From Tribonema minus (Eukaryota > Sar > Xanthophyceae > Tribonematales > Tribonemataceae), in contig JAFCMP010000542.1 in NCBI GenBank assembly GCA_017506865.1, positions 62,001-126,000 of the forward strand: a DNA stretch of 64,000 bases, read 5' to 3'. Position numbers and translations under genes: made by a program. The notes under the pieces are model-generated. The model saw only the letters and a list, made by a program, of their open reading frames with translations, searched no databases and was not told the DNA's origin. Positions 1-64,000 of this stretch are shown here, piece after piece (position 1 is the stretch's first letter; the number at the start of each line of letters is the position of its first letter).

Positions 1-3000
1 TCCCCCGCCGCCGGCCCCGCCGCCTCTGCCACCCCCCCAGCGGGGATGACTGTCACTCGCGGCAGGCAAGCGATGATGTGACGGCAGAGCATGCCTGTCC
101 GTATGGGGTTCAGGCAGGTGCACAGGGCAGCGCCTGAGGCCGCCACCACCACCGAGTGCTGCGAGCACCCTGAAGTAGCCGTCGCTGCAAACCACTCCTG
201 ATTTGCAAACACTGGGGCGCTGCGCGTGATCGCTTGCAACATGCCCTCACTTGCCCTCCGACTATCATTGTCATCTAATGTTGCGTCAGGGTCGTCCTCC
301 GGGGTTGGTCCTGAAAGCAGCAACACACGCGCATCAAGTCAGAGGGTGCTTTAGAAAGGGCTTGAATGCGTCCAGACATGAGAAGAAAGTGCAGGTGACT
401 CTCGCATCAGGGCTGCCACCACCCAGCAGTCCGCAGTGCACGGCGCCTCATTGAGAACCTCACGTTGATTGTACAGGGCTGCACAGGCAGACAACCTGAA
501 GATTGAGAAAAAGGCAGGTGCGGCGTCTCAACGAGGCTCTGGTGTTGGTTGCAGCGGGCTGAACAGGTGAGAGGGGGTGAGAAAAATGCATGCAATCGAA
601 CTTCAAGTCCAGCTCAGCAGTGGAAACGTGTACCACTGAGGACATGAAGCTGAAGAACTGGTGGACATTAGCCTTCATTCGGCAGTGCACGGACTCATAC
701 AGGGTATGCATATACTAAATTACATCGGATGATCATGATCCCTCAGTCAGGCGAGTCTGACAGCACCCCTTTGAGGGGGGGGGGGGCGGGGCATTTACCA
801 GGGCGGGGGGGGGGGGGGGGGGGGGGCAGAGGTCCAAGATTGGCAAGCCGAATAAACCAGGAGGCAGGCGAGTGGGTCGAGAGGGAGGGGGGGCAGGGGC
901 ATAAGAAAGGCTGAGGGTATCGAGGATGCCGTTACCTTGCTGGCTTTAGTGTACTCGACTTGCTTGGCACATGGACATGCAGTACTATAATGGGAACAGC
1001 AATATTTGCTGCAGCACTGTTGCTGTTGTCGACATTTCTGTAGGTGGGTGTTGTCGCCGTTTGGCAAAAGGGGGGCTATGACTTTGCAATGACGCCCGTG
1101 GTCTCGCACAAAGAGAGGGGGCGTCTAGAATGGGGGGGCAGTAAGTCATTATTCAACAGCGGTACGGTAAGGTCACCAGGTGCGTGTGCTACATGTGCAT
1201 GATGAACTTCGCAAGAAAACGTACCTGGACTGGAATTGAGACCTTCATCCGCAACCGCCACATGATACCGCGCTGCAGCGACCACCTCCTGGGCGATGTG
1301 CTTCAGGCAATGCAAAGTGCCATGATGCTTCGCTACCTCCAGCAATGCCCCGTAGATGCTGCGCAGCCCTGCATCGATGCCCTTCACAGCCACGTCCAAT
1401 GCGCGGGTGCTGGCCTCCATGTATAGCTGGTCTTCCGCGCTGTATCTTGCAGTGATGCGGCTGATGGAAGTGGTGAGGGAGCACAGCGTGCCCATTTTCT
1501 CCAGCTCTGCCTTCAGCTTGGCAAAGTAGCCCTCGCAGCGCTGGGTAGAGTTGATGCCGAGGGTGAGGATGCCAAGCCGGAAACAGAAAGCCCACCGCCT
1601 GCGGATTGCGTAGATGGTCCGGTTGAGGTATGTCACCACCTCGGCCTCAGCTTTTCCAGCGTGTGCAAGGCAATGGTGCATTGCTTGCCACGCTGATTCG
1701 AAGCAGCGCTCCGTGGGCGCTCTGGACGCCAGCCGCAGATGCCGCTTGAAGTCCTGTCAGTCAACAAGAATGGACAGTACCGGTGATGGATATGCTTGGC
1801 ATAAACATTAGCATACACGGACGAGCCTGGCCATGTCCACAGGCCAATAAGCACATGAAATACAGGAAGGTACAAACAGTACATGAGGCTCTCACTTCTC
1901 TTGTAGTAGTACATTTTTCTGCCATCGCTGCTTGTTGCCAGGCAAACCCTAGTAAATCGCGCACATTATCAAGCTGATGTAAGTGTATCAAGCACATCTC
2001 TGCACTTTGCAACCCTATATGCGCATTCTGTCAGATCAATTGTTTTTGAGTTAAAACATTGTGCACGTGATTCAGCTGCCCAGCACTTCCCTGGCTGAGT
2101 ATGCGAGTTGCAGCATCACTGTTTAAGATGGCGCAGAACACGCAGTGCACGAAGATCATGGTTGCTTCATACATGTCACCTTTGGGTGTCAGCTGGCACA
2201 TTCTGGAAAAATACCATCTTGATCACTGCAGACTAGCCAGCGCTCAACACCAAAGACTTGTGCAAGCCTGACATGCAATGTCTCACAACGTGCATTTGGC
2301 AGCGGATGACTAAAAAAAATGCCACGGAAGTTGGCTTGCCAAGATAGGGATGCACAGCAATGCTGGCTGACAACATTGCGATCAGATTGTTCCTGTCAAC
2401 GTCATTTTTGTCACCTTTGGGTGTCAGCTGGCACATTCTGGAAAAATACCATCATGATCACTGCAGATTAGCCAGCGCTCAACACCAAAGACTTGTGCAA
2501 GCCTGACATGCAATGTCTCACAACGTGCATTTGGCAGCGGATGACTAAAAAAAATGCCACGGAAGTTCGCTTGCCAAGATAGGGATGCACAGCAATGCTG
2601 GCTGACAACATTGCAATCAGATTGTTCCTGTCAACGTCATTTTTGTTCACGTGATGCACTCATGGCTAGGTGCTCTACACATGCAAACAAGGGGCATGCA
2701 CTCATGGCTAGGTGCTCTACACATGCAAACAAGGGCCATGCTACTAATTTCCAACAGCTGTAGACATACATTTGACAGTCAACTTCCGTGGCGTCGGGGT
2801 TGCACTTGCCTTCCATGCAGTCCCCAGTCTTGATTTCAACTTCTCCTTCACGTTCTTGATGAAATGCCACTCGCAGATCAGGTGCACCGTTCCCGGCCAT
2901 GACAACTCCATGGCCGCCTCTGCAGCTGCATCTCTGCACAATAACACAAGTAAGGATAAGATTGGGTCACCAGCCTGACAGTGATGCCATGTGTAACAGG

Positions 3001-5095
3001 ATAAGGGATGTGCGCTAGCGTATAGCACCGTACATATACGGCTGTGCAAGGGATGACTAAGAGCCTCGCTTCTTCTTCGTACATACCACGTAGGTGATAC
3101 CTGAACTTCAACTTCTTTCAATTTCTCGTTCAGCAGTGTAGCGCTATTGCAGACAGCAGGCAGTTGTGCATTTGATGACACCACAACCACAAGCATAACA
3201 CTGCAAGCACGTGCGGGCCGATGGTGGCAGCTGCTCAACAACAGTTTATGTACATATGTCTGGGTGACTGACTACCTTCAGCTGTTCGCTCATGTCCCTG
3301 AAATCAAGCTGAAAGCAAACCTTGTTGCTTAGTGAGAAAGGATCATGACATGTACGCCGTATGCCGCATGCCACAATGGCTAAACTGCCGTCTTTATAAC
3401 GCATATAGAGCGGGTAGGATACTTGAGTTGGCGTATATGTATATGCTATAGTATTTAATAACCAACATGTATATCAGTTTTGTTAAACAGGATACTCTTG
3501 CAGAAACAGGATATGCTGCAAGCCTTCATACCTGTCTGTGAAGCACACTCGAGGGAATCGCCCGTCCACCATTTTCACATAATGGTCGAAGAACCACGTG
3601 AACTCTTCAGTGCCCTCTCCATCCAACACTGCCTGGCAGAACAGTCTTGTCCTGCACATATTGCAGAGAGATTCGCACAGTCTGAGTCAGACATCTGTGT
3701 TTCATGGCCCGCTGTGATTTAAACTTGACTGATACATGCTCAGCAATCAATAGCATAGAAGCCATTAGCATGACAGTATACGGTATACGCATATCAGAAC
3801 CATGCATTCGCGCATACAGTACTTCATCACCATCAGACATTCCTGCAACAGCGACATGACTCACTTGCTCTCGCCGTTCACGCCAATGATAATGCTGAGC
3901 GGCAGGCCATACTTGTTTGTGCCAAATGTGCAGTCCTGTGAAACACCCAAGCAAGTGGACAACAGAGACGATTCAGATTAGTGGTGCTTCAGAAAATGCA
4001 ACAGTGATCACTCCAGCGGCAGTTGAGGCATTGGCACGACGACACAATCATGACAAAGCCTGCAAGCTGACCTAAATGCAAAAATATACCCCAAGGACGC
4101 AAGGATGGCACATTGACAGGTTTGTGACTGCACGTTCACTCACTACGGAAGCGTTGGCCGGCCTCAGCACACACACTGATAGCTGACAACTGCGTGCTTT
4201 GCATGCATCACCCTTTGTCACCTCAGTGCAGACCGACCGACAGTTGTGGCAAAAGCAAACTTACGTGCAGTAAGCGAGCTCAGCGACTGTGGGTCACCTG
4301 TTGAATGACATCCAGACCAAACTCCATGGCCAGCTCCACCTGCTCGCGTGTGGCCCAGAATGCTCGCTTAAACGTGCTGTCCTCCGAAAGGTCATGAGCA
4401 GCATACCCTCCTGTCGCCACCACATTGTTGAGCTCAGCAATGAACTCTTTGCTGTCGCCAGCAACGAATGCAAGCTTCGCCCTGACAGCCGCCGCTACAT
4501 TGTTGAGCTGATTGATTGCCTGCTCATCGAAGACAGCCTTCAGGTCCCCGCCGAAGTGGTGAGCGAGGACAGTTTGTCGCAGCATCTTTCCACACATGCT
4601 GGGCGCCACGCACCAGCTCCTGACATCAGCTAAGATTTCTGCTGTGAGCTCGCTCTTGGCAATGATGCGGCCAATGCCATCAGGCCGAGGTAGCTGCTTC
4701 ACAGCCATTGCATGGTTGTGACCCTCGCTGAATGACGAGGGGACACTGATCAGAGTCCATGGCACTGGTGTGGCAGTGACCGTATGCTCCAGGCTATCAG
4801 TGATCGCAGCAAGAGGCTGACGCGCTGATGGCATGTGAGGCTTTAGAACTGCACGCCAGCTGCAGTTGCATTTGATGCACTGATTTACCACTGTCCGTGG
4901 TGCAGCATCGGGCTTCAGTGCAGAGGCCTTCTGAGGAGGGGCACCTGCACAATGGCAGACTAGCCAGTATAGCGAGCTGTTTTTTTTCTTCAGGTACACC
5001 TTAAAACCAGCAGTGGAAGCTTGCATCTGCACGACCTCCAAAGCTTCGTTTGGTGACCCAAACAGCCTCCCCTGAAGCTCAGCACCGAACTGCAT
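1..5095 (-). CDS. Mutator-like (MULE/FAR1-type) transposase, six exons, 3' end outside window
   Basis: Exons read on the minus strand at 5095-4298, 3935-3865, 3651-3532, 2933-2810, 1753-1225 and 184 to beyond base 1. All junction phases agree. Exon 1 resembles a FAR1/WRKY-GCM1 zinc-finger head (Cys pairs, then GHNH). Exon 2 begins DCTFGTNKYGLPL, the first catalytic Asp block of the MULE transposase domain. Exons 3-4 join to give FTDRDAAAEAAM (second Asp) followed by ICEWHFIKN, the family's C..H signature. Exon 5 has STQRCEGYFAKLK, where the Glu sits at the third acidic position. Exon 6 has a SWIM finger: CTC at 122-114, then CRH at 86-78. Introns are GT-AG except the fourth, whose donor GCAAGT at 2809-2804 looks like a GC-AG intron. 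Such enzymes cut and paste DNA. A domesticated FAR1-like regulator is the alternative. The start at 5095 is the first ATG but could instead be an internal acceptor. Confidence 0.82.
2175..2644. repeat. 235-bp direct tandem duplication
   Basis: Two near-identical copies (2175-2409 and 2410-2644) lie head to tail inside the fourth intron of the transposase gene. They differ by a few substitutions, so the duplication is recent. No coding content is visible. Confidence 0.9.
2654..2737. repeat. 42-bp direct tandem duplication
   Basis: Two adjacent copies of a 42-bp unit (2654-2695 and 2696-2737) follow directly after the 235-bp duplication in the same intron. They differ at one or two bases. Confidence 0.9.
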
Positions 5096-5686
5096 GCAAA
5101 CGAACAGGGCACAATGCGATCAGCTTGACACGATCTGCTATCTAAGGTCGAGCTGTGCCGTGCACTCAGAAAACGCAGTGGCCATGCAGTGCGAGAGCTA
5201 ACAGTACAGTCAAACTTGAGCCAAACTGGCCATGCCCGCGGTAGCGCTGCTGTCCGTTGGTGTGTGTCTTTGAGTTTTGAGTACGCAACATGTGCAGTGC
5301 GACTGGTCCACTCAAGCTGTGAAGCTTACAAGGCCGATGTCAAAATGGCTTGGAACATGAACCTGACTCCCTCATGGACATTGGTCTACCGCTGCAGATG
5401 GCAAGTTATGAATGAAATTTGGCAGTTGCTTCATAGTCACCTCGACATCTCCAGCGGTTGCAGCTGAGCTCGCCGGAGGCGAGCCCTCCATCTGTGCGTC
5501 ACCAAGCCCACTGATTGCTGTCTTAGCTGCTTACTCGGTCAACACGGCCTCCGCACTGTGCGTAGCGCCAGAACTGCAAGGGCGACTGCTGCGAACACGC
5601 ACACTTCAAATGTGCACTTGCTGGGGGGTGTTCAACCCCCCTGGCCCAAATAGTTAATTGGGCCAGGCTGGCCCAAATATGGGATC
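5096..5686. other. Intergenic region between transposase start and truncated SET-MYND copy
   Basis: About 590 bp lie upstream of the transposase start. I see no gene. The last 65 bp hold two adjacent hairpins (listed separately), directly before homology to the SET-MYND family begins. This is the likely right end of the transposon or a recombination junction. Confidence 0.5.
5623..5666. repeat. Two adjacent perfect inverted repeats at a truncation junction
   Basis: The first hairpin (5623-5641) has a GGGGGGT/ACCCCCC stem with a 5-nt loop. The second (5641-5666) has a CTGGCCCAA/TTGGGCCAG stem with an 8-nt loop. The motif TGGCCCAAATA then recurs at 5670-5680. Homology to the SET-MYND genes starts about 20 bp later. 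Transposon-end structure is a guess. Confidence 0.6.
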
Positions 5687-6504
5687 CGGCCTCCACCCGC
5701 CGCTGACGGCGCTGATCGCTGACGCGCGGCGCGAGCTCTGCGCCACGCACATCGTGGTTCACAGCGCCCTCAAGACGCTCGCGGACGCTGTACGCCGCCG
5801 CCGCGGCCAACTGCGATGACATCGCGGCAGCGCGGCTCAGCGTCGAGGACGGGAGCGTCATCACCAGCCGCGCCAGGGTCCACGGGCTCGCCGCTAAGAC
5901 GGAGATGGACGCGCTGCGCGTGCTGGAGTGCACGGTCGCGGGCTGTGACTGCGGCGCGGAGTGCGATAGCGTGCACCCGGTCATCAAAGATGGCGTCCCG
6001 TATGCGATGAACGCCCTTAAGTCGCTGCAGCACGCCAGCATCGCCGCCGCCGCCGCCGTCGAGGCCCCCGGTGCCAACGCTGCTGCTGCCGCCGCCGCCG
6101 CCGTCGCTGCGGCGCGCTGCCCGCGCCTCGTGCCGCACCTGCGGCGCTACGTGCCCGTCGTCGCCACCATGCTTGGCCCGCAGAGTGAGGAAGCACTGGA
6201 CATGGCAGCAGCGCTCGGCGTTCTCCCGGGGGGTGACGCTCCGCTGTACTGCGCAAACTGCTGCACGGTGCCGACGGCAGCAGCGCTCAACTTGAAGTCC
6301 TGCGGGCGCTGCCGCTGCGTGCGCTACTGCGGCGCGGCGTGCCAGCGCGCTCACTACGCGCGGCACCACAAGCGCGTGTGCAGGCGCTTCGCGGCGCTGG
6401 TTTCGGAGCGCGGCGGCAGCGGCGGCGCAGGGGGGGCAGCACCAGTGGACTTCAGTGGAATGGGGGGGGGAGAGGGGGACGCTGATCTCAGGATGTTCAG
6501 ATAG
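5687..6504 (+). pseudogene. 5'-truncated SET-MYND family pseudogene
   Basis: This stretch matches the second half of exon 2 of the three other family members, from the CTCCACxCxCCGCTGACGGCG block onward. It lacks exon 1, the intron and the SET core. Around 5783 it carries one extra G compared with its relatives (CTCGCGGACGCTG versus CTCGCGACGCTG), which breaks the frame. From 5905 an open frame of 199 residues remains and keeps a complete MYND-type zinc-finger pattern: CANC, CGRC, YCGAAC and HYARHHKRVC. The 5' break lies next to the hairpins at 5623-5666, so the copy was probably cut by an insertion or a recombination. It could still give a short MYND-only protein if transcribed from a new promoter, but nothing shows that. 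Confidence 0.82.
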
Positions 6505-7290
6505 GGCAGAGCAACTGCGACTGTAGCCACATAATAAGCCGGCACAAATGATGAGCACCATCAGCACATGCGTGCTGCATGTGTGCTGCGGCAGTTGCAG
6601 CGCACACCCGGGCAGCATCGTGTCGGGCATTGGATGCGGTGACAGCACGGTGAAAACCTGTGGACTGGCAGTCCAACGTCAAAAGAGTGCACATTGGTGC
6701 ACAAGGACAGCAATTGCCCGAGCGCTGCCATAAGCTGAGGCATGGCAGTACCACCAATAGTCTACTATGTAAGGACGCGGGGGAGGGGAAGGCTACAATG
6801 ATATACATTTATGCTTTAGTAAACTTCAGGTTGGTATGTTCAGCCTGATGGGCCATGGCACCAGTAAATAAGCTGTGCCCATCACGTGGTGCATGTACGA
6901 TGTGCTACACAACCAGGCGCCTTCACATGCACGAGCAAGCATTTTCTGCACCATGTATCAGCACAACACATGTCCAGCCGTGTGATGTGACTGATGTGTG
7001 CACACTGTATGGTGCAGAGCGTGACGCAGCAATGTGTGCTGGTGAGCCATCGAAGCGCATCACTTTGCTCTGCTCCCATGTGCAGCAATGCTCGATTTGG
7101 TCATGCAGCGAGTCTGTGTTGCTGTTCACAGTGTGTGTGTGGTTGTTTACAACGCCTACTCTAGGACTCTGCGCATCGTAACAACACTCAGAGTGCAATC
7201 CGGCGAGTAGGGTAGTGAGTGCGGCGTGGAAGCTGCAGTTGGTGCGGCAGTGCCTGGACTGGGTCCCATGTGCCAGCGTGCTGTAAAATA
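6505..7290 (+). repeat. Duplicated 3' flank of the SET-MYND family
   Basis: The flank is recognisably similar, with gaps, to the 3' flanks of the two minus-strand family members. Shared blocks include GATAGGGCAGAGCAACT just after the stop, CTGATGGGCCATGGCACCA at 6846-6864, and GTCCCATGTGCCAG at 7262-7275. The whole gene plus its flank was therefore copied. No gene seen here; 7291-7427 is the presumptive promoter of the next gene. Confidence 0.7.
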
Positions 7291-7427
7291 GATCCAACAG
7301 TTTGAAATAACAAAGTGCGCGCAGGCAACCTCTTTTGGTTTCCTCCGACATTTTTTCGCGCCTTGAACTTTGGGATGAGCCAAGAATTTAGTGACCGAAC
7401 ACGGACAAAGATCACCGCTAGGCAAGC

Positions 7428-9515
7428 ATGCCGTTGCCTGAGAGCAGCATGCCCGGCGCTGACCCCATCGAGTGCCTGGAGCGCGTGGAGCTGGCCCCCG
7501 ATGCGCAGCTGGGCACAGTGCTGAGGGCAACCAGGGCGCTAGCTGCGGGAGAGGTTGTGCTCCGCGAGAGACCGCTGGTGGTCTATGCAGGCTACACTGA
7601 CCTCATGAGGCAGGTGAAGAGGATGCCAGCGAAGCAAATCGCCGAGCTGCTGGGTCTCCTCAGGGATGAGACGATGAGAGCCCCTCTCGCCCTTGAGGAG
7701 GCCCGCTCTGTAGCTCTTCCGGCGGTTCGAGAGGCAGGCGGTGGCATCGACATGGGCGTGGCCACGAAGCTCGTGCTGCTAGGCTCTTCTCATGGCTTCT
7801 CCATGCCGGACTCCCCCGCGCGCGGTGGCAAACTGGTGTACGACCTTAGCTGCATGCCGGACGAGAACCAGTGCAGGTGATTGTCCAAGTTGGCGCAAAG
7901 CACACAGCTGCCCTTCTGTCACGAGTCAAGCTGGTGCCTCACAAGTATTAATAGCGTTCGTGAGCTATCGCTCTGGTCACCATCGAGCACCAGTGACTTG
8001 ATCCACGAAAACCTACTCGCATTCTGCAGCTCACAACCCAGCACAGCCTGGACTGCAAGTATTACTTGGTCAAAGCGACAGTCTGTGGTGACCGCAAGGC
8101 AATGCAGCATTTCGGCGTGGTAGTAGTGCTGAGGGCACAGTTGGTATCTTGCTCCTGAACTATGTCACAGAACAGAACGCGTAGCAAGGCGCTGCGTATT
8201 TTATAATTTCATCACCCCCCTGCCTCACATCTAGACGCGGACCCGTGTCACGCCTCAGCTGTGCCCCTTGTTGAGCTCCAGTCTTCAACAACAACTGAAT
8301 TCGAAAAGCGTGCTGCGTCATCACCCCATCGCTTACGCACGCACACGCGCCGCCGCCGCTGCTGCCGCTGCCGCCGCTGCCACTGCTGCCGCCACCGCCG
8401 CCGCTGCCGCCGCAGGCGCGGCTTCATGCGCCTCGCGGGAGCCACGGCGCTGTCGTGCGCGCCCAACTGCATGCGCAGCGCGTGCGCGACGCTCGGCTAC
8501 ACGACGCTCATCGCGACGCGCGCCATCGCCGCCGGCGAGGCCATCACGCGCAGCATCGTCAGGCTTACCGACTCAACGCAGGTGCGCCGTGCGGAGCTGC
8601 TGACGCGCCAGGGCCACGCGTGCGCGTGCGCGCGCTGCATAGCGCCCGACGTCGGCTTCGGCCTGCCGTGCTTCGTCGAGTGCTGCCGCGGCACGCTCGC
8701 GCCGCTGCTGCCCGCCGTCGCGGCGTGCCTGAACCCGGATGGCCACACGTACGCGAACAAGGGCGCGGGGGAGGTGACAGCGTGGACGTGGCACTGCACG
8801 CGCTGCGCGCTGCGGCTGCCGGGCGGCGCCATGCTGGCGCGCCTTTCGCCGGTGACGCCGCTGTCGCAGCGCCTGGACGCGCTGTACGCGGCGCTGTCGC
8901 TCAACGCCACGCAGCCGTGCTACGCCGCGCCGCTGGCGGCACTGCTCGCAGACACGCGGCGGCAGCTCTGCGCCACGCACATCATCGCCCTGAGCGCCCT
9001 GAACCTCCTCGCGACGCTGTACGCGGCCGCCGCGGCGCGGTTCGACGACGTCGCGGCGGCGCGGCTCGCTGACGACGACGGGCGCGTCATCACCAGCCGC
9101 GCCAGGGTCAACGCGCTCGCCGCCAAGACGGAGATGGACGCGCTGCGCGTGCTGGAGTGCACGCCCGCGGGCTGCGACCGCGGCGCCGAGTGCAACGCCA
9201 AGCACCCGATCGTCGCGGAGCCCGGCATCGCGCACGCCGTCAACGCCTTCAAATCGCTGCAGTACACCAGCGCCGCCGCCGCCGCCGAGGCCCCCGGTGC
9301 CATCACCACCGCCGCCGCCGCCGCCGCCATCGCCGCGGCGCGCTGCCCGCGCCTCGTGCCGCACCTGCGGCGCTATGCGCCCGTCGTCGCCGGCTTCTAT
9401 GGCGTGCACAGCGATGACGCGGTGGACATGGCAGCAGCGCTCGGCATGCACCTCTCCCGCGGTGACTCTCCGCTGTGCTGCGCGAACTGCGCGGTGGCGG
9501 CGCCGCGCGGCGCGG

Positions 9516-9546
<31 letters not shown>

Positions 9547-9742
9547 GGCGGCGGCGGCAGAGCTGAAGCTGTGCGGCGGGTGCCGCTGCGTGCGCTACTG
9601 CGGCGCGGCGTGCCAGCGCGCTCACTACGCGCGGCACCACAAGCACGTGTGCAAGCGCCTCGCGGCGGTGCGCGCGGGGTGCGCGGCGGCGGTGGAGTTT
9701 GCGGCACGGAAGGGGGCGAGGGGGAGGGGGCTATCAGGATGA
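7428..9742 (+). CDS. SET-domain protein with C-terminal MYND zinc finger (copy B, intact)
   Basis: Exons are 7428-7876 and 8416-9742. The donor is CAG|GTGATT and the acceptor CGCAG|GCGCGG. The join is in frame and gives 591 residues. Exon 1 holds the SET N-terminal part (LGTVLRATRALAAGEVVLRE). Exon 2 opens with the SET core SCAPNC, then ATRAIAAGEAIT and a post-SET Cys cluster (CACARC). A long Ala-rich middle follows, and a MYND finger lies near the C-terminus (CANC, CGGC, YCGAAC, HYARHHKHVC). SET-MYND (SMYD-like) proteins methylate lysines on histones or other proteins. Here the usual NHSC is ALSC, so activity is uncertain, and MYND is C-terminal rather than inside SET. A second ATG at 7449 matches the paralogs' N-termini better. 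If the intron were retained, the frame upstream of 8416 is open back to 8234. Confidence 0.8.
8337..8415 (+). repeat. GCC/GCT triplet array forming the 3' end of the intron
   Basis: Seventy-odd bases of CCG/CTG triplets end in CGCAG and act as the pyrimidine-rich tract before exon 2. Corresponding arrays precede exon 2 in the two minus-strand paralogs (13154-13330 and 21236-21325). The array could also be translated as poly-Arg/Cys or poly-Ala, which makes naive gene prediction extend the exon. Confidence 0.7.
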
Positions 9743-11339
9743 TCAGGTAGAGCGCTGCAACTTCAATTGTGAAGCTGGGGTCCAGAACAAATCAGCACAA
9801 GGAAACACCCCCCCCCCCTCTTGAAGGGGTTTGTGAGTGGAGGCAAGCGACCCTGCGAACTGAGCAGTATGACACAGAGTCTCTGAGAGAGAGCGTTACG
9901 ACTTCAACTGCAAGTGCAGCAGTACGGACCAGAAATAGACAGCAGAATGAGCATCATGGGAACTGTGGGTGTGCTGTGGCGGACGCAGCAGCCTGGCAGC
10001 ATCGCACAATGGGACGAGATGCGGAGACAGGACGGTGCGGAATTGCGCAGCAGCTGAAGAGGGTGTGTGTCAGTGCTCAACAGTTGTCGGAGCGCTGTCA
10101 GGAGTTGCGCTGGCACCCGCCAGTGTGTGTGCCAGCAGCTTGACCCACAGCTCAAATTCACGCAGCGCTGGACCATGGCGCTTTGACACTGGGCAAGCCA
10201 TGCGCAGTTCGGCTGCATGTGTGCGCCAAGCAAGAGCCCTGTCGCGACGCCTTCACACAAACATGCCCTCCAACTGCAAGAAATTGGGGGTACAGATACT
10301 TTCGGACACGTGATGTGTATGGGCCCTGTGACATGGTTCTGAGACCGTGTGCCAGCGGAGCACAGCGGCTGCGCTTTCTGTACCGCGCGCACGCGCAGTG
10401 CCATTTTCTCGGGGCGGGGCGCCTGCATTTTCAGAGGCAGAGATATGTGCATACATGTGGCTGGGTACGAAGAGTGATGCCACAGACACTTGAGAGCACG
10501 CAGTGAAGCGATTGGAGGCAGCAAGCGGGGCAGCGGTGCGCAAAGTTACAGAGAAAATTCACGTTCAGATTCTGTCCTCTTTGTCTTGCCTTGCCTCCTT
10601 GCACACTCTAGGCGTTTTTTTCGCAAGGACCCATCATAACATCGCGGTCTCACCTCAAACGGGCGCAGGGGGTCCCTGATTACCCCTGGTATTGAGCGTA
10701 CGCAGAATGAGTGACAACTTGAACACTGACATTGCGATGCACGATTCGGACATTCATTACATCAACTCATTCCACGCTGTTGTCGCTGCAGCAATTGTGT
10801 TTCTACGCCCCAGGCATAGCCTGCTATGACACCTCGCTGTCTTTGAAGTGTTTGGCTAGGCCTGAATGCTTGATCAACGTCATCATGCAGTACGGTAGTC
10901 ACAGCCAAGGCAATCATGTCAGCGGACAAGGCACGTCAGCTTTCATGCACACTCCATCTACTTTGCTGACACCATTTGGCAGCACGCTGGCACATTGAGA
11001 CCAGTCGAGGCTCAGCCTCATCAACTACAGCTTCTGCACCTGAGAGTCCTGTACTTTATATTAATTTTCGCTCAGGGCGCGAAAAAGCCCAGATGATTGG
11101 CATCTAGCTGTAAAGAATCTACATGTCGTATGACAGTCTGAAAATGTCGCAACGACAACCACTCAAACGCCGCCGCCGCCAAATGGCATCTCGGGGTCCT
11201 CCCCTGAGTCCTGTACTTCAGAGCCTACTCTGAGCATTTCAATGACAATCCACCTGTTATCAACCATACTGTCGTTTACAACCATACAAAAGCTTGAGCT
11301 TTGCTTCGCCCGCGAGAGTTAACGAACTGCGCTTCAGTG
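9743..11339. other. Tail-to-tail intergenic region between copies B and C
   Basis: About 1.6 kb lie between the stops of two convergent genes. It holds a C-run with a short inverted repeat (9808-9831) and one retroelement-like fragment (listed). The open frames here are short and lack recognisable domains. I see no gene. Confidence 0.5.
11044..11216 (-). mobile_element. 5'-truncated retroelement-like fragment with 11-bp target duplication
   Basis: A 151-bp insert (11055-11205) is flanked by GAGTCCTGTAC on both sides (11044-11054 and 11206-11216). Read on the minus strand it carries a short C-terminal coding tail (ends PFGGGG, then V or similar, stop), a conserved 3' region with the palindrome-like GGGCTTTTTCGCGCCC, and an AT-rich 3' end that resembles an AATAAA signal followed by a short A-run. 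Related fragments of different length lie at 41035, 43456 and 61266. Shared 3' ends, variable 5' ends and target duplications are what non-LTR retrotransposition leaves. The family itself is not recognised. Confidence 0.65.
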
Positions 11340-11823
11340 GCTCGCCTGCACCCGTTACCATGTCACGTCTGCATACAGTTCCAATACATCGTCAGATGTC
11401 TGAGAACATGTTATGCTGATCATGCACATCAAGCATACTTCTGTAGAGGCGCCCAAAAAGGCTGTATGTAGCAATTGCTGAGCACATAGAGCCACAACGG
11501 GCACAGCTTCCTGGCTTGAAGTGGTGCCATGGCCCATCAGCCTGAACATAAAAAGCTTGAGAAACCATTGCAGCGCTGCCCTGCCTCCAACACAGTGGTT
11601 ATTCCCCATGCGTCAGCTCAAGCATATGTACAATTATTATGGCGACTCTCAGCGAGGTGCTGTGCTTGTGCACCGATGCACCTCCCATGGACTTCAAGTT
11701 CTGACTGCATAGAATTTCTACTGAGCAGTCGCCGCATCCGATGCCCTCAAGCTGATGCAATGCTGCCAGGGCGTGCGCCGCAACTGCAGTTGAAGTCGTG
11801 GATGCAGTTGAAGTTGCTCTGCC
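11340..11823 (-). repeat. Duplicated 3' flank of SET-MYND copy C
   Basis: On the minus strand this flank matches the flanks of the other copies: GATAGGGCAGAGCAACTTC after the stop, and CTGATGGGCCATGGCACCA near 11520-11540. It contains no gene of its own. Confidence 0.65.
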
Positions 11824-14055
11824 CTATCTGAATATCCTGAGAGCAGAATCCCCCTCTACCCCCACTATTCCACTAAAGTCCATTGGTGCTGCCCCCCCTG
11901 CGCCGCCGCCGCCGCCGTGCTCCGAAGCCAGCGCCGCGAGGCGCTTGCACACGCGCTTGTGGTGCCGCGCGTAGTGAGCGCGCTGGCACGCCGCGCTGCA
12001 GTAGCGCACACAGCGGCAGCGCCCGCAGGACTTGAGCGCTGCTGCTTCTGCTGACACCGCCAAGCAGTTCGCGCAGTACAGCGGAGCGTCACCCCCGGGA
12101 AGAACGCCGAGCGCCGCCGCCATGTCCAGTGCTTCGTCGCTCTGCGCGCCCACCGTGGCGGCGAAGAAGGGCACGTAGCGCCGCAGGTGCGGCACGAGGC
12201 GCGGGCAGCGCGCGGCGGCGATGGCGGCGGCGGCAGCAGCAGGGGCGGCTGCAGCAACGGCGGTACCGGGGGCCTCTGCAGCGGCGGCGGCGCTGGCGTG
12301 CTGCAGGGACTTGACGGCGTTCATCGTGTACGGGATGCCATCCTTGATGATCTGGTGATTGGCGTTGCACTCTGCGCCGCAGTCGCAGCCCGCGACCGTG
12401 CACTCCAGCACGCGCAGCGCATCCATCTCGGTCTTGGCGGCGAGCGCAAGGACCCTGGCGCGGCTGCTGATGACGCTCCCGTCGTCATCGCTGAGCCGCG
12501 CTGCCGCGATGTCGTCGTAATTGACCGTGGTGCAGACGTAGAGCATCGCGAGGGTCTTGAGGGCCCTGTGGACGACGATGTGCGTGGCGCACAGCTCGCG
12601 CCGCGCGTCAGCGATCAGCGCCGTGAGCGGAGCGTGGAGGCGCGCGTCCATGTCGCTGTACGGCAGTGCGGCGTCGAGCGCCTCCAGGCGCTGCGACAGC
12701 GCCGACGCCGGCTGCAGGCGCGGCAGCATGGCGCGGCCGTGCAGCCGCAGCGCGCAGCGTGAGCACTGCCACGTCCACGCCGCCAGCTCATCGCCGTCCA
12801 CGTACGCGCGATCGGCAGGATTGGCGGCGGGCCACGGGGAGGAGGCGGGCAGCATCGGCGCAAGCGTACCGCGGCAGCGCCCGGCGGCGGCGGCGGGGCA
12901 CGGCAGGCTGAAGGCGAGGTCGGGCGCCGCGCAGCGCGCGCACGCGCACGCGACGCCGCGGCTGAGCAGCGTCTCCTCGCGGCACGCCTTGGTCGTGTCC
13001 GCGAGCCTGGCCGCGTCGCGCGTGACGGCGTCGCCGGCGGCGATGGCGCGCGTCGCGACGAGCGTCATGTAGCCCGGCGTCGCGCGCGCGCTACGCATGC
13101 AGTTGGGCGCGCACGATGGCGCCATGAAGCCCCCCAGGCGCATGAGGCCGCGCCTGCAGCGGCAGCGGCGGCGGCAGCAGCAGCGGCGGCAGCAGCAGCA
13201 GCGGCGGCGGTGCCACCGGCAGTGGCGGCGGTGGCGGCAGTGGCAGCGGCAACAGCGGCGGCAAAGCCGGCAGTGGTGGCAGTGGCGGCGGCAACGGCGG
13301 CGGCAGTGGCGGCGGTGGTGGAGCGCATCAGCGACGGGGGATGATGATGCGATGCGCTTGTTGTGCAGTACTGACAGTGTGTTGGCGGGAGCCGCAGCGG
13401 GGATGCGAAGGACAGGTGCTTGAGCGGTGATTGAAGGAGATGCGCGCGGGACGTTCACTAGCAGACTTGTGCATTAAACGACATCAGCTGCTGATGCAAC
13501 AAATACTATTCGTCATCTAGTTTGTGTCTGGGGTTACGTGCGCAACGAAGACCATCCACTTCTTCACAATAGTATGCATTATTGTGAGGCACTAGTGCGC
13601 GTCATAAGAAAGCAAGTGCGTGCCGTTCCGGATGATTACCTCTCTTGATACTCATTCGGCAAGAGGCTGAGGTCCATGCCGTACGGCGCAGAGGGGTCAC
13701 CCATAGCAAAGCCATGTGAATAGCCTAGGAGCAGGAATTTGGTAGCGTTGTCCATGTCGATGCCGCCGCCTGCCTCCCGAACGCTGCACTAGCCATATCG
13801 CGGGCCTTCTGAAGGGCGCGAGGGCCGCTCTTCTTGTCCACGAGGAGGTCCAGCAGCGGCAATGCGCTCCGCTGGCATCCTCTTCACCTGCCTCATGAGG
13901 TCAGCGTAGCCTGCAGAGACGACCAGCGGCCTCTCGCGGAGCACAACGTCTCCCGCAGCTATTGCCCTGGTTGCTCTTAGCACTGTGCCCAGCTGCGCAT
14001 CGGGGGCCAGCTCCACACGCTCCAGGCACTCGATGGGGTCAGCGCCGGACGTCAT
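11824..14055 (-). pseudogene. SET-MYND family copy C, exon 1 frameshifted
   Basis: The two-exon layout matches copies B and D: exon 1 at 14055-13640 (donor GAGAG|GTAATC) and exon 2 at 13153-11824 (acceptor CTGCAG|GCGCGG). Exon 2 is open throughout, with SCAPNC, ATRAIAAGDAVT, CACARC and a C-terminal MYND finger. Exon 1 starts well (MTSGADPIECLERVELAPDA) but, compared with copy D, has a 2-nt deletion near 13858 and a 1-nt deletion near 13782. The two together restore the frame, but the stretch between them meets a TAG at about 13791. As written the gene gives only an 88-residue fragment. Recent pseudogenisation or assembly error are both possible, because exon 2 shows no decay. Confidence 0.75.
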
Positions 14056-14292
14056 GGCTTACTTGTTTATTGGCTGTGTCTGCTGTATCGGTGAGATCGT
14101 GTGTCGTGTCGTCGGTGCCGCCCTTGAAGCCCGCATACGCTACTGCTAGGCACTCGGCAAACTGCGCATCTCTCTCCTACTCATACTCATCAGATCCTCA
14201 ACTTCAAGATAGAGTGTAACTTCAACTGGGTCTTCTAATCTAAAAAGATACGCTGCCATCTGCATCACCACCAGCAACACTAGCAAACGAAC
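14056..14292. promoter_or_regulatory. Divergent promoter region, SET-MYND copy C / ankyrin gene
   Basis: The 237 bp between two divergent start codons must hold both promoters if both are transcribed. No TATA box or named motif stands out. The position is the only evidence. Confidence 0.4.
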
Positions 14293-17196
14293 ATGGGGCG
14301 CAACAGGCCTAAGCCAAAGCGGCAGCGCCAGCAGGAGCCCCCTCCTCCAAAGGGCAAGCCGGACGCTGGCTGTGTCTACACAGTGAAGCAGGCGGCTGAG
14401 CTCGAGGCTGGCGAGCAGCGTGACCTGGTGGCTCTGCTGGCCAGCGCCCTGCGTGGATCTGCGGTGCAGCAGCAGCAGCAAGGCCACGAGACCCTGCAGT
14501 TCAGAGATGAAGCCGACTTGATATCCAGGACCCTGAAGGACTACCTGCGCTACATGGAGTTGCTGAAGGAGGCGGAGGGAGAAGACAGGAACCGCTTGGC
14601 GCCGCCCTCCCCCCTAGCAGAGGTGATGACCATTACGACGTGTCGGATCCCACTCTTGATGCGTGCTCAAACGACAAGGGGACTTACTTCAGCTGTGGCC
14701 CGTTCATTTTATCTCTGCGCGCTATATCTCTTATGCAGTCAGGATCGAACCATCTGTCTCTCACGTTCTCTACTGGCTGGCCCCTGATTCCACCCCTGCG
14801 AGCTGTCTCAATCTCTGTTGTAACGATATTGCACCCTGTTGACTACAGGTGTGGCGCATGCACGCCAGCTGCGCGCCACACTACGCCGCCTTCATCACCC
14901 GCCACTTCGGCGCCGGCGCCGCTGTCCCGGGCCCCCCACCCGAAGGCGCTACCGTCATCGCCGAGTACTACCAGAACGCCATCACCGCCTACCAGGTGCG
15001 CTTTGGCGAAATGCCCAAGCCGCAGTTCTGGCCAAAAGGCGGCGGCTACCCTGCCGCCGGCGCCGCCGCCGCCGCTGAGAGCGCGCTGCGCCGCGCGCCA
15101 AAGCTCTTCAGGGGGCCTCCGCCCGAAGACGCGAAGGCGGCAGGCCTGGCCCCGCACTACAACACCATATTCAAGTTTGTGGGGCGCGGCCACTGGCTGT
15201 TTGTCGCGGGCGTGAGCAAGGCGTGGCTGACCGCGTACCGCGCGTACAACGGCCGCTGCCACGCGTGCGCGCCGCGCCACATGCGCGGCCCGCTTCGCGG
15301 CTCTGTCATGGGGCCGCCGCGGCGGTTCTGCAACGAGGCGCGCGCGCGCCCGCGCGCATGTGCCGCATGTGCGAACACGGCGGCAGTTGCGGCGACTACA
15401 CCACCGTGACCAGCTTTGCGGCCGCGTTTGGTTCGCCAGGGCGGGTGAAGCTGGCGGTGGAGGCGGGGCTGCCAGTGGGCGGGATGCCGTGGTCCTTCAA
15501 CTGCCGCGTGAGCGTGAGTCATCATAGCAATTTTCAAAGGCCTATGGGGTGCCTATGTAGTACTGCACGCGGGTGTTGTTGCTGTTGCGGCAGGGTCTCC
15601 AGTGTCAATCCATGTTGTCGTGTGAACACATAGAGGTGCTGAACGGCATACAGACGGCCTGACGCGGGTCTGTACATGTCACTGCTTCTCATCGAGCGAG
15701 AAAATTCATCTGTTGTAGTGCCAAAACATATACGGCACCTAGCTCTCTTCTAGGACTGCCTCACTCAAGCTCCAGTGTGCCCCTTGCACGCACCCCACGG
15801 CTTATGACATCTGCGTCCCTGCGTTCCGCATAACACAGCCGCCACATGCGGCGCGCACTCAACAGCCGCCGCTGCTGCCACCGTCGTCCCCCTTCCACGC
15901 GTTGCCTTCTCGCTCTTACAGCTGGAGTATGCGGCCCGCAGGCATGGCGATGCCCGAACGCTGGCCGCCGCGCGCAAGGCTGGCGTAGCGCTTCACGGCT
16001 ATGCACTGGACGGCGCGGCGGCATCAGGCGACGTCAAGCGCCTGTCGTGGCTGTGGAAGCAGCTTGGCGTGTCCAAGCGCCGCAAGCAGCGCTGCAGCAA
16101 AGCTGAGCGCTGCGACGTCCAGCGCGCGCTGAACGGCGCCGCCGCCGCGGCGCACGGCGGCGCGGCGGCGCTGAACTGGGCTGCCGAGCACCTGCCCCAG
16201 GATCGGGTGTGCTGGTTGGAGGTGGCAGGCAGCGCAGCGGCGGCCAACAACGTGCCGGCCCTGGAGCGCGCTCTCAAGGCGGTGGTGAAGTCTGGGCCGA
16301 AGGTGGAGGCGTACAAGTCGTGCCTGCACTCGTACGCGGCGTCCGCAGGGCATGCAGGGGTCATGGAGCGGCTGCTGGAGCTCGGCATTCAGCTGCCGGC
16401 ACGCTGCTGCCGCATGGGCACTGCTGGTGGCGCTGGCGGCGGCGGTGGCGGCGGCGGTGCTGCTGGCGGCGGCGGCGGCGACGGCAGTGATGGCGAGGAG
16501 TGCGGTCAGTACGACAGCGAGAGCGGCGGTGAAGGGGATGGCGGTGAAGGGGACAGTGGCGGTGAAGGGGACAGTGGCGGCGAAGGGGACAGTGACAGTG
16601 AAGAGGACAGTGATGGTGAAGGGGACAGTGACGGCGAGAGCAAGCCTCATGCCGATTACGGCGGTCTCTCTCCCGAGTCCGAGTATGGCGGCTGGCACAA
16701 TCAGTCTGTTCACAGGTGAGAGCAGCAATCATGGTTGCATGTGTAGTAGTAGAGGTCGAAGGCAGTCTTTTCGTTGAGATTCTTCAGCATCGAAGCTGTG
16801 TTGTTGGCGTTCTTTGGCATCGAAGCTGTGCTTGCTTGGAGTATATGCTGCAAATGGTAAGAGAATTTGGTATGTACTGTAGCACACCTTCCATGTTCAG
16901 TCGGCGTTTTCATGCACCCTCGTGGATCATGACCGTGCCGTACACCGTGCTTCATACGCAAATACACCTTCAGCTCTTCGGCAATTTACATTTCACGAGC
17001 ACCATTTGCTGGAGGTGCAACTCTGCTGACATGTGCATGACACAACGCACGCCTTTGCACGCCTTTCAGGCTGCTCGCGTGCGCCACGGACGGCGGCAGC
17101 GACAGCGTGTGGCGACTCATTGAGCGCCACCTGCCGGCCGCTGTCTGGCAGCGACATAGCACGTGGGAGCACCGCATGGACCTGCGTGACTGGTGA
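14293..17196 (+). CDS. Glycine-rich-domain-like / ankyrin-repeat protein, four exons, one frame break
   Basis: Exons are 14293-14622, 14849-15507, 15922-16715 and 17070-17196. Exons 1-2 join into YLRYMELLKEAEG...LAPPSPLAEVWRMH and later YYQNAITAYQVRFGE and FWPKGG. This resembles the WxxH/FGE pattern of glycine-rich-domain-like (PF07173-type) proteins. Exon 2 then has FVGRGHWLFVAGVSKAW and TSFAAAFGSPGRVKLAVEAG, a head I associate with stramenopile ankyrin proteins. Exon 3 holds degenerate ankyrin-like helices (AAASGDVKRLSWLW, YAASAGHAGVMERLLELG), then a Gly run and an acidic GEGDS repeat. Exon 4 ends the protein. Exon 2 is one base short of frame: reading must shift in the GC dinucleotide run near 15339-15360. 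With that correction the protein is 636 residues. Function is unknown; ankyrin-like repeats usually bind proteins. Confidence 0.7.
16780..16836 (+). repeat. About 30-bp tandem repeat in intron 3
   Basis: Two copies of GGCATCGAAGCTGTG-type sequence lie side by side in the third intron of the ankyrin gene. No function is visible. Confidence 0.6.
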
Positions 17197-19048
17197 AAGC
17201 CGTGAGTCTCAGAACATTCTGCATCATCCTGGATGCACAGTGCGCTGAGTTTGGGATTTAAGCAGGACCTCATTGCACTTGCACCAGTAATATGTGCATT
17301 ACACTAGTGTATGGCCGCCATAACCTGGGCGCAAGAATGAGGGTGGCCTCTATGAACGCTGCATTATCAAAATTTCAAGTGCCTTTGACATTCCGGCCTC
17401 AAGCACCTGGGGCATCAACCCGGTGTACGTCAACGACTATATGTGGGCACACCAAACAGGTCCAACACCCCACTTCATCAACCTGTGGACGGGTTTGCTA
17501 GCTTCGTTGTGTGGACAGTTATATCACGTTGCAGCACTGTACAGTACTCTAATGTTCAGACTGTAGCTTGGAACGTAAAGGGCAGTCAAACCTGTGCACA
17601 CGCCCACCATTGAAATACAAGCTGTTTCTAGCCAGCTTGCGCTAGCCTTGTCTGCTTGTTTTTGCATGGCTCGATCGCCGTGCATGAAAATGCTTTACTT
17701 GTGCAGCGTGTGCTGGCATCGATGCAATGTGCGATACAGCAAGCACCACTTATCCAGTATCGATTTGTGCATTGCGCTGATGCCTGGAGGCTCGGTCTGT
17801 TTGTTGGTGTGCACCACTGCGCGTGTATATAGCCTTGTTGCTTGGGTGACGCGCCTGCTGTTGAACTTTGGCCCGCAACAGTCCTGCTGCATATTTGGCC
17901 CGCAACAGAAGCTGATCAGTTATTATTTTGCATTAAGATGATTCTGCATTGTTTTTTGTGCATAGACATACAGATCTGTATGGCTTCAAATCTGCCCCCT
18001 TGCGAGTTGCTGTGCTCTTGTAATATGCAACAAGTGTGCGGGTTGCCATGCAGCGCTAATAATACCGCATGATAATACTACCGCATGCCGCACCTATTCT
18101 AACCAACCCTCACAAACTGTAAGGCTGCTTACCATTTGCCGCGCCTGTAAAACATTGCCCAGCATCCTAACACTGTTACAATGTTTGTTACCATATGAGC
18201 GTTGTGGCATCACGAAGCGCAGAGGGGGTGTTGACGTAGTATTTCTGCGCTGTCACTGTACATGTACAGTCACAGACCCAGATCCTAAATGCCGATAAAG
18301 GGCTTCTGGTGAGAGCAAGTAATTGGATCTGCAATGTAACCGAATGTGGTCAGGCGGCTTGAGGGGGCTGTTGGGGACCATTTTGCCCATCTTGCCGGCC
18401 ATTTGCTGATCGTGTGGGGCAGGCCAGTCACGGTGTGGACACCACTTGCACAGGAATCTCGAAGTGCAGTAGAAATGACGTGGACTGGCCAAGGATGGAC
18501 ATTGGGCATTGTTGATTATATTTAAGAGCACATTGGCAGTTCATAGCGCTTCAGATACAGCACGCGCAGTGCATGACGGCCGTGATGGCGGCAGCAGCTA
18601 CGCCTGTGTCGCTGCCAATGGCCTCAGCAGAGGCAACGGCGCTCTAACATGTTGTTGCCGCCTGAAGACGTTGATCAATTGAGCGCAGAGGCCGCCTTTC
18701 TGCGCAAATGCGGCAATCACATCTGGGCGGCAAGCGTGTGGATCCCAATGTCGTTGTCATCGAGCCTCATTACAGGGACTGCCGCACTTTTTCCGCACAG
18801 TAGGTGACGCGCCATTCCAACTTCAAGCGACGCGCCTGGTGGCCGAAGTCCGCCCGCCCGCACGCATCCGCGTGCACCCCTGTGGACTTCAAGTTTGGAC
18901 TACAGCAGACCTTCGACACAGTCCTCATTTAAATTATGGCGCCCAGCCGTAGTCGAAGGCGCAAAGAAAGCAGCCCATATGGCTGCTCAACGCGTTTCAC
19001 CTGCAGAAGATCTGAAGTCTTTCTCTGCTAAATCCAACTGGCAGCCAA
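17197..19048. other. Intergenic region without a recognisable gene
   Basis: About 1.85 kb. Open frames are short and of unbiased composition. One block at 18805-18835 (GTGACGCGCCATTCCAACTT and following) recurs at 22687-22717, upstream of MTHFR, so part of it is duplicated. Two short TTTGGCCCGCAACAG copies lie near 17870-17910. I see no gene. Confidence 0.5.
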
Positions 19049-19803
19049 ACTGGCACATGGACCCCAGCCGAGGCGCAGTCACATCCACTGCAGCATCTAC
19101 GCCCACCTAGGAGTCTACGACTTCTATTGATACTGGGTACAGAGCTCACTCGGATTCTGGGTATTCTGATGCGCTGATCCGGCAGTCGTCGGCATCTGCA
19201 AACAACCACACTGTGGCGCAGACTTGCTGTGTTGTTGAGCATTGCTGCACATGCGCGTAGAGCAACTTGAAAGAGTGGCGCTTCAGTGTCTCACCAGCAC
19301 ACGCTGCCATGTCACGGTCTGCACAACACAGTGCGCATGCATCAATCAGTCAGCGTCACACGCCTGGGCATGCGTAATGCTGATCAAGCAGTAAACGGGC
19401 GATCACGCATGAATTTGAAGAGACGCCAAATGAGGGAGGCTGGTTATGTCGCACGTCGTACATGCACCAGTGCTGGGCACAGCTTCCCATCAGGCTCAAC
19501 ATGCAGCGCTGCCCCGCCTACCTACATAGTAGTACTGCCCCATGCATCAGCTCATGGCGGCGCTCAGTAACTTTCAACTTGAAGTTGCTGTGTGCACCGG
19601 TGTGTGCACCCCTGTGGACTTCAAGTTTGGAAAGCGCAGACTTCCACTGAGCAGTCGTCGCATTCCGAATCGATGCCCTGATGCACTGCTGCCAGCAACT
19701 GCCGGAGCTCGTGTGCAGCGGGCATGTGCCCCATGTTGCTCTTCATTTGCGCTGGCTTATTCCGGCCAGACAACGCTGCGGCTGCAGTCGACGTTGCTCT
19801 GCG
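19049..19803 (-). repeat. Duplicated 3' flank of SET-MYND copy D
   Basis: Read on the minus strand it matches the flank of the truncated copy at 6505-7290, including the GGTCCATGTGCCAG block at 19054-19067 and the post-stop GCAGAGCAACG block. It supports duplication of gene plus flank. Confidence 0.65.
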
Positions 19804-22571
19804 CTATCTGACCACCCTGAGAGCAGCGTCCCCCTCCCCGCTCATTCCACTAAAGTCCACTGGTGCTGCCCCCCCTGCGCCGCCGCCGCCGGCCAGCGCC
19901 GCGAAGCGCTTGCACACGCGCTTGTGGTGCCCCGCGTAGTGAGCGCGCTGGCACGCCGCGCCGCAGTAGCGCACGCAGTGGCAGCGCCCGCAGGACTTGA
20001 GCGCCGTTACCGCGGCCGCCACCGCCGCCGCCGCGCCGCGCGCCGCCGGCACCGCGCAGCAGTTTGCGCAGTACAGCGGAGCGTCACCCCCCGGGAGAAC
20101 GCCGAGCGCTGCCGCCATCTCCTGTGCTTCGTCGCTCTGAGGGCCAAGCATGGTGGCGACGACGGGCACATAGCGTCGCAGGTGCGGCACGAGGCGCGGG
20201 CAGCGCGCCGCGGCGATGGCAGCAGCGGCAGCAGCAGCAGCAGGGGCGGCCGTGGCGACGGCGGCGGCGGCAGCCGCAGCAGGGGCGGTCGCGGCGACGG
20301 CGGTGGCGGCAGCATCAGCAGGGGCGGCGGTAGCAGCAGCGTTGGCCCCGGGGGGCACGGCGGCGGCGGCGATGCTGGCGTGCTGCAGCGACTTGAGGGC
20401 GTTCAGCGCGTATGGGACGCCATCCTTCATGGACGGGTGCACGGCGTCGCACTCAGCGCCGCGGTCACAGCCCGCGACCGTGCACTCCAGCACGCGCAGC
20501 GCGTCCATCTCGGTCTTGGCGGCGAGCGCGTGGACCCTGGCGCGGCTGGTGATGACGCTGCCGTCCTCGTCGCTGAGCCGCGTTACTGCCATGTCGTTGC
20601 AGTTGGCCGCGGCGGTGGCGTACAGCGTCGCAAGCGACCCCAGGGCGCTGCGGACGATGATGTGCGTGGCGCACAGCTGCCGCCGCGCGTCCGCGATCAG
20701 CGCCGTCAGCGGAGCGTGGAGGCTCAGCTTTATGGCGCCGCTCTGCATCGCGGCGTTTAGCGCCTCCAGGCGGCGCGACGCCACCTCGACTGGCGCCAAG
20801 CGCGGCAGCACGGCGTCGCCGCGCAGCTGCAGCGCGCAGCGCGAGCACTGCCACGTCCACGCCGCCAGCTCGCCCTTGTGCAGCGCTGTGCAGGCGCGGC
20901 TGCCGGGCTTGGAGGGCCGCAAGGAGGCGAGCAGCAGCGGCGCGAGCGTGCCGCAGCAGCGCTCAGCAGCAGAGGCGGGGCACGGCAGGCCGAAGCCGAC
21001 GTCGGGCGCGCCGCAGCGCGCGCACGCGCACGCGTAGCCGCGGCGGAGCAGCGTCTCCTCGCGGCGCGCGCGCGTCGTGTCCGCGAGCTTGACGGTCTCG
21101 CGCGTGATGGTCTCGCCGGCGGCGATGGCGCGCGTCGCGACGAGCGTCATGTAGTGGGGCGTCGCGCGCACGCTGCGCATGCAGTTGGGCGCGCACGACG
21201 GCGCGGTCCAGCCCGCCAGGCGCAAGAAGCCGCGCCTGCGGCAGCAGCGGCGGCGGCGGCGGCAGTGGCGGCGGCGGCAGCGGCGGCAGTGGCGACGGCG
21301 GCGGCGACGGCAGCGGCGGTGGCGGCAGCATGCGTCAGCGACCGGGGATGATGATGCGATGTGCTTGTTGTGCAGTTCTGTAGCACGGTAGCGGCCTTGT
21401 TGTCAGCGGGAGTGGTAGAGGGGACGGGAAGCACAGGTGCTTGCAGCGCGGGGCAATTAGAGGTAGAGCGCACGGAAACTTCATCAGCAAACACATGAGA
21501 TTTACTGCGCCTCGTTCAGCTGGGTGACGAGCTCAAGCTACTTCAAGCTGAACATTGAAGCACATGCATCGCCCTGGTTTCAATTGCTGGCACTGCGTGC
21601 TATGATGCCATGGCCCATGATGCAAAGCAGAAATCGAGGCAAAGCGTCTTGACAATACAAGCAAGCGAAGGTAACATCACAAAAACGCTCATGTTTTTTT
21701 TTTGCAGAAGCAGATGGTGTTGATTTTTTATGCGCGGTACTTCAGAACATCAATTCACGCATGTGGAATCATTGCTTGTTGCAGTTCCTGTCCGATACCA
21801 TAAAGCTAAAGCTAAAGCTAACTTTTAAAACAGCAAGGAAGCCCATATGTAATGCCATCCGCATTAGGCAGCCAAACCCTTTATTTTGTGCTTCACGGTC
21901 TCGACACACCGTAATGACGCGTTCACTAACTACCAGTGTGGATTTGCACCGTGCGGTGTGCATGAAACGACAATCATTCAGCTGCTAGTGCATCAAATAT
22001 TACTCATCATCAAATTTTGTGTTTGTGGTTTGCGTCTGCAAGACGGCAATGCACTTCTTTATAACAAAAATGACTACTGTGAGACACTGATGTGCAGCAC
22101 GAGACAGCGGGTGCCACAAAGCGTGTGCCGTTCGGATGATTACCTCTCTTGCCACTCATTCGGCAGGCAGCTGAGGTGATGCGCCACCCCGCCGTAGGGC
22201 ACAGAGGCGGCAGGCATAGCCAGCCCTTGTGCAAGGCCTAGGAGCACAAATCTGGTCGCGATGTCCATGTCGATGCCGCCACCTGCCTCCCGAACCGCCC
22301 CAACAGCCACAGTGCGAGCCTGCTGGAGGGATAGCCGGGCGCTGTTCTGGTCCACGAAGAGGTCCAGCAGCTCAGCGATGCGCTCCGCTGGCATCATCTT
22401 CACCTGCCTCGTCAGATCCGCGTAGCTTGCATACAACACCAAAGGTCCCTCGCAGAGCACAATGTCTCCCGCAGCTATCTCCCTGGTTGCTTGTAGCACT
22501 CTGCCCAGCTGCGCATCGGGGGCCAGCTCCACGCGCTCCAGGCACTCGATGGGGTCAGCGCCGGACGTCAT
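19804..22571 (-). CDS. SET-domain protein with C-terminal MYND zinc finger (copy D, intact)
   Basis: Exon 1 is 22571-22144 (donor GAGAG|GTAATC) and exon 2 is 21235-19804 (acceptor CCGCAG|GCGCGG). The phases fit and give 619 residues. Exon 1 starts MTSGADPIECLERVELAPDA, with the SET N-part (LGRVLQATREIAAGDIVL) and IDMDIATRFVLLGLAQG. Exon 2 has SCAPNC, ATRAIAAGETIT, CACARC, a long Ala/Pro run at about 345-395 that is longer than in its paralogs, and a MYND finger near the C-terminus. The Asn-His of the canonical SET NHSC is replaced (TAPSC), as in the other copies. The likely role is protein lysine methylation or MYND-mediated binding. It faces MTHFR across a short shared upstream region. It is the best preserved minus-strand member and the reference for judging copy C. 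Confidence 0.8.
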
Positions 22572-22767
22572 AGATTGATCACCTTCTGATTCGCTTCTGC
22601 TGTGTCAATATAATGAGGTGATGCCTTGTCGCGTCGAGTCGTCAGCAACAACAAGGTCTACGAATCGATCGATTGCAAGGAAAGGGTGACGCGCCATTTC
22701 AACTTCAAGACGACGCGCCTGTGGCTAAAGTTGAATCTGGCATGCGGCACTTATTTTGGCGACTACT
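22572..22767. promoter_or_regulatory. Divergent promoter region, SET-MYND copy D / MTHFR
   Basis: Only 196 bp separate the two start codons. It contains a block (22687-22717) shared with 18805-18835. No TATA box is evident. Confidence 0.4.
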
Positions 22768-25700
22768 ATGAAAATCATCGAGAAGATCAAGCATGCGGAG
22801 GCGCAGAAGCAAGTTTTCTACTCGTTCGAGTTCTTCCCTCCCAAGACTGCGGCCGGCGTCGAAAACCTGTGAGAGATGTCCAAAACATGTTGTTCAGCTA
22901 CGCAGCAGCGTCGCCAATCACTGGCAACAATCCGAGCAATCATGCACTCTCTGTCTACAATTGCAGGCAGCTGCTTTGGGCAGAGTGTTGCCCTTTTATT
23001 TTTCCGCTGTGCGACAACCTGCACGTTTGAAGTACATGCAAGGTGCCAACAGCTGAATATGAATGCGAATATCAACACATTCCGCTTGCACAAGTAGCCA
23101 GGGCTCCATTGGCCATACGCAAGTGTGCGTTGCTGTGAGGGACGTTCGTCGTCGAAATGCCAGCGTGAACTGCAACACATGCGCTCAACAGTGGCACATA
23201 CTGCTGAGCTCTTGCCCAAGGTTGTGCGCCTCTGCATAGCAATGCTCATTTGCAGTGTGAGTTACCTCAGTCGGCCAGCCCCAAGACGCGCTCAATCCGC
23301 TTCAAGGCCAGCACAAACAGGGTTTCCTCACACTGACATATGTGGCGTCCACGAGGGTGTAACCGGTGCTGCAAACCCTATGCCCCTGGATGCACATTCC
23401 GTACCCCCCAGCATCACTTCCTGCGAGCGCTCTCACAAAACCTTCACAACAGCGGCAGAAGGCATTAGGCAGACACGCACTTATGAGACGCATAACTGTT
23501 GCGGTACATGAAAACTGTTGAGGTTCCAGATTCCCCCAGGAGCCAATTAACGAGTTCACATTTACTGGCACCTACTGATCAAAACCCTTGTGGCTCATGC
23601 TTGTGCTGGGCTGGTGCACTATCATTTACGCAGCCATCTGCGCATGGAGCGGATGGCAGCGCTGGAGCCGCTGTTCATAGACGTCACGTGGGGGGCGGGG
23701 GGGAGCACGAGCGAGCTCACGCTGGCAATCAGCGCCGCCGCGCAAAAGTACCTGGGGGTGCAGGTGCTCATGCACCTCACATGCACGGGGATGACGGTGG
23801 AGCAGGTCAAGGAGGCGCTTATTAAGGTGAATGAATCATGAATCACTGGTGGGAATATTCATGATTTCGTGCACAGTAATGATAATGCATTGGGGTGCAG
23901 GTGCTCATGCACCTCACATGCACGGGGATGGCGGTGGAGCAGGTCAAGGAGGCGTTAATCGAGGTCCGCAAATGATGAATGAATGGTGCACATCATGAAA
24001 TGATGAGAAGGTATCGCGCGGAGGAAGCTCTGATAAGGAGTGAGATATGGCATTGAATCGTCGTTGGTGACGCGCTGCCTCAGCACAGTCGGTGTAGGAC
24101 GACGTGTTCACAAACATGTAGTCGAAATTCATGAACGGATGTGCGCATCTCTAGTCGATGGGAAGGGACCGACCAATACGGCATCACGACGGAATGGCGA
24201 AGGGCTTGCTTGGGAAAAAGAGGGTCAGGGTTAGGGTTAGGGTCAGGGTTTGTAGCCCACGCGTGGTGGCTGTTATCGCCGTGCTTATCACCGCTCAGCA
24301 GCATAGCATGCACTTTTATTTATTCTCAGTCAGGGCACAAAAGGCCGAGCATATACTTAAGAAAAGAAGCATTGCGAGGATGCAGACTTTATACAAACTG
24401 GTCAAAACTGAGGCCCTGATGATTCCTTACAAGGTGCAGTCAAGTTCAAGCGCAGTTACGCATACATTTTTCACACATTGGCCGGTAGGCGCGTTCCTGC
24501 CTGGAAGCTCGACCCTAACCCTAATCTATTCCTACCTCTATCTGCGAACAATCTGGCCTCGTTAGGGCGTACACACCCTAACCCTAGCCCTAACTTTATG
24601 CATGCGTAAAAGTCCGATGTACATTCGTACTCCATCGTACTGCAGCGCTGCACACGTGCTCCCAACTGTGAGCCGCGCTGCCGGAATAGGGTTAGGGTTA
24701 GGGTTAGGGTTAGGGTTAGGGACAGTCCTGGTACATTCGGAAGGAGTCAGCGCCCGTCGCTGGCTGCTTTCAGTATGTAGCACAGGCTGCCCAACAAAAG
24801 TTCAATTGCCTGTCCTGGCATGTTTTAGGCAGAACTAAATGATACTCCAAAGTATTGTGTGTTTCAGCGTTCCGAGGACAGATATTGAAGTTGCAGCCCT
24901 ACGCTGACCCCTGTTTTCATTGACAGGCTCGCGAAGCTGGCATCCAGAACATCCTTGCTTTACGAGGTGATCCCTCCAAGGGCAGTGCGGCATGGGAGGC
25001 AGTTACTGGCGGCCTTGCCAACGCTGCCGAACTGGTGAAACTCATACGGGAGGAGCACGGGGATTACTTTGGCATTGCGGTGGCGGGGCATCCTGAGGGG
25101 CACATCGACAGCACCAGCACAGAGCAGGTATAAATGCATATAATTCAAGTGTTTATGCATAATTTAAGTTTCAATGCTTAACCGCAAGTCTGTATGTCCT
25201 GATGGGCACGTCGATAGCACCAGCAGAGCAGGTAGTATGCACAACTTCAGGTGTGTATGTCCTGAGGGCCGCGCCGACAGCACCAGCAGAGCGGGTATTG
25301 AAGCATAACGTTTATTAATATGAGATTGTATCTCTCACAGGGGCTTAATTGTATGAGCAGGTATGCAGGCAGGCAGTCATAACTTCAAGTTCTCATTGTT
25401 GCAGTGCTTGTTGTTGTGTGACAGTGCTCATCAGCAGGGAGCGGGCGCACGTGCCTATGTGCGCTTGTGTGCACTATCTGTAATATGCGTGGTGGCAGGA
25501 AAGACGATGATTGACTTGCAGAAGCATTTGGACCGGCAGTGATGGTCATACTACAGCGTTCAACATGTGGCAGTGCTCAGTATAGGGGCCACACTGACAC
25601 CACCAGCAGACAGCAGTCGGGTATGTATCGGCTCTCAGTATGGCAGTGCTTATCATAGCCAGTGCTCAGCAGCCGGGGGACACACTGACCGCAGCGCTGC

Positions 25701-28700
25701 AGAGAGCAAGCACGTAGGCATGTATGCACGTGTTGGACGCACCTGTGGTGCTACCTACCACCGACGAGTTGCTTTCTCAAGGTCCCAGTGTTGTCATCTG
25801 TTTGAGTTGTGTTCATGAGCGTTTGCGTTGACAGCTCTGGCGGCAGGCAGGTAGCATCGGCCCACGTGATTGAGGTAATAAGTAATTTAAGGGCTATCAT
25901 TGGTGACGGCAGCAACGATAGGGTATCGTTTGTTGGCAGTACAATGACACGCTGACAATGCTAGCAGGGATCAGTACATGACAACAGCGCCTGTGAGTTT
26001 GAATGAGGCTTAGGCAACCCCTTCACCAACATCAGCTGTGGAAGCGACACATACATATATGTGCTTCGTTACATACAAGTTTTCTACAAGCAGATCGGGC
26101 TGTCGGACACGCCTTCTGACCTGCATTCGCCGGTGCAGTCGTGGCTTTAAGGATTAGGGTTAGGGTTATGCATGCCAGTGTTCACGAGGGACGACTGTGC
26201 ATACGCACCCTTTGACGCATACTCCCAAGCATGTAGACATGTAACCCTAACCCTAACACGCACGCCCTCCGATGTCCACATTCAATCATTCATTCGTCAT
26301 GCATGAATTCGCCGTCCATGCCAGTACTCACGAGGACTTAATTTGCATGATGACCATGAGCTTCGACTCTGTCATTTTGCCACGCTTCTTGCTCACCGCA
26401 TGGGGGTGCACGCCTACTGACGTGCACACAGCGAAGGGATCACTTATTTTTCGCCATTCCAAAAACGACTTTTGGCCCAGACTAGCTAGCCCCTACGGCA
26501 TCAATGTGCAAGCATTGCTTCAGGTGCGTGGCGCTTTGACAGGTTCCTGCACTTCAGGTGTATGCAGTGCTCAGCATTGCCGCTGCACGCAACACAAAAG
26601 TCAGCAACTCTGCGCCACGCGGATTTGCAGGTGCAGCGCATTTATCGCTTGCGAGCTCACTGGCCTGCAGCGCACGCAGCCACGGCTGCGCCAGCGCAGA
26701 CGTGCCACCGTCGCGCCATGACAGCAGCGCTCAGCTGCATCTCTGGCTGACGACTCTGAGTAAATTCATGAATTTCACTCCCGACTCTGTCACCAATTCA
26801 CGATTCTCGCACACACACCCAGGAGCTGCTGCACCTGAAGGACAAGCTCGCAGCGGGCGCGGACTTTGTCATCACGCAGTTCCTACGGCTCTATTTTATT
26901 TATGGTTGGAAATGTATCGGAATACTCCTGCAGCGCTTATCGCACACAACTGCTGCGGCTCTATGATCCATGATTGGTAATGTGATTGCAATACTTCTGC
27001 AATGCTTCGCGCACAACCCCCCAGGAACTGCTGCATCTGAAGGACAAGCTCGCAGCGGGCGCGGACTTTGTCATCACGCAGTTCTTCTACGACCCGGCGG
27101 CGTTTCTGACATATGTTGAGCACTGCCGTGCTGTGGGCATCACCGCCCCCATCATCCCCGGCATCATGCCCATACAGAGCTATACGGCGTTCAAGCTCAT
27201 GACGGACTACTGCAAGACAAAGGTGGGGTGAATTGGGTAGGCAGGTATGTGCCTTTTTTGTTTTGTTTTTTTGCATGGGTCTGAGCACTGCTGCTGAGCG
27301 GCGTTCAGGCTCATGACGGACTACTGCAAGACACAGGTGGGTGGGGTAGGCAGTATGCGCATTGGCTGAGCGCTGCTGCCTAGCGGCATGCCAGGGTCAT
27401 GGCGGACCACTGCGCATGCATGTACCACACTGCAAGAGAATCACAGTCACTGCGAGACAAAGGTGCTCATGTGTGTATGCTGATGCGTCTGAGCTGTCGC
27501 TGGCATTAATAACGTCGGCATTGTCAAGCGCTGTTGCGCTAATTGGAACCCTAACCCTAGGGCATGGCAGCGCTCATCAGAATCAAGCATCACGCCAGTG
27601 CAATATTACCATGGGTGGCTGTTGCACTTGAGGCGCGTGCGCATGCTGTCGAACTTCAAGTGTGTTGTTATTGGGACTGCGCTGCTTGTTGCATTGTATT
27701 GTGAGCGTGGCACACAGGGCGACTTGCGAACCGCAAGCGATCAGGTGCACGCATCCTCAAACGTCAACCCCCCCCCCCCCACACACACACACACACACTC
27801 ACTCACTCATACGCACACACACACCACTGCAGGTGCCCCCCTTTACTCACGAGGCGCCGCAGCCCAGCAAAGACAACGACAGATCTTGCTCAATGCACAT
27901 GGACAATGCCGCATCAAGGCACAGGGTAACGCTCCATTGAATCCAAACTTCATCTGCACGCTTCTTCAAACTTCAACTTCAACACCCCCCCCCCCCCCGC
28001 ATCACATCCCCTTGCGCGCGCAGGTCCCCCTCGCAATTCGCGAAGCCCTGGAGCCCATCAAAGACAACGACGAGGCCGTGCGTGCCTACGGCGTCACGCT
28101 GGGTGCCGACATGTGTCGCGCCCTCGTGCGTGCGGGCGTCCCCGGACTTCACTTCTACACCCTCAATCTTGAAGTTGCAGTCACCAACATTCTCAAGGCG
28201 ACGGGGTACTCGGAGTCCGCGGCGCTGCGGCGCGCGTACCCGTGGCGCCCGAGCAGCGACGCGCGGCGCGCTTCGGAGGACGTGCGGCCGATTCACTGGG
28301 CGAACCGCCCACACAGCTACATTGCGAGGACCGAGGTGGGTATTAGTAGGGTGGTAATCCGCCCGCACAGCTACATTGCGGACTGAGGTGGGGTTTGGAG
28401 GGTATGGTGAATTGAGAAGCGATGCGCAATGTGCATTACACCCCTCTTGAAGCGCAACACACCCATACACACACACATGCGTACGCAGGGGCTCATACGC
28501 ATGTGCCAAAGGCAATCGCTACTCACTCACTTGCTCGCGTGCTGCTCCTGAGTCGGCGCAATGTGCGCTCCTTTCGCACCATACGCGCCGTCGCTTGGTG
28601 GGGGGAACCTACCCCTAGCCCTGAGCCGGCATGCCGTGAAAAGCACTTGCTGCGTAACTGACGTATAACTGACATGTAACTGACATGTAACTGGGATGAA

Positions 28701-31700
28701 CGTCCCACAGCACACCACAAGCGCGAGCCATGTGCGGCCGGTTCAGGGTGTGAGTCGAGGTTCTCAATGGGCGCCAAAACGAGAGCGGCGAAACTGCCAT
28801 GTAACTGTCAGGGCACTCAAGTCTCAACATTGGTTAATTGTCAACTAACTATATAAGCCTTGTTTGCGCCGCATGCCACCGTCTCAGCTGTGGGACGGGT
28901 TCCTCAATGAGGGCTGCTGGGCGTTGGGCGCTAGTAACTGTCATGTAACTGTCACGCATCCCGTCACGATGCGCAATGATTTATCCGCATGCGGTGCTGT
29001 ACTGCACCAGCCTGCGCTGCCTGCTCGCTGTTGATGAAGTTGCTGCCAGATCTTCAACTGCCTTTTTGATCTTCGCTCATTTCGCGCAATGCTGCCGCTT
29101 CAAGTGTGAGACAACATTCCCTACGCACGCTGGAAAGGTGGGTGTAACTGCCAGAAAGCCCGTCGTGATTCGCGAGTACCTTTCTGTGGCACAAGAAAAG
29201 CACCCCCCTCCTCCCCCCTCCTGAAGGAATGGGGGGCGGGTGACTCCGATGGGAACACCACACGTGAAGGGCACAGAGGGCTTTTCCATAGCGTACAGTG
29301 ATTTCCGTCTTACATCAAAGCACGAGTCCGCTCACGCCGAGCGCTGCTGCTGCCTCAGATCTGAAATGAACATCTCAATAGGCGCTGGGGGAATGTGACT
29401 GCCACAAAGCTCATGTTGAGCACTGCTGCCGCCTCAACTCTGAGACAAAAGCTTGCGACCGACGCTGGAGCAGTGTTTTCACAAAACCTGTCACGATACG
29501 CTACTTGTCCATGACATAAAATGATTTTTGATTCAAACCAACACATGAGTCCAACGCCCATTGAGAATCTCATTGTCGACCTGAGGCGGCAGCAGTGTGA
29601 CTGTCACAAAGTCCATCACGACGTGCAACTATTTCTCTATAGCATACTCACAGTGATATTTCTTTTCAAGCACCAGTCAGCTCATGCTGAGGGCTGCTGC
29701 CGCCTCAGGTCTGGGACGAGTTTCCTATGGGCGCTGGGGCTATGTAACTGTCACAAAGTCCATCACGACACGCATGTTCTCCTCTATAGCATTGTTATAG
29801 TGATTTTTGTTCTGAAGCACGAGACTGCTCACTAGCCTTCCCACTGCTGCTGCCTCAGGTCTGGGACGAGTTCCCCAACGGGCGCTGGGGGGATGGACGC
29901 AGTCCTGCCTTTGGCCAATTGAGTGACAGCCACTTCTACCGATTTGCTGCGGGTAGCAGAGAGGACAGGAGGGGGCTCTGGGGGGAGGCCCCTATCGAGG
30001 AGAGCGAGATCTATGAGGTGTTCGCTGCGTACGTGGAGGGGAAGGTGAGATCAACTAACCCTAGATGAACTAACCCTAGATGGACTGACCCTACTGTAGT
30101 TGTCAGCGCTTGACCCTGAGGCAGCCAATACTAACCCTAGGTGTGAGTTGCGGTGTGAAGTTACCATAAGGCGGCCAATCATCGCTGTCATCATGGTATA
30201 CAGCTGCATGGAGCCTGTGAGTGTGTCGCCCTTGCGCCTTTCGCTTATCCTAGCCCTTACCCTGAAGGAGGGCATGCGTATGCAGGGTTAGGGTTAGGGT
30301 TAGGGGAAGCCTAGCTCTTATCCTGACGCACCTTCCAGCTGTACAAGTCCTAATTTGCTGTTTATTAAGACGACTAATTTTCAATCCTGGCCTTGTGGCC
30401 CAAACAATAAAGAAATGTGGTCGCTGCCGCAGGGAGTTTGAGCATTATCACTCGTGCCACACAGCTTCGACCATAAATGCAACTGTAACTGCTGGGCTTC
30501 GTTCAAATGTCGCCAGTGCACGCACACCCGATTTGTACCATGTTCGCCAACTACCAGACTCTGCGCGCGAGGTAAGACTTTTAGTTAAACATGATGTCAC
30601 CTCCCCCATCGCACGTACTTGTGTGGATGCTCACTAGGGTTAGGGTTAGGGTTAGGATTAGGGTTGAGGTTAGGGTTAGGGCTGGGTTTAAGGTTAGGGT
30701 TGGGACATCGCCGGCCTCCAATTTCGCGTCTGCTTCCAACTCTCGGCACCGCACACGCGTGCACAATGCATGACACACACCAAAGTCTGGTGTCTCATTG
30801 GTGGAGTAACCGCCCCCATGTCGGTGACTGTGCCGTGTCCACAATCGCGCATTAGACTGGCAGCATCGTTTACCTTTTAGTAATGACATACTACCCTGCA
30901 AATGAATACTTGTCAAAGCGCATTACGAAAGTATTGCGCCTCACCATCAACAAACGCCTCCCCCCCCCCCCCCCCCCCCCCCCCCTCACCACCCCCCCAG
31001 ATCCCCGCCCTCCCCTGGAGCGAGTCCCCCCTGCACCTCGAGTCAGCGCTCATCCGCGCACGCCTCGCACGCATCAACCGCGCCGGCTACCTCACCATCA
31101 ACTCCCAGCCACGCGCGAATGGCGAAAAGTCAGATGACGCAGCGTTCGGTTGGGGGGGGCCGGGGGGGCGTGTGTATCAGAAGGCCTACGTCGAGTTTTT
31201 CACTAGTCCAGAGGGGCTGGAGAGGGTGCTGAGCGTGTGTGAGGGGCGGCCGCATTTGAGCTATTACGCCGTGGATGCGGAGGGAGACTGCCGCAGCAGG
31301 GGGGGGAGGGGGACGACGGCCCTCACATGGGGGGTGTTCCCCGACAAGGAGGTGAGGGGGGGCTACTGCAGTGCTCATGTTGTCAACTATGAAGTGAAGC
31401 AGTGTTTGTATCGCTGCGCAGCAGTGCGAATGAATGAGCACAACAGTATGAATGCAGTACCAATCTGGGAGGAGGGAAGGGGGGGGGGGTAAAGGGGACG
31501 GGGCTCGCCTGGGGGTGTTCCCCCACAAGGAGCCAAGTGCTCAGCTGAGAGGCGCATCTGGTGGTGAGTACGAAATGAAGCAGTGGTGATACCATTGCGC
31601 AACAGCATGAATAAGCGCCTTATTAAAGGAGACTTTGGGAAGGGGAAGGGGGGGGGGATTTCAAGAAGGAGGTGAGCCAACAGCTGTGCTCAGCTTGGGG

Positions 31701-34384
31701 TTGCTCAGACGTGGGTACTATGAGGCAGCGCTTATACAACTGACCAACAGCACGCATTTGTGACAGATTTGGGGAAAGTGGAGCAGGGGAAGGGGGGGGA
31801 GGGGGGATGTTGCGCGCTCATATGCCAGGTAGTCCCGTCAAGCAGGTCAGCATTGCTCAGCACTGCTCACCTTGGCCCCAGAATGCACTTGATTTGACAT
31901 TCGAGAGGTATGGCTATATGTGGGGAGGGGGCGGGGGGGGCGATTGTCAGTTCAGCCATGTACTCGAGCTCGCCGTGCCTGTACTCGTGCGTGAACCGTG
32001 TAGGCACTCTTGTCTTGTTTAGCAGCGCGCTCCGCCTTCAAGGGTGCGCGAGCGCTGTCGAGTGGGCATGTGAACTGTGTACCCTTGTCAGCTGTGAACT
32101 GTGTACTCTTGTCTGTTCTAGCAGCGCAGTATATTAGGGCTTGAGTACAGGAGCAGTGCCACGTGGCTGATCAGGGTTAGGGTTAGGGTTAGGGTAAGGG
32201 TTAGGGTTAGGGTTAGGGAGTGCCATTGCTGCTCTCCAGGCTTGTGGAGCTCTCGAACGAACTCCGCGCCTAGTGTTGTGCAGGTGCTTCAACTCCGACT
32301 GACCGTGTTCACAATTTTGACAAATCCAAACGAACACATCTGACGTCGAGGCTTGATTTGGAATGTCGAGTATGGATGGTACATGTATATGCATGTAGTA
32401 TGGCATGCATGAAGTTCAAGTGTGAATGCCAATGTCAGTGTACTTTGTTTAACGTAGAACCCATAATCTTATCCGTTCGTGGCAGATGCTGCACACCATA
32501 TCCGAAGTCAAGGCCTTGCTGGTGTGGCGCAGCGAGGCGCTTGAACTGTGGACACACGCATGGTATTTATGTATGACAATGTTAGTTCTCATCACCTCGT
32601 CCGTTTTTGCAGGTGCTTCAACCCACCATATTCGATGTGGAGGCCTTTCTGGAACTCGAAGTGCAAATGGTGTGTATGTTCAACAATGTGAACCTCATTG
32701 TATCGTCCGTTTCTGCAGGTGCTTCAACCCACCATATTTGACGTGGAGACCTTTCTGGTCTGGCGCAACGAGGCATTCAACCTCTGGACACACCTCTGGG
32801 CCACGGCCTACTTGGAGGACAGCAGAAGCGCTGCCCTGCTGCATGACGTCCACGACACGTACTACCTCGTGGCCATCATAGACAATGACTTCTTCCAGGT
32901 AACGTGTTGTCGTGACTAGAACATGCTCATCATTAGTTCTGAGGACAGGCTTATTTAGCTCTGCTGCGCGACGTTCACGACACCTACTACCTGGTGGCTA
33001 CCATCGTAGACAATGACTACTTCCAGGTACGTTGTCATTACTAGAATAGGCTTATTATGAGTGCCGAGAACAGGCTTATTTAGCTCTGCTGCACGACGTT
33101 CACGACACGTACCACCTCGTGGCCATCATAGACAATGACTACTTCCAGGTGCGGCGTTTTTATTGTTTTTTGTCGTGATTGGTGTTGGTTAATTTTATGT
33201 GTGACTGTGTAAGATTTGGTGTCGTCGTGATTTCTGTTGGCTTATTGATGTGTTTGGCCGCGCAGAGTTCGTCACAGCTGTTGGTGTGGTTGGGGCTACT
33301 ACTTCAAAGTATAATATATATATTATGATGGATAATGCCAAGACCACGTTAGACCCACATTCTCATCTTGAATTCTGGTGCGAGGCCTCGTTGGTTGGTT
33401 GCTGAGTAAACGCTATTTGCTTCTTGTTGGCACTTCGATGGACGAACAAAGAAGGATCGAGTTCAGTCTCCCAAGTAACTTCTCACCGTCCACTTGTTCA
33501 AAACTTCAAAACTCTCATGTCAACAACCTGAAACGGCACAACGTTGAAAACCATTAGCAACTTTGCATGTTGCTTGCTTGGCATCTTCACTAGCTGTAGG
33601 CGCAATCCACTGTGCCACGCGATTGTGGACGGCAAGTTAATCCGGAGTTCAGTCTCCCAAATAACTTTGCTGCCAAGTCACGTTGTTCAACACTCCCGCC
33701 CTCTCAACGTTCTCGACTTCAACGACACGACAGTGAAAGTCATCAAGAATTTGCATGCTGCCTGCTTGGCATCTTCACTAGCTGTAGGCGCAATCCACTG
33801 TGCCGCGCGATGTTGGAGGGGTCAACTTCACAGTTGAAGTTCAGCGGGGCTTGTGAAGTGCACTCTTTAAGTGCTGTACAGAAACGGTGATTGATGCTAC
33901 TGCACCGAGCCTTCCGTGCATCGGCGACGAGACATGAGACACCAAGTGGTGCTGATGGCATACATACTTGCCTTTGAGCAAAGCGGTACGGATGTATGGA
34001 TGAGATCAGTATGGCCGGTGGAGGTGTGAGCAAGCACAAAGGCGACAAGCATGAACAGCATCAAATGATAATTCAACCCCCCCGCATACAATTGTGATGC
34101 CCTCGAGGTTTCTCACGCTGCATCCTGCATCAAACCACCTTCCAATCCCCAATATACCGTATTTGCCCTCTGTTTTGCAACTGACATGATGTTTCCATGC
34201 ATTGTTTTTCTGATCCAAGTACTTCAACATGAATGTGTGACATCAGCTGCATAAAGAACATATTTTGAATACACAAGTTTTTGAATACTCTGCGCTTTTG
34301 GTGCTCGTTTACTTGCAGGACGATCTTTGGGAGGGTTTTATCGACGACTTATTGGCCATCCCCGCAGCCGCCAACGGGACATAG
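22768..34384 (+). CDS. MTHFR: Methylenetetrahydrofolate reductase, nine exons, complete
   Basis: Exons: 22768-22868, 23634-23826, 24927-25127, 27025-27222, 28024-28335, 29859-30044, 31001-31351, 32719-32898 and 34319-34384. All use GT-AG with matching phases and give 595 residues. The enzyme reduces 5,10-methylene-THF to 5-methyl-THF for methionine synthesis, using FAD. The N-terminal catalytic barrel shows YSFEFFPPKTAAG, FIDVTWGAGG, HLTCTGM, ILALRGDP, GADFVITQFFYD, PIIPGIMPIQ and PGLHFYTLN. The DVRPIHWANRPHSYI linker leads to the C-terminal regulatory-type domain of eukaryotic enzymes (INRAGYLTINSQP, QKAYVEFFTS, ALTWGVFPDKE, DEAF-like NEAFNLW, DNDFFQDDLW). Human MTHFR is somewhat longer at the N-terminus. 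Nearly every intron holds partial copies of adjacent exon ends (listed). None is needed for an intact reading frame. Confidence 0.95.
23892..23963 (+). repeat. Partial copy of MTHFR exon 2 (3' end with donor)
   Basis: This 72-bp copy of 23755-23826 has no indels and a GT after it. It lies in intron 2, lacks an acceptor of its own, and carries a few substitutions. Confidence 0.85.
24221..24250 (+). repeat. Interstitial telomere-like tract
   Basis: About five units of the TTAGGG/TCAGGG type lie in intron 2 of MTHFR. Short CCCTAA tracts on the other strand follow at 24511-24524 and 24575-24594. Confidence 0.85.
24687..24721 (+). repeat. Interstitial telomere-like tract
   Basis: Nearly six perfect TTAGGG units lie in intron 2 of MTHFR. 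This is the least diverged tract in the gene. Confidence 0.9.
25198..25620 (+). repeat. Degenerate copies of the 3' end of MTHFR exon 3
   Basis: Copies at 25198-25231 and 25261-25293, and a more diverged one at 25584-25620, resemble the exon 3 end (coding for GHIDSTSTEQ and the donor). Each is followed by GT. They are graded in decay. Confidence 0.7.
26153..26256. repeat. Telomere-like tracts in opposite orientation
   Basis: TTAGGG units at 26153-26169 face CCCTAA units at 26241-26256 in intron 3 of MTHFR. A further short CCCTAA tract lies at 27547-27561. Confidence 0.8.
26823..26882 (+). repeat. Copy of the 5' end of MTHFR exon 4 with acceptor
   Basis: The first 60 bp of exon 4 (27025-27084) are copied with their CCCAG acceptor. 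The following intron-like sequence is also repeated (two TGCTGCGGCTCTAT-type copies). Using this acceptor would add a broken exon. Confidence 0.85.
27301..27336 (+). repeat. Copy of the 3' end of MTHFR exon 4 with donor
   Basis: GCGTTCAGGCTCATGACGG and following, then CAG|GTGG, copies the end of exon 4. Two more decayed traces follow around 27390-27465. Confidence 0.8.
27768..27827 (+). repeat. C-run and CA microsatellite
   Basis: A C homopolymer followed by a CA/CT dinucleotide array lies in intron 4 of MTHFR, just before a decayed exon 5 copy. Confidence 0.9.
27833..27880 (+). repeat. Decayed copy of the 5' end of MTHFR exon 5
   Basis: After a CTGCAG acceptor the sequence reads VPPF...KDND in the frame where the true exon reads VPLA...KDND. 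It lies about 190 bp before exon 5. Confidence 0.7.
28359..28387 (+). repeat. Copy of the 3' end of MTHFR exon 5 with donor
   Basis: CCGCCCACAC/CCGCCCGCAC-AGCTACATTGCG is repeated about 50 bp after the real exon end, with a GGTGGGG donor again. One 1-bp indel breaks the frame. Confidence 0.8.
28888..29741 (+). repeat. Array of intron-5/exon-6 junction copies
   Basis: At least four decayed copies of the exon 6 start (true exon from 29859) occur at about 28888, 29105, 29359 and 29709. Each is preceded by a TGCTGCCGCCTCAG-type acceptor and followed by the TGTAACTGTCACAAAG-type intron block. Copies nearest the real exon are most similar to it. Confidence 0.8.
30283..30306 (+). repeat. Interstitial telomere-like tract
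   Basis: Nearly four TTAGGG units in intron 6 of MTHFR. Shorter CTAACCCTA traces precede it at 30055-30140. Confidence 0.85.
30635..30704 (+). repeat. Interstitial telomere-like tract, imperfect
   Basis: About 70 bp of TTAGGG units with several variant units in intron 6 of MTHFR. Confidence 0.85.
31510..31542 (+). repeat. Copy of the 3' end of MTHFR exon 7
   Basis: GGGGTGTTCCCCCACAAGGAG repeats the exon 7 end (coding for GVFPDKE), but the donor GT is lost (CC instead). A second decayed trace ends at 31670 with GGAG|GTGAGC. Confidence 0.75.
32173..32219 (+). repeat. Interstitial telomere-like tract
   Basis: Nearly eight TTAGGG units, one of them variant, in intron 7 of MTHFR. Confidence 0.9.
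32486..32671 (+). repeat. Two copies of the 5' half of MTHFR exon 8
   Basis: Copies at 32486-32564 and 32613-32671 each follow a GCAG acceptor and resemble the start of exon 8 (32719). The first keeps an open frame similar to VLQPTIFDVETFLVWRNEAF but has no donor in register. The second diverges after FL. Confidence 0.8.
32959..33148 (+). repeat. Two copies of the 3' half of MTHFR exon 8 with donors
   Basis: Copies ending at 33026 and 33148 both read LLxDVHDTYxLVAxIxDNDYFQ-like and end CTTCCAG|GT, as the real exon does at 32898. They lie about 120 bp apart in intron 8 and lack acceptors. Confidence 0.85.
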
Positions 34385-34807
34385 CACAGCATAGTGCCAG
34401 TGATCGCCAATTAGCAAATGAGCGGAGCGTGTCAGACGCATGTCAATATGAAAATCATTTACAGCACAGGTGTCATGCCAACGTTGACTGTGACCGTCTG
34501 CAATGGCGGCTACTTGGGTGTCACCATCGCCGCTGCTGCTATGTGCTGCAGAGATGCCAGCATGCGCTTCGCAAATGCAGTCACGTATGCCACCTCTGTG
34601 CCTCGTTGCACCATGTACATACAAATGCAAGCTTGGATTAGGTACTGCGGCCCCCGGGAGATGGTCAGCGCTTCAATCACCGCGGACTACCTACCGAGTA
34701 TTACATACCGCAGTGCACTCTGAGCTGCATGTACCATGGCATGCCTTTGAATGCCTCCGCCATATTCACTGGCCGGCACCGTGAACCACCAATGACCATG
34801 TTGTTCC
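34385..34807 (+). other. MTHFR 3' flank
   Basis: About 420 bp after the MTHFR stop. The first 130 bp recur at 40715-40880, and 34615-34800 recur at 41440-41628. Its own open frames lack domains. It probably holds the 3' untranslated region, though no clear polyadenylation signal is seen. Confidence 0.5.
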
Positions 34808-37290
34808 TGTCATGACCAACAAATCAGTGTACGCGTGCCTGGCTGGGCAGCTTTGCCGACGCCGGGAACGTGTGAGCAATTGCAGGTAATTTTACCCAAT
34901 GCCACAACAAATGCCCTGATGTGATCAGAATGTCCGCAAAGCATATGCATAGAGAGCCCAACCCCCCACCGATCATCGCAGTTCGCCCTGTCTTTCTCCA
35001 GGGCGGTTGGCGTAACCGTTTTGCAACTGCTGCGTTGGCAAAAAAACCTCAGTCACTCGCTGCCTCTCCCGATGGCATTTGAGGCTAAGGAGGATGGCAG
35101 CGAGCGAGAGGGAGGGCAGATCGCTGGAAACAGCAGTGCCGTCCTCCGGCTTTCTGAGCGCGGCTCACAGGTGAGCTGGGCGCAAAGTCTGGCGCCATCA
35201 CTTCGTGTAGCGTGAGGTACTAACTAGTAGGCTTGTTTGCAAAGAGCACAGAGGGCACTGCGAAAAGAACGGCAGGACGCCGCGGCTGGCTCTAGGGTTC
35301 CTTCCCTAGAGGCGACCGTGGTGTCCTTCGACCTCGTGCACTGCGAGCTGAGGTCTGTGATTGCCCACGGCGCTGCAATCATCAGCTTACCATGTCTGAA
35401 GCGCTGCAGCAACACTCTCTGCTAACGGCATATCACTGAGGCGTTGGCACCAGAAGCAGCCTGGTCTGCGGTGAGGCCCTCGTGTCCCCTTTCTGGGTGG
35501 CGGCAAGCCCAGACGCACTCCTAATGTTTGGCTCGTAGTGGTCTCTGTGCTCTTTGGAAGTAGTGCGTTGGCGGAAGTAGAGCCCAGAGGCCCCATGGCA
35601 CCCACAACATAGCTGCTTCATTATAGACCAATACATCAGTCCAGCTAGACATCCCGGCTTAATAATAGGGTACCGTGGCCTGGGTTTGTAGGAAGTGTTA
35701 GGCGTAGCTGCAGTGTAGCTGAAGGCTGGAGAGGCATCGGACATAGGCCAGGCTTAACAGCATGTTTGAGATCCACTGTAGTGGGGAGGGGATACGGGTG
35801 TCTGTCTTGTGCGGCCCCCCCTTTCTGCTGCTCTCGCAGATGGCTCTGTGTCAACCGCGTGGTTGCCTCTAGACAGTTCCCTGTCACTGACGGCGGTTGG
35901 CGATGTGCATGCAATACTGAATCGCAGGAGGGTACTGTAGCACTTGTTGTTTTCCCTCCTCTGGGGGTATGGGGGTATTCCGCTGCCTCCATGCTTCCCG
36001 GGCCGTCCCTATGTCCGATGCCAGCTCCAAGACCTTCAATTAGAAATTGCTTCTGTAGATGTAGTTGTGGTAGTGGTAGGTCCCCCGCTATGGTCTCCAC
36101 CTTGTTGTGGTGCGGGGGCTTCGTGGTGAGCCTTGGGCAAGTTCACTGCTGTACTAAAGAGAGACCCAGGTAGGTGCATACATGGCCCTTGCATGTGCCA
36201 GCATTCAACGAAGTTTCTAATCAATGATGCCAAGTTGCAGATGTGTGGAAACAGGCGTGGAGTGCGGCACCATACTGTGGTATACCTACCTACCCTGATG
36301 GACATCTGCCGGGTGAGTCTGCAGGCGTGGCTAGGTATTGTGACAACAACGTGTATACTTCTATGCGGGCGTGAATCATGTGTTGAAACAGCATGCTCAA
36401 GTGGCATTCATCATTTTTGGTGAGGATGGGACATAAAGCGCATTCCGCCTGGTATGCAAGTAGGTATTGCTGCCGCCAGAGTAGCCTTCTGGTGCTAGCC
36501 GAGCTTGCAACATTATGCCGCGCTTGCAGTTTTGTGGCTCACCGCACCCTCCACGTTCATCTGTTGGAAGCTGTCGACATGTCTGTTTTAGTACGTGACT
36601 TGACCATCAGGATACCGCCAGGTGCCACTGTACACAGGCAGTACATGGACAGCACATGCGCAGGTCATGATTGCCATGCGCTACGCTCACACCTTGTCGT
36701 TTTTCGCACTGCTTCTTGCATGATTTGCAGGTGGTGAAGCTCGAGCGCAAGTGCATTGCTGGTGCGCCGAAGAGTTCAAGTGATGAAAGCGCCGGAAGTT
36801 GGTTTGTATTACGAGCAGAAACGTATTAGCGACACAGCACATTCGTTTTTGGCACCACATGGGGGCACATGGGGGCAGCACAACATACGATCTCGATATT
36901 GTTTCAGCACTTCAAGTTCTTTTGTCTTGCAGGGTATGCAGCACCGTGTTCTGGCTCGTGGTCAACAGTGTGCTGAGCTTTACTTCACCTGATAATGATG
37001 ACTGTTTCCTTTTACTGTCACTGCTGTGAGTCTTCAAGTTCTGTCAAGTGCTCTGCGTGCGTTTGTTGTAGTGCCTTGCCCGCTGTGGTCCTAGTTGCTG
37101 CTACAGCGCCGTGTTGAGACCACTTCAAATACAATTCTTGCGTGTGCTCAACCACTGCTGCACACCCTTGCAAACTTGAAATTCATTATTTCTGAGGAAA
37201 CTGAATGCGCAAGTTGAAGTGCACTCCACACAATGTCAAGGTGTGTTCACTGAGACAGGCTTCTCGAGGCACACTGCTCAGTCAGTTCAA
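34808..37290 (+). repeat. Tandem segment, unit 1 of 3 (unknown content)
   Basis: About 2.48 kb matches units 2 and 3 over most of its length. Several stretches look like exons on the plus strand: 34990-35170 (after CTCCAG, ends CACAG|GTGAGC) and 35237-35425 (TVVSFDLVHCELRSVIAHGA). A third, near 36225-36320, reads KQAWSAAPYCGIPTYPD. The exons cannot be joined into one frame with confidence, and stops interrupt them. The product is not recognised. Minus-strand open frames also exist. Confidence 0.6.
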
Positions 37291-37847
37291 CGAGTAGAGT
37301 CGGAGACGTACAGATATTGTGGAGTCGTGATGACCCCTGGAAAAACTTTCAGTGGCAGTTACGAACTTCACTTCAAGTTATACAGTTGTATGCCTGACAT
37401 GAGTGCATTGACGCTGACATTGCCTGATATTGCTTGGCATTGCTATGCATGCAGCTGTGAGCATTCAGAAGAAGTAGCGATGATTTTGACTCATTCCGTA
37501 CAGAAGATACGACCAACGCAGCCCATATTGATCATCATACTCTCTCATGAACGATCTCATTTCTGTGAAATGCCAGAAAAAGTTTTGACTGCAGATACTG
37601 AAGGCGTACCTAGGAACTTGGGTAAAGTGTACTGCAGGCACATTACCCAATACATACAGCGGTGGTGGCAAACTCTCATCAATGTGCGTGCTTGTTGTAC
37701 ATCAGGGCCAACTTTTCCATGGTAGTAGTAGTTCAGAAATCTTCACAGCGTGGCTTGACAAGGCACACAAAGAAATGCCCAAGCTTGCGCTGCCTGCAGC
37801 GTATCCAACGCGACTCTGACCCACCATCACGACCCACGATCGGGGTC
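37291..37847. other. Spacer between tandem units 1 and 2
   Basis: About 560 bp without a counterpart between units 2 and 3 and without a recognisable gene. Confidence 0.4.
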
Positions 37848-40370
37848 CTGTCACGACTGACAGCCATGTGCGTGTGTGCCTGATTTGAGACCAGTGCCCA
37901 ATGCTGGTGCCAACGCCAGTGTATGGCGATTATTAAGCAACCGCAGGTGGATTTACTCAATGCCGCTGCCGCTGTGTCCCCCCGGGGGACAATGCCCTGA
38001 GCATCCACTTTTGCGCACGCGGTGGGCGTAACCGTTTTGCAACTGCCGCACCACGTCACTCGCTGACTCTCCCAATGGCAATTGAGGCCGAAGGAGGATG
38101 GCAGCGAGCGAGAGGGAGGGCAGATCGCTGGAAACGGCAGTGCCGTCTTCCAGCTTTCCAAGCGCGGCTCACAGGCGAGCTGCGTGCGAAGTCTACTGTA
38201 GCACCGTCACTTCGTGGCGTGAGGTAGGCTTCTTTGCAAAGAGCACAGAGGGCACTGCGAAAAGAACGGCAGGAAACTGCGGCCGCCTCTAGGGCTCCTT
38301 CCCTAGAGGCGACCGTGGTGTTCCTCGACCTCTTGCACTGCGAGCTGAGGTCTGTGATTGCCCGCGGCGCTGCAATCATCAGCTTACCATGTCTGATGCG
38401 CTGCAGCGATACTACCTGCTAACGGCATATCACTGGGGCGTTGGCACCAGAAGCAGCCTGGTCTGCGGAGAGGCCCTCGTGTCCTCTCTTTGGGCGGCGG
38501 CAAGCCCAGGGCGCCCTCCTAATGTTTGGCTCGTAGTGCTCTCTGTGCTCTTTGGAAGTAGTGCGTTGGCGGAAGTAGAGCCCAGAGGCCCCATGGCACC
38601 CACAATATAGCTACTTGATTGCATGTAGATGATTGCATTCAGTCCAGCCAGACATCTTACCTAATAGGGTACCGTGGCCTGGGCTTGTAGGAAGTGTTAG
38701 GTGTAGCTGCAGTGTAGCTGAAGGCTGGAGAGGCATCGGACATGGGCCAGGCTTATACAGCCTGTTTGAGATCCACTGCAGTGGGGAGGGGATACGGGTG
38801 TCTGTCTTGTGCGGCCCCCTCTTTCTGCTGCTCTCGCAGATGGCTCTGTGTCAACCGCGTGGTTGCCTTTAGACAGTTCCCTGTCACTGACGGCGGTTGG
38901 CGATGTGCATGCAATACTGAATCGCAGGAGGGTAGCACTTTGTTGTTTTCCCTCCTCTGGGGGTATGGGGGTATTCCGCTGCCTCCATGCTTCCGGGCCG
39001 TCCCTATGCCCGATGCCAGCCTCCAAGTCCTTGGGTTATAACTGCCTCTAGAATTGCTTGTGTAGGGAGCAGTAGATTTAGTTCTGGTAGTGGTAGGTCC
39101 CCCGCTATGGTCTCCACCTTGTTGCGGTGCGGGGGCTTGGTGGTGAGCCTTGGGCAAGTTCATTGCTGTACTAAGAGAGACCCAGGTAGGTGCATGCATG
39201 GCCCTTGCACGTGCCAGCGTTTGGCAAACTTTACAGTGACGGAAGTGTGGAACAGGCGTGGACCGGCGCACCATACAATGGCATGCCTACATACCCTGAT
39301 GCTATGGACATCTGTCAGGTGAGTCATGCAGGCTTGGTTAGATACATGTAGTGGATACCAGGACATGAGATACGCACTGCAGTGTCATTCCCAATTGGCA
39401 TTGTTTCATGGACACGAATCAAAAGATCGTAGAGCTCTAGGTGACAAGGTGTGGTGAGCCGTCAAATGAATGCCTTCCACCAATAATCGTGGTCGCCGCT
39501 GCTGCGGCAATTGTCCAGAGTCTTTCTTTTATGTTGCACTGAGCATTTGGCACAAGGCTCGCTATGCAAGTTGGTACTACTGCCGCCAGAGTGGGCTCCT
39601 TGTTCTCGCTTGCAACATACTGCCCCCCTTGCATTGTTGTGCCTCACCGTGCTCACCGCGTTCATCTGTTGGCAGCTGTCTGTTTCCAGCAAGTAGGTGG
39701 TGGTCGACTAGACCGCCAATAGTCCGCCACGTGCCACAGTACATTGCGTGCACTTGCTCACACCTTGTCATTTTTTGCACTGCTTCTTGCATGGCTTGCA
39801 GGTGGCAAAGCTCAAGCACACGTGCATCACTGGTTTGCCAGAGTCCCAGTGGTTCAGGCGAAGGGAAATGGTTTCAAACAGCCAAGAGCAGAAACGCAGT
39901 CGTGGCTGCACATTCGCATTTGGCCCCATTTGAGGGCAGCACGGCATACGGCCTCGCTATTGTGTCAGCACTTCTTTGGTCTTGTACAGCATGCAGCACA
40001 GGTTCTGGCATGTTGTCGGCAGCTTGCTGTGGCTTGTTGAAACTCGTAATGACAAACTTTTACCTCTACTGTCTCTGCTTTGAGTCTTCCTGTCAAGTTT
40101 TGTACTTCTACATGCTTTTGTTGAAGTGCCTTGCCTGTTGTGGTACTGGTTACTGCTACAGCACCATCATGAGACAACATGAACTGCCATTCTTGCGTGT
40201 GCTGAACCCACTGCTGCACCCGTGGAAACTTGATGCTCATCACGTCACGTCTGATGAAACTGAATGCGCAACTGGAGGTGCGCTCATCACGAGCTACACG
40301 ATGTTTGCGTGTGTTCATGGAGACAGGCTTCTTGAGGCACAATGCTCAGTCGTTCAGAGGTGTAAGTAAG
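37848..40370 (+). repeat. Tandem segment, unit 2 of 3 (unknown content)
   Basis: This is the best preserved unit. Plus-strand exon-like blocks include 38234-38422 (TVVFLDLLHCELRSVIARGA), 38389-38610 (LTAYHWGVGTR... then NVWLVVLSVLFGSSALAEVE, hydrophobic) and 39222-39318 (EQAWTGAPYNGMPTYPDAMD then CAG|GTGAGT). The last block and its unit-1 counterpart share QAWxxAPYxGxPTYPD despite indels, which suggests a coding origin. I recognise no family. Confidence 0.6.
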
Positions 40371-40685
40371 TGTGCACAAAGTTGCATGCTTTGCTGCCAA
40401 GATTCAGAAGGATACCAGACCATCATGCACAGATCATTTCTAGTGCAGCAGTGCTCATCCATTGACCACCGGCAGTGCAGCACGGTGGTCACGACTCTTG
40501 CATGCATGGCCACTTCACAGGTGGCCTTTGAGGCAGCCTCTGATTGGCAAACGTTCTTCAGGGGCAGGACAATAATGGCCTCATTCAGAAGCTGGACACG
40601 TCTAGTGCCCTCGACAAGCCGTTGGCTGTACCTGCGCTTGGCCCGTGTGGTCGCCGCCAAGCTGCTATGTAGCACGCAGCTCGCG

Positions 40686-40880
40686 TTGTTGGCCATCCCT
40701 GCCGCTGCTAACAGGACATAGCACAGCGTGCGGTGATAGCGGTTGCCATATCGCAAACAAGCGGAGTGTTTCAAAAGCATGTCCTAATGAGAATCAATTT
40801 TTGAAAGCAGTGGTGTCATGCCCATGTTTACCGTGACTGGCTGCAAAGGTGGCTACTTGAGCGTCAACGTGTGAGCGCAT
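40686..40880 (+). repeat. Copy of the MTHFR 3' end and flank
   Basis: TTGTTGGCCATCCCTGCCGC and following copies the end of MTHFR exon 9 (LLAIPAAAN..T, stop) and about 130 bp of 3' flank (34349-34520). It shows that the duplications in this area include the end of the neighbouring gene. Confidence 0.85.
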
Positions 40881-41034
40881 GCCATCTTGTTGTGCATCCA
40901 TGGCAACAGCGTGCTCAGGCTCATCGGTGGCAGCAGCGCACAGCAAGCCCGTCATCATGACGGCCACGCTGCGCTGTTGTCACACGTGTACATATGTAGT
41001 CACCCCACAACTGTGCCCATGTTTCAACATGTAC

Positions 41035-41437
41035 TTGCCACTTTGGCAATCGGGTCTGTTGGCAGCATCGGGGAGCAGGGGCGGAAGCTGCTGGAGGCTG
41101 TGGCGACGGAGTATGCCAGCAGGATGTCAGTGCCTGGAGGAGCGCGCCCTAAAGCTCTTAAGGGCATCGCCCTGGCGCGCTTACGCTCGGCACTGTTGGC
41201 AGCGCTCCACATGGCGTACTCTGGCCGTGTCATGACACACATGGCAGAATCCAGGGGGGGGGGCACATGGAGGAGGACGTAGGGGAGGATCCCGAGATGC
41301 CATTTGGCGGCGGCGGCGTTTGAGTGGTTGTCGTTGAGACACTTTCAGAAGTCACACGACATGCAGATTCCGTACAGCAGCATCAAGTTAGACCATCATC
41401 TGGGCTTTTTCGCGCCCTGAGCGAGAATTAATAAAAA
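41035..41437 (+). mobile_element. Longest retroelement-like insert (about 400 bp) with C-terminal coding tail
   Basis: It lies between two GTAC motifs (41031-41034 and 41438-41441). Unit 1 has the unoccupied counterpart CCATGTACATACAAATG at 34610-34626. The insert encodes a C-terminal fragment of about 95 residues (contains GSIGEQGRKLLEAVATEYAS and ALARLRSALLAALHMAYSGR; ends PFGGGGV, stop), with a G-run near 41256 that may hide a frameshift. A 3' region with GGGCTTTTTCGCGCCC and an AATAAA-like end follows. The fragment matches no protein family that I know. Confidence 0.6.
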
Positions 41438-41627
41438 GTACATACAAATGCAAGCACGGGTTACTGCCGCCAAGGAGGGGGTCAGCATTACAGTCACCAG
41501 GGGACTCTCCACCCATCATTGAGCATCACATGCCGCAGCGCGCTGAGCTTTAGGTAGCATTGAATGCCATTGAATGCCTCCGCCATACATGCACTGACTG
41601 GCACCCCAAAGCACCAATGACCGTGAT

Positions 41628-44096
41628 GTCCTGTCGTGACTGACAGCCATGTGCGCGTGTGCCTGGTTTGAGACCAGTGATCAATGCTGGTGCCAACGCC
41701 GGCAATGTGTGGCATTTATTGAGCAATTGCAAGGTGGATTTACCCAATGCCGCTTCCTCTAGAGATCTGCAGTGAGAGACAACATGCCCTTGATGAGCAT
41801 CCACTTTGCGCACTGCGGTGGGCGTAACCGTTTTGCGTGCCGCCAGGGGCTGCCTCTCCCGATGGCAATTGAGGCTGAAGGAGGATGGCAGCGAGCGAGA
41901 GGGAGGGCAGATCGCTGGAAACGGCAGTGCCGTCTTCCAGCTTTCCAAGCGCGGCTCACAGGCGAGCTGCGTGCGAAGTCTACTGTAGCACCGTCACTTC
42001 GTGGCGTGAGGTAGGCTTCTTTGCAAGGAGCACAGAGGGCACTGCGAAAAGAACGGCAGGAAACTGCGGCCGCCTCTAGGGCTCCTTCCCTGGAGGCGAC
42101 CGTGGTGTTCTTCGACCTCGTGCACTGCGAGCTGAGGTCTGTGATTGCCCACGGCGCTGCAAACATCAGCTTACCATGTCTGATGCGCTGCAGCACTCTA
42201 GCTGCTAACGGCATATCACTGAGGGGTTGGCACCAGAAGCAGCCTGGTCTGCGGATAGGCACTCGTGGCCTCTCTTTGGGCGGCGGCAAGCCCAGGGCGC
42301 CCTCCTAATGTTTGGCTCGTAGTGCTCTCTGTGCTCTTTGAAAGTAGTGCGTTGGCGGAAGTAGAGCCCAGAGGCCCCATGGCACCCACAACATAGGAAA
42401 GATTGCTTAGCAAAAGCGCAACTTATCTGAACTAGACACCTGCCTTGACAATAGGGTGCCTTGGCCTGGGCTTGTAGCAAACGTTAGGTGTAGCTGCAGT
42501 GCAAGAAGGCTGGAGAGGCATCGGACATAGGCCAGGCTTGTACAGCCTGTTTGAGATTCACTGCAGTGGGGAGGGGATACGGGTGTCTGTCTTGTGCGGC
42601 CCCCCCTTTCTGCTGCTCTCGCAGATGGCTCTGTGTCCACCGCGTCGTTGCCTTTAGTCTGTTCCCCGTCACTGACGGCGGTTGGCGATGTGCATGCAAT
42701 ACTGAATCGCAGGAGGGTAGCACTTGTTGTTTTCCCTCCTCTGGGGGTATGGCGGTATTCCGCTGCCTCCATGCTTCCCGGGCCGTCCCCATGTCCGATG
42801 CCAGCCTCCAATCCTTCGGTTATAACTGACTGTAGAGTTGCTTGCGTAGGCAACAGTAGATGTAGTTGTGGCAGTGGTAAATCCCCCGCTATGGTCTCCA
42901 CCTTGTTGCGGTGCGGGGGCTTGGTGGTGAGCCTTGGGCAAGTTCACTGCTGCACTAAGAGAGACCCAGGTAGGTGCTGTACTTGCAGGGCCTTGCATGT
43001 GCCAGCGTTCAGCAAATTCTATAATCAATGATGCCGAGTTGCAGGTGTGTGGAACGGGCGTGGAACATACCATGGTATACCTACCCTCATGGACATTTTC
43101 AGGTGAGCCTACAGGCATGGATAGGCACCTAGACAAACAATGTGCATAAGTGGACAAGAGACGTATATTGAAACAGCATGCTTAACTGGCATCATCAGTT
43201 GCGTTGTGGATTTGGCATGAAGCTAACTTCGCCTGGTATGCAAGTAGGTATTGCTGCCGCCAGTGACGGCTGCTGGTTCCAGCTTGCAACATCCTGCCCC
43301 GGTTGCATTGTGTGCCTCACCGTACCTACACGTTCATCTGTTGGCAGCTGTCTGTTTTAGCAGGCGGTGGTTGACTAGCACCACAATACCGCCACCTGCC
43401 TTTGTACACCGGCAGTACATGGACAGTACATGCACAGGTCACGATCACCATGTACTTTTTATTAATTCTCGCTCAGGGCGCGAAAAAGCCCAGATGATTA
43501 GCATCTAGCTGTAACGAATCTACATGTCGTATGACAGTCTGAAAGTGTGTACTTTTTACTAATTCTCGCTCAGGGCGCGAAAAAGCCCAGATGATTGGCA
43601 TCTAGCTGTAAGGAATCTTCATGTCGTATGACAGTCTGAAAGTCGCAACGACAACCACTCAAACGCCACCGCCGCCAAATGGCATCTCGGGGTCCTCCCC
43701 TACGTCCTCCTCCATGTGCCCCCCCCCATGTACTACGCTCACACTCTGCCAATCACTGCTGCGCTGCTCGTTGCATGCCAAAGCTCAAGTGATACAAGCG
43801 ACCTGAGTTGGATTATTAAGCGCAGTAACGTAGTGGTGGCGCTGCACAACATAGCTTTCAACACTCCCTGGTGGCAGCAGGGCATAGGGTATAGAGATGT
43901 TGTCAGCACTTTGATCTTCGTCTCAGCGGGTATGCAGCAGCACCATGTTCTAGCACGATGCTTCTGAAGGCGTGCTTGTATCTTCAAGTTGCATCTTGTA
44001 AATGTGACTTCTTATTTCTCCTGCCTTTTGTCCAGCTCGAGTGTTGTGCATGCTTTTGTTCAAGTGCTTTGCCTGCTGTGATGGCTGAGTTTCTAT
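41628..44096 (+). repeat. Tandem segment, unit 3 of 3 (unknown content)
   Basis: Counterpart of units 1 and 2, interrupted by an insertion at 43456-43725. The plus-strand block LEATVVFFDLVHCELRSVIA is kept (42021-42308). The PTYPD block is shortened and frameshifted. A minus-strand open frame of 176 codons (42289-41759) overlaps. It is not conserved at that length in the other units. Confidence 0.55.
43448..43733 (-). mobile_element. Nested double retroelement-like insertion in unit 3
   Basis: The insert 43456-43725 is flanked by CCATGTAC on both sides, and units 1-2 lack it at this point. It contains two head-to-tail copies of the shared 3' end, the first about 97 bp and the second about 175 bp, joined at a GTAC. 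The second extends into the PFGGGG coding tail. Confidence 0.7.
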
Positions 44097-45493
44097 ATGC
44101 AGGGTTAGGGTGACACATGTACACTGGCCGAGCCCGTACGGCAATGGCACTGTACAGTTTTTGTACTGTACTGTATGTTGCATGTTGAATGAACTATGCC
44201 AACAGGTGGTGGCAATGCAACAAAGTGAGGCGCACGCTTTGTGCTGCTCATCTGAAGTTGCTGAGGCCTGTCTTGCGACTGCACTTTGACAACAAGCGAA
44301 TCCACTGGCTGCCTGCATAAAGTTTTCACATTCAACACCATGCCAAACTGCAGAAATAATCAAGGCACATGGTGAGCGCGCGTACGCAAACAGCACATAC
44401 AGGCGCTGTGCCAACAGCATGAAGCATGAAGTGTGCTTGAGCACCTTCCACGCTCATTTTAGTGAAGAGCAAGATGCACAATGCCTGTGCCAGATGATTT
44501 GCACGCAAGAACATCACAGAGCACTATCACATGTGCCAACAAGACATACCTGGAAGCACATAAAACGCCAAGAACATGAAGTACGAAGTTGACACCACGT
44601 TCGGCATACCACCAGCATCAGCAGCAGCAGCACAACAAGTAGCAGCCATGAAAACGAAACAAAACAATGCATGCGGGGCGCCTCTGTTCAAAGCTTGCAT
44701 GAAAAGGCATGTAACGAATGGCACGGGCAGCTGTGCAGCCGTGCCCCTGTGGGAGTTCACCCCTGGCCTCTGAATCAGTTCTACAGTACACAATGGAAGT
44801 TTCCCCGGTGCCTGCGGTGAAACACGCCCCCCGAACGCGGAATCAGACGCACAAACGCAACTGCCGCTGCTGCTCCTTCTGAGAGCGACTTGCAAGACGA
44901 AGCGAAGAAGGGAAGCTGGAGTGGCAGCGGCTGTGACGCTTCGCTACGAGCGCTGCTGCACATGCTGAGCACTGTGGAAAGCGCCGCGCGCGCCCTGCGT
45001 AGTGCACAAATGCAACTAAAGAGAGTTCCCCCGCCGCTACCCTACTTTCCCCCCTGATATCACGGAACATAGAGAGGGATTCGGACCCACGCACATAGCC
45101 ACAAAACACCTCGAGTCGCCACTGCCCGGTGCCGCGTTAGTTGAGACACTCAGCGGCCACGGCATTGCAGGCAAGCATATAAGGGCCAAGCCGTGACGGG
45201 GGTAGCCACATGCACTTGCGCCGGCGGCGCACGCGCGCATGGAAGACTGCTGTGTGTGCAGCTGCATGCGCCGGCTGGGGCCTGACTGCTGCCGCCAAGG
45301 AGGCTAGTGCAGCTTACAAACTGGCGGCGGCGGCCGCAGCACAGCCAGCGCGCGCAGGGGCAGTAGGCGGCACACGCACCGATGCCAAAACGGGCCCGCA
45401 GTGTGCCCTCCCCGCGCGCCGCACTTCCGCTTTAGCCGAGAAACGCCGCGCGCGCGCCGCCCCATCCCAATAGCCCGGCGCTGCCGCGGCTGC
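44097..45493. other. Intergenic region without a recognisable gene
   Basis: About 1.4 kb. A short TTAGGG trace lies at 44101-44110. A minus-strand open frame at 44895-44527 has a hydrophobic stretch but no recognisable domain and no paralog. It separates the tandem units from the convergent large gene. Confidence 0.45.
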
Positions 45494-48400
45494 TCATTGC
45501 GGCGACAGCGTGACCCACACAATGGGCACATGCTTGCCGCTGGGGAGAACGTCGTAGCCGGCCGCAAAGCGCTCCTGGAACGCCTCCCAGCGCTGCCGCA
45601 AGAACTCCGAGTGCTCCAGCTCGAACGCCGACGGCGGCGGCAGCGGCGGGTGCTGCGGCGGCAGCGGAGGCAGCGGCGCGCCGTAGCGGTCCTCCCAGCT
45701 GTCCGCGACCATGCCGCCGCCGCCGCCGTAATACGCGCCGCCGCTGTGGTCCATATAACTGCCGCCGTGGCTGTAAACGACCGCACCAGTGCCGTCGTCG
45801 TACCCGTACGCGACGCCGCCGCTGCCGTCGCTGTAAACCATGCCGCCGCCACCACCGCCGCCGCCGTACAGCATGCTGCCGCTGCCGTCATCGTACATGT
45901 GATGAGCGCTGCCGTCGCCGTACACGACGCCGCCGCTGCCGTCCATAAAGCCGCCGCTGCCATCGCCGTACTGCGCGCCGACGTCCGCATAGCCCATGCC
46001 GCCGTCGCCGCCGCCGTACGCGTCCGCCGCCGCATCCGGCTGCAGCATGGCGAGCAACTGCTGCCCCATGCGGCGCCCGTCGTCCGCGGCAACGGCGTGC
46101 CGGTCCTGAGAACCGTCCTCGGCGCCGTGCTCCGCAGGCGCGGCGCCCGCAGCTTCCGCCGACAAGTGCGCCGCCACAACCGGCGTGGTGGTGGGCGTGG
46201 GCGGCGGCAGCACCCACTGGCCCTCCGCGAGCACCGTGTCCGCTGCAGAGTCGTCCGGCGGCGGCAGCGCTGCGAAAGTCGGACTCGCCGTCAGCGGGCT
46301 CGTAAAATCGCCAAAGGCGATGACGCTTGACAGCGGCAGGGGTAAAGGCGATGGAACTGATGAGGCCTCAGCTGCCGCCGGCAGTGGTGGTGAATCGATC
46401 GCGCCTGGCGCTGTCGGTTCTGCCGGTGGTGACGCTGCGGCAGCGATGCTGGCGTCCGCCGCCTCCGCAGCGGGCTCAGCCGCTGCTCCTGGTGCTGTTG
46501 GTGCTGGTGTAGCAGGTTGCTCAGCAACCTCTGCATGTTGAGCGTCAGACCCAGCCTCTGCAGCGCTGACGAGCCCGCCAATGATCGGCGCAGCGGCGGC
46601 GGCGTCTGCTTGCTCGTGCTGTGGCGGCGGAGGCGGACTCTGCGGGGCTGCTGGCATAGGCGCGGCGGCGGCAGCGACACCTGCCGAACTCCCACTTTGC
46701 GCAGTTGCACTTGAAGCGGGCTCTGCCGCTGCCGACGGCGACTGTGACCGCTCTCTGCTGCTAGCCGTCGCAGGCTGCGCAGCATTCGCCGCTGCTGCTG
46801 CTGGCGAGCCGACCGTCGCAGGCTGCGCAGCATCCGCTGCTGCCGCTGGCGACTGCGACCGCTCTCTGTCAACTGCCGCAGGCTGTGCAGCATCCGGCGC
46901 TGCTGCTGCTGCTGCCTGCTGACGAGGCTCAGACGCGGGCGGCGCAACGGCAGGGTTTGACAGATCCGACAAGGGTCTGACACTTGGCAGCGGCGCGCTT
47001 GACACGCGTACCACAGTGCGACTCTCCAGCGCCGGCCATGCAGCACTGTTCACCACTCCGCCGCTGCTGCCGCCAGCGCCGCCGCTACTGCGGCCAGAGG
47101 CAGCAGCGCCGGCGGCGGCAGCGGCGACAAAGCCGCCGCGCACGCCTACGGGTGCTGCCATCTCGCCGCTGGGCCTGCGCACGTGCATGCGCTGCTGCTG
47201 CTGCTGCTGCGCCTGCGAAATGGAGCTGTTACTGCCGCCGCCGCCGCCGCTAATCCCAGAGCGCTTCTGCTTGCTCTTGGTGCGCGACGCCAGCTCCCAC
47301 GACTCTGCCGCCTCCGCCGGCCGCCCCGCTGCTGCCCCCGCCGCAGCCTCCTCCTCCTCATGCAGCGCCACCGCCAGGGCCCAGTCGTGCTCCTCCATGG
47401 AGCGGCGGTCCGTAGGCTCCGCCGCAGCGCCGGCGCTGCCGCCGCTGCGGCCGCCCGCCGCCGCCGTTGTTGCGGCGATGCGCTGCTGCGCCTCCGCGCG
47501 TGACGCCTGCGACACGGGGAACTGCTTGGTGGAGCGCTCCCACTCAAACTCGCGCGACGGCGCGGCGTCGGGCACCGCCGACGTCACCTCCACGGACCGC
47601 CCGTTGCGCGTGTCCACGACGCGGTACACGCCCGGCGCCATGAGCAGGAACACGCACGAGTGCGGGCCCTCCGGCGACACCGTCGCCGCCGCCTCGGGCG
47701 CCTCGCCGACGTCGCCCGACGCGCGCACGCGGAAGACGCGGATCTCGCGCGGCGGCCCGCCCGCGCTCACCGAGAACGACGTCAGCGAGCAGCGCACCGC
47801 GGCGCCCTCGCCCTCCACGAACGCCGCGCTGAAGTGCGCCGGCGGCGGGTACTGCGGGTTAATGGGCTGCCCGAGGCGCACGTACGCGACGGCGCTCGCG
47901 CAGAACGGCGGCAGCGCCTCCACGCTGCGCAGCGCCACCACGACGGGCGCGCGCTGCTGCGCGTGCGCCGCCGCGCCGCCGGGCGCCGCCGCCGCTGCCG
48001 GCGGCGGCGACGCCGCGCGCGTAGCCGGCTCGGCGGCGGCGGCGGAGTCATCCTCCGTCGTCTCCGTCTCCGCATCCGCGTCAGAGGACGGCGGCTCCTG
48101 TGGCTCCTGCGGCTCCGCCTTGCCAGACTGCGTTTCTGGCCACGCCCACTCGTCGGCAGTCTCGCCGTCCGCCGCTGCTTCCGACTCCTCCGTGGCCGCT
48201 TCCCCCTCCGCAGCCGTGGTCGCTGCCGCCGGCGGCGTTGCCGTTGCGTCCGGTGCCGCAGCCACCGCCGCTGCCGTAGCGCCTCTCTGCTGCTTGCGCT
48301 TCTTGCCGGGCTTCGGCTTGGCGGCTTTCTCCTCCTCCTTGAGGAGCTGCTCCATAGCCGCCTCCGAGCTGCGCGCGTCGCCGGCGCCGCCGCTGCCGCC

Positions 48401-51400
48401 ACCGCCCGCCGCCGCCGCCGCCTCCGCAGCACTCATCACGGTGACCGTCGCGCGCGACTTGCTGACGTTATCGTAGAGGACATACTCTCCGGGCTCGGCA
48501 GGGAAGCGGATGCCCTGGCGGGGCTTCTCGTGGCTGAGCTGAAAGGACGACGGTTCCGGTGCCGGAACGCCTTTGGTCTTGCTGACGGGCGTGACCGAGA
48601 TGGTGCGGACCTGCGTTTCGCTGCTCTCGCGCTTGCCCAGCACCTGTATAGAGGATGAGTGAGATCAGGGTTTCAGTACAGACAATAAGGGGCCAGCGCT
48701 CTATGGCTCATGTTGTGATTGATGGACCTGTATAGGCGAGCTCCATATTTGCTGCCGGAGCCAATGCAACGTGCCAATTGCCTTGCATGCTGCCACAGGA
48801 CATGACAACAATGAGAACGCTCATGGAGCATGCGTGCTGTGCAAGGTGCGCAGCCAAATGGGCATATCAAGGACAGTGCTCAGCCAACTCCAGCGCAGTC
48901 ATAAGCTCAACCTGAGCGGTTCAAGCACGCCAGCAGCTCCGGCTTATCGGCGTATTGATCGCATCTCACCACATTGCCATGCGGCCAGCATCACACAAGC
49001 TGAACAACCACCTGACCAGACAGTTGTGCTGCCAGCTTACTTGTGTTGTTCAAAGGAGAATTACTTGATGTAATGCTCAGCTGTAATGTGTGCATGTATG
49101 TACTGTGATCTTGCTTCATCCGCTTCTGACCAAACGCTGCGGGTAGCTATGCTCTCAAGAAGCAGATGGGAAAGCTTGAAACCAGAAGCTACCATTGTTT
49201 GGGACCTGCAGCTTGCATTTCTCACGTAGCTGAATTGAGTTTTGCAAAGTCAAACAGATGAGACGTGGTTTGACACGTTTTTGATGTGACGCTGCGAGAG
49301 TCTACTGTGGATGCGCCAGGTACATATATACGTACATACCATGCGCTACTTGTGCTGACTTCCCAACAGCTCGTGAAGTCTATCGTCGTGACGCAGACAT
49401 CCCTCGCCATTGCATGTTACACACACCCGACCCAGCAGTGCGCAAATAAAAACCTTCTGCAAACACCACATTAGAGCATGAGCGCCTACGCGTACTATCC
49501 AAAACCGGACGGCCTTGACTTTCTGCGAAGCGTCAGGCGCCCCACGCTCCCGAAGCTTTTGAATTGAACTGACCTGCAGACCGCTGCAGTTGCACACGCG
49601 CTGGGAGTCACGGAGAGCTGGCTGCAGCGCGAACGTTCAGGCACGTCAACTTCACCTCTGTTGTATAACTTCAACACGTTCGCAAGGCAACTCACCACTT
49701 GCGCAGGTTGGCCCGGCACCAGCATGACCCTGCTGGGCTTGAGACCCTTGTAGGTCGCAACGATGAGCACTGGTGTCTGTGACGCTCCCGCGTCGAGCGC
49801 TGCTGCTCCTGTTGTAGCAGATGCGTCCTCCTCTCCTGTCGCAGCGCCGCCACCCTGAGGAGGCGCACATGACCAAGTTTACAAATTGCTGTTAGTAAAT
49901 GTATACATGTGCTAACTGGTGGGGCAATGAGAAGTGTGGGATTATTTGGTGATCATTCTTTACAAAAGATACAGATCTTCGGGGAGAAGGGCATGCTGAG
50001 CGTGCTCAACAAACTTCAACTTCAAATTTGCCACAAACCCAGAAGTGAGCAAGCAGAATGGGGCATCGTTCCGCTGCGGAAGCACGACCAACAGCGAGCA
50101 ACCAAGAAAAGCAGCTAGTCATCCTGCAGCATGTGAGCACACAAAGTGGCAGTTGGCGTGGCTGATGACATGCCAACGGCAACACAAACAAGGGGAGGCA
50201 CAAGTGGCAGAGAAAACAGGACGAACAAGCACACGCAGAAGTGACAGTTACATGTGACTGATAGCCGTGGATGGCTATGAAACGGAAGAAAAAGAGTGAT
50301 GACAAGCCATGCAGAGTGAGATGACATAGACTTATAATAGCTTGATAGTTGCGGCGTGACGCGCACACGAAGGGGCCGGCATGCCTAATGGGGGCGAATG
50401 CCTCACCACAATGCCATTGGCAGCAAAGTGCCTTGGCAGGAATCTAGGTTAGGAGCGAGGGTTAGGGTCATCAAAGAAGCGCCAATGCTGTACATATCTG
50501 TTGTGCACTTCAATTCAGTAAGCGTCTGATGCGCACAATGCATGTCATCCCAGCTACATGGCTGTGGGCCTCACAGCAGGGCACTGGCAATTGCTCCTGT
50601 TGGACTTGTCTCAATGCGTCTACAGCCGTACAGCTCTCTGCACGCACTGCAACGCGAAGGTGCTGAGCTGGCAGCTCCTCATAAGTGTGACCTGTGCCCA
50701 CACACAACAGCCCACAGCTGCGTTCACCTCGTGCTGTTCAGTAAAAGAATGGCGGTGACCACCACGGGTGCATGGCTTCATGCCCAATCGAAAGGGACCT
50801 CAAGCGCGCTCAAATCAACCCGTCACGTCAAACCAGCACTAAAGTAAACTCGTCACGTCACACCAGCACACACCGCAAGCTCAACAGACACTTCATCTAG
50901 CATGCAAGTGCTCTGCGCACACGGCAATCTACTTATAAATAATGCGGTACACACCTTCTTCTTTGCCTTTTTCTTTTTCTTGCGCCCCGCCGCCGCCGCC
51001 GCCTCATCACCGCCTGCAGCCGCCGCAGCAGCGCTGCCGCCGCCCGCGCCAACCCCGCCCCCCCCGCCACGCCCTTGCGCCAGCACATTCTCCATCATGT
51101 GCATCAGCGACAAGCTGCCGCTCGGCGCGCGCGCCGCTGCCGCCGCCGCCGCCGCCGCCGCCGGCGTGATGAGCCGCGACGGCCACTTGCCGTGCGCCGC
51201 GGCCCAGATGCCGCCGCCGCCGCCTCCGCCGGGCTGCTGCCGCATCGACGCGACGATGGACGCCGCGCGCGCCTCATGCCCCAGCTGATGCGCCTCCGCA
51301 GCGCTCAGTGCGCCGCTGCCGCCGCCGCCGTGCGCCGCGGCGGCGGCGGCGGCGCTGCTGTCCACCGTGCGCAGCAGCGCCGCGACGGACTCCGGGACCC

Positions 51401-52215
51401 CCCCGCGCGCGCCCGCGACGCCGCCGCGCCCCCTGCTGCTGTCGCCGTTGGACGGCTGAGCGCTGCTGCCGAGCGTGTCGAGGGTGAGGCGCTGCGCGAC
51501 GGGCTCCCACGCCGTCTCGCCCGCGTCGTTGCGGGTGAAGCGCTGGTGGCGGCCGTCCACGATGCCGCAGTCGCCGATCGCGCACAGCCTGCGGGGGGGG
51601 GGGGGGGGTTGGGGGGGGTGGGGGGTGGGGGGGGGGCAGTGCTCAGTCAGTGGCGAGAGATGGTGCTGCGGTTGCGTGGCTTTCGCAGGAGCAGCTGCGC
51701 ACATGTAGGTGCGCTCCGGCTGGCAGCTGCTGGTGATGATGTTGCTGAGACGCGAAAAGACTGAACCGAGAGCACTTCGCATGTGGCTCCCACAGCGAGC
51801 AAGCGAGCTGAGAAGTGCTCAATCTACATGTATACTTTGTGGACATAAATGGAAATTGTACATGGAAGTTGTTAACATAGAGCTCGCTGTGTACTCTGTA
51901 CTGCCCCCTGCCTTGGGCGCGCATGGCCTGATCTGCACGTCGCCGCAATACCAACAGCAATGACTTGACCCTCACCGCAACCCTTAGCGGGGCGTACCTG
52001 CGCAAGTCAGACTCCACGATGCCATTCCCCCCCGGCGTCGGCCTGATGCGGCAGCTGGGGCAAGGGCCCTCCTCGTCCGTATCGCTCGGATCAAAGCTGC
52101 TGTCACTGCTGCCGCCGCCGCTGCCGCCGCTGCCGCCGCCGCCATTGACGCTGATCCCAGCGCCGCTGCCAATGCCGCCGCGGAGCCGCAGCTCCTTCGC
52201 GCTGCGCTCAACGCT

Positions 52216-52246
<31 letters not shown>

Positions 52247-52269
52247 TTGCTGCGCGCGCCGCTGCCGCT

Positions 52270-52301
<32 letters not shown>

Positions 52302-54894
52302 GCGGCAGCACGCTGATCACGCCGCCCTGCGCGTGCTGGCTGCAGTGCACGTTGTACTCGGCGGGCGCGAGCGGCGGCAGGCAGAACTTGCGCGTGCGCA
52401 CGCCGTCGAGGGGCTTGTGGCTCCACAGCGGGGCGCGCGCGCCGCGCCGCGTGACGGTCAGGCGGTGCGTGCCGCCGCCGCGGTGGCAGATAGTGACGCG
52501 CTGGCCCTCGCAGAGCGTCAGGCGTCGCGGCGAGAGGCAGCAGCCCGACGCGCCTGCCGTCGTCACGTACAGCTGCAGCGGCCCACGAGTACATTTGACG
52601 TTGAGACGCTCCGGTGCGCAGAGCTGGTGTGCAGAGCTGTCATGTGCATGGTGTTGGGAGCTGCAGGAGTCTGCTCCATGCAAACAAAGAAGTTTGACTC
52701 AGATCTGTCGCATGACTGCCAACACCACTGCCATTTCACCAAGTGAGTCAAGAAGTGAAGCTGGTATTGACTGCCGCTTCAAGAGTGCGACGTGTCACAC
52801 AGGCATGGTGAGAGCACGCACGCCAACACCCCAATGGACTATCAAAAAGCAGGCACTGCAATGCGGCATCTGAAGTGGACGCCTGTCCGTGCATCACTTC
52901 TGGTTAATGTTGCCGCTACAGCCACACACAGACATTAGTTCATGCTGTCGTCTTCGTTCAGCGTGGGTTTTACAATGGAGTCTTGTGGCAGCACACGATG
53001 GTCACACATGCTGTACGTTGCCAGTAGTGGCAATAGTAATCCTTTGGCATCAAACAACACCGACAAGGCACATTGCTGCCCCTTGAAACTTTATAACATA
53101 ACTGCTAACCGATGAACTGCAGCACATATGAACTGCAGCACAGGACATCTGGCCGCTGAAGCCGTCGTTTACAGCAATCAAACAGGGCCTGCACAAAACA
53201 AGCCCCAGGCCCTTTGTGTTCCCCACGACAGCTCAAACAACAGTGATCGCATGTTTGTGTTTGCACTAGAAACGTTGACGACAAAAGCAGGCACGGACCT
53301 TACATTTCAAAAAGGCGCGGAAGTGCTGACGTTTTCAATGTCGCGTGCTTTTCATATGCCGGTGACCAATGTCCAGCAAGGACGGGCTACTCAGAAATGA
53401 AACGCCTCACAAACAATGACACGGCACATTCACAATAGCACCCACCTGAACGTCAGCATCGCCGTCAGTTACCGCCGTCTCCGCCGTCGCCGCCGCCGCC
53501 GTCGCCGCCGCCGCCGCCGCCGCTGGCGCATCTGTGACCGTGATGGTGGCCTGCATGTCGCGCACCACCTCGCAGCGCACGCGCACGTCCCCGGGCTCCC
53601 TGAACGTGTGGCGGAACTCAAAAGTGCCGGTGCGGTCCATGAGCGGTCCGCGGAACACGCCCTTACCCGTCGCTGCGCACTCCCCTACGGGCTGGTGCTC
53701 CGGCGCGCCCGTCTGGTCCGCCAGCACGAACACGATGGTCGTGTTCAGCGGCACGCGCAGCTTGTTCGGGTGGAATGCGTAGTTCTCGATGCGGCACACG
53801 GCCGCGCTGCCGCCGCCGACGGCTTCGCATGCGAGCTCGCGGTCGTCGTTGCTGACGCCGCCGCTGTCGCTGCTGCTGCTGCTGCTGCTGCTACTACTGC
53901 CGCCAGAGCTGCGCACCGCCGCCGTAGTGCTGAGCGTTGATGCAGTGGTGACGGCCGCGACGGTGGTCGCTGCCGCCGCCGACAGTCCCCCCATTACCAT
54001 CTCCTCAAACCTTGAGCCGAGGACTGCCTTGGGCTGCTGCGACGCCTGCGCCGCTGCACTGGAGCCCTTGAGGCCGAGTTTGTTGTTGGTCAAATTGAGG
54101 CCTTTCACGACCGGCCCAGTGTTGCTGGTGGCTTTCGCGGCGTTCGGTCGTCGGCGCACGCTGTGGCCAAAGGGGCGCTCTCCGTAATCACCCGCCGCCT
54201 CGTCCGCTGCAGCAGGGGGCACAGCACCATTGCCAGCAGTGGACTGGCCCTCAGAAGGAGGCGGCGGCGGCGGCGACACAGGATGCTGCCCATTGGTTGC
54301 TGCAGTGCTGTGGCCATTTGCTCCACTGGTACTGCCACCGTTGGTCATAACATGTTCATCGAACCGCTGCTGCTGCTGGCCGTTGCAGCTGCTGCTGCTG
54401 CTGCCATGATCGGTTTCCGGCTCGTCCTCGAACAGCAGCTCTTTCCCGAAAGATCCGTGCTGGGGTGGGGGTGAAATGCAGGAAGGCAGCTGACTTGTCG
54501 GCACCTTGATTGATGGTGGCAGCAGCGAAGGCTTGTCACGAGCGATCACTCGCACTTGGCCCGTGATGTGAGGGGTCTCGCAGGCATAAGAGTAGAGCCC
54601 TGTGCGGCTGAAATGCTTCACAGACTGGCCGCCGCCTGGCACCGTCAGCTCAAAAGTTCCGGGCGCCATCCCGTTGCTGCTGCTGCTCCCGTCCTCCTCC
54701 ACGCCAGGTCGGGTAAACTGTAGCTGCAGATCCCGAGTGCCGCTGTTGATCCATCGCATCGTGCCGTTGCGAGGCACCTCGATTGTGCCAATGTCCTGCC
54801 TGCTGTCCCCCAAAGTCACCTCCGCCGTGCCATTGCCTGCCGACAATGCCTTCGACTGCTGCTGTTGTGCACGAGCCGTGGAGAGTCTGGGCAT
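45494..54894 (-). CDS. Large multi-domain cupredoxin-like protein, five exons, 1,988 residues
   Basis: Exons on the minus strand: 54894-53446, 52572-51998, 51588-50955, 49854-49696 and 48643-45494. Every junction is GT-AG and in phase. Cupredoxin-like folds, inferred from strand patterns, lie at about 25-120 (FTRPGVEED..., GLYSYACETPHITGQVRV), 370-465 (ENYAFHPNKLRVPLNTTIVF, FREPGDVRVRCEV) and 484-590 (CLSPRRLTLCEGQRVTICHR, YNVHCSQHAQGGVISV). More are likely at about 920-1010 (across exons 4-5) and 1170-1305. The first three keep Cys/His residues near copper-ligand positions; the later ones appear ligand-free. The rest is Ala/Ser/Gly/Gln low complexity, including a GRKKKKKAKKK stretch and a C-terminal Gly/Tyr/Asp repeat (YGDGSGG). 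No signal peptide is visible. Function unknown; binding of copper or scaffolding are possibilities. The start at 54894 is the first ATG in frame and upstream exons cannot be excluded. Confidence 0.75.
51591..51636 (+). repeat. G homopolymer-rich tract at an acceptor
   Basis: On the minus strand this is a long C-run that forms the pyrimidine tract directly before exon 3 of the cupredoxin-like gene. Similar C- or G-runs lie at 774-826 and 30959-30985, the last before MTHFR exon 7. Confidence 0.85.
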
Positions 54895-55647
54895 TACCCT
54901 CGTGCGCCGACTTTGGATCTACCTCCTTTCAAATCCTCGCTCCAGCCGTGTCCGGGCAGGTCTGGCGTCAGTGGTGTGGGCGCCAGCGCTGCATACGCGT
55001 CTACGCAATGATATGTTGCTCCGCTGCAGTCCGAACCTACAAACGCTGTGCAGGCTGTCCTCCAGCGTGAGGCCAATGGCGATTTCAAACCTCGGCACCA
55101 AAATCTTTGCGATGACTCGTCGGCCGCCTGAGGCAAGTCGAGTTTGTTTAGAGAGGGGTATGTATTCAATGCCGATGACACTGAGCACTGAGGCTCTAGA
55201 ACGAAAGCCCCACCGCCGCGCGTCTAGCGAGATGCAGCTCTAATGCAACTTCAAATAGTTGTAATGATCACTGCTGCCGTGTCTGTGATTACAGCCTCGG
55301 TGATGCCCACGTGCCTTTGACGCTTGAACTCGAACAACAGCTGATTGACGACAAATCAATGTGCGCATATAATGAAATTTGCGGCTAAGTTCAACACGAG
55401 TTGCTGTAGATTAATGCTAAACAGGTATTTCCATGCCTATTTCACGGGTCGCCCAGGTGGTGTGGTCAGCTCTAGAGCTCTTCCACGTGCGGTACGCTTT
55501 TGGTTCCCAGCCTGCTGCTGCGGCTGGTAATACGCAAACTCGAACTTGAGAGTTGTAGCTTGCTGACCATGGTCGTTGACCGTTTGAAACCCTGCTGGTG
55601 CATGTAACGTGACTCTCCTTCTTCAAGTGCTCAGAAAAGATGAAGAG
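54895..55647. other. Divergent intergenic region with an unassigned minus-strand open frame
   Basis: About 750 bp between the cupredoxin-like gene and the PPR gene, holding both promoters. A minus-strand frame at 55188-54919 (contains VIAKILVPRFEIAIGLTLED) has protein-like composition and might be an upstream exon of the large gene, but I cannot place splice sites for it. Confidence 0.4.
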
Positions 55648-58600
55648 ATGAGAGAGAAGAACTTATTAGCACACATGCTCGCTCAGCTCCTGGCTCCTGC
55701 TCGCTTCGCCAGATGTCTGGGCAGCAGTGTACCGTATCGAGGCCCACAATCAGCATGGGCATTTCTGAGGCAATTCTCTGGCGGCCACTCTGAAGGTCAA
55801 CCTAGCCAGCAGCAACTTCGGCAAACTGGATCAACTCACCAGGCGCATAGACAGCAGCGCCAGAACGGCATCGCAAAGGCCTCCCCCAGCAGACTGCAGC
55901 ACGGTCCTTTGAGGAGAGGCAAAGAACGTCCACGTTCTCCGCTCGTTGAGGGCATACGCTCTCTGAGCGACCAAGGACGCTGGGGAGACGTTGCCCGAAC
56001 GTTGAACGACGCCAAGGCACCCACTGATTCGGAGCTGAGGGCGGTTCTCAAGACCGTGGCGTACAAATATCAACCCAGTCTGGCAACGACTGCATTGAAG
56101 AGGTTGCAGGGCATGGTTGCCTTGACTGCCCAAGACTTCGAGCGCACCATAATGGCGCACATGAATCACCCATCTGGAGCCTTAAAGCTTCTGAACGAGA
56201 TGGAAAAGGCGAAGGTGTGCTGGACACAAAGCGCATGCGGGGCTGCACTTCAAGCTTGCAGCAAAGCGGGGCAGCTCAAAAAAATCCGGCAGCTGATTGA
56301 CAAAATGAGAAAGCTCGGCGTCACTATCGGTGGCGGTGACTACCTCACCCCTTATTCAACAATGTGTCCGCAACAAGGACTCAAAGCATGCTGGAGACAG
56401 CAGAGGCGGCAGCGAGCGGGCACTGGAGTGGCTGCAGCTCATGGAAGACACAGGGCATATGCCTGAGGGCAAGCATTTCACTGCCGCGATGGGGGTCTGT
56501 ACGGCGGAAGGCAACTCTGTTAATGCCCTCAAGATTTTCCAGCAGATGCGCGACCAGGTAGTCACAAAGCATATGAACGTGTATACGTGCACAACAGACC
56601 GAGTGCACAATGAATGGCCTTGGATGAAGCTGAGCATCTGATTCACCCTTGCCTTAGCTCTGCTGTCATTGGCTCAGGCTGATGTCGACATGCCTAGATG
56701 CCAAACACTTGGGCATGTCAACTGCATCCTGGATATGACATTCAACTGCCACAATTCTGCTGTGTGGATAGCATTTGCTGAACCTGGGTCGAATTACCCG
56801 ACAATGCTGCGCTTCAAAGCAGTCAGCGCTCTCTGTGGTTCAGAGAACACCACAGGCAATTTTTTGCAGCCTCTGCAGCAGCTGCAAGCAATTCAAACAC
56901 AGTGTTGTATGGTTCCTGCTCTGTGTGAACATAAGCAATTGCCATGGATGAGACTACATCTGCAGCTTGTACCATTCGCTTCAAGTATTGTGGCTGGTGG
57001 CTGGCGTGCATATCACAGTCAGAGATCAGACGATGCCAGAGCTGCAGCGGCACTCAAAGCTTCAAATGCTCTGAATCATCAACAACTTCACGTACAATGT
57101 GTACAACAGGCGATATGTGAACACAAAAGCAACATGCAGCCGGTTGGTGTGCAACCCGACGGCGTGTTTTCACCACAATGATCATGAAGTGTTGTTAACA
57201 GTTGTCGGAAGGCTTTTGCTACGCAATCAACTCATGCAGTCTTGTTGCTGACCTTGCAGGGCCAGCGTCCAAACATCATAAGCTGGAATGCTCTCGTGAA
57301 CGCCATCGGCAGCACAGGGCAGGTGGACCAAATGATGGCAATGTACAGGGAGATGCGTGCCAGTAGACAGCAGCCTGATAACATCACCATGAACACCATG
57401 CTGGCCTGTGCTGGTGCCGCGGGGCGAGGCAGCATTGCTCAGGACATATGGAAGGAGATGCATACTCTCCAGCTGGAGCCTGATGTCAGGAGCTACAATG
57501 CACTGATCAATTGCTACGCAACGGCAATGGAGCCAGAGAAGGCAGAGGCAGTGCTTGCAGAAATTTGCCAGTCTGCAACTGTCAGGCCGAATGTCTTTAC
57601 GTTCAACAGGTGTGTACAGTGTATTGCGTGTTGACACTGCGCAGCACAGGCTAGCATATACGAGTACCGATCAACTCATGGTGTGCACACGAATGGTATT
57701 GTGTAAGTTAGATTGATCTATTGAAATTTCAATACACTCGGTGAAGCAGCGGCCAGTACACCGCACTGGCAGGAGATTGTTTGATCAAAGATGAACAAAA
57801 GCGAACTGCTCAGCTTCAACAGCGGTGCTCAAAGTCAGCACAGCACCATTTGTGGTGGTGAAGCATCTGATTTTGTATTGCACAGCACTGCAAGATGTCC
57901 ATCACATTGTAATTACATTCGGCCGCTGCAGTTGTGCAGCTGTTGATGCAGTTCTTTCATCATGTGATGGAACTTAGCAAATGAAGCCCCGCAACACTAC
58001 CAACTTGAAGTGTTTGAAAAATCCAGGTTTGTTGGTTACACCGTCATTATGCTGTGAAGCCACAAAATTGTAGCCTGAGATCACCTATTACAACGGCCAA
58101 GTATATATATTCTGAGGGCATTGCATAGTCGAGTATCAGTTGCGCAGACTGTCACAGTGGAGGGCGACTAGGGCTAGGGTTAGGGTTAGGGTTAGTGTTA
58201 AGGCAATGCCTTGAATGTCAGTCAACTGTCAACTGTCCGTGAGCCCAGAGCCTCAAACTGCTCACGAACTGTGTGAACTCCAGTGCTCACTTATGACCTG
58301 CACCTGCTTCCTGCACTTGCAGCAGGTGCACTGCAGGTTTAGCACGCGCGACAGATCTATAATCTGCCAAGTCTATGAGCAACGCGCCGATGATTGCCCA
58401 TCAGATTCCCTCAATGACACGTGCAAGGCCGGCCGTCACAGAGACGTGCACGTGGCTAACCCTAACCCTAACCCTAACCCTAACCCTAACCCTCACTGGC
58501 CCGCAGAAATGTGCACTTGGTTCCTCATCGCCTTGTCATGCTTTGATGCCAGGAGTGCGATGCTGACAGCCACACCATACTGGGTTTCCGGCCCACGTGA

Positions 58601-60369
58601 AGGTTTGATGACACGTGCAGCTTCAGAGCCCGCCGCTGAGCCATGGCACAACCGTGCGTGTATGACTCATAATGATTGCTCTGCGATGCTCTAACATCGC
58701 ACATACACACGACCACGCTGCATTAGCTGCTATGCATTGCCGCTTGATCATTCACCTCTTGAATTGAGCTGTGGCGTGACATATTAGCTTTATGCTATTG
58801 CCACGTGACCATATGCCTGACAGCTTGCCTACTGCTTTGCTTACTCTTCCTCACATGCGCAGCATCGTGAAGGCATACAATGAGGTGCAGCGCCTGGACG
58901 ATGCAGAGCAAGTCATCAGCAGGATGCGTGCTGCAGGGGTACAGCCAGGCCTGCAAACATGGAATGGCATCATTCATGCTGCAGATGCAGCAGGTGATGT
59001 CAAGAGGGCAGATCGGCTCTACAGCGATGCACTGCTATCGGGAACGATCAAGCCATACAGGCCATGGCACAGCGCCAGCATTATGAAACAGGTCTCCGGC
59101 ACCATTCCGCCAAAGGGGACTCTGGTGAGTGAATTGAGTTTTGAATGAATGAGCGTCACCTCACTGTAGTGATGGGTTATTTGCCAATTTGCAGACACTG
59201 AAGACCCGGTCAGTCACATGCAGGTCCAGCAGTCACTACGGTATGTATGTAGCTCTATCCACAACTGGACACGTATGCATGGAGCTGGACTGCTGGTTCG
59301 ACCTGACAGTGTCCAATCTGAACCATTCAAAGCTTGCCTTTAGTCAATGCACTCTAACTCTCTACAACAGCGCTTTGCATAAGGCGAACTGTGAAGTTGC
59401 GCACGGGGGTATTGACTGACCAAGTGATGCTGGCACCGGAATGCACAACACAACGTGAGAACGGCGATCGACAATCTTCCTCATCACGAGACAGCCCTAT
59501 AGATCGTGATGCGAAATTCAATGTACTTAAGTGGGGAGTACTGAACACTCCCGTCCCCCCACATAGCTTGAATTCAGTGAGTTAGATTTTGTCTTACTGC
59601 TGTAGGTAGCCGAGACCTCGGCATGACCAGTCTATATCTGATTTTGGCATGGCTTTCGTGATGGGAAAGTCTTGCTAATAGTGCGGCAGTCCTGCTGGCG
59701 TTCGCGCCAATTCACTTGGTTCTGCTTCCTCACTTGTTCCTGAGGCGTCTCCCTCCCTTGTGGCTGCATCTGCTCCGCACATGTGCATCTGATTCGTTTG
59801 ACCATCACTCCGCTGCGTGCTATGGTGACTCAGTGAGTCAACAGTTGACGCTCCTCGGAATTTGCTCAATCTTGAACTTCTGCCGTTTGAGATTGGGTAA
59901 AGCTTTAAATTGTAGCCTGCCAGATGAACACCTGTGCAGCTGAGCTTCCTCATGCTTTCCCCTTCTGTGCTGCAGATGGATCTACATACACTAAGCAACT
60001 CTGCTCCAGGGGCATGACGCATTCACAATTGACGCTCTCGCACCAACCTTGTGTGCTTCCATGTTGTATTGGGCAACCTGATGTTGTGGCTTCCTAGCTT
60101 TTCAACAGCTGTGCAGCTGAGCTTTTCTTTGCTTTTTTCGTTTTGTGTTGTAGATGGATCTACATCTGCTGAATCCAGGCACAGGTCGGGCTGCCATTCG
60201 GCATGAGCTTCATGAACGGCAGAAGGATGCCCGGAGACGCAAACTACCACTGTACATCATTGCAGGCCACGGTGGTGGCCTATTGGTAGCTGCTGTCTCC
60301 GATACTCTCAAGTCCCAGGGCATCCTCTTCGTGTTGCAGCCTGGTGTAGTTTATCGTTTCTTCTCCTGA
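55648..60369 (+). CDS. Pentatricopeptide repeat protein with C-terminal Smr-like domain
   Basis: Exons: 55648-56557, 57260-57609, 58863-59124 and 60154-60369. Exon 1 starts with an Arg/Ala/Leu-rich, acid-poor leader ending RQFSGG, typical of a mitochondrial presequence. Helical-pair repeats follow, for example ISWNALVNAIGSTGQVDQMM, RSYNALINCYATAMEPEKAE and QTWNGIIHAADAAGDVKRAD. Exon 4 (MDLHLLNPGTGRAAIRHEL ... LYIIAGHGGG ... VLQPGVVY) fits the Smr pattern: DLH, then a Gly-rich loop. PPR-Smr proteins bind organellar RNA, and the Smr domain may cut nucleic acid. Exon 1 has one base too many: the CCCC run at 56348-56351 must lose one C for YLTLIQQCV to continue the repeat frame. With that the protein has 578 residues. 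The start ATG at 55648 is the first in frame; the frame is open back to 55609. Confidence 0.82.
58170..58200 (+). repeat. Interstitial telomere-like tract
   Basis: About four TTAGGG units with a few variants, in intron 2 of the PPR gene. Confidence 0.85.
58456..58493 (-). repeat. Interstitial telomere-like tract, opposite orientation
   Basis: About six CCCTAA units in the same PPR intron, facing the tract at 58170. Confidence 0.9.
59975..60018 (+). repeat. Copy of the 5' end of PPR exon 4 with acceptor
   Basis: GCTGCAG|ATGGATCTACAT copies the exon 4 start (60154; MDLHxL), and the preceding CTGTGCAGCTGAGCTT block is also repeated (about 59934 and 60110). The copy meets a TGA after 13 codons. 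Confidence 0.85.
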
Positions 60370-61973
60370 TGCGCGACGATCATCATCAGCATGTAGGAAG
60401 ACTGATGGTGGTCGGCTACATTGCATTGGTGACGCATAACATTCTGCACAGGAGCAGTCTGAAAGGCAATAGCACATACTATACGCGCATACTCCCGCTG
60501 CCTGTTAGTCAGTGGATGTTGAGCACTGCTTGTCTTCCTCGCACATCTGAAGATCATGTATGAGTGTATCATGCTTGAAGCAAGTGCAAGATGATAATAT
60601 GTGTGCTGTGCTCTGGTCGCCACGACAACTGCCCTGTTGGTCAACACACAGTCGGCGAATGTATGTCATGATGATTGCGGCCGCCGGCGTGTGCGCACGT
60701 CCAGGCCAGAGCAAGTCACACTTTCATGCTTTGATTGCAATGCTAGAGTATCTGTTGCCATTGACAAAGTTGCTGCAGCTCCATACATGGTCAACGTCCT
60801 TCAGGTGGTGACCTTTGTCACTAGTACTGGCTCTCAGCATGGTACTCAGCTTAGGCCATTGGCCACATCAAACTCAAAGCAATCAGCATAGCCGTTGGGC
60901 TCAGCATGACCAGCGTGGCTTCATGCGTATTACTATATACAACTGATTTACACAATGTACTACATGTACATCGTATGCATGGCGTGCAAAGCAAGAATGT
61001 GAACATATTTTGCAAGCGCACGCACAGCATGTGCTCAGTGGTCAGTGCGGTGCCACAATGGTTTAGTACCCCCAACGTTGCAATTGCCTACGCCATGCAA
61101 CATATCATATCATCATCATGATGAACTTTCATGGACATGAATGTTTGTCACTTTTAAGAGTCCATAGTATAGACCTATGTGCTGTAGACTAGCTTAGAAT
61201 TTGTCACTAGACTAAGTATATCACTAATCAACTTTGAGGTACCATAGTATACTTCAAAGTACTTGGGCTTTTTCGCGCCTTGAGCGAGAATTAATAAAAA
61301 GTACTTGTGGACTTGTTTGAAGTACTTCAAGAGGTGCGTAATTCTGCAGATTTATGAACATGCAATGCTCTCAGACTTGGTTACCTGTTTTCGAAATCCA
61401 GAAGGATGCTGTGTCAAGGTTTTGACACGCTTCGGTATATGTATTCTGAGCATGAATCACTTCGCGGTACATGATGAGCGGTTTCTGGTATGTAATCATA
61501 CTCAGGGGTTCAGAAAGCAGAGCCATCAATTGTCTGCACATGATGCAAGTCAAGGAAGCACTAACAGTATACTAATCGACAGAGGCTGGCTGCGCAGCCG
61601 TTTGACCACAGAGACAAAGCAAGTTCACCACTGACCTGCTGCCACAATCGGCAGCTCGGGCCTGTTCAAATACAAGGGTCAGCAGCTGCACACCACACAC
61701 GCCAAACACCACAATTTGATGAGGACCAGCCACATGCTTGAACGAGGCAATCCATTCTTCACGGTGCCTGCCGCCGTCAGGTCCTCTACCGCCAACACTC
61801 GAACATCTCTAGCACTACAGTGCTCCAAACTTGGAGTAAGAACCAGGTCACGTTGTTGCTCCCGCCCCTCGCCCCCCCTCCCCCCTGGCCCCCTCCCGCT
61901 GCAGGTGGCCCCCAATCCTGACCTGGTACCAGGGGCCCCTCCCCCCCCTGTCACGTTGCACGCGCCCCCCCCT
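60370..61973. other. Convergent intergenic region without a recognisable gene
   Basis: About 1.6 kb between the PPR stop and the last recognisable codon of the P-loop gene. It must contain the unrecognised 3' end of the latter (C-rich tract at 61860-61980). Otherwise I see only short frames and one tiny retroelement-like insert. Confidence 0.45.
61256..61307 (+). mobile_element. Minimal retroelement-like insert, about 32 bp with 10-bp target duplication
   Basis: AAAGTACTTG occurs on both sides (61256-61265 and 61298-61307) of GGCTTTTTCGCGCC...AATAA, the shared 3' end of the family. It is the extreme of 5' truncation. Confidence 0.65.
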
Positions 61974-63961
61974 GCACAGCACCATTGCCTGCCCCGGGTC
62001 CATGGCGGCGATGCGCTCGCACGCGGCGGCCTCATCGCTCAGCCCCAGCGCGCGCAGCGAGTCTGAGTCATGAGGTCCTGTGCACAACGCTCAGCGTAGC
62101 GGCCTCCGCCACCTCCGCCGGCAGCGCGCGCAGCGCGCGGCATGACGCGATCACGCGCAGCCCCTGGCGCTGCATGGCGCGCAGCGCGTGCACCAGCTCG
62201 TGCGCGAGGCCGCTGGTGGCAGCGCTCAGCGGCTGAGGGGAGGTCTCGGGGGGCGCCCCCATGTACTTGTGCGCGTCGTTGAGGACGACCAGTTTGTCGG
62301 GGGCGCTGTCCAGTGAGCGGAACTGCTCCAGGAGCACCTGCGCGCGCACATGCGTGCGAGGGCAGTGTTAGGCGCTAGCTCCTGCAGGCGCGCCAATGCA
62401 GCAGAGGACTTGAAGTAGGAGTGTGGCAGCGCTCGGTGACACGGGGTCTGGGAACAAGCTGTTGCAGAGACAACAGCAGCTTCCGCAACTGCCCAAATGA
62501 GCCCGTCTGCAACTGTAAACTATTCAAGGTACTTGTGTCATAGGACCAATCAGTCACATGAAGCTCAGTCAAGTACGGTTGCCATGGTATTTCATTTTGT
62601 CGCTAAGGTCGTCAAGCCTCAATGCAGTCATGCTTCTCAAGCAGTGGCGTACCGTGGGCTGGGTCAAAAGATGCGGTGTGGCTATTGCCTGGAGACTAGC
62701 ATTTTTATCACAAGCTCCATATCAAATCCAGACTTCTGAAAGTGCTTTGACTGGGATCACCTGGAAGACACAGCTTGCCACAGCTGCTGGCATCAGAGGG
62801 TCCACGAGGTCTGCAATCACCACAGCCTTCTCCTGCAACAATTATGCAAGCAACAAGCGCAGTGATTGTCAGTTTGCCATCGTGGCACAGACTGCTTGAG
62901 CGTGATCATTCACAGTAGCCGCTGTTCATATACAGAGGGGGTCGCTCCTGAGCGTGCTTTGATTTCCATGGCATCGGCCTCTGAGAGCGCTATGCCATGT
63001 GTGCGGCTTCTTCTTCGAACCTGCATGAAAAACTCTGCAGCACTTTGGTGGCCGACATCATCTGCAAGTGCGTTCAGCAATGTGATGTTTTTGAGTACTG
63101 CGGAGCATCAAGGTGTACCAGCGCGTGGAGCGTTGAGGAGATCCAGCTTCACATAGTTTTCACAAGGATGCGGCATGGAGATTCTGCTAGCAAGCTGGAC
63201 ATCTATCCTCTTTGCTTTTTCGCGCCCTTAGGCGAGAAACAAGAAGAAAAGTAAAGGCTTCATACTTCCGGAGTGTGAATTCATGAGCTGATTTGCTGTT
63301 GTGGCATATTGCCCTCACAAGCCCGCATGAGCATGCTCATTCAAATGTGTTGTGGTTTTATGATAGTCCACTTAGGGCGGTGGAAATTCCCATGTCATCC
63401 CCTGCTGATGATAGGACCCTCGTCACTCTCATAATGCAGCATGCACCGTTTGCTCACTGCATCCCACACCCCACCGTACCAACTATAAACTCTCCAGTGA
63501 CCGCCATACATACATTGAACTTTCTGCCTCTCACACTGATGGAGCTGACGCACCCCACAGCTTGCGTACTCTTGAACTATTCATCAACTGCAAAGTGCAC
63601 CTTGGTCTCGCAGTATAATCACGATCTGGAGCAAAACTGATGAGCTTTTGTGAGGAGCATAACCTTGGCGCACCCATATGTGTATTTTAATAAACATACT
63701 TGACTGAAATTACACTTCAGATACTGGATGATAATTCACCTTGACAATCAGCTCCTCGAGGCACTGAAACTCTGCCGCATAGCGGCCGTTCTGCTCAGAC
63801 TGCCTCACGAAGCAGTCGAGCACTGTGAGCTTCTCTTTGAGAGCCCACGTCTGCGCCTCGGGCAGCTGGGCACCCAGCCCTAGGCATAGGGCTTTGAAGT
63901 CGCTGTAGGCAGGCTTCACACCCGCCTGGCGCTGCATCGTCCTCAGCAGCTCCAGCAGCAC
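61974..63961 (-). CDS. P-loop NTPase-like protein, partial (5' part outside window)
   Basis: Recognised minus-strand exons: 63961-63740, 62832-62761 and 62337 to about 61974. Exon junctions are GT-AG and phase 0. The order of motifs fits a family of P-loop NTPases that I know from fungi: LLELLRTMQRQ...YSDFKALCLGL, then AVVIADLVDPLMP, then LVVLNDAHKYMG, AMQRQGLRVIASC, LPAEVAEAATLSVVHR and AAMDPGQAMVLC. The Walker B position reads VLNDAH instead of the usual VLDEAH, so hydrolysis may be impaired. The Walker A part lies beyond the window. After VVHR the frame must shift by one base (around 62066-62080) to reach DSLRALGLSDEAA. This is a pseudogene signal or an assembly error. An additional small exon between 63740 and 62832 is possible, and the 3' end is not resolved. 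Confidence 0.6.
63213..63256 (+). mobile_element. Diverged trace of the retroelement-like 3' end
   Basis: GCTTTTTCGCGCCCTTAGGCG followed by an A-rich end resembles the other fragments. It lies in an intron of the P-loop gene. No clear target duplication. Confidence 0.4.
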
Positions 63962-64000
63962 CTGCAAGGCCGTCATGCGTCTATGTGAGATATCGACGAG

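Follow-up and report, generated by a model that had tools for sequence, protein, structure and literature searches.

Are the pieces of exon sequence that lie in the introns of the MTHFR gene of Tribonema minus, a xanthophyte alga with a genome of 158 Mb, real copies of the neighboring exon ends, and if so, by what process were they made and what becomes of the splice sites copied with them? We addressed this question in a window of 64,000 nt (G000:C539:62001-126000), the whole stretch of DNA that was analyzed and to which all positions below refer unless another contig is named, and in other genes of the same alga.

The MTHFR gene model has eight introns of 765-1897 nt each. Its product of 595 aa is identical to the NCBI T. 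minus MTHFR protein (P0001) and carries the Pfam domains MTHFR (PF02219) and MTHFR_C (PF21895). The NCBI protein uses the parent splice sites and, compared with the gene model, contains no extra exon. Elsewhere in the window, several mutually related reading frames occupy 5905-13458 and 19804-22571, one of them, on the opposite strand, with its start some 200 nt ahead of MTHFR. They resemble SET/MYND-type proteins, and the frame at 11824-13458 had no Pfam match at E 0.001. Alike short reading-frame stretches occur three times (35645-36407, 38753-39274 and 42407-43157) and suggest a dispersed repeat. Rfam gave no match in the window at gathering score.

Exon ends are copied into the adjoining introns of MTHFR

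The 16 MTHFR exon ends (60 nt each) were aligned with the adjoining intron, the seven other introns, the antisense strand and 200 dinucleotide shuffles. Ten ends (E2 3', E3 3', E4 5', E4 3', E5 5', E5 3', E6 5', E7 3', E8 5' and E8 3') each have a copy on the same strand of the adjoining intron, with scores of 22-56 that 0/200 shuffles reached at any of them (best shuffle score for these ten, 18.5). The same ten ends scored at most 15 in the other introns and at most 12.5 on the antisense strand, and in this within-gene test each copy resembles only its own junction among the MTHFR introns. Six ends (E1 3', E2 5', E3 5', E6 3', E7 5' and E9 5') had no copy in the adjoining intron when compared with the 200 shuffles. 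Exon middles were unremarkable against introns in 12 of 14 tests; the two marginal cases, E4 against I4 (score reached by 4/200 shuffles) and E7 against I7 (1/200), scored lower than all ten copied ends.

The copies found by self-alignment are collected in Table 1. In most of them the intron flank accompanies the exon part, and identity between copy and parent ranges from 61 to 93% over the aligned stretches. An earlier note on this DNA had described 3' ends copied with their donor and 5' ends with their acceptor in exons 2 to 8, graded in decay and never comprising a whole exon, and this description holds within MTHFR. Its count of at least seven of the eight introns was too high: copies are held by six (I2, I3, I4, I5, I7 and I8), and exon-end alignment against the 200 shuffles gave none in I1 and I6. 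The matches exceed what composition produces, the alternative that the earlier note had itself raised. Chance similarity is thus rejected by the shuffles at all ten ends, and an assembly artefact is unlikely because copy and parent diverge by 7-39% over the aligned stretches, each copy with distinct differences; apart from low-complexity runs nothing favors either explanation, and we find them barely credible. The tandem pair wholly inside intron 8 is the same kind of event as the junction copies, away from a junction.

Table 1. Features of the MTHFR locus of T. minus (window positions).
Feature	Position	Strand	Parent	Remarks
MTHFR gene	22768..34384	+		9 exons; protein identity and Pfam domains
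MTHFR exons 1-5	22768-22868, 23634-23826, 24927-25127, 27025-27222, 28024-28335	+		gene model
MTHFR exons 6-9	29859-30044, 31001-31351, 32719-32898, 34319-34384	+		gene model
Copy of exon 2 3' end, donor and 25 nt of intron	23892..23988	+	23755-23851	offset 137; 87% identity; 40 nt unmatched spacer
Two copies of exon 3 3' end and donor	25197..25307	+	25091-25157	offsets 106 and 169; identity 80-81%
Weaker copy of exon 3 3' end, GT lost	near 25580-25611	+
Copy of last 19 nt of intron 3, acceptor and exon 4 5' end	26804..26882	+	27006-27084	79 nt matched; offset 202; 92% identity; 123 nt unmatched spacer
Copy of exon 4 3' end, donor and intron	27299..27413	+	27185-27327	head-to-tail: offset 114, shorter than the 144 nt alignment
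Copy of acceptor and exon 5 5' end	27829..27880	+	28020-28071	52 nt matched; offset 191; 77% identity; intron part 4 nt only
Short copy of exon 5 3' end, then retained donor GT	28359..28387	+		exon-end alignment; below threshold in self-alignment and in the 37-intron family count
Decayed array of intron 5 end, acceptor and exon 6 5' end	28874..29744	+		units 28874-28931, 29318-29395, 29596-29744; 153 nt aligned at offset 147; short inverted piece at ~29542-29600, in three alignments
Decayed array of exon 7 3' end and intron	31483..31799	+	from 31299	head-to-tail: 357 nt aligned at offset 184; 61% identity
Two copies of intron 7 end, acceptor and exon 8 5' end	32438..32652	+		32438-32557 (68%); 32560-32652 (82%, offset 107)
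Two further head-to-tail units of exon 8 3' end, donor and intron	32958..33162	+		TRF 2.5 copies; series of three units of 125 nt; 211 nt aligned at offset 125
Tandem pair inside intron 8, no exon part	33459..33820	+		offset 186; 76%
Telomere-like TTAGGG/CCCTAA runs, introns 2, 3, 4, 6 and 7	24218..32226	.		at least 9 runs: ~24218, 24575, 24687, 26141, 26244, 27549, 30281, 30635, 32173

Occurrence in other genes

The repeated local process proposed for MTHFR is supported there and is seen in other T. minus genes too. Seven other loci, five of CCT chaperonin and two of MTHFR-like genes, show exon-end copies, with large differences between genes. The two further MTHFR-like genes lie on G000:C107 (about 59-64 kb) and G000:C544 (about 1.814-1.823 Mb), and their exon pieces are about 48-58% identical. 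A splice-modelled set was assembled from 37 introns of 12 genes (8 introns of MTHFR and 29 others); of 35 core pairs outside MTHFR, four had no splice model and two with weak models were excluded. It contains 39 duplication families, of which 14 involve a donor, 12 an acceptor and 13 intron only. A junction copy is present in 20/37 introns, and recognizable direct duplications cover 9112 of the 33524 intron bases (27%).

Across 253 kb, alignments within 600 nt were direct in 270 cases and inverted in 9, counts that include several alignments per array and two satellite-like loci. The offsets between copies are mostly 100-250 nt (151 primary offsets; median 161, IQR 131-213.5, mode 140-160). 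No contiguous pair came from locus L029. Simple-sequence and telomeric alignments were filtered out. A check based on coordinates only, which started from 201 matches to kinesin, CCT and MTHFR profiles and shares several loci with the seven above, returned eight nested pairs. One of them joins two copies and the other seven join an exon and a copy; in all seven the match lies within 2 residues of the exon edge that faces the copy.

Density is uneven. MTHFR holds 17 of the 25 direct alignments of the window, and junction families range from one in the seven introns of CCT_C279 to six in the four of CCT_C135. When ten reading frames from each of three duplication-rich random loci were compared with Pfam, one match lay above the cut-off (CLU, L023) and two below. 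Among the PMC matches listed, as represented by titles and abstract openings of mainly open-access literature, we found no description of junction copies of this kind for T. minus.

Short-range direct duplication and its probable part in intron growth

We consider it likely that T. minus undergoes frequent direct duplication over short range, probably arising from break repair, which is tolerated where splicing permits and contributes to intron growth. Nuclear DNA would be duplicated in direct orientation, with copies mostly at the offsets given above. Duplications inside exons would be removed by selection, and those within introns or across one exon-intron junction would be tolerated. At a junction, the splice site that maintains the reading frame would stay with the exon. 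The second copy, made up of exon end, splice site and flank, would turn into intron and decay, its splice site presumably not being used under normal conditions. If exon-only duplications are purged, the families should cross or reach a junction; 24/26 junction families cross it, and 25/26 reach within 15 nt of it.

Repeated events at one junction would build small arrays and with them longer introns. Junction copies increase with intron length (Spearman 0.47, P 0.003, 37 introns) and are present in 2/9 introns under 500 nt compared with 18/28 of those of at least 500 nt. Since longer introns hold more copies, the introns of T. minus probably grow in part through repeated duplication at their junctions.

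The molecular source would most likely be fill-in of staggered breaks followed by end-joining. Repair of breaks with protruding ends is described as yielding tandem duplications (PMC5730883), and the direct orientation expected from such fill-in agrees with the 270 direct and 9 inverted alignments. The duplications of that report are direct and adjacent, as in T. minus, but they were obtained with 46-nt overhangs in mouse cells, whereas the alga has offsets mostly of 100-250 nt and some families with spacers. Replication slippage, microhomology joining and template switching may be alternative sources. The telomere-like runs of the MTHFR introns (Table 1) belong to the same topic, as interstitial telomeric runs are described as marks of repaired breaks in mammals (PMC2246262). 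Telomere-like hexamers reach 17 and 16 per 10 kb in the two segments that contain MTHFR and 0-8 in the other four scored; over 27 segments a link between telomeric runs and duplications was not established (Spearman 0.35, P 0.08).

Tandem or displaced copying

The arrangement of the copies was assessed by the fill of each family, that is, the matched length as a fraction of the offset, in comparison with simulated tandem duplications subject to decay. Fill is at least 0.8, meaning head-to-tail, in 11/26 junction and 8/13 intron-only families, about half of all families, compared with 68-77% in the simulations. In the remaining 15/26 junction families an unmatched part separates copy and parent, whereas the simulations put 25-32% below 0.8. 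Fill falls below 0.5 in 9/26 junction and 5/13 intron-only families (simulated, 9-17%; 11-17% in the comparison for junction families), and in 5/6 families of at least 85% identity (simulated, 2-12%). Residual flank similarity was found in 5/15 junction families with fill below 0.8 and in 0/5 such intron-only families. The 15 alignments of at least 90% identity comprise five adjacent pairs and ten with gaps of 104-504 nt. Fresh products of staggered-break fill-in would be expected to be adjacent and to share little microhomology. Duplication borders are legible on few young pairs only; of the five adjacent pairs, two have overlaps of 10 and 3 and one has no overlap, and the other two, with 342 and 11, belong to a single three-unit array.

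Spacer families are therefore commoner than simulated, and decaying plain tandem duplications explain only part of the pattern. By the fill and flank-similarity results, plain tandem duplication with uniform decay is incomplete as a full account. Either intron turnover is faster than modelled, or some copies derive from short displaced copying.

Displaced local copying would have a new strand switch, during repair or replication, to a template 100-200 nt off and then return, so that 30-100 nt across the junction would be transferred and a short copy with a spacer left behind. Such an origin would account for the 15 junction families with an unmatched part, for the 5/6 high-identity families that match less than half of their offset, and for the 10/15 spacer families without residual similarity outside the matched block. 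However, it also predicts copies of exon interiors, yet 25/26 junction families come within 15 nt of the junction, and exon middles are absent from the MTHFR introns save for the two marginal scores. The 11 junction and 8 intron-only families that are fully head-to-tail argue against it as well, as does the scarcity of inverted copies. Template-switch copies of the FoSTeS/MMBIR type would be displaced and often inverted; an unmatched part is present in 15/26 junction families, and the 37 introns hold four inverted alignments, three of them in MTHFR intron 5. The earlier suggestion of template switching or microhomology repair may thus hold for part of the copies: inversion is almost absent, but displaced copying would explain the unmatched parts. 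On balance, we think displaced copying rather unlikely and retain tandem duplication as the probable main process, though with less confidence because of the shortfall in fill. The spacer families would then also be tandem duplications, their intron part having been turned over.

Are the duplications centered on junctions?

It was suggested that the process is centered on exon-intron junctions. We simulated uniformly placed duplications in which exon-only events were purged, the exon parent was conserved, copies decayed and detection was the same as for the real data. Junction families make up 26/39 of those observed (0.667). The simulated share averages 0.37-0.55 over six settings giving 43-51 families, and the observed value was reached in 1/160 runs; three settings with lower rates gave 0.37-0.44, with a maximum of 0.63. 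The binomial P for 26/39 runs from 0.095 to 0.0002 against shares of 0.55 to 0.37. When MTHFR, the gene of discovery, is left out, 17/27 families (63%) span a junction, for which P is 0.26, 0.17, 0.09, 0.06 and 0.006 against shares of 0.55, 0.52, 0.48, 0.46 and 0.37.

Purging of exon-only duplications and the longer recognizability of exon copies, whose parent is conserved, raise the junction share without any targeting. Geometry, selection and detection thus suffice for most of the centering, and a modest excess may be left over. A mutational process aimed at junctions, for instance by breaks linked to transcription or splicing or by nucleosome edges at exons, would explain this excess. Nucleosome size is close to 140-160 nt, the modal offset. 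The excess itself depends on the decay setting once MTHFR is left out, being significant only at the lowest one, and intron-only families have offsets similar to those of junction families. We therefore regard an aimed process as unlikely. What may stand of the suggested centering is a share modestly above that of uniform placement; most of it is produced by uniform placement itself.

Copied splice sites

Whether the copied splice sites serve any function is a separate matter. The MTHFR copies keep GT in 8/9 mapped donors and AG in 7/7 acceptors, and across genes the splice dinucleotide is kept in 40/45 copies. Compared with the other GT/AG dinucleotides of the same stretches, donors are kept in 22/26 cases versus 69/94 (P 0.18) and acceptors in 18/19 versus 20/31 (P 0.014). 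This control overlooks the constraint on the parent splice site itself. With dinucleotides at codon positions 1-2 as control, 34.4-35.9 of the 45 would be expected to persist (P 0.02-0.06): for donors the expectation is 19.5-20.6, not significantly different, and for acceptors 14.8-15.3 (P 0.04-0.06). Strong conservation of the splice sites, to which a first comparison had pointed (donors P 0.04, acceptors P 0.002), shrank to a marginal excess under this fairer control. Identity between copy and parent is 0.845, 0.877 and 0.807 at codon positions 1, 2 and 3. Third positions are the most divergent, as expected if the exon is the constrained parent.

A combined scheme, in which junction-biased duplication would seed intron borders with intact splice sites, acceptors would be kept, a reservoir of decoy or recursive sites would result and introns would lengthen stepwise, appears quite unlikely to us. 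That the copies are functional splice sites under selection, be it as decoy, alternative or recursive sites, is less probable still. The retention figures just given would be its signature, the acceptors especially, but they shrink under the codon-position control, all 16 MTHFR copy sites examined (16/16) would bring in a stop if used, and the NCBI protein relies on the parent sites. Nor do these stops lend support to the earlier suggestion that alternative splice sites could be created here at a high rate. We read the copied splice sites as passive, with a weak hint of retention for acceptors.

Relation to known systems

Among the literature matches listed, the nearest published case is that of the potato RdRp gene, in which a tandem duplication across an intron-exon boundary is described as having given a new intron and which also has an 83-bp tandem duplication within an intron (Ma, Lan and Niu 2016, PMC4974935). 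The likeness lies in a direct tandem duplication that spans an intron end and the next exon start together with splice signals. In potato, one recent event produced a new intron and added exon sequence. In T. minus, in contrast, the copies turn into intron, the annotation shows no new exon, ages are graded, and 20 of the 37 introns tried are affected.

In the model of intron gain by tandem genomic duplication, an exonic AGGT is duplicated and an intron thereby created (reviewed in PMC3443670). It shares with our case a local tandem duplication with splice-like sites, and exons do end in AG before GT at most MTHFR junctions. However, what is duplicated in T. minus are junctions that already existed. 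Under the model, the downstream exon start should reappear at the beginning of the intron and the upstream exon end at its close; MTHFR shows the opposite order, and its copies include intron flank as well. This origin is rejected on copy order and seems highly improbable.

Introners are dispersed similar copies and constitute intron sequence of repetitive origin. The duplications described here share this repetitive origin of intron sequence. Unlike introners, MTHFR copies match their own junction only, and the similarity across unrelated introns that an introner or transposable element would leave was not found among the MTHFR introns, which were the ones compared.

Intron growth, and the choice of the spliceosome among near-identical neighboring sites, are usually known from single cases. 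With duplicated donors or acceptors in 20/37 introns, often as graded series, both questions become testable in one genome. For annotation there is a warning, as exon-end copies may pass for alternative exons or additional domain hits.

Young tandem duplications also occur in the window outside MTHFR, at 2167-2646 (97%, offset 235) and 43451-43643 (96%, offset 97). Two small contigs (L019, C250:20001-30000; L020, C300:20001-23065) are made up largely of a diverged repeat whose offsets are about 143-155 nt, near the modal offset of the local duplications.
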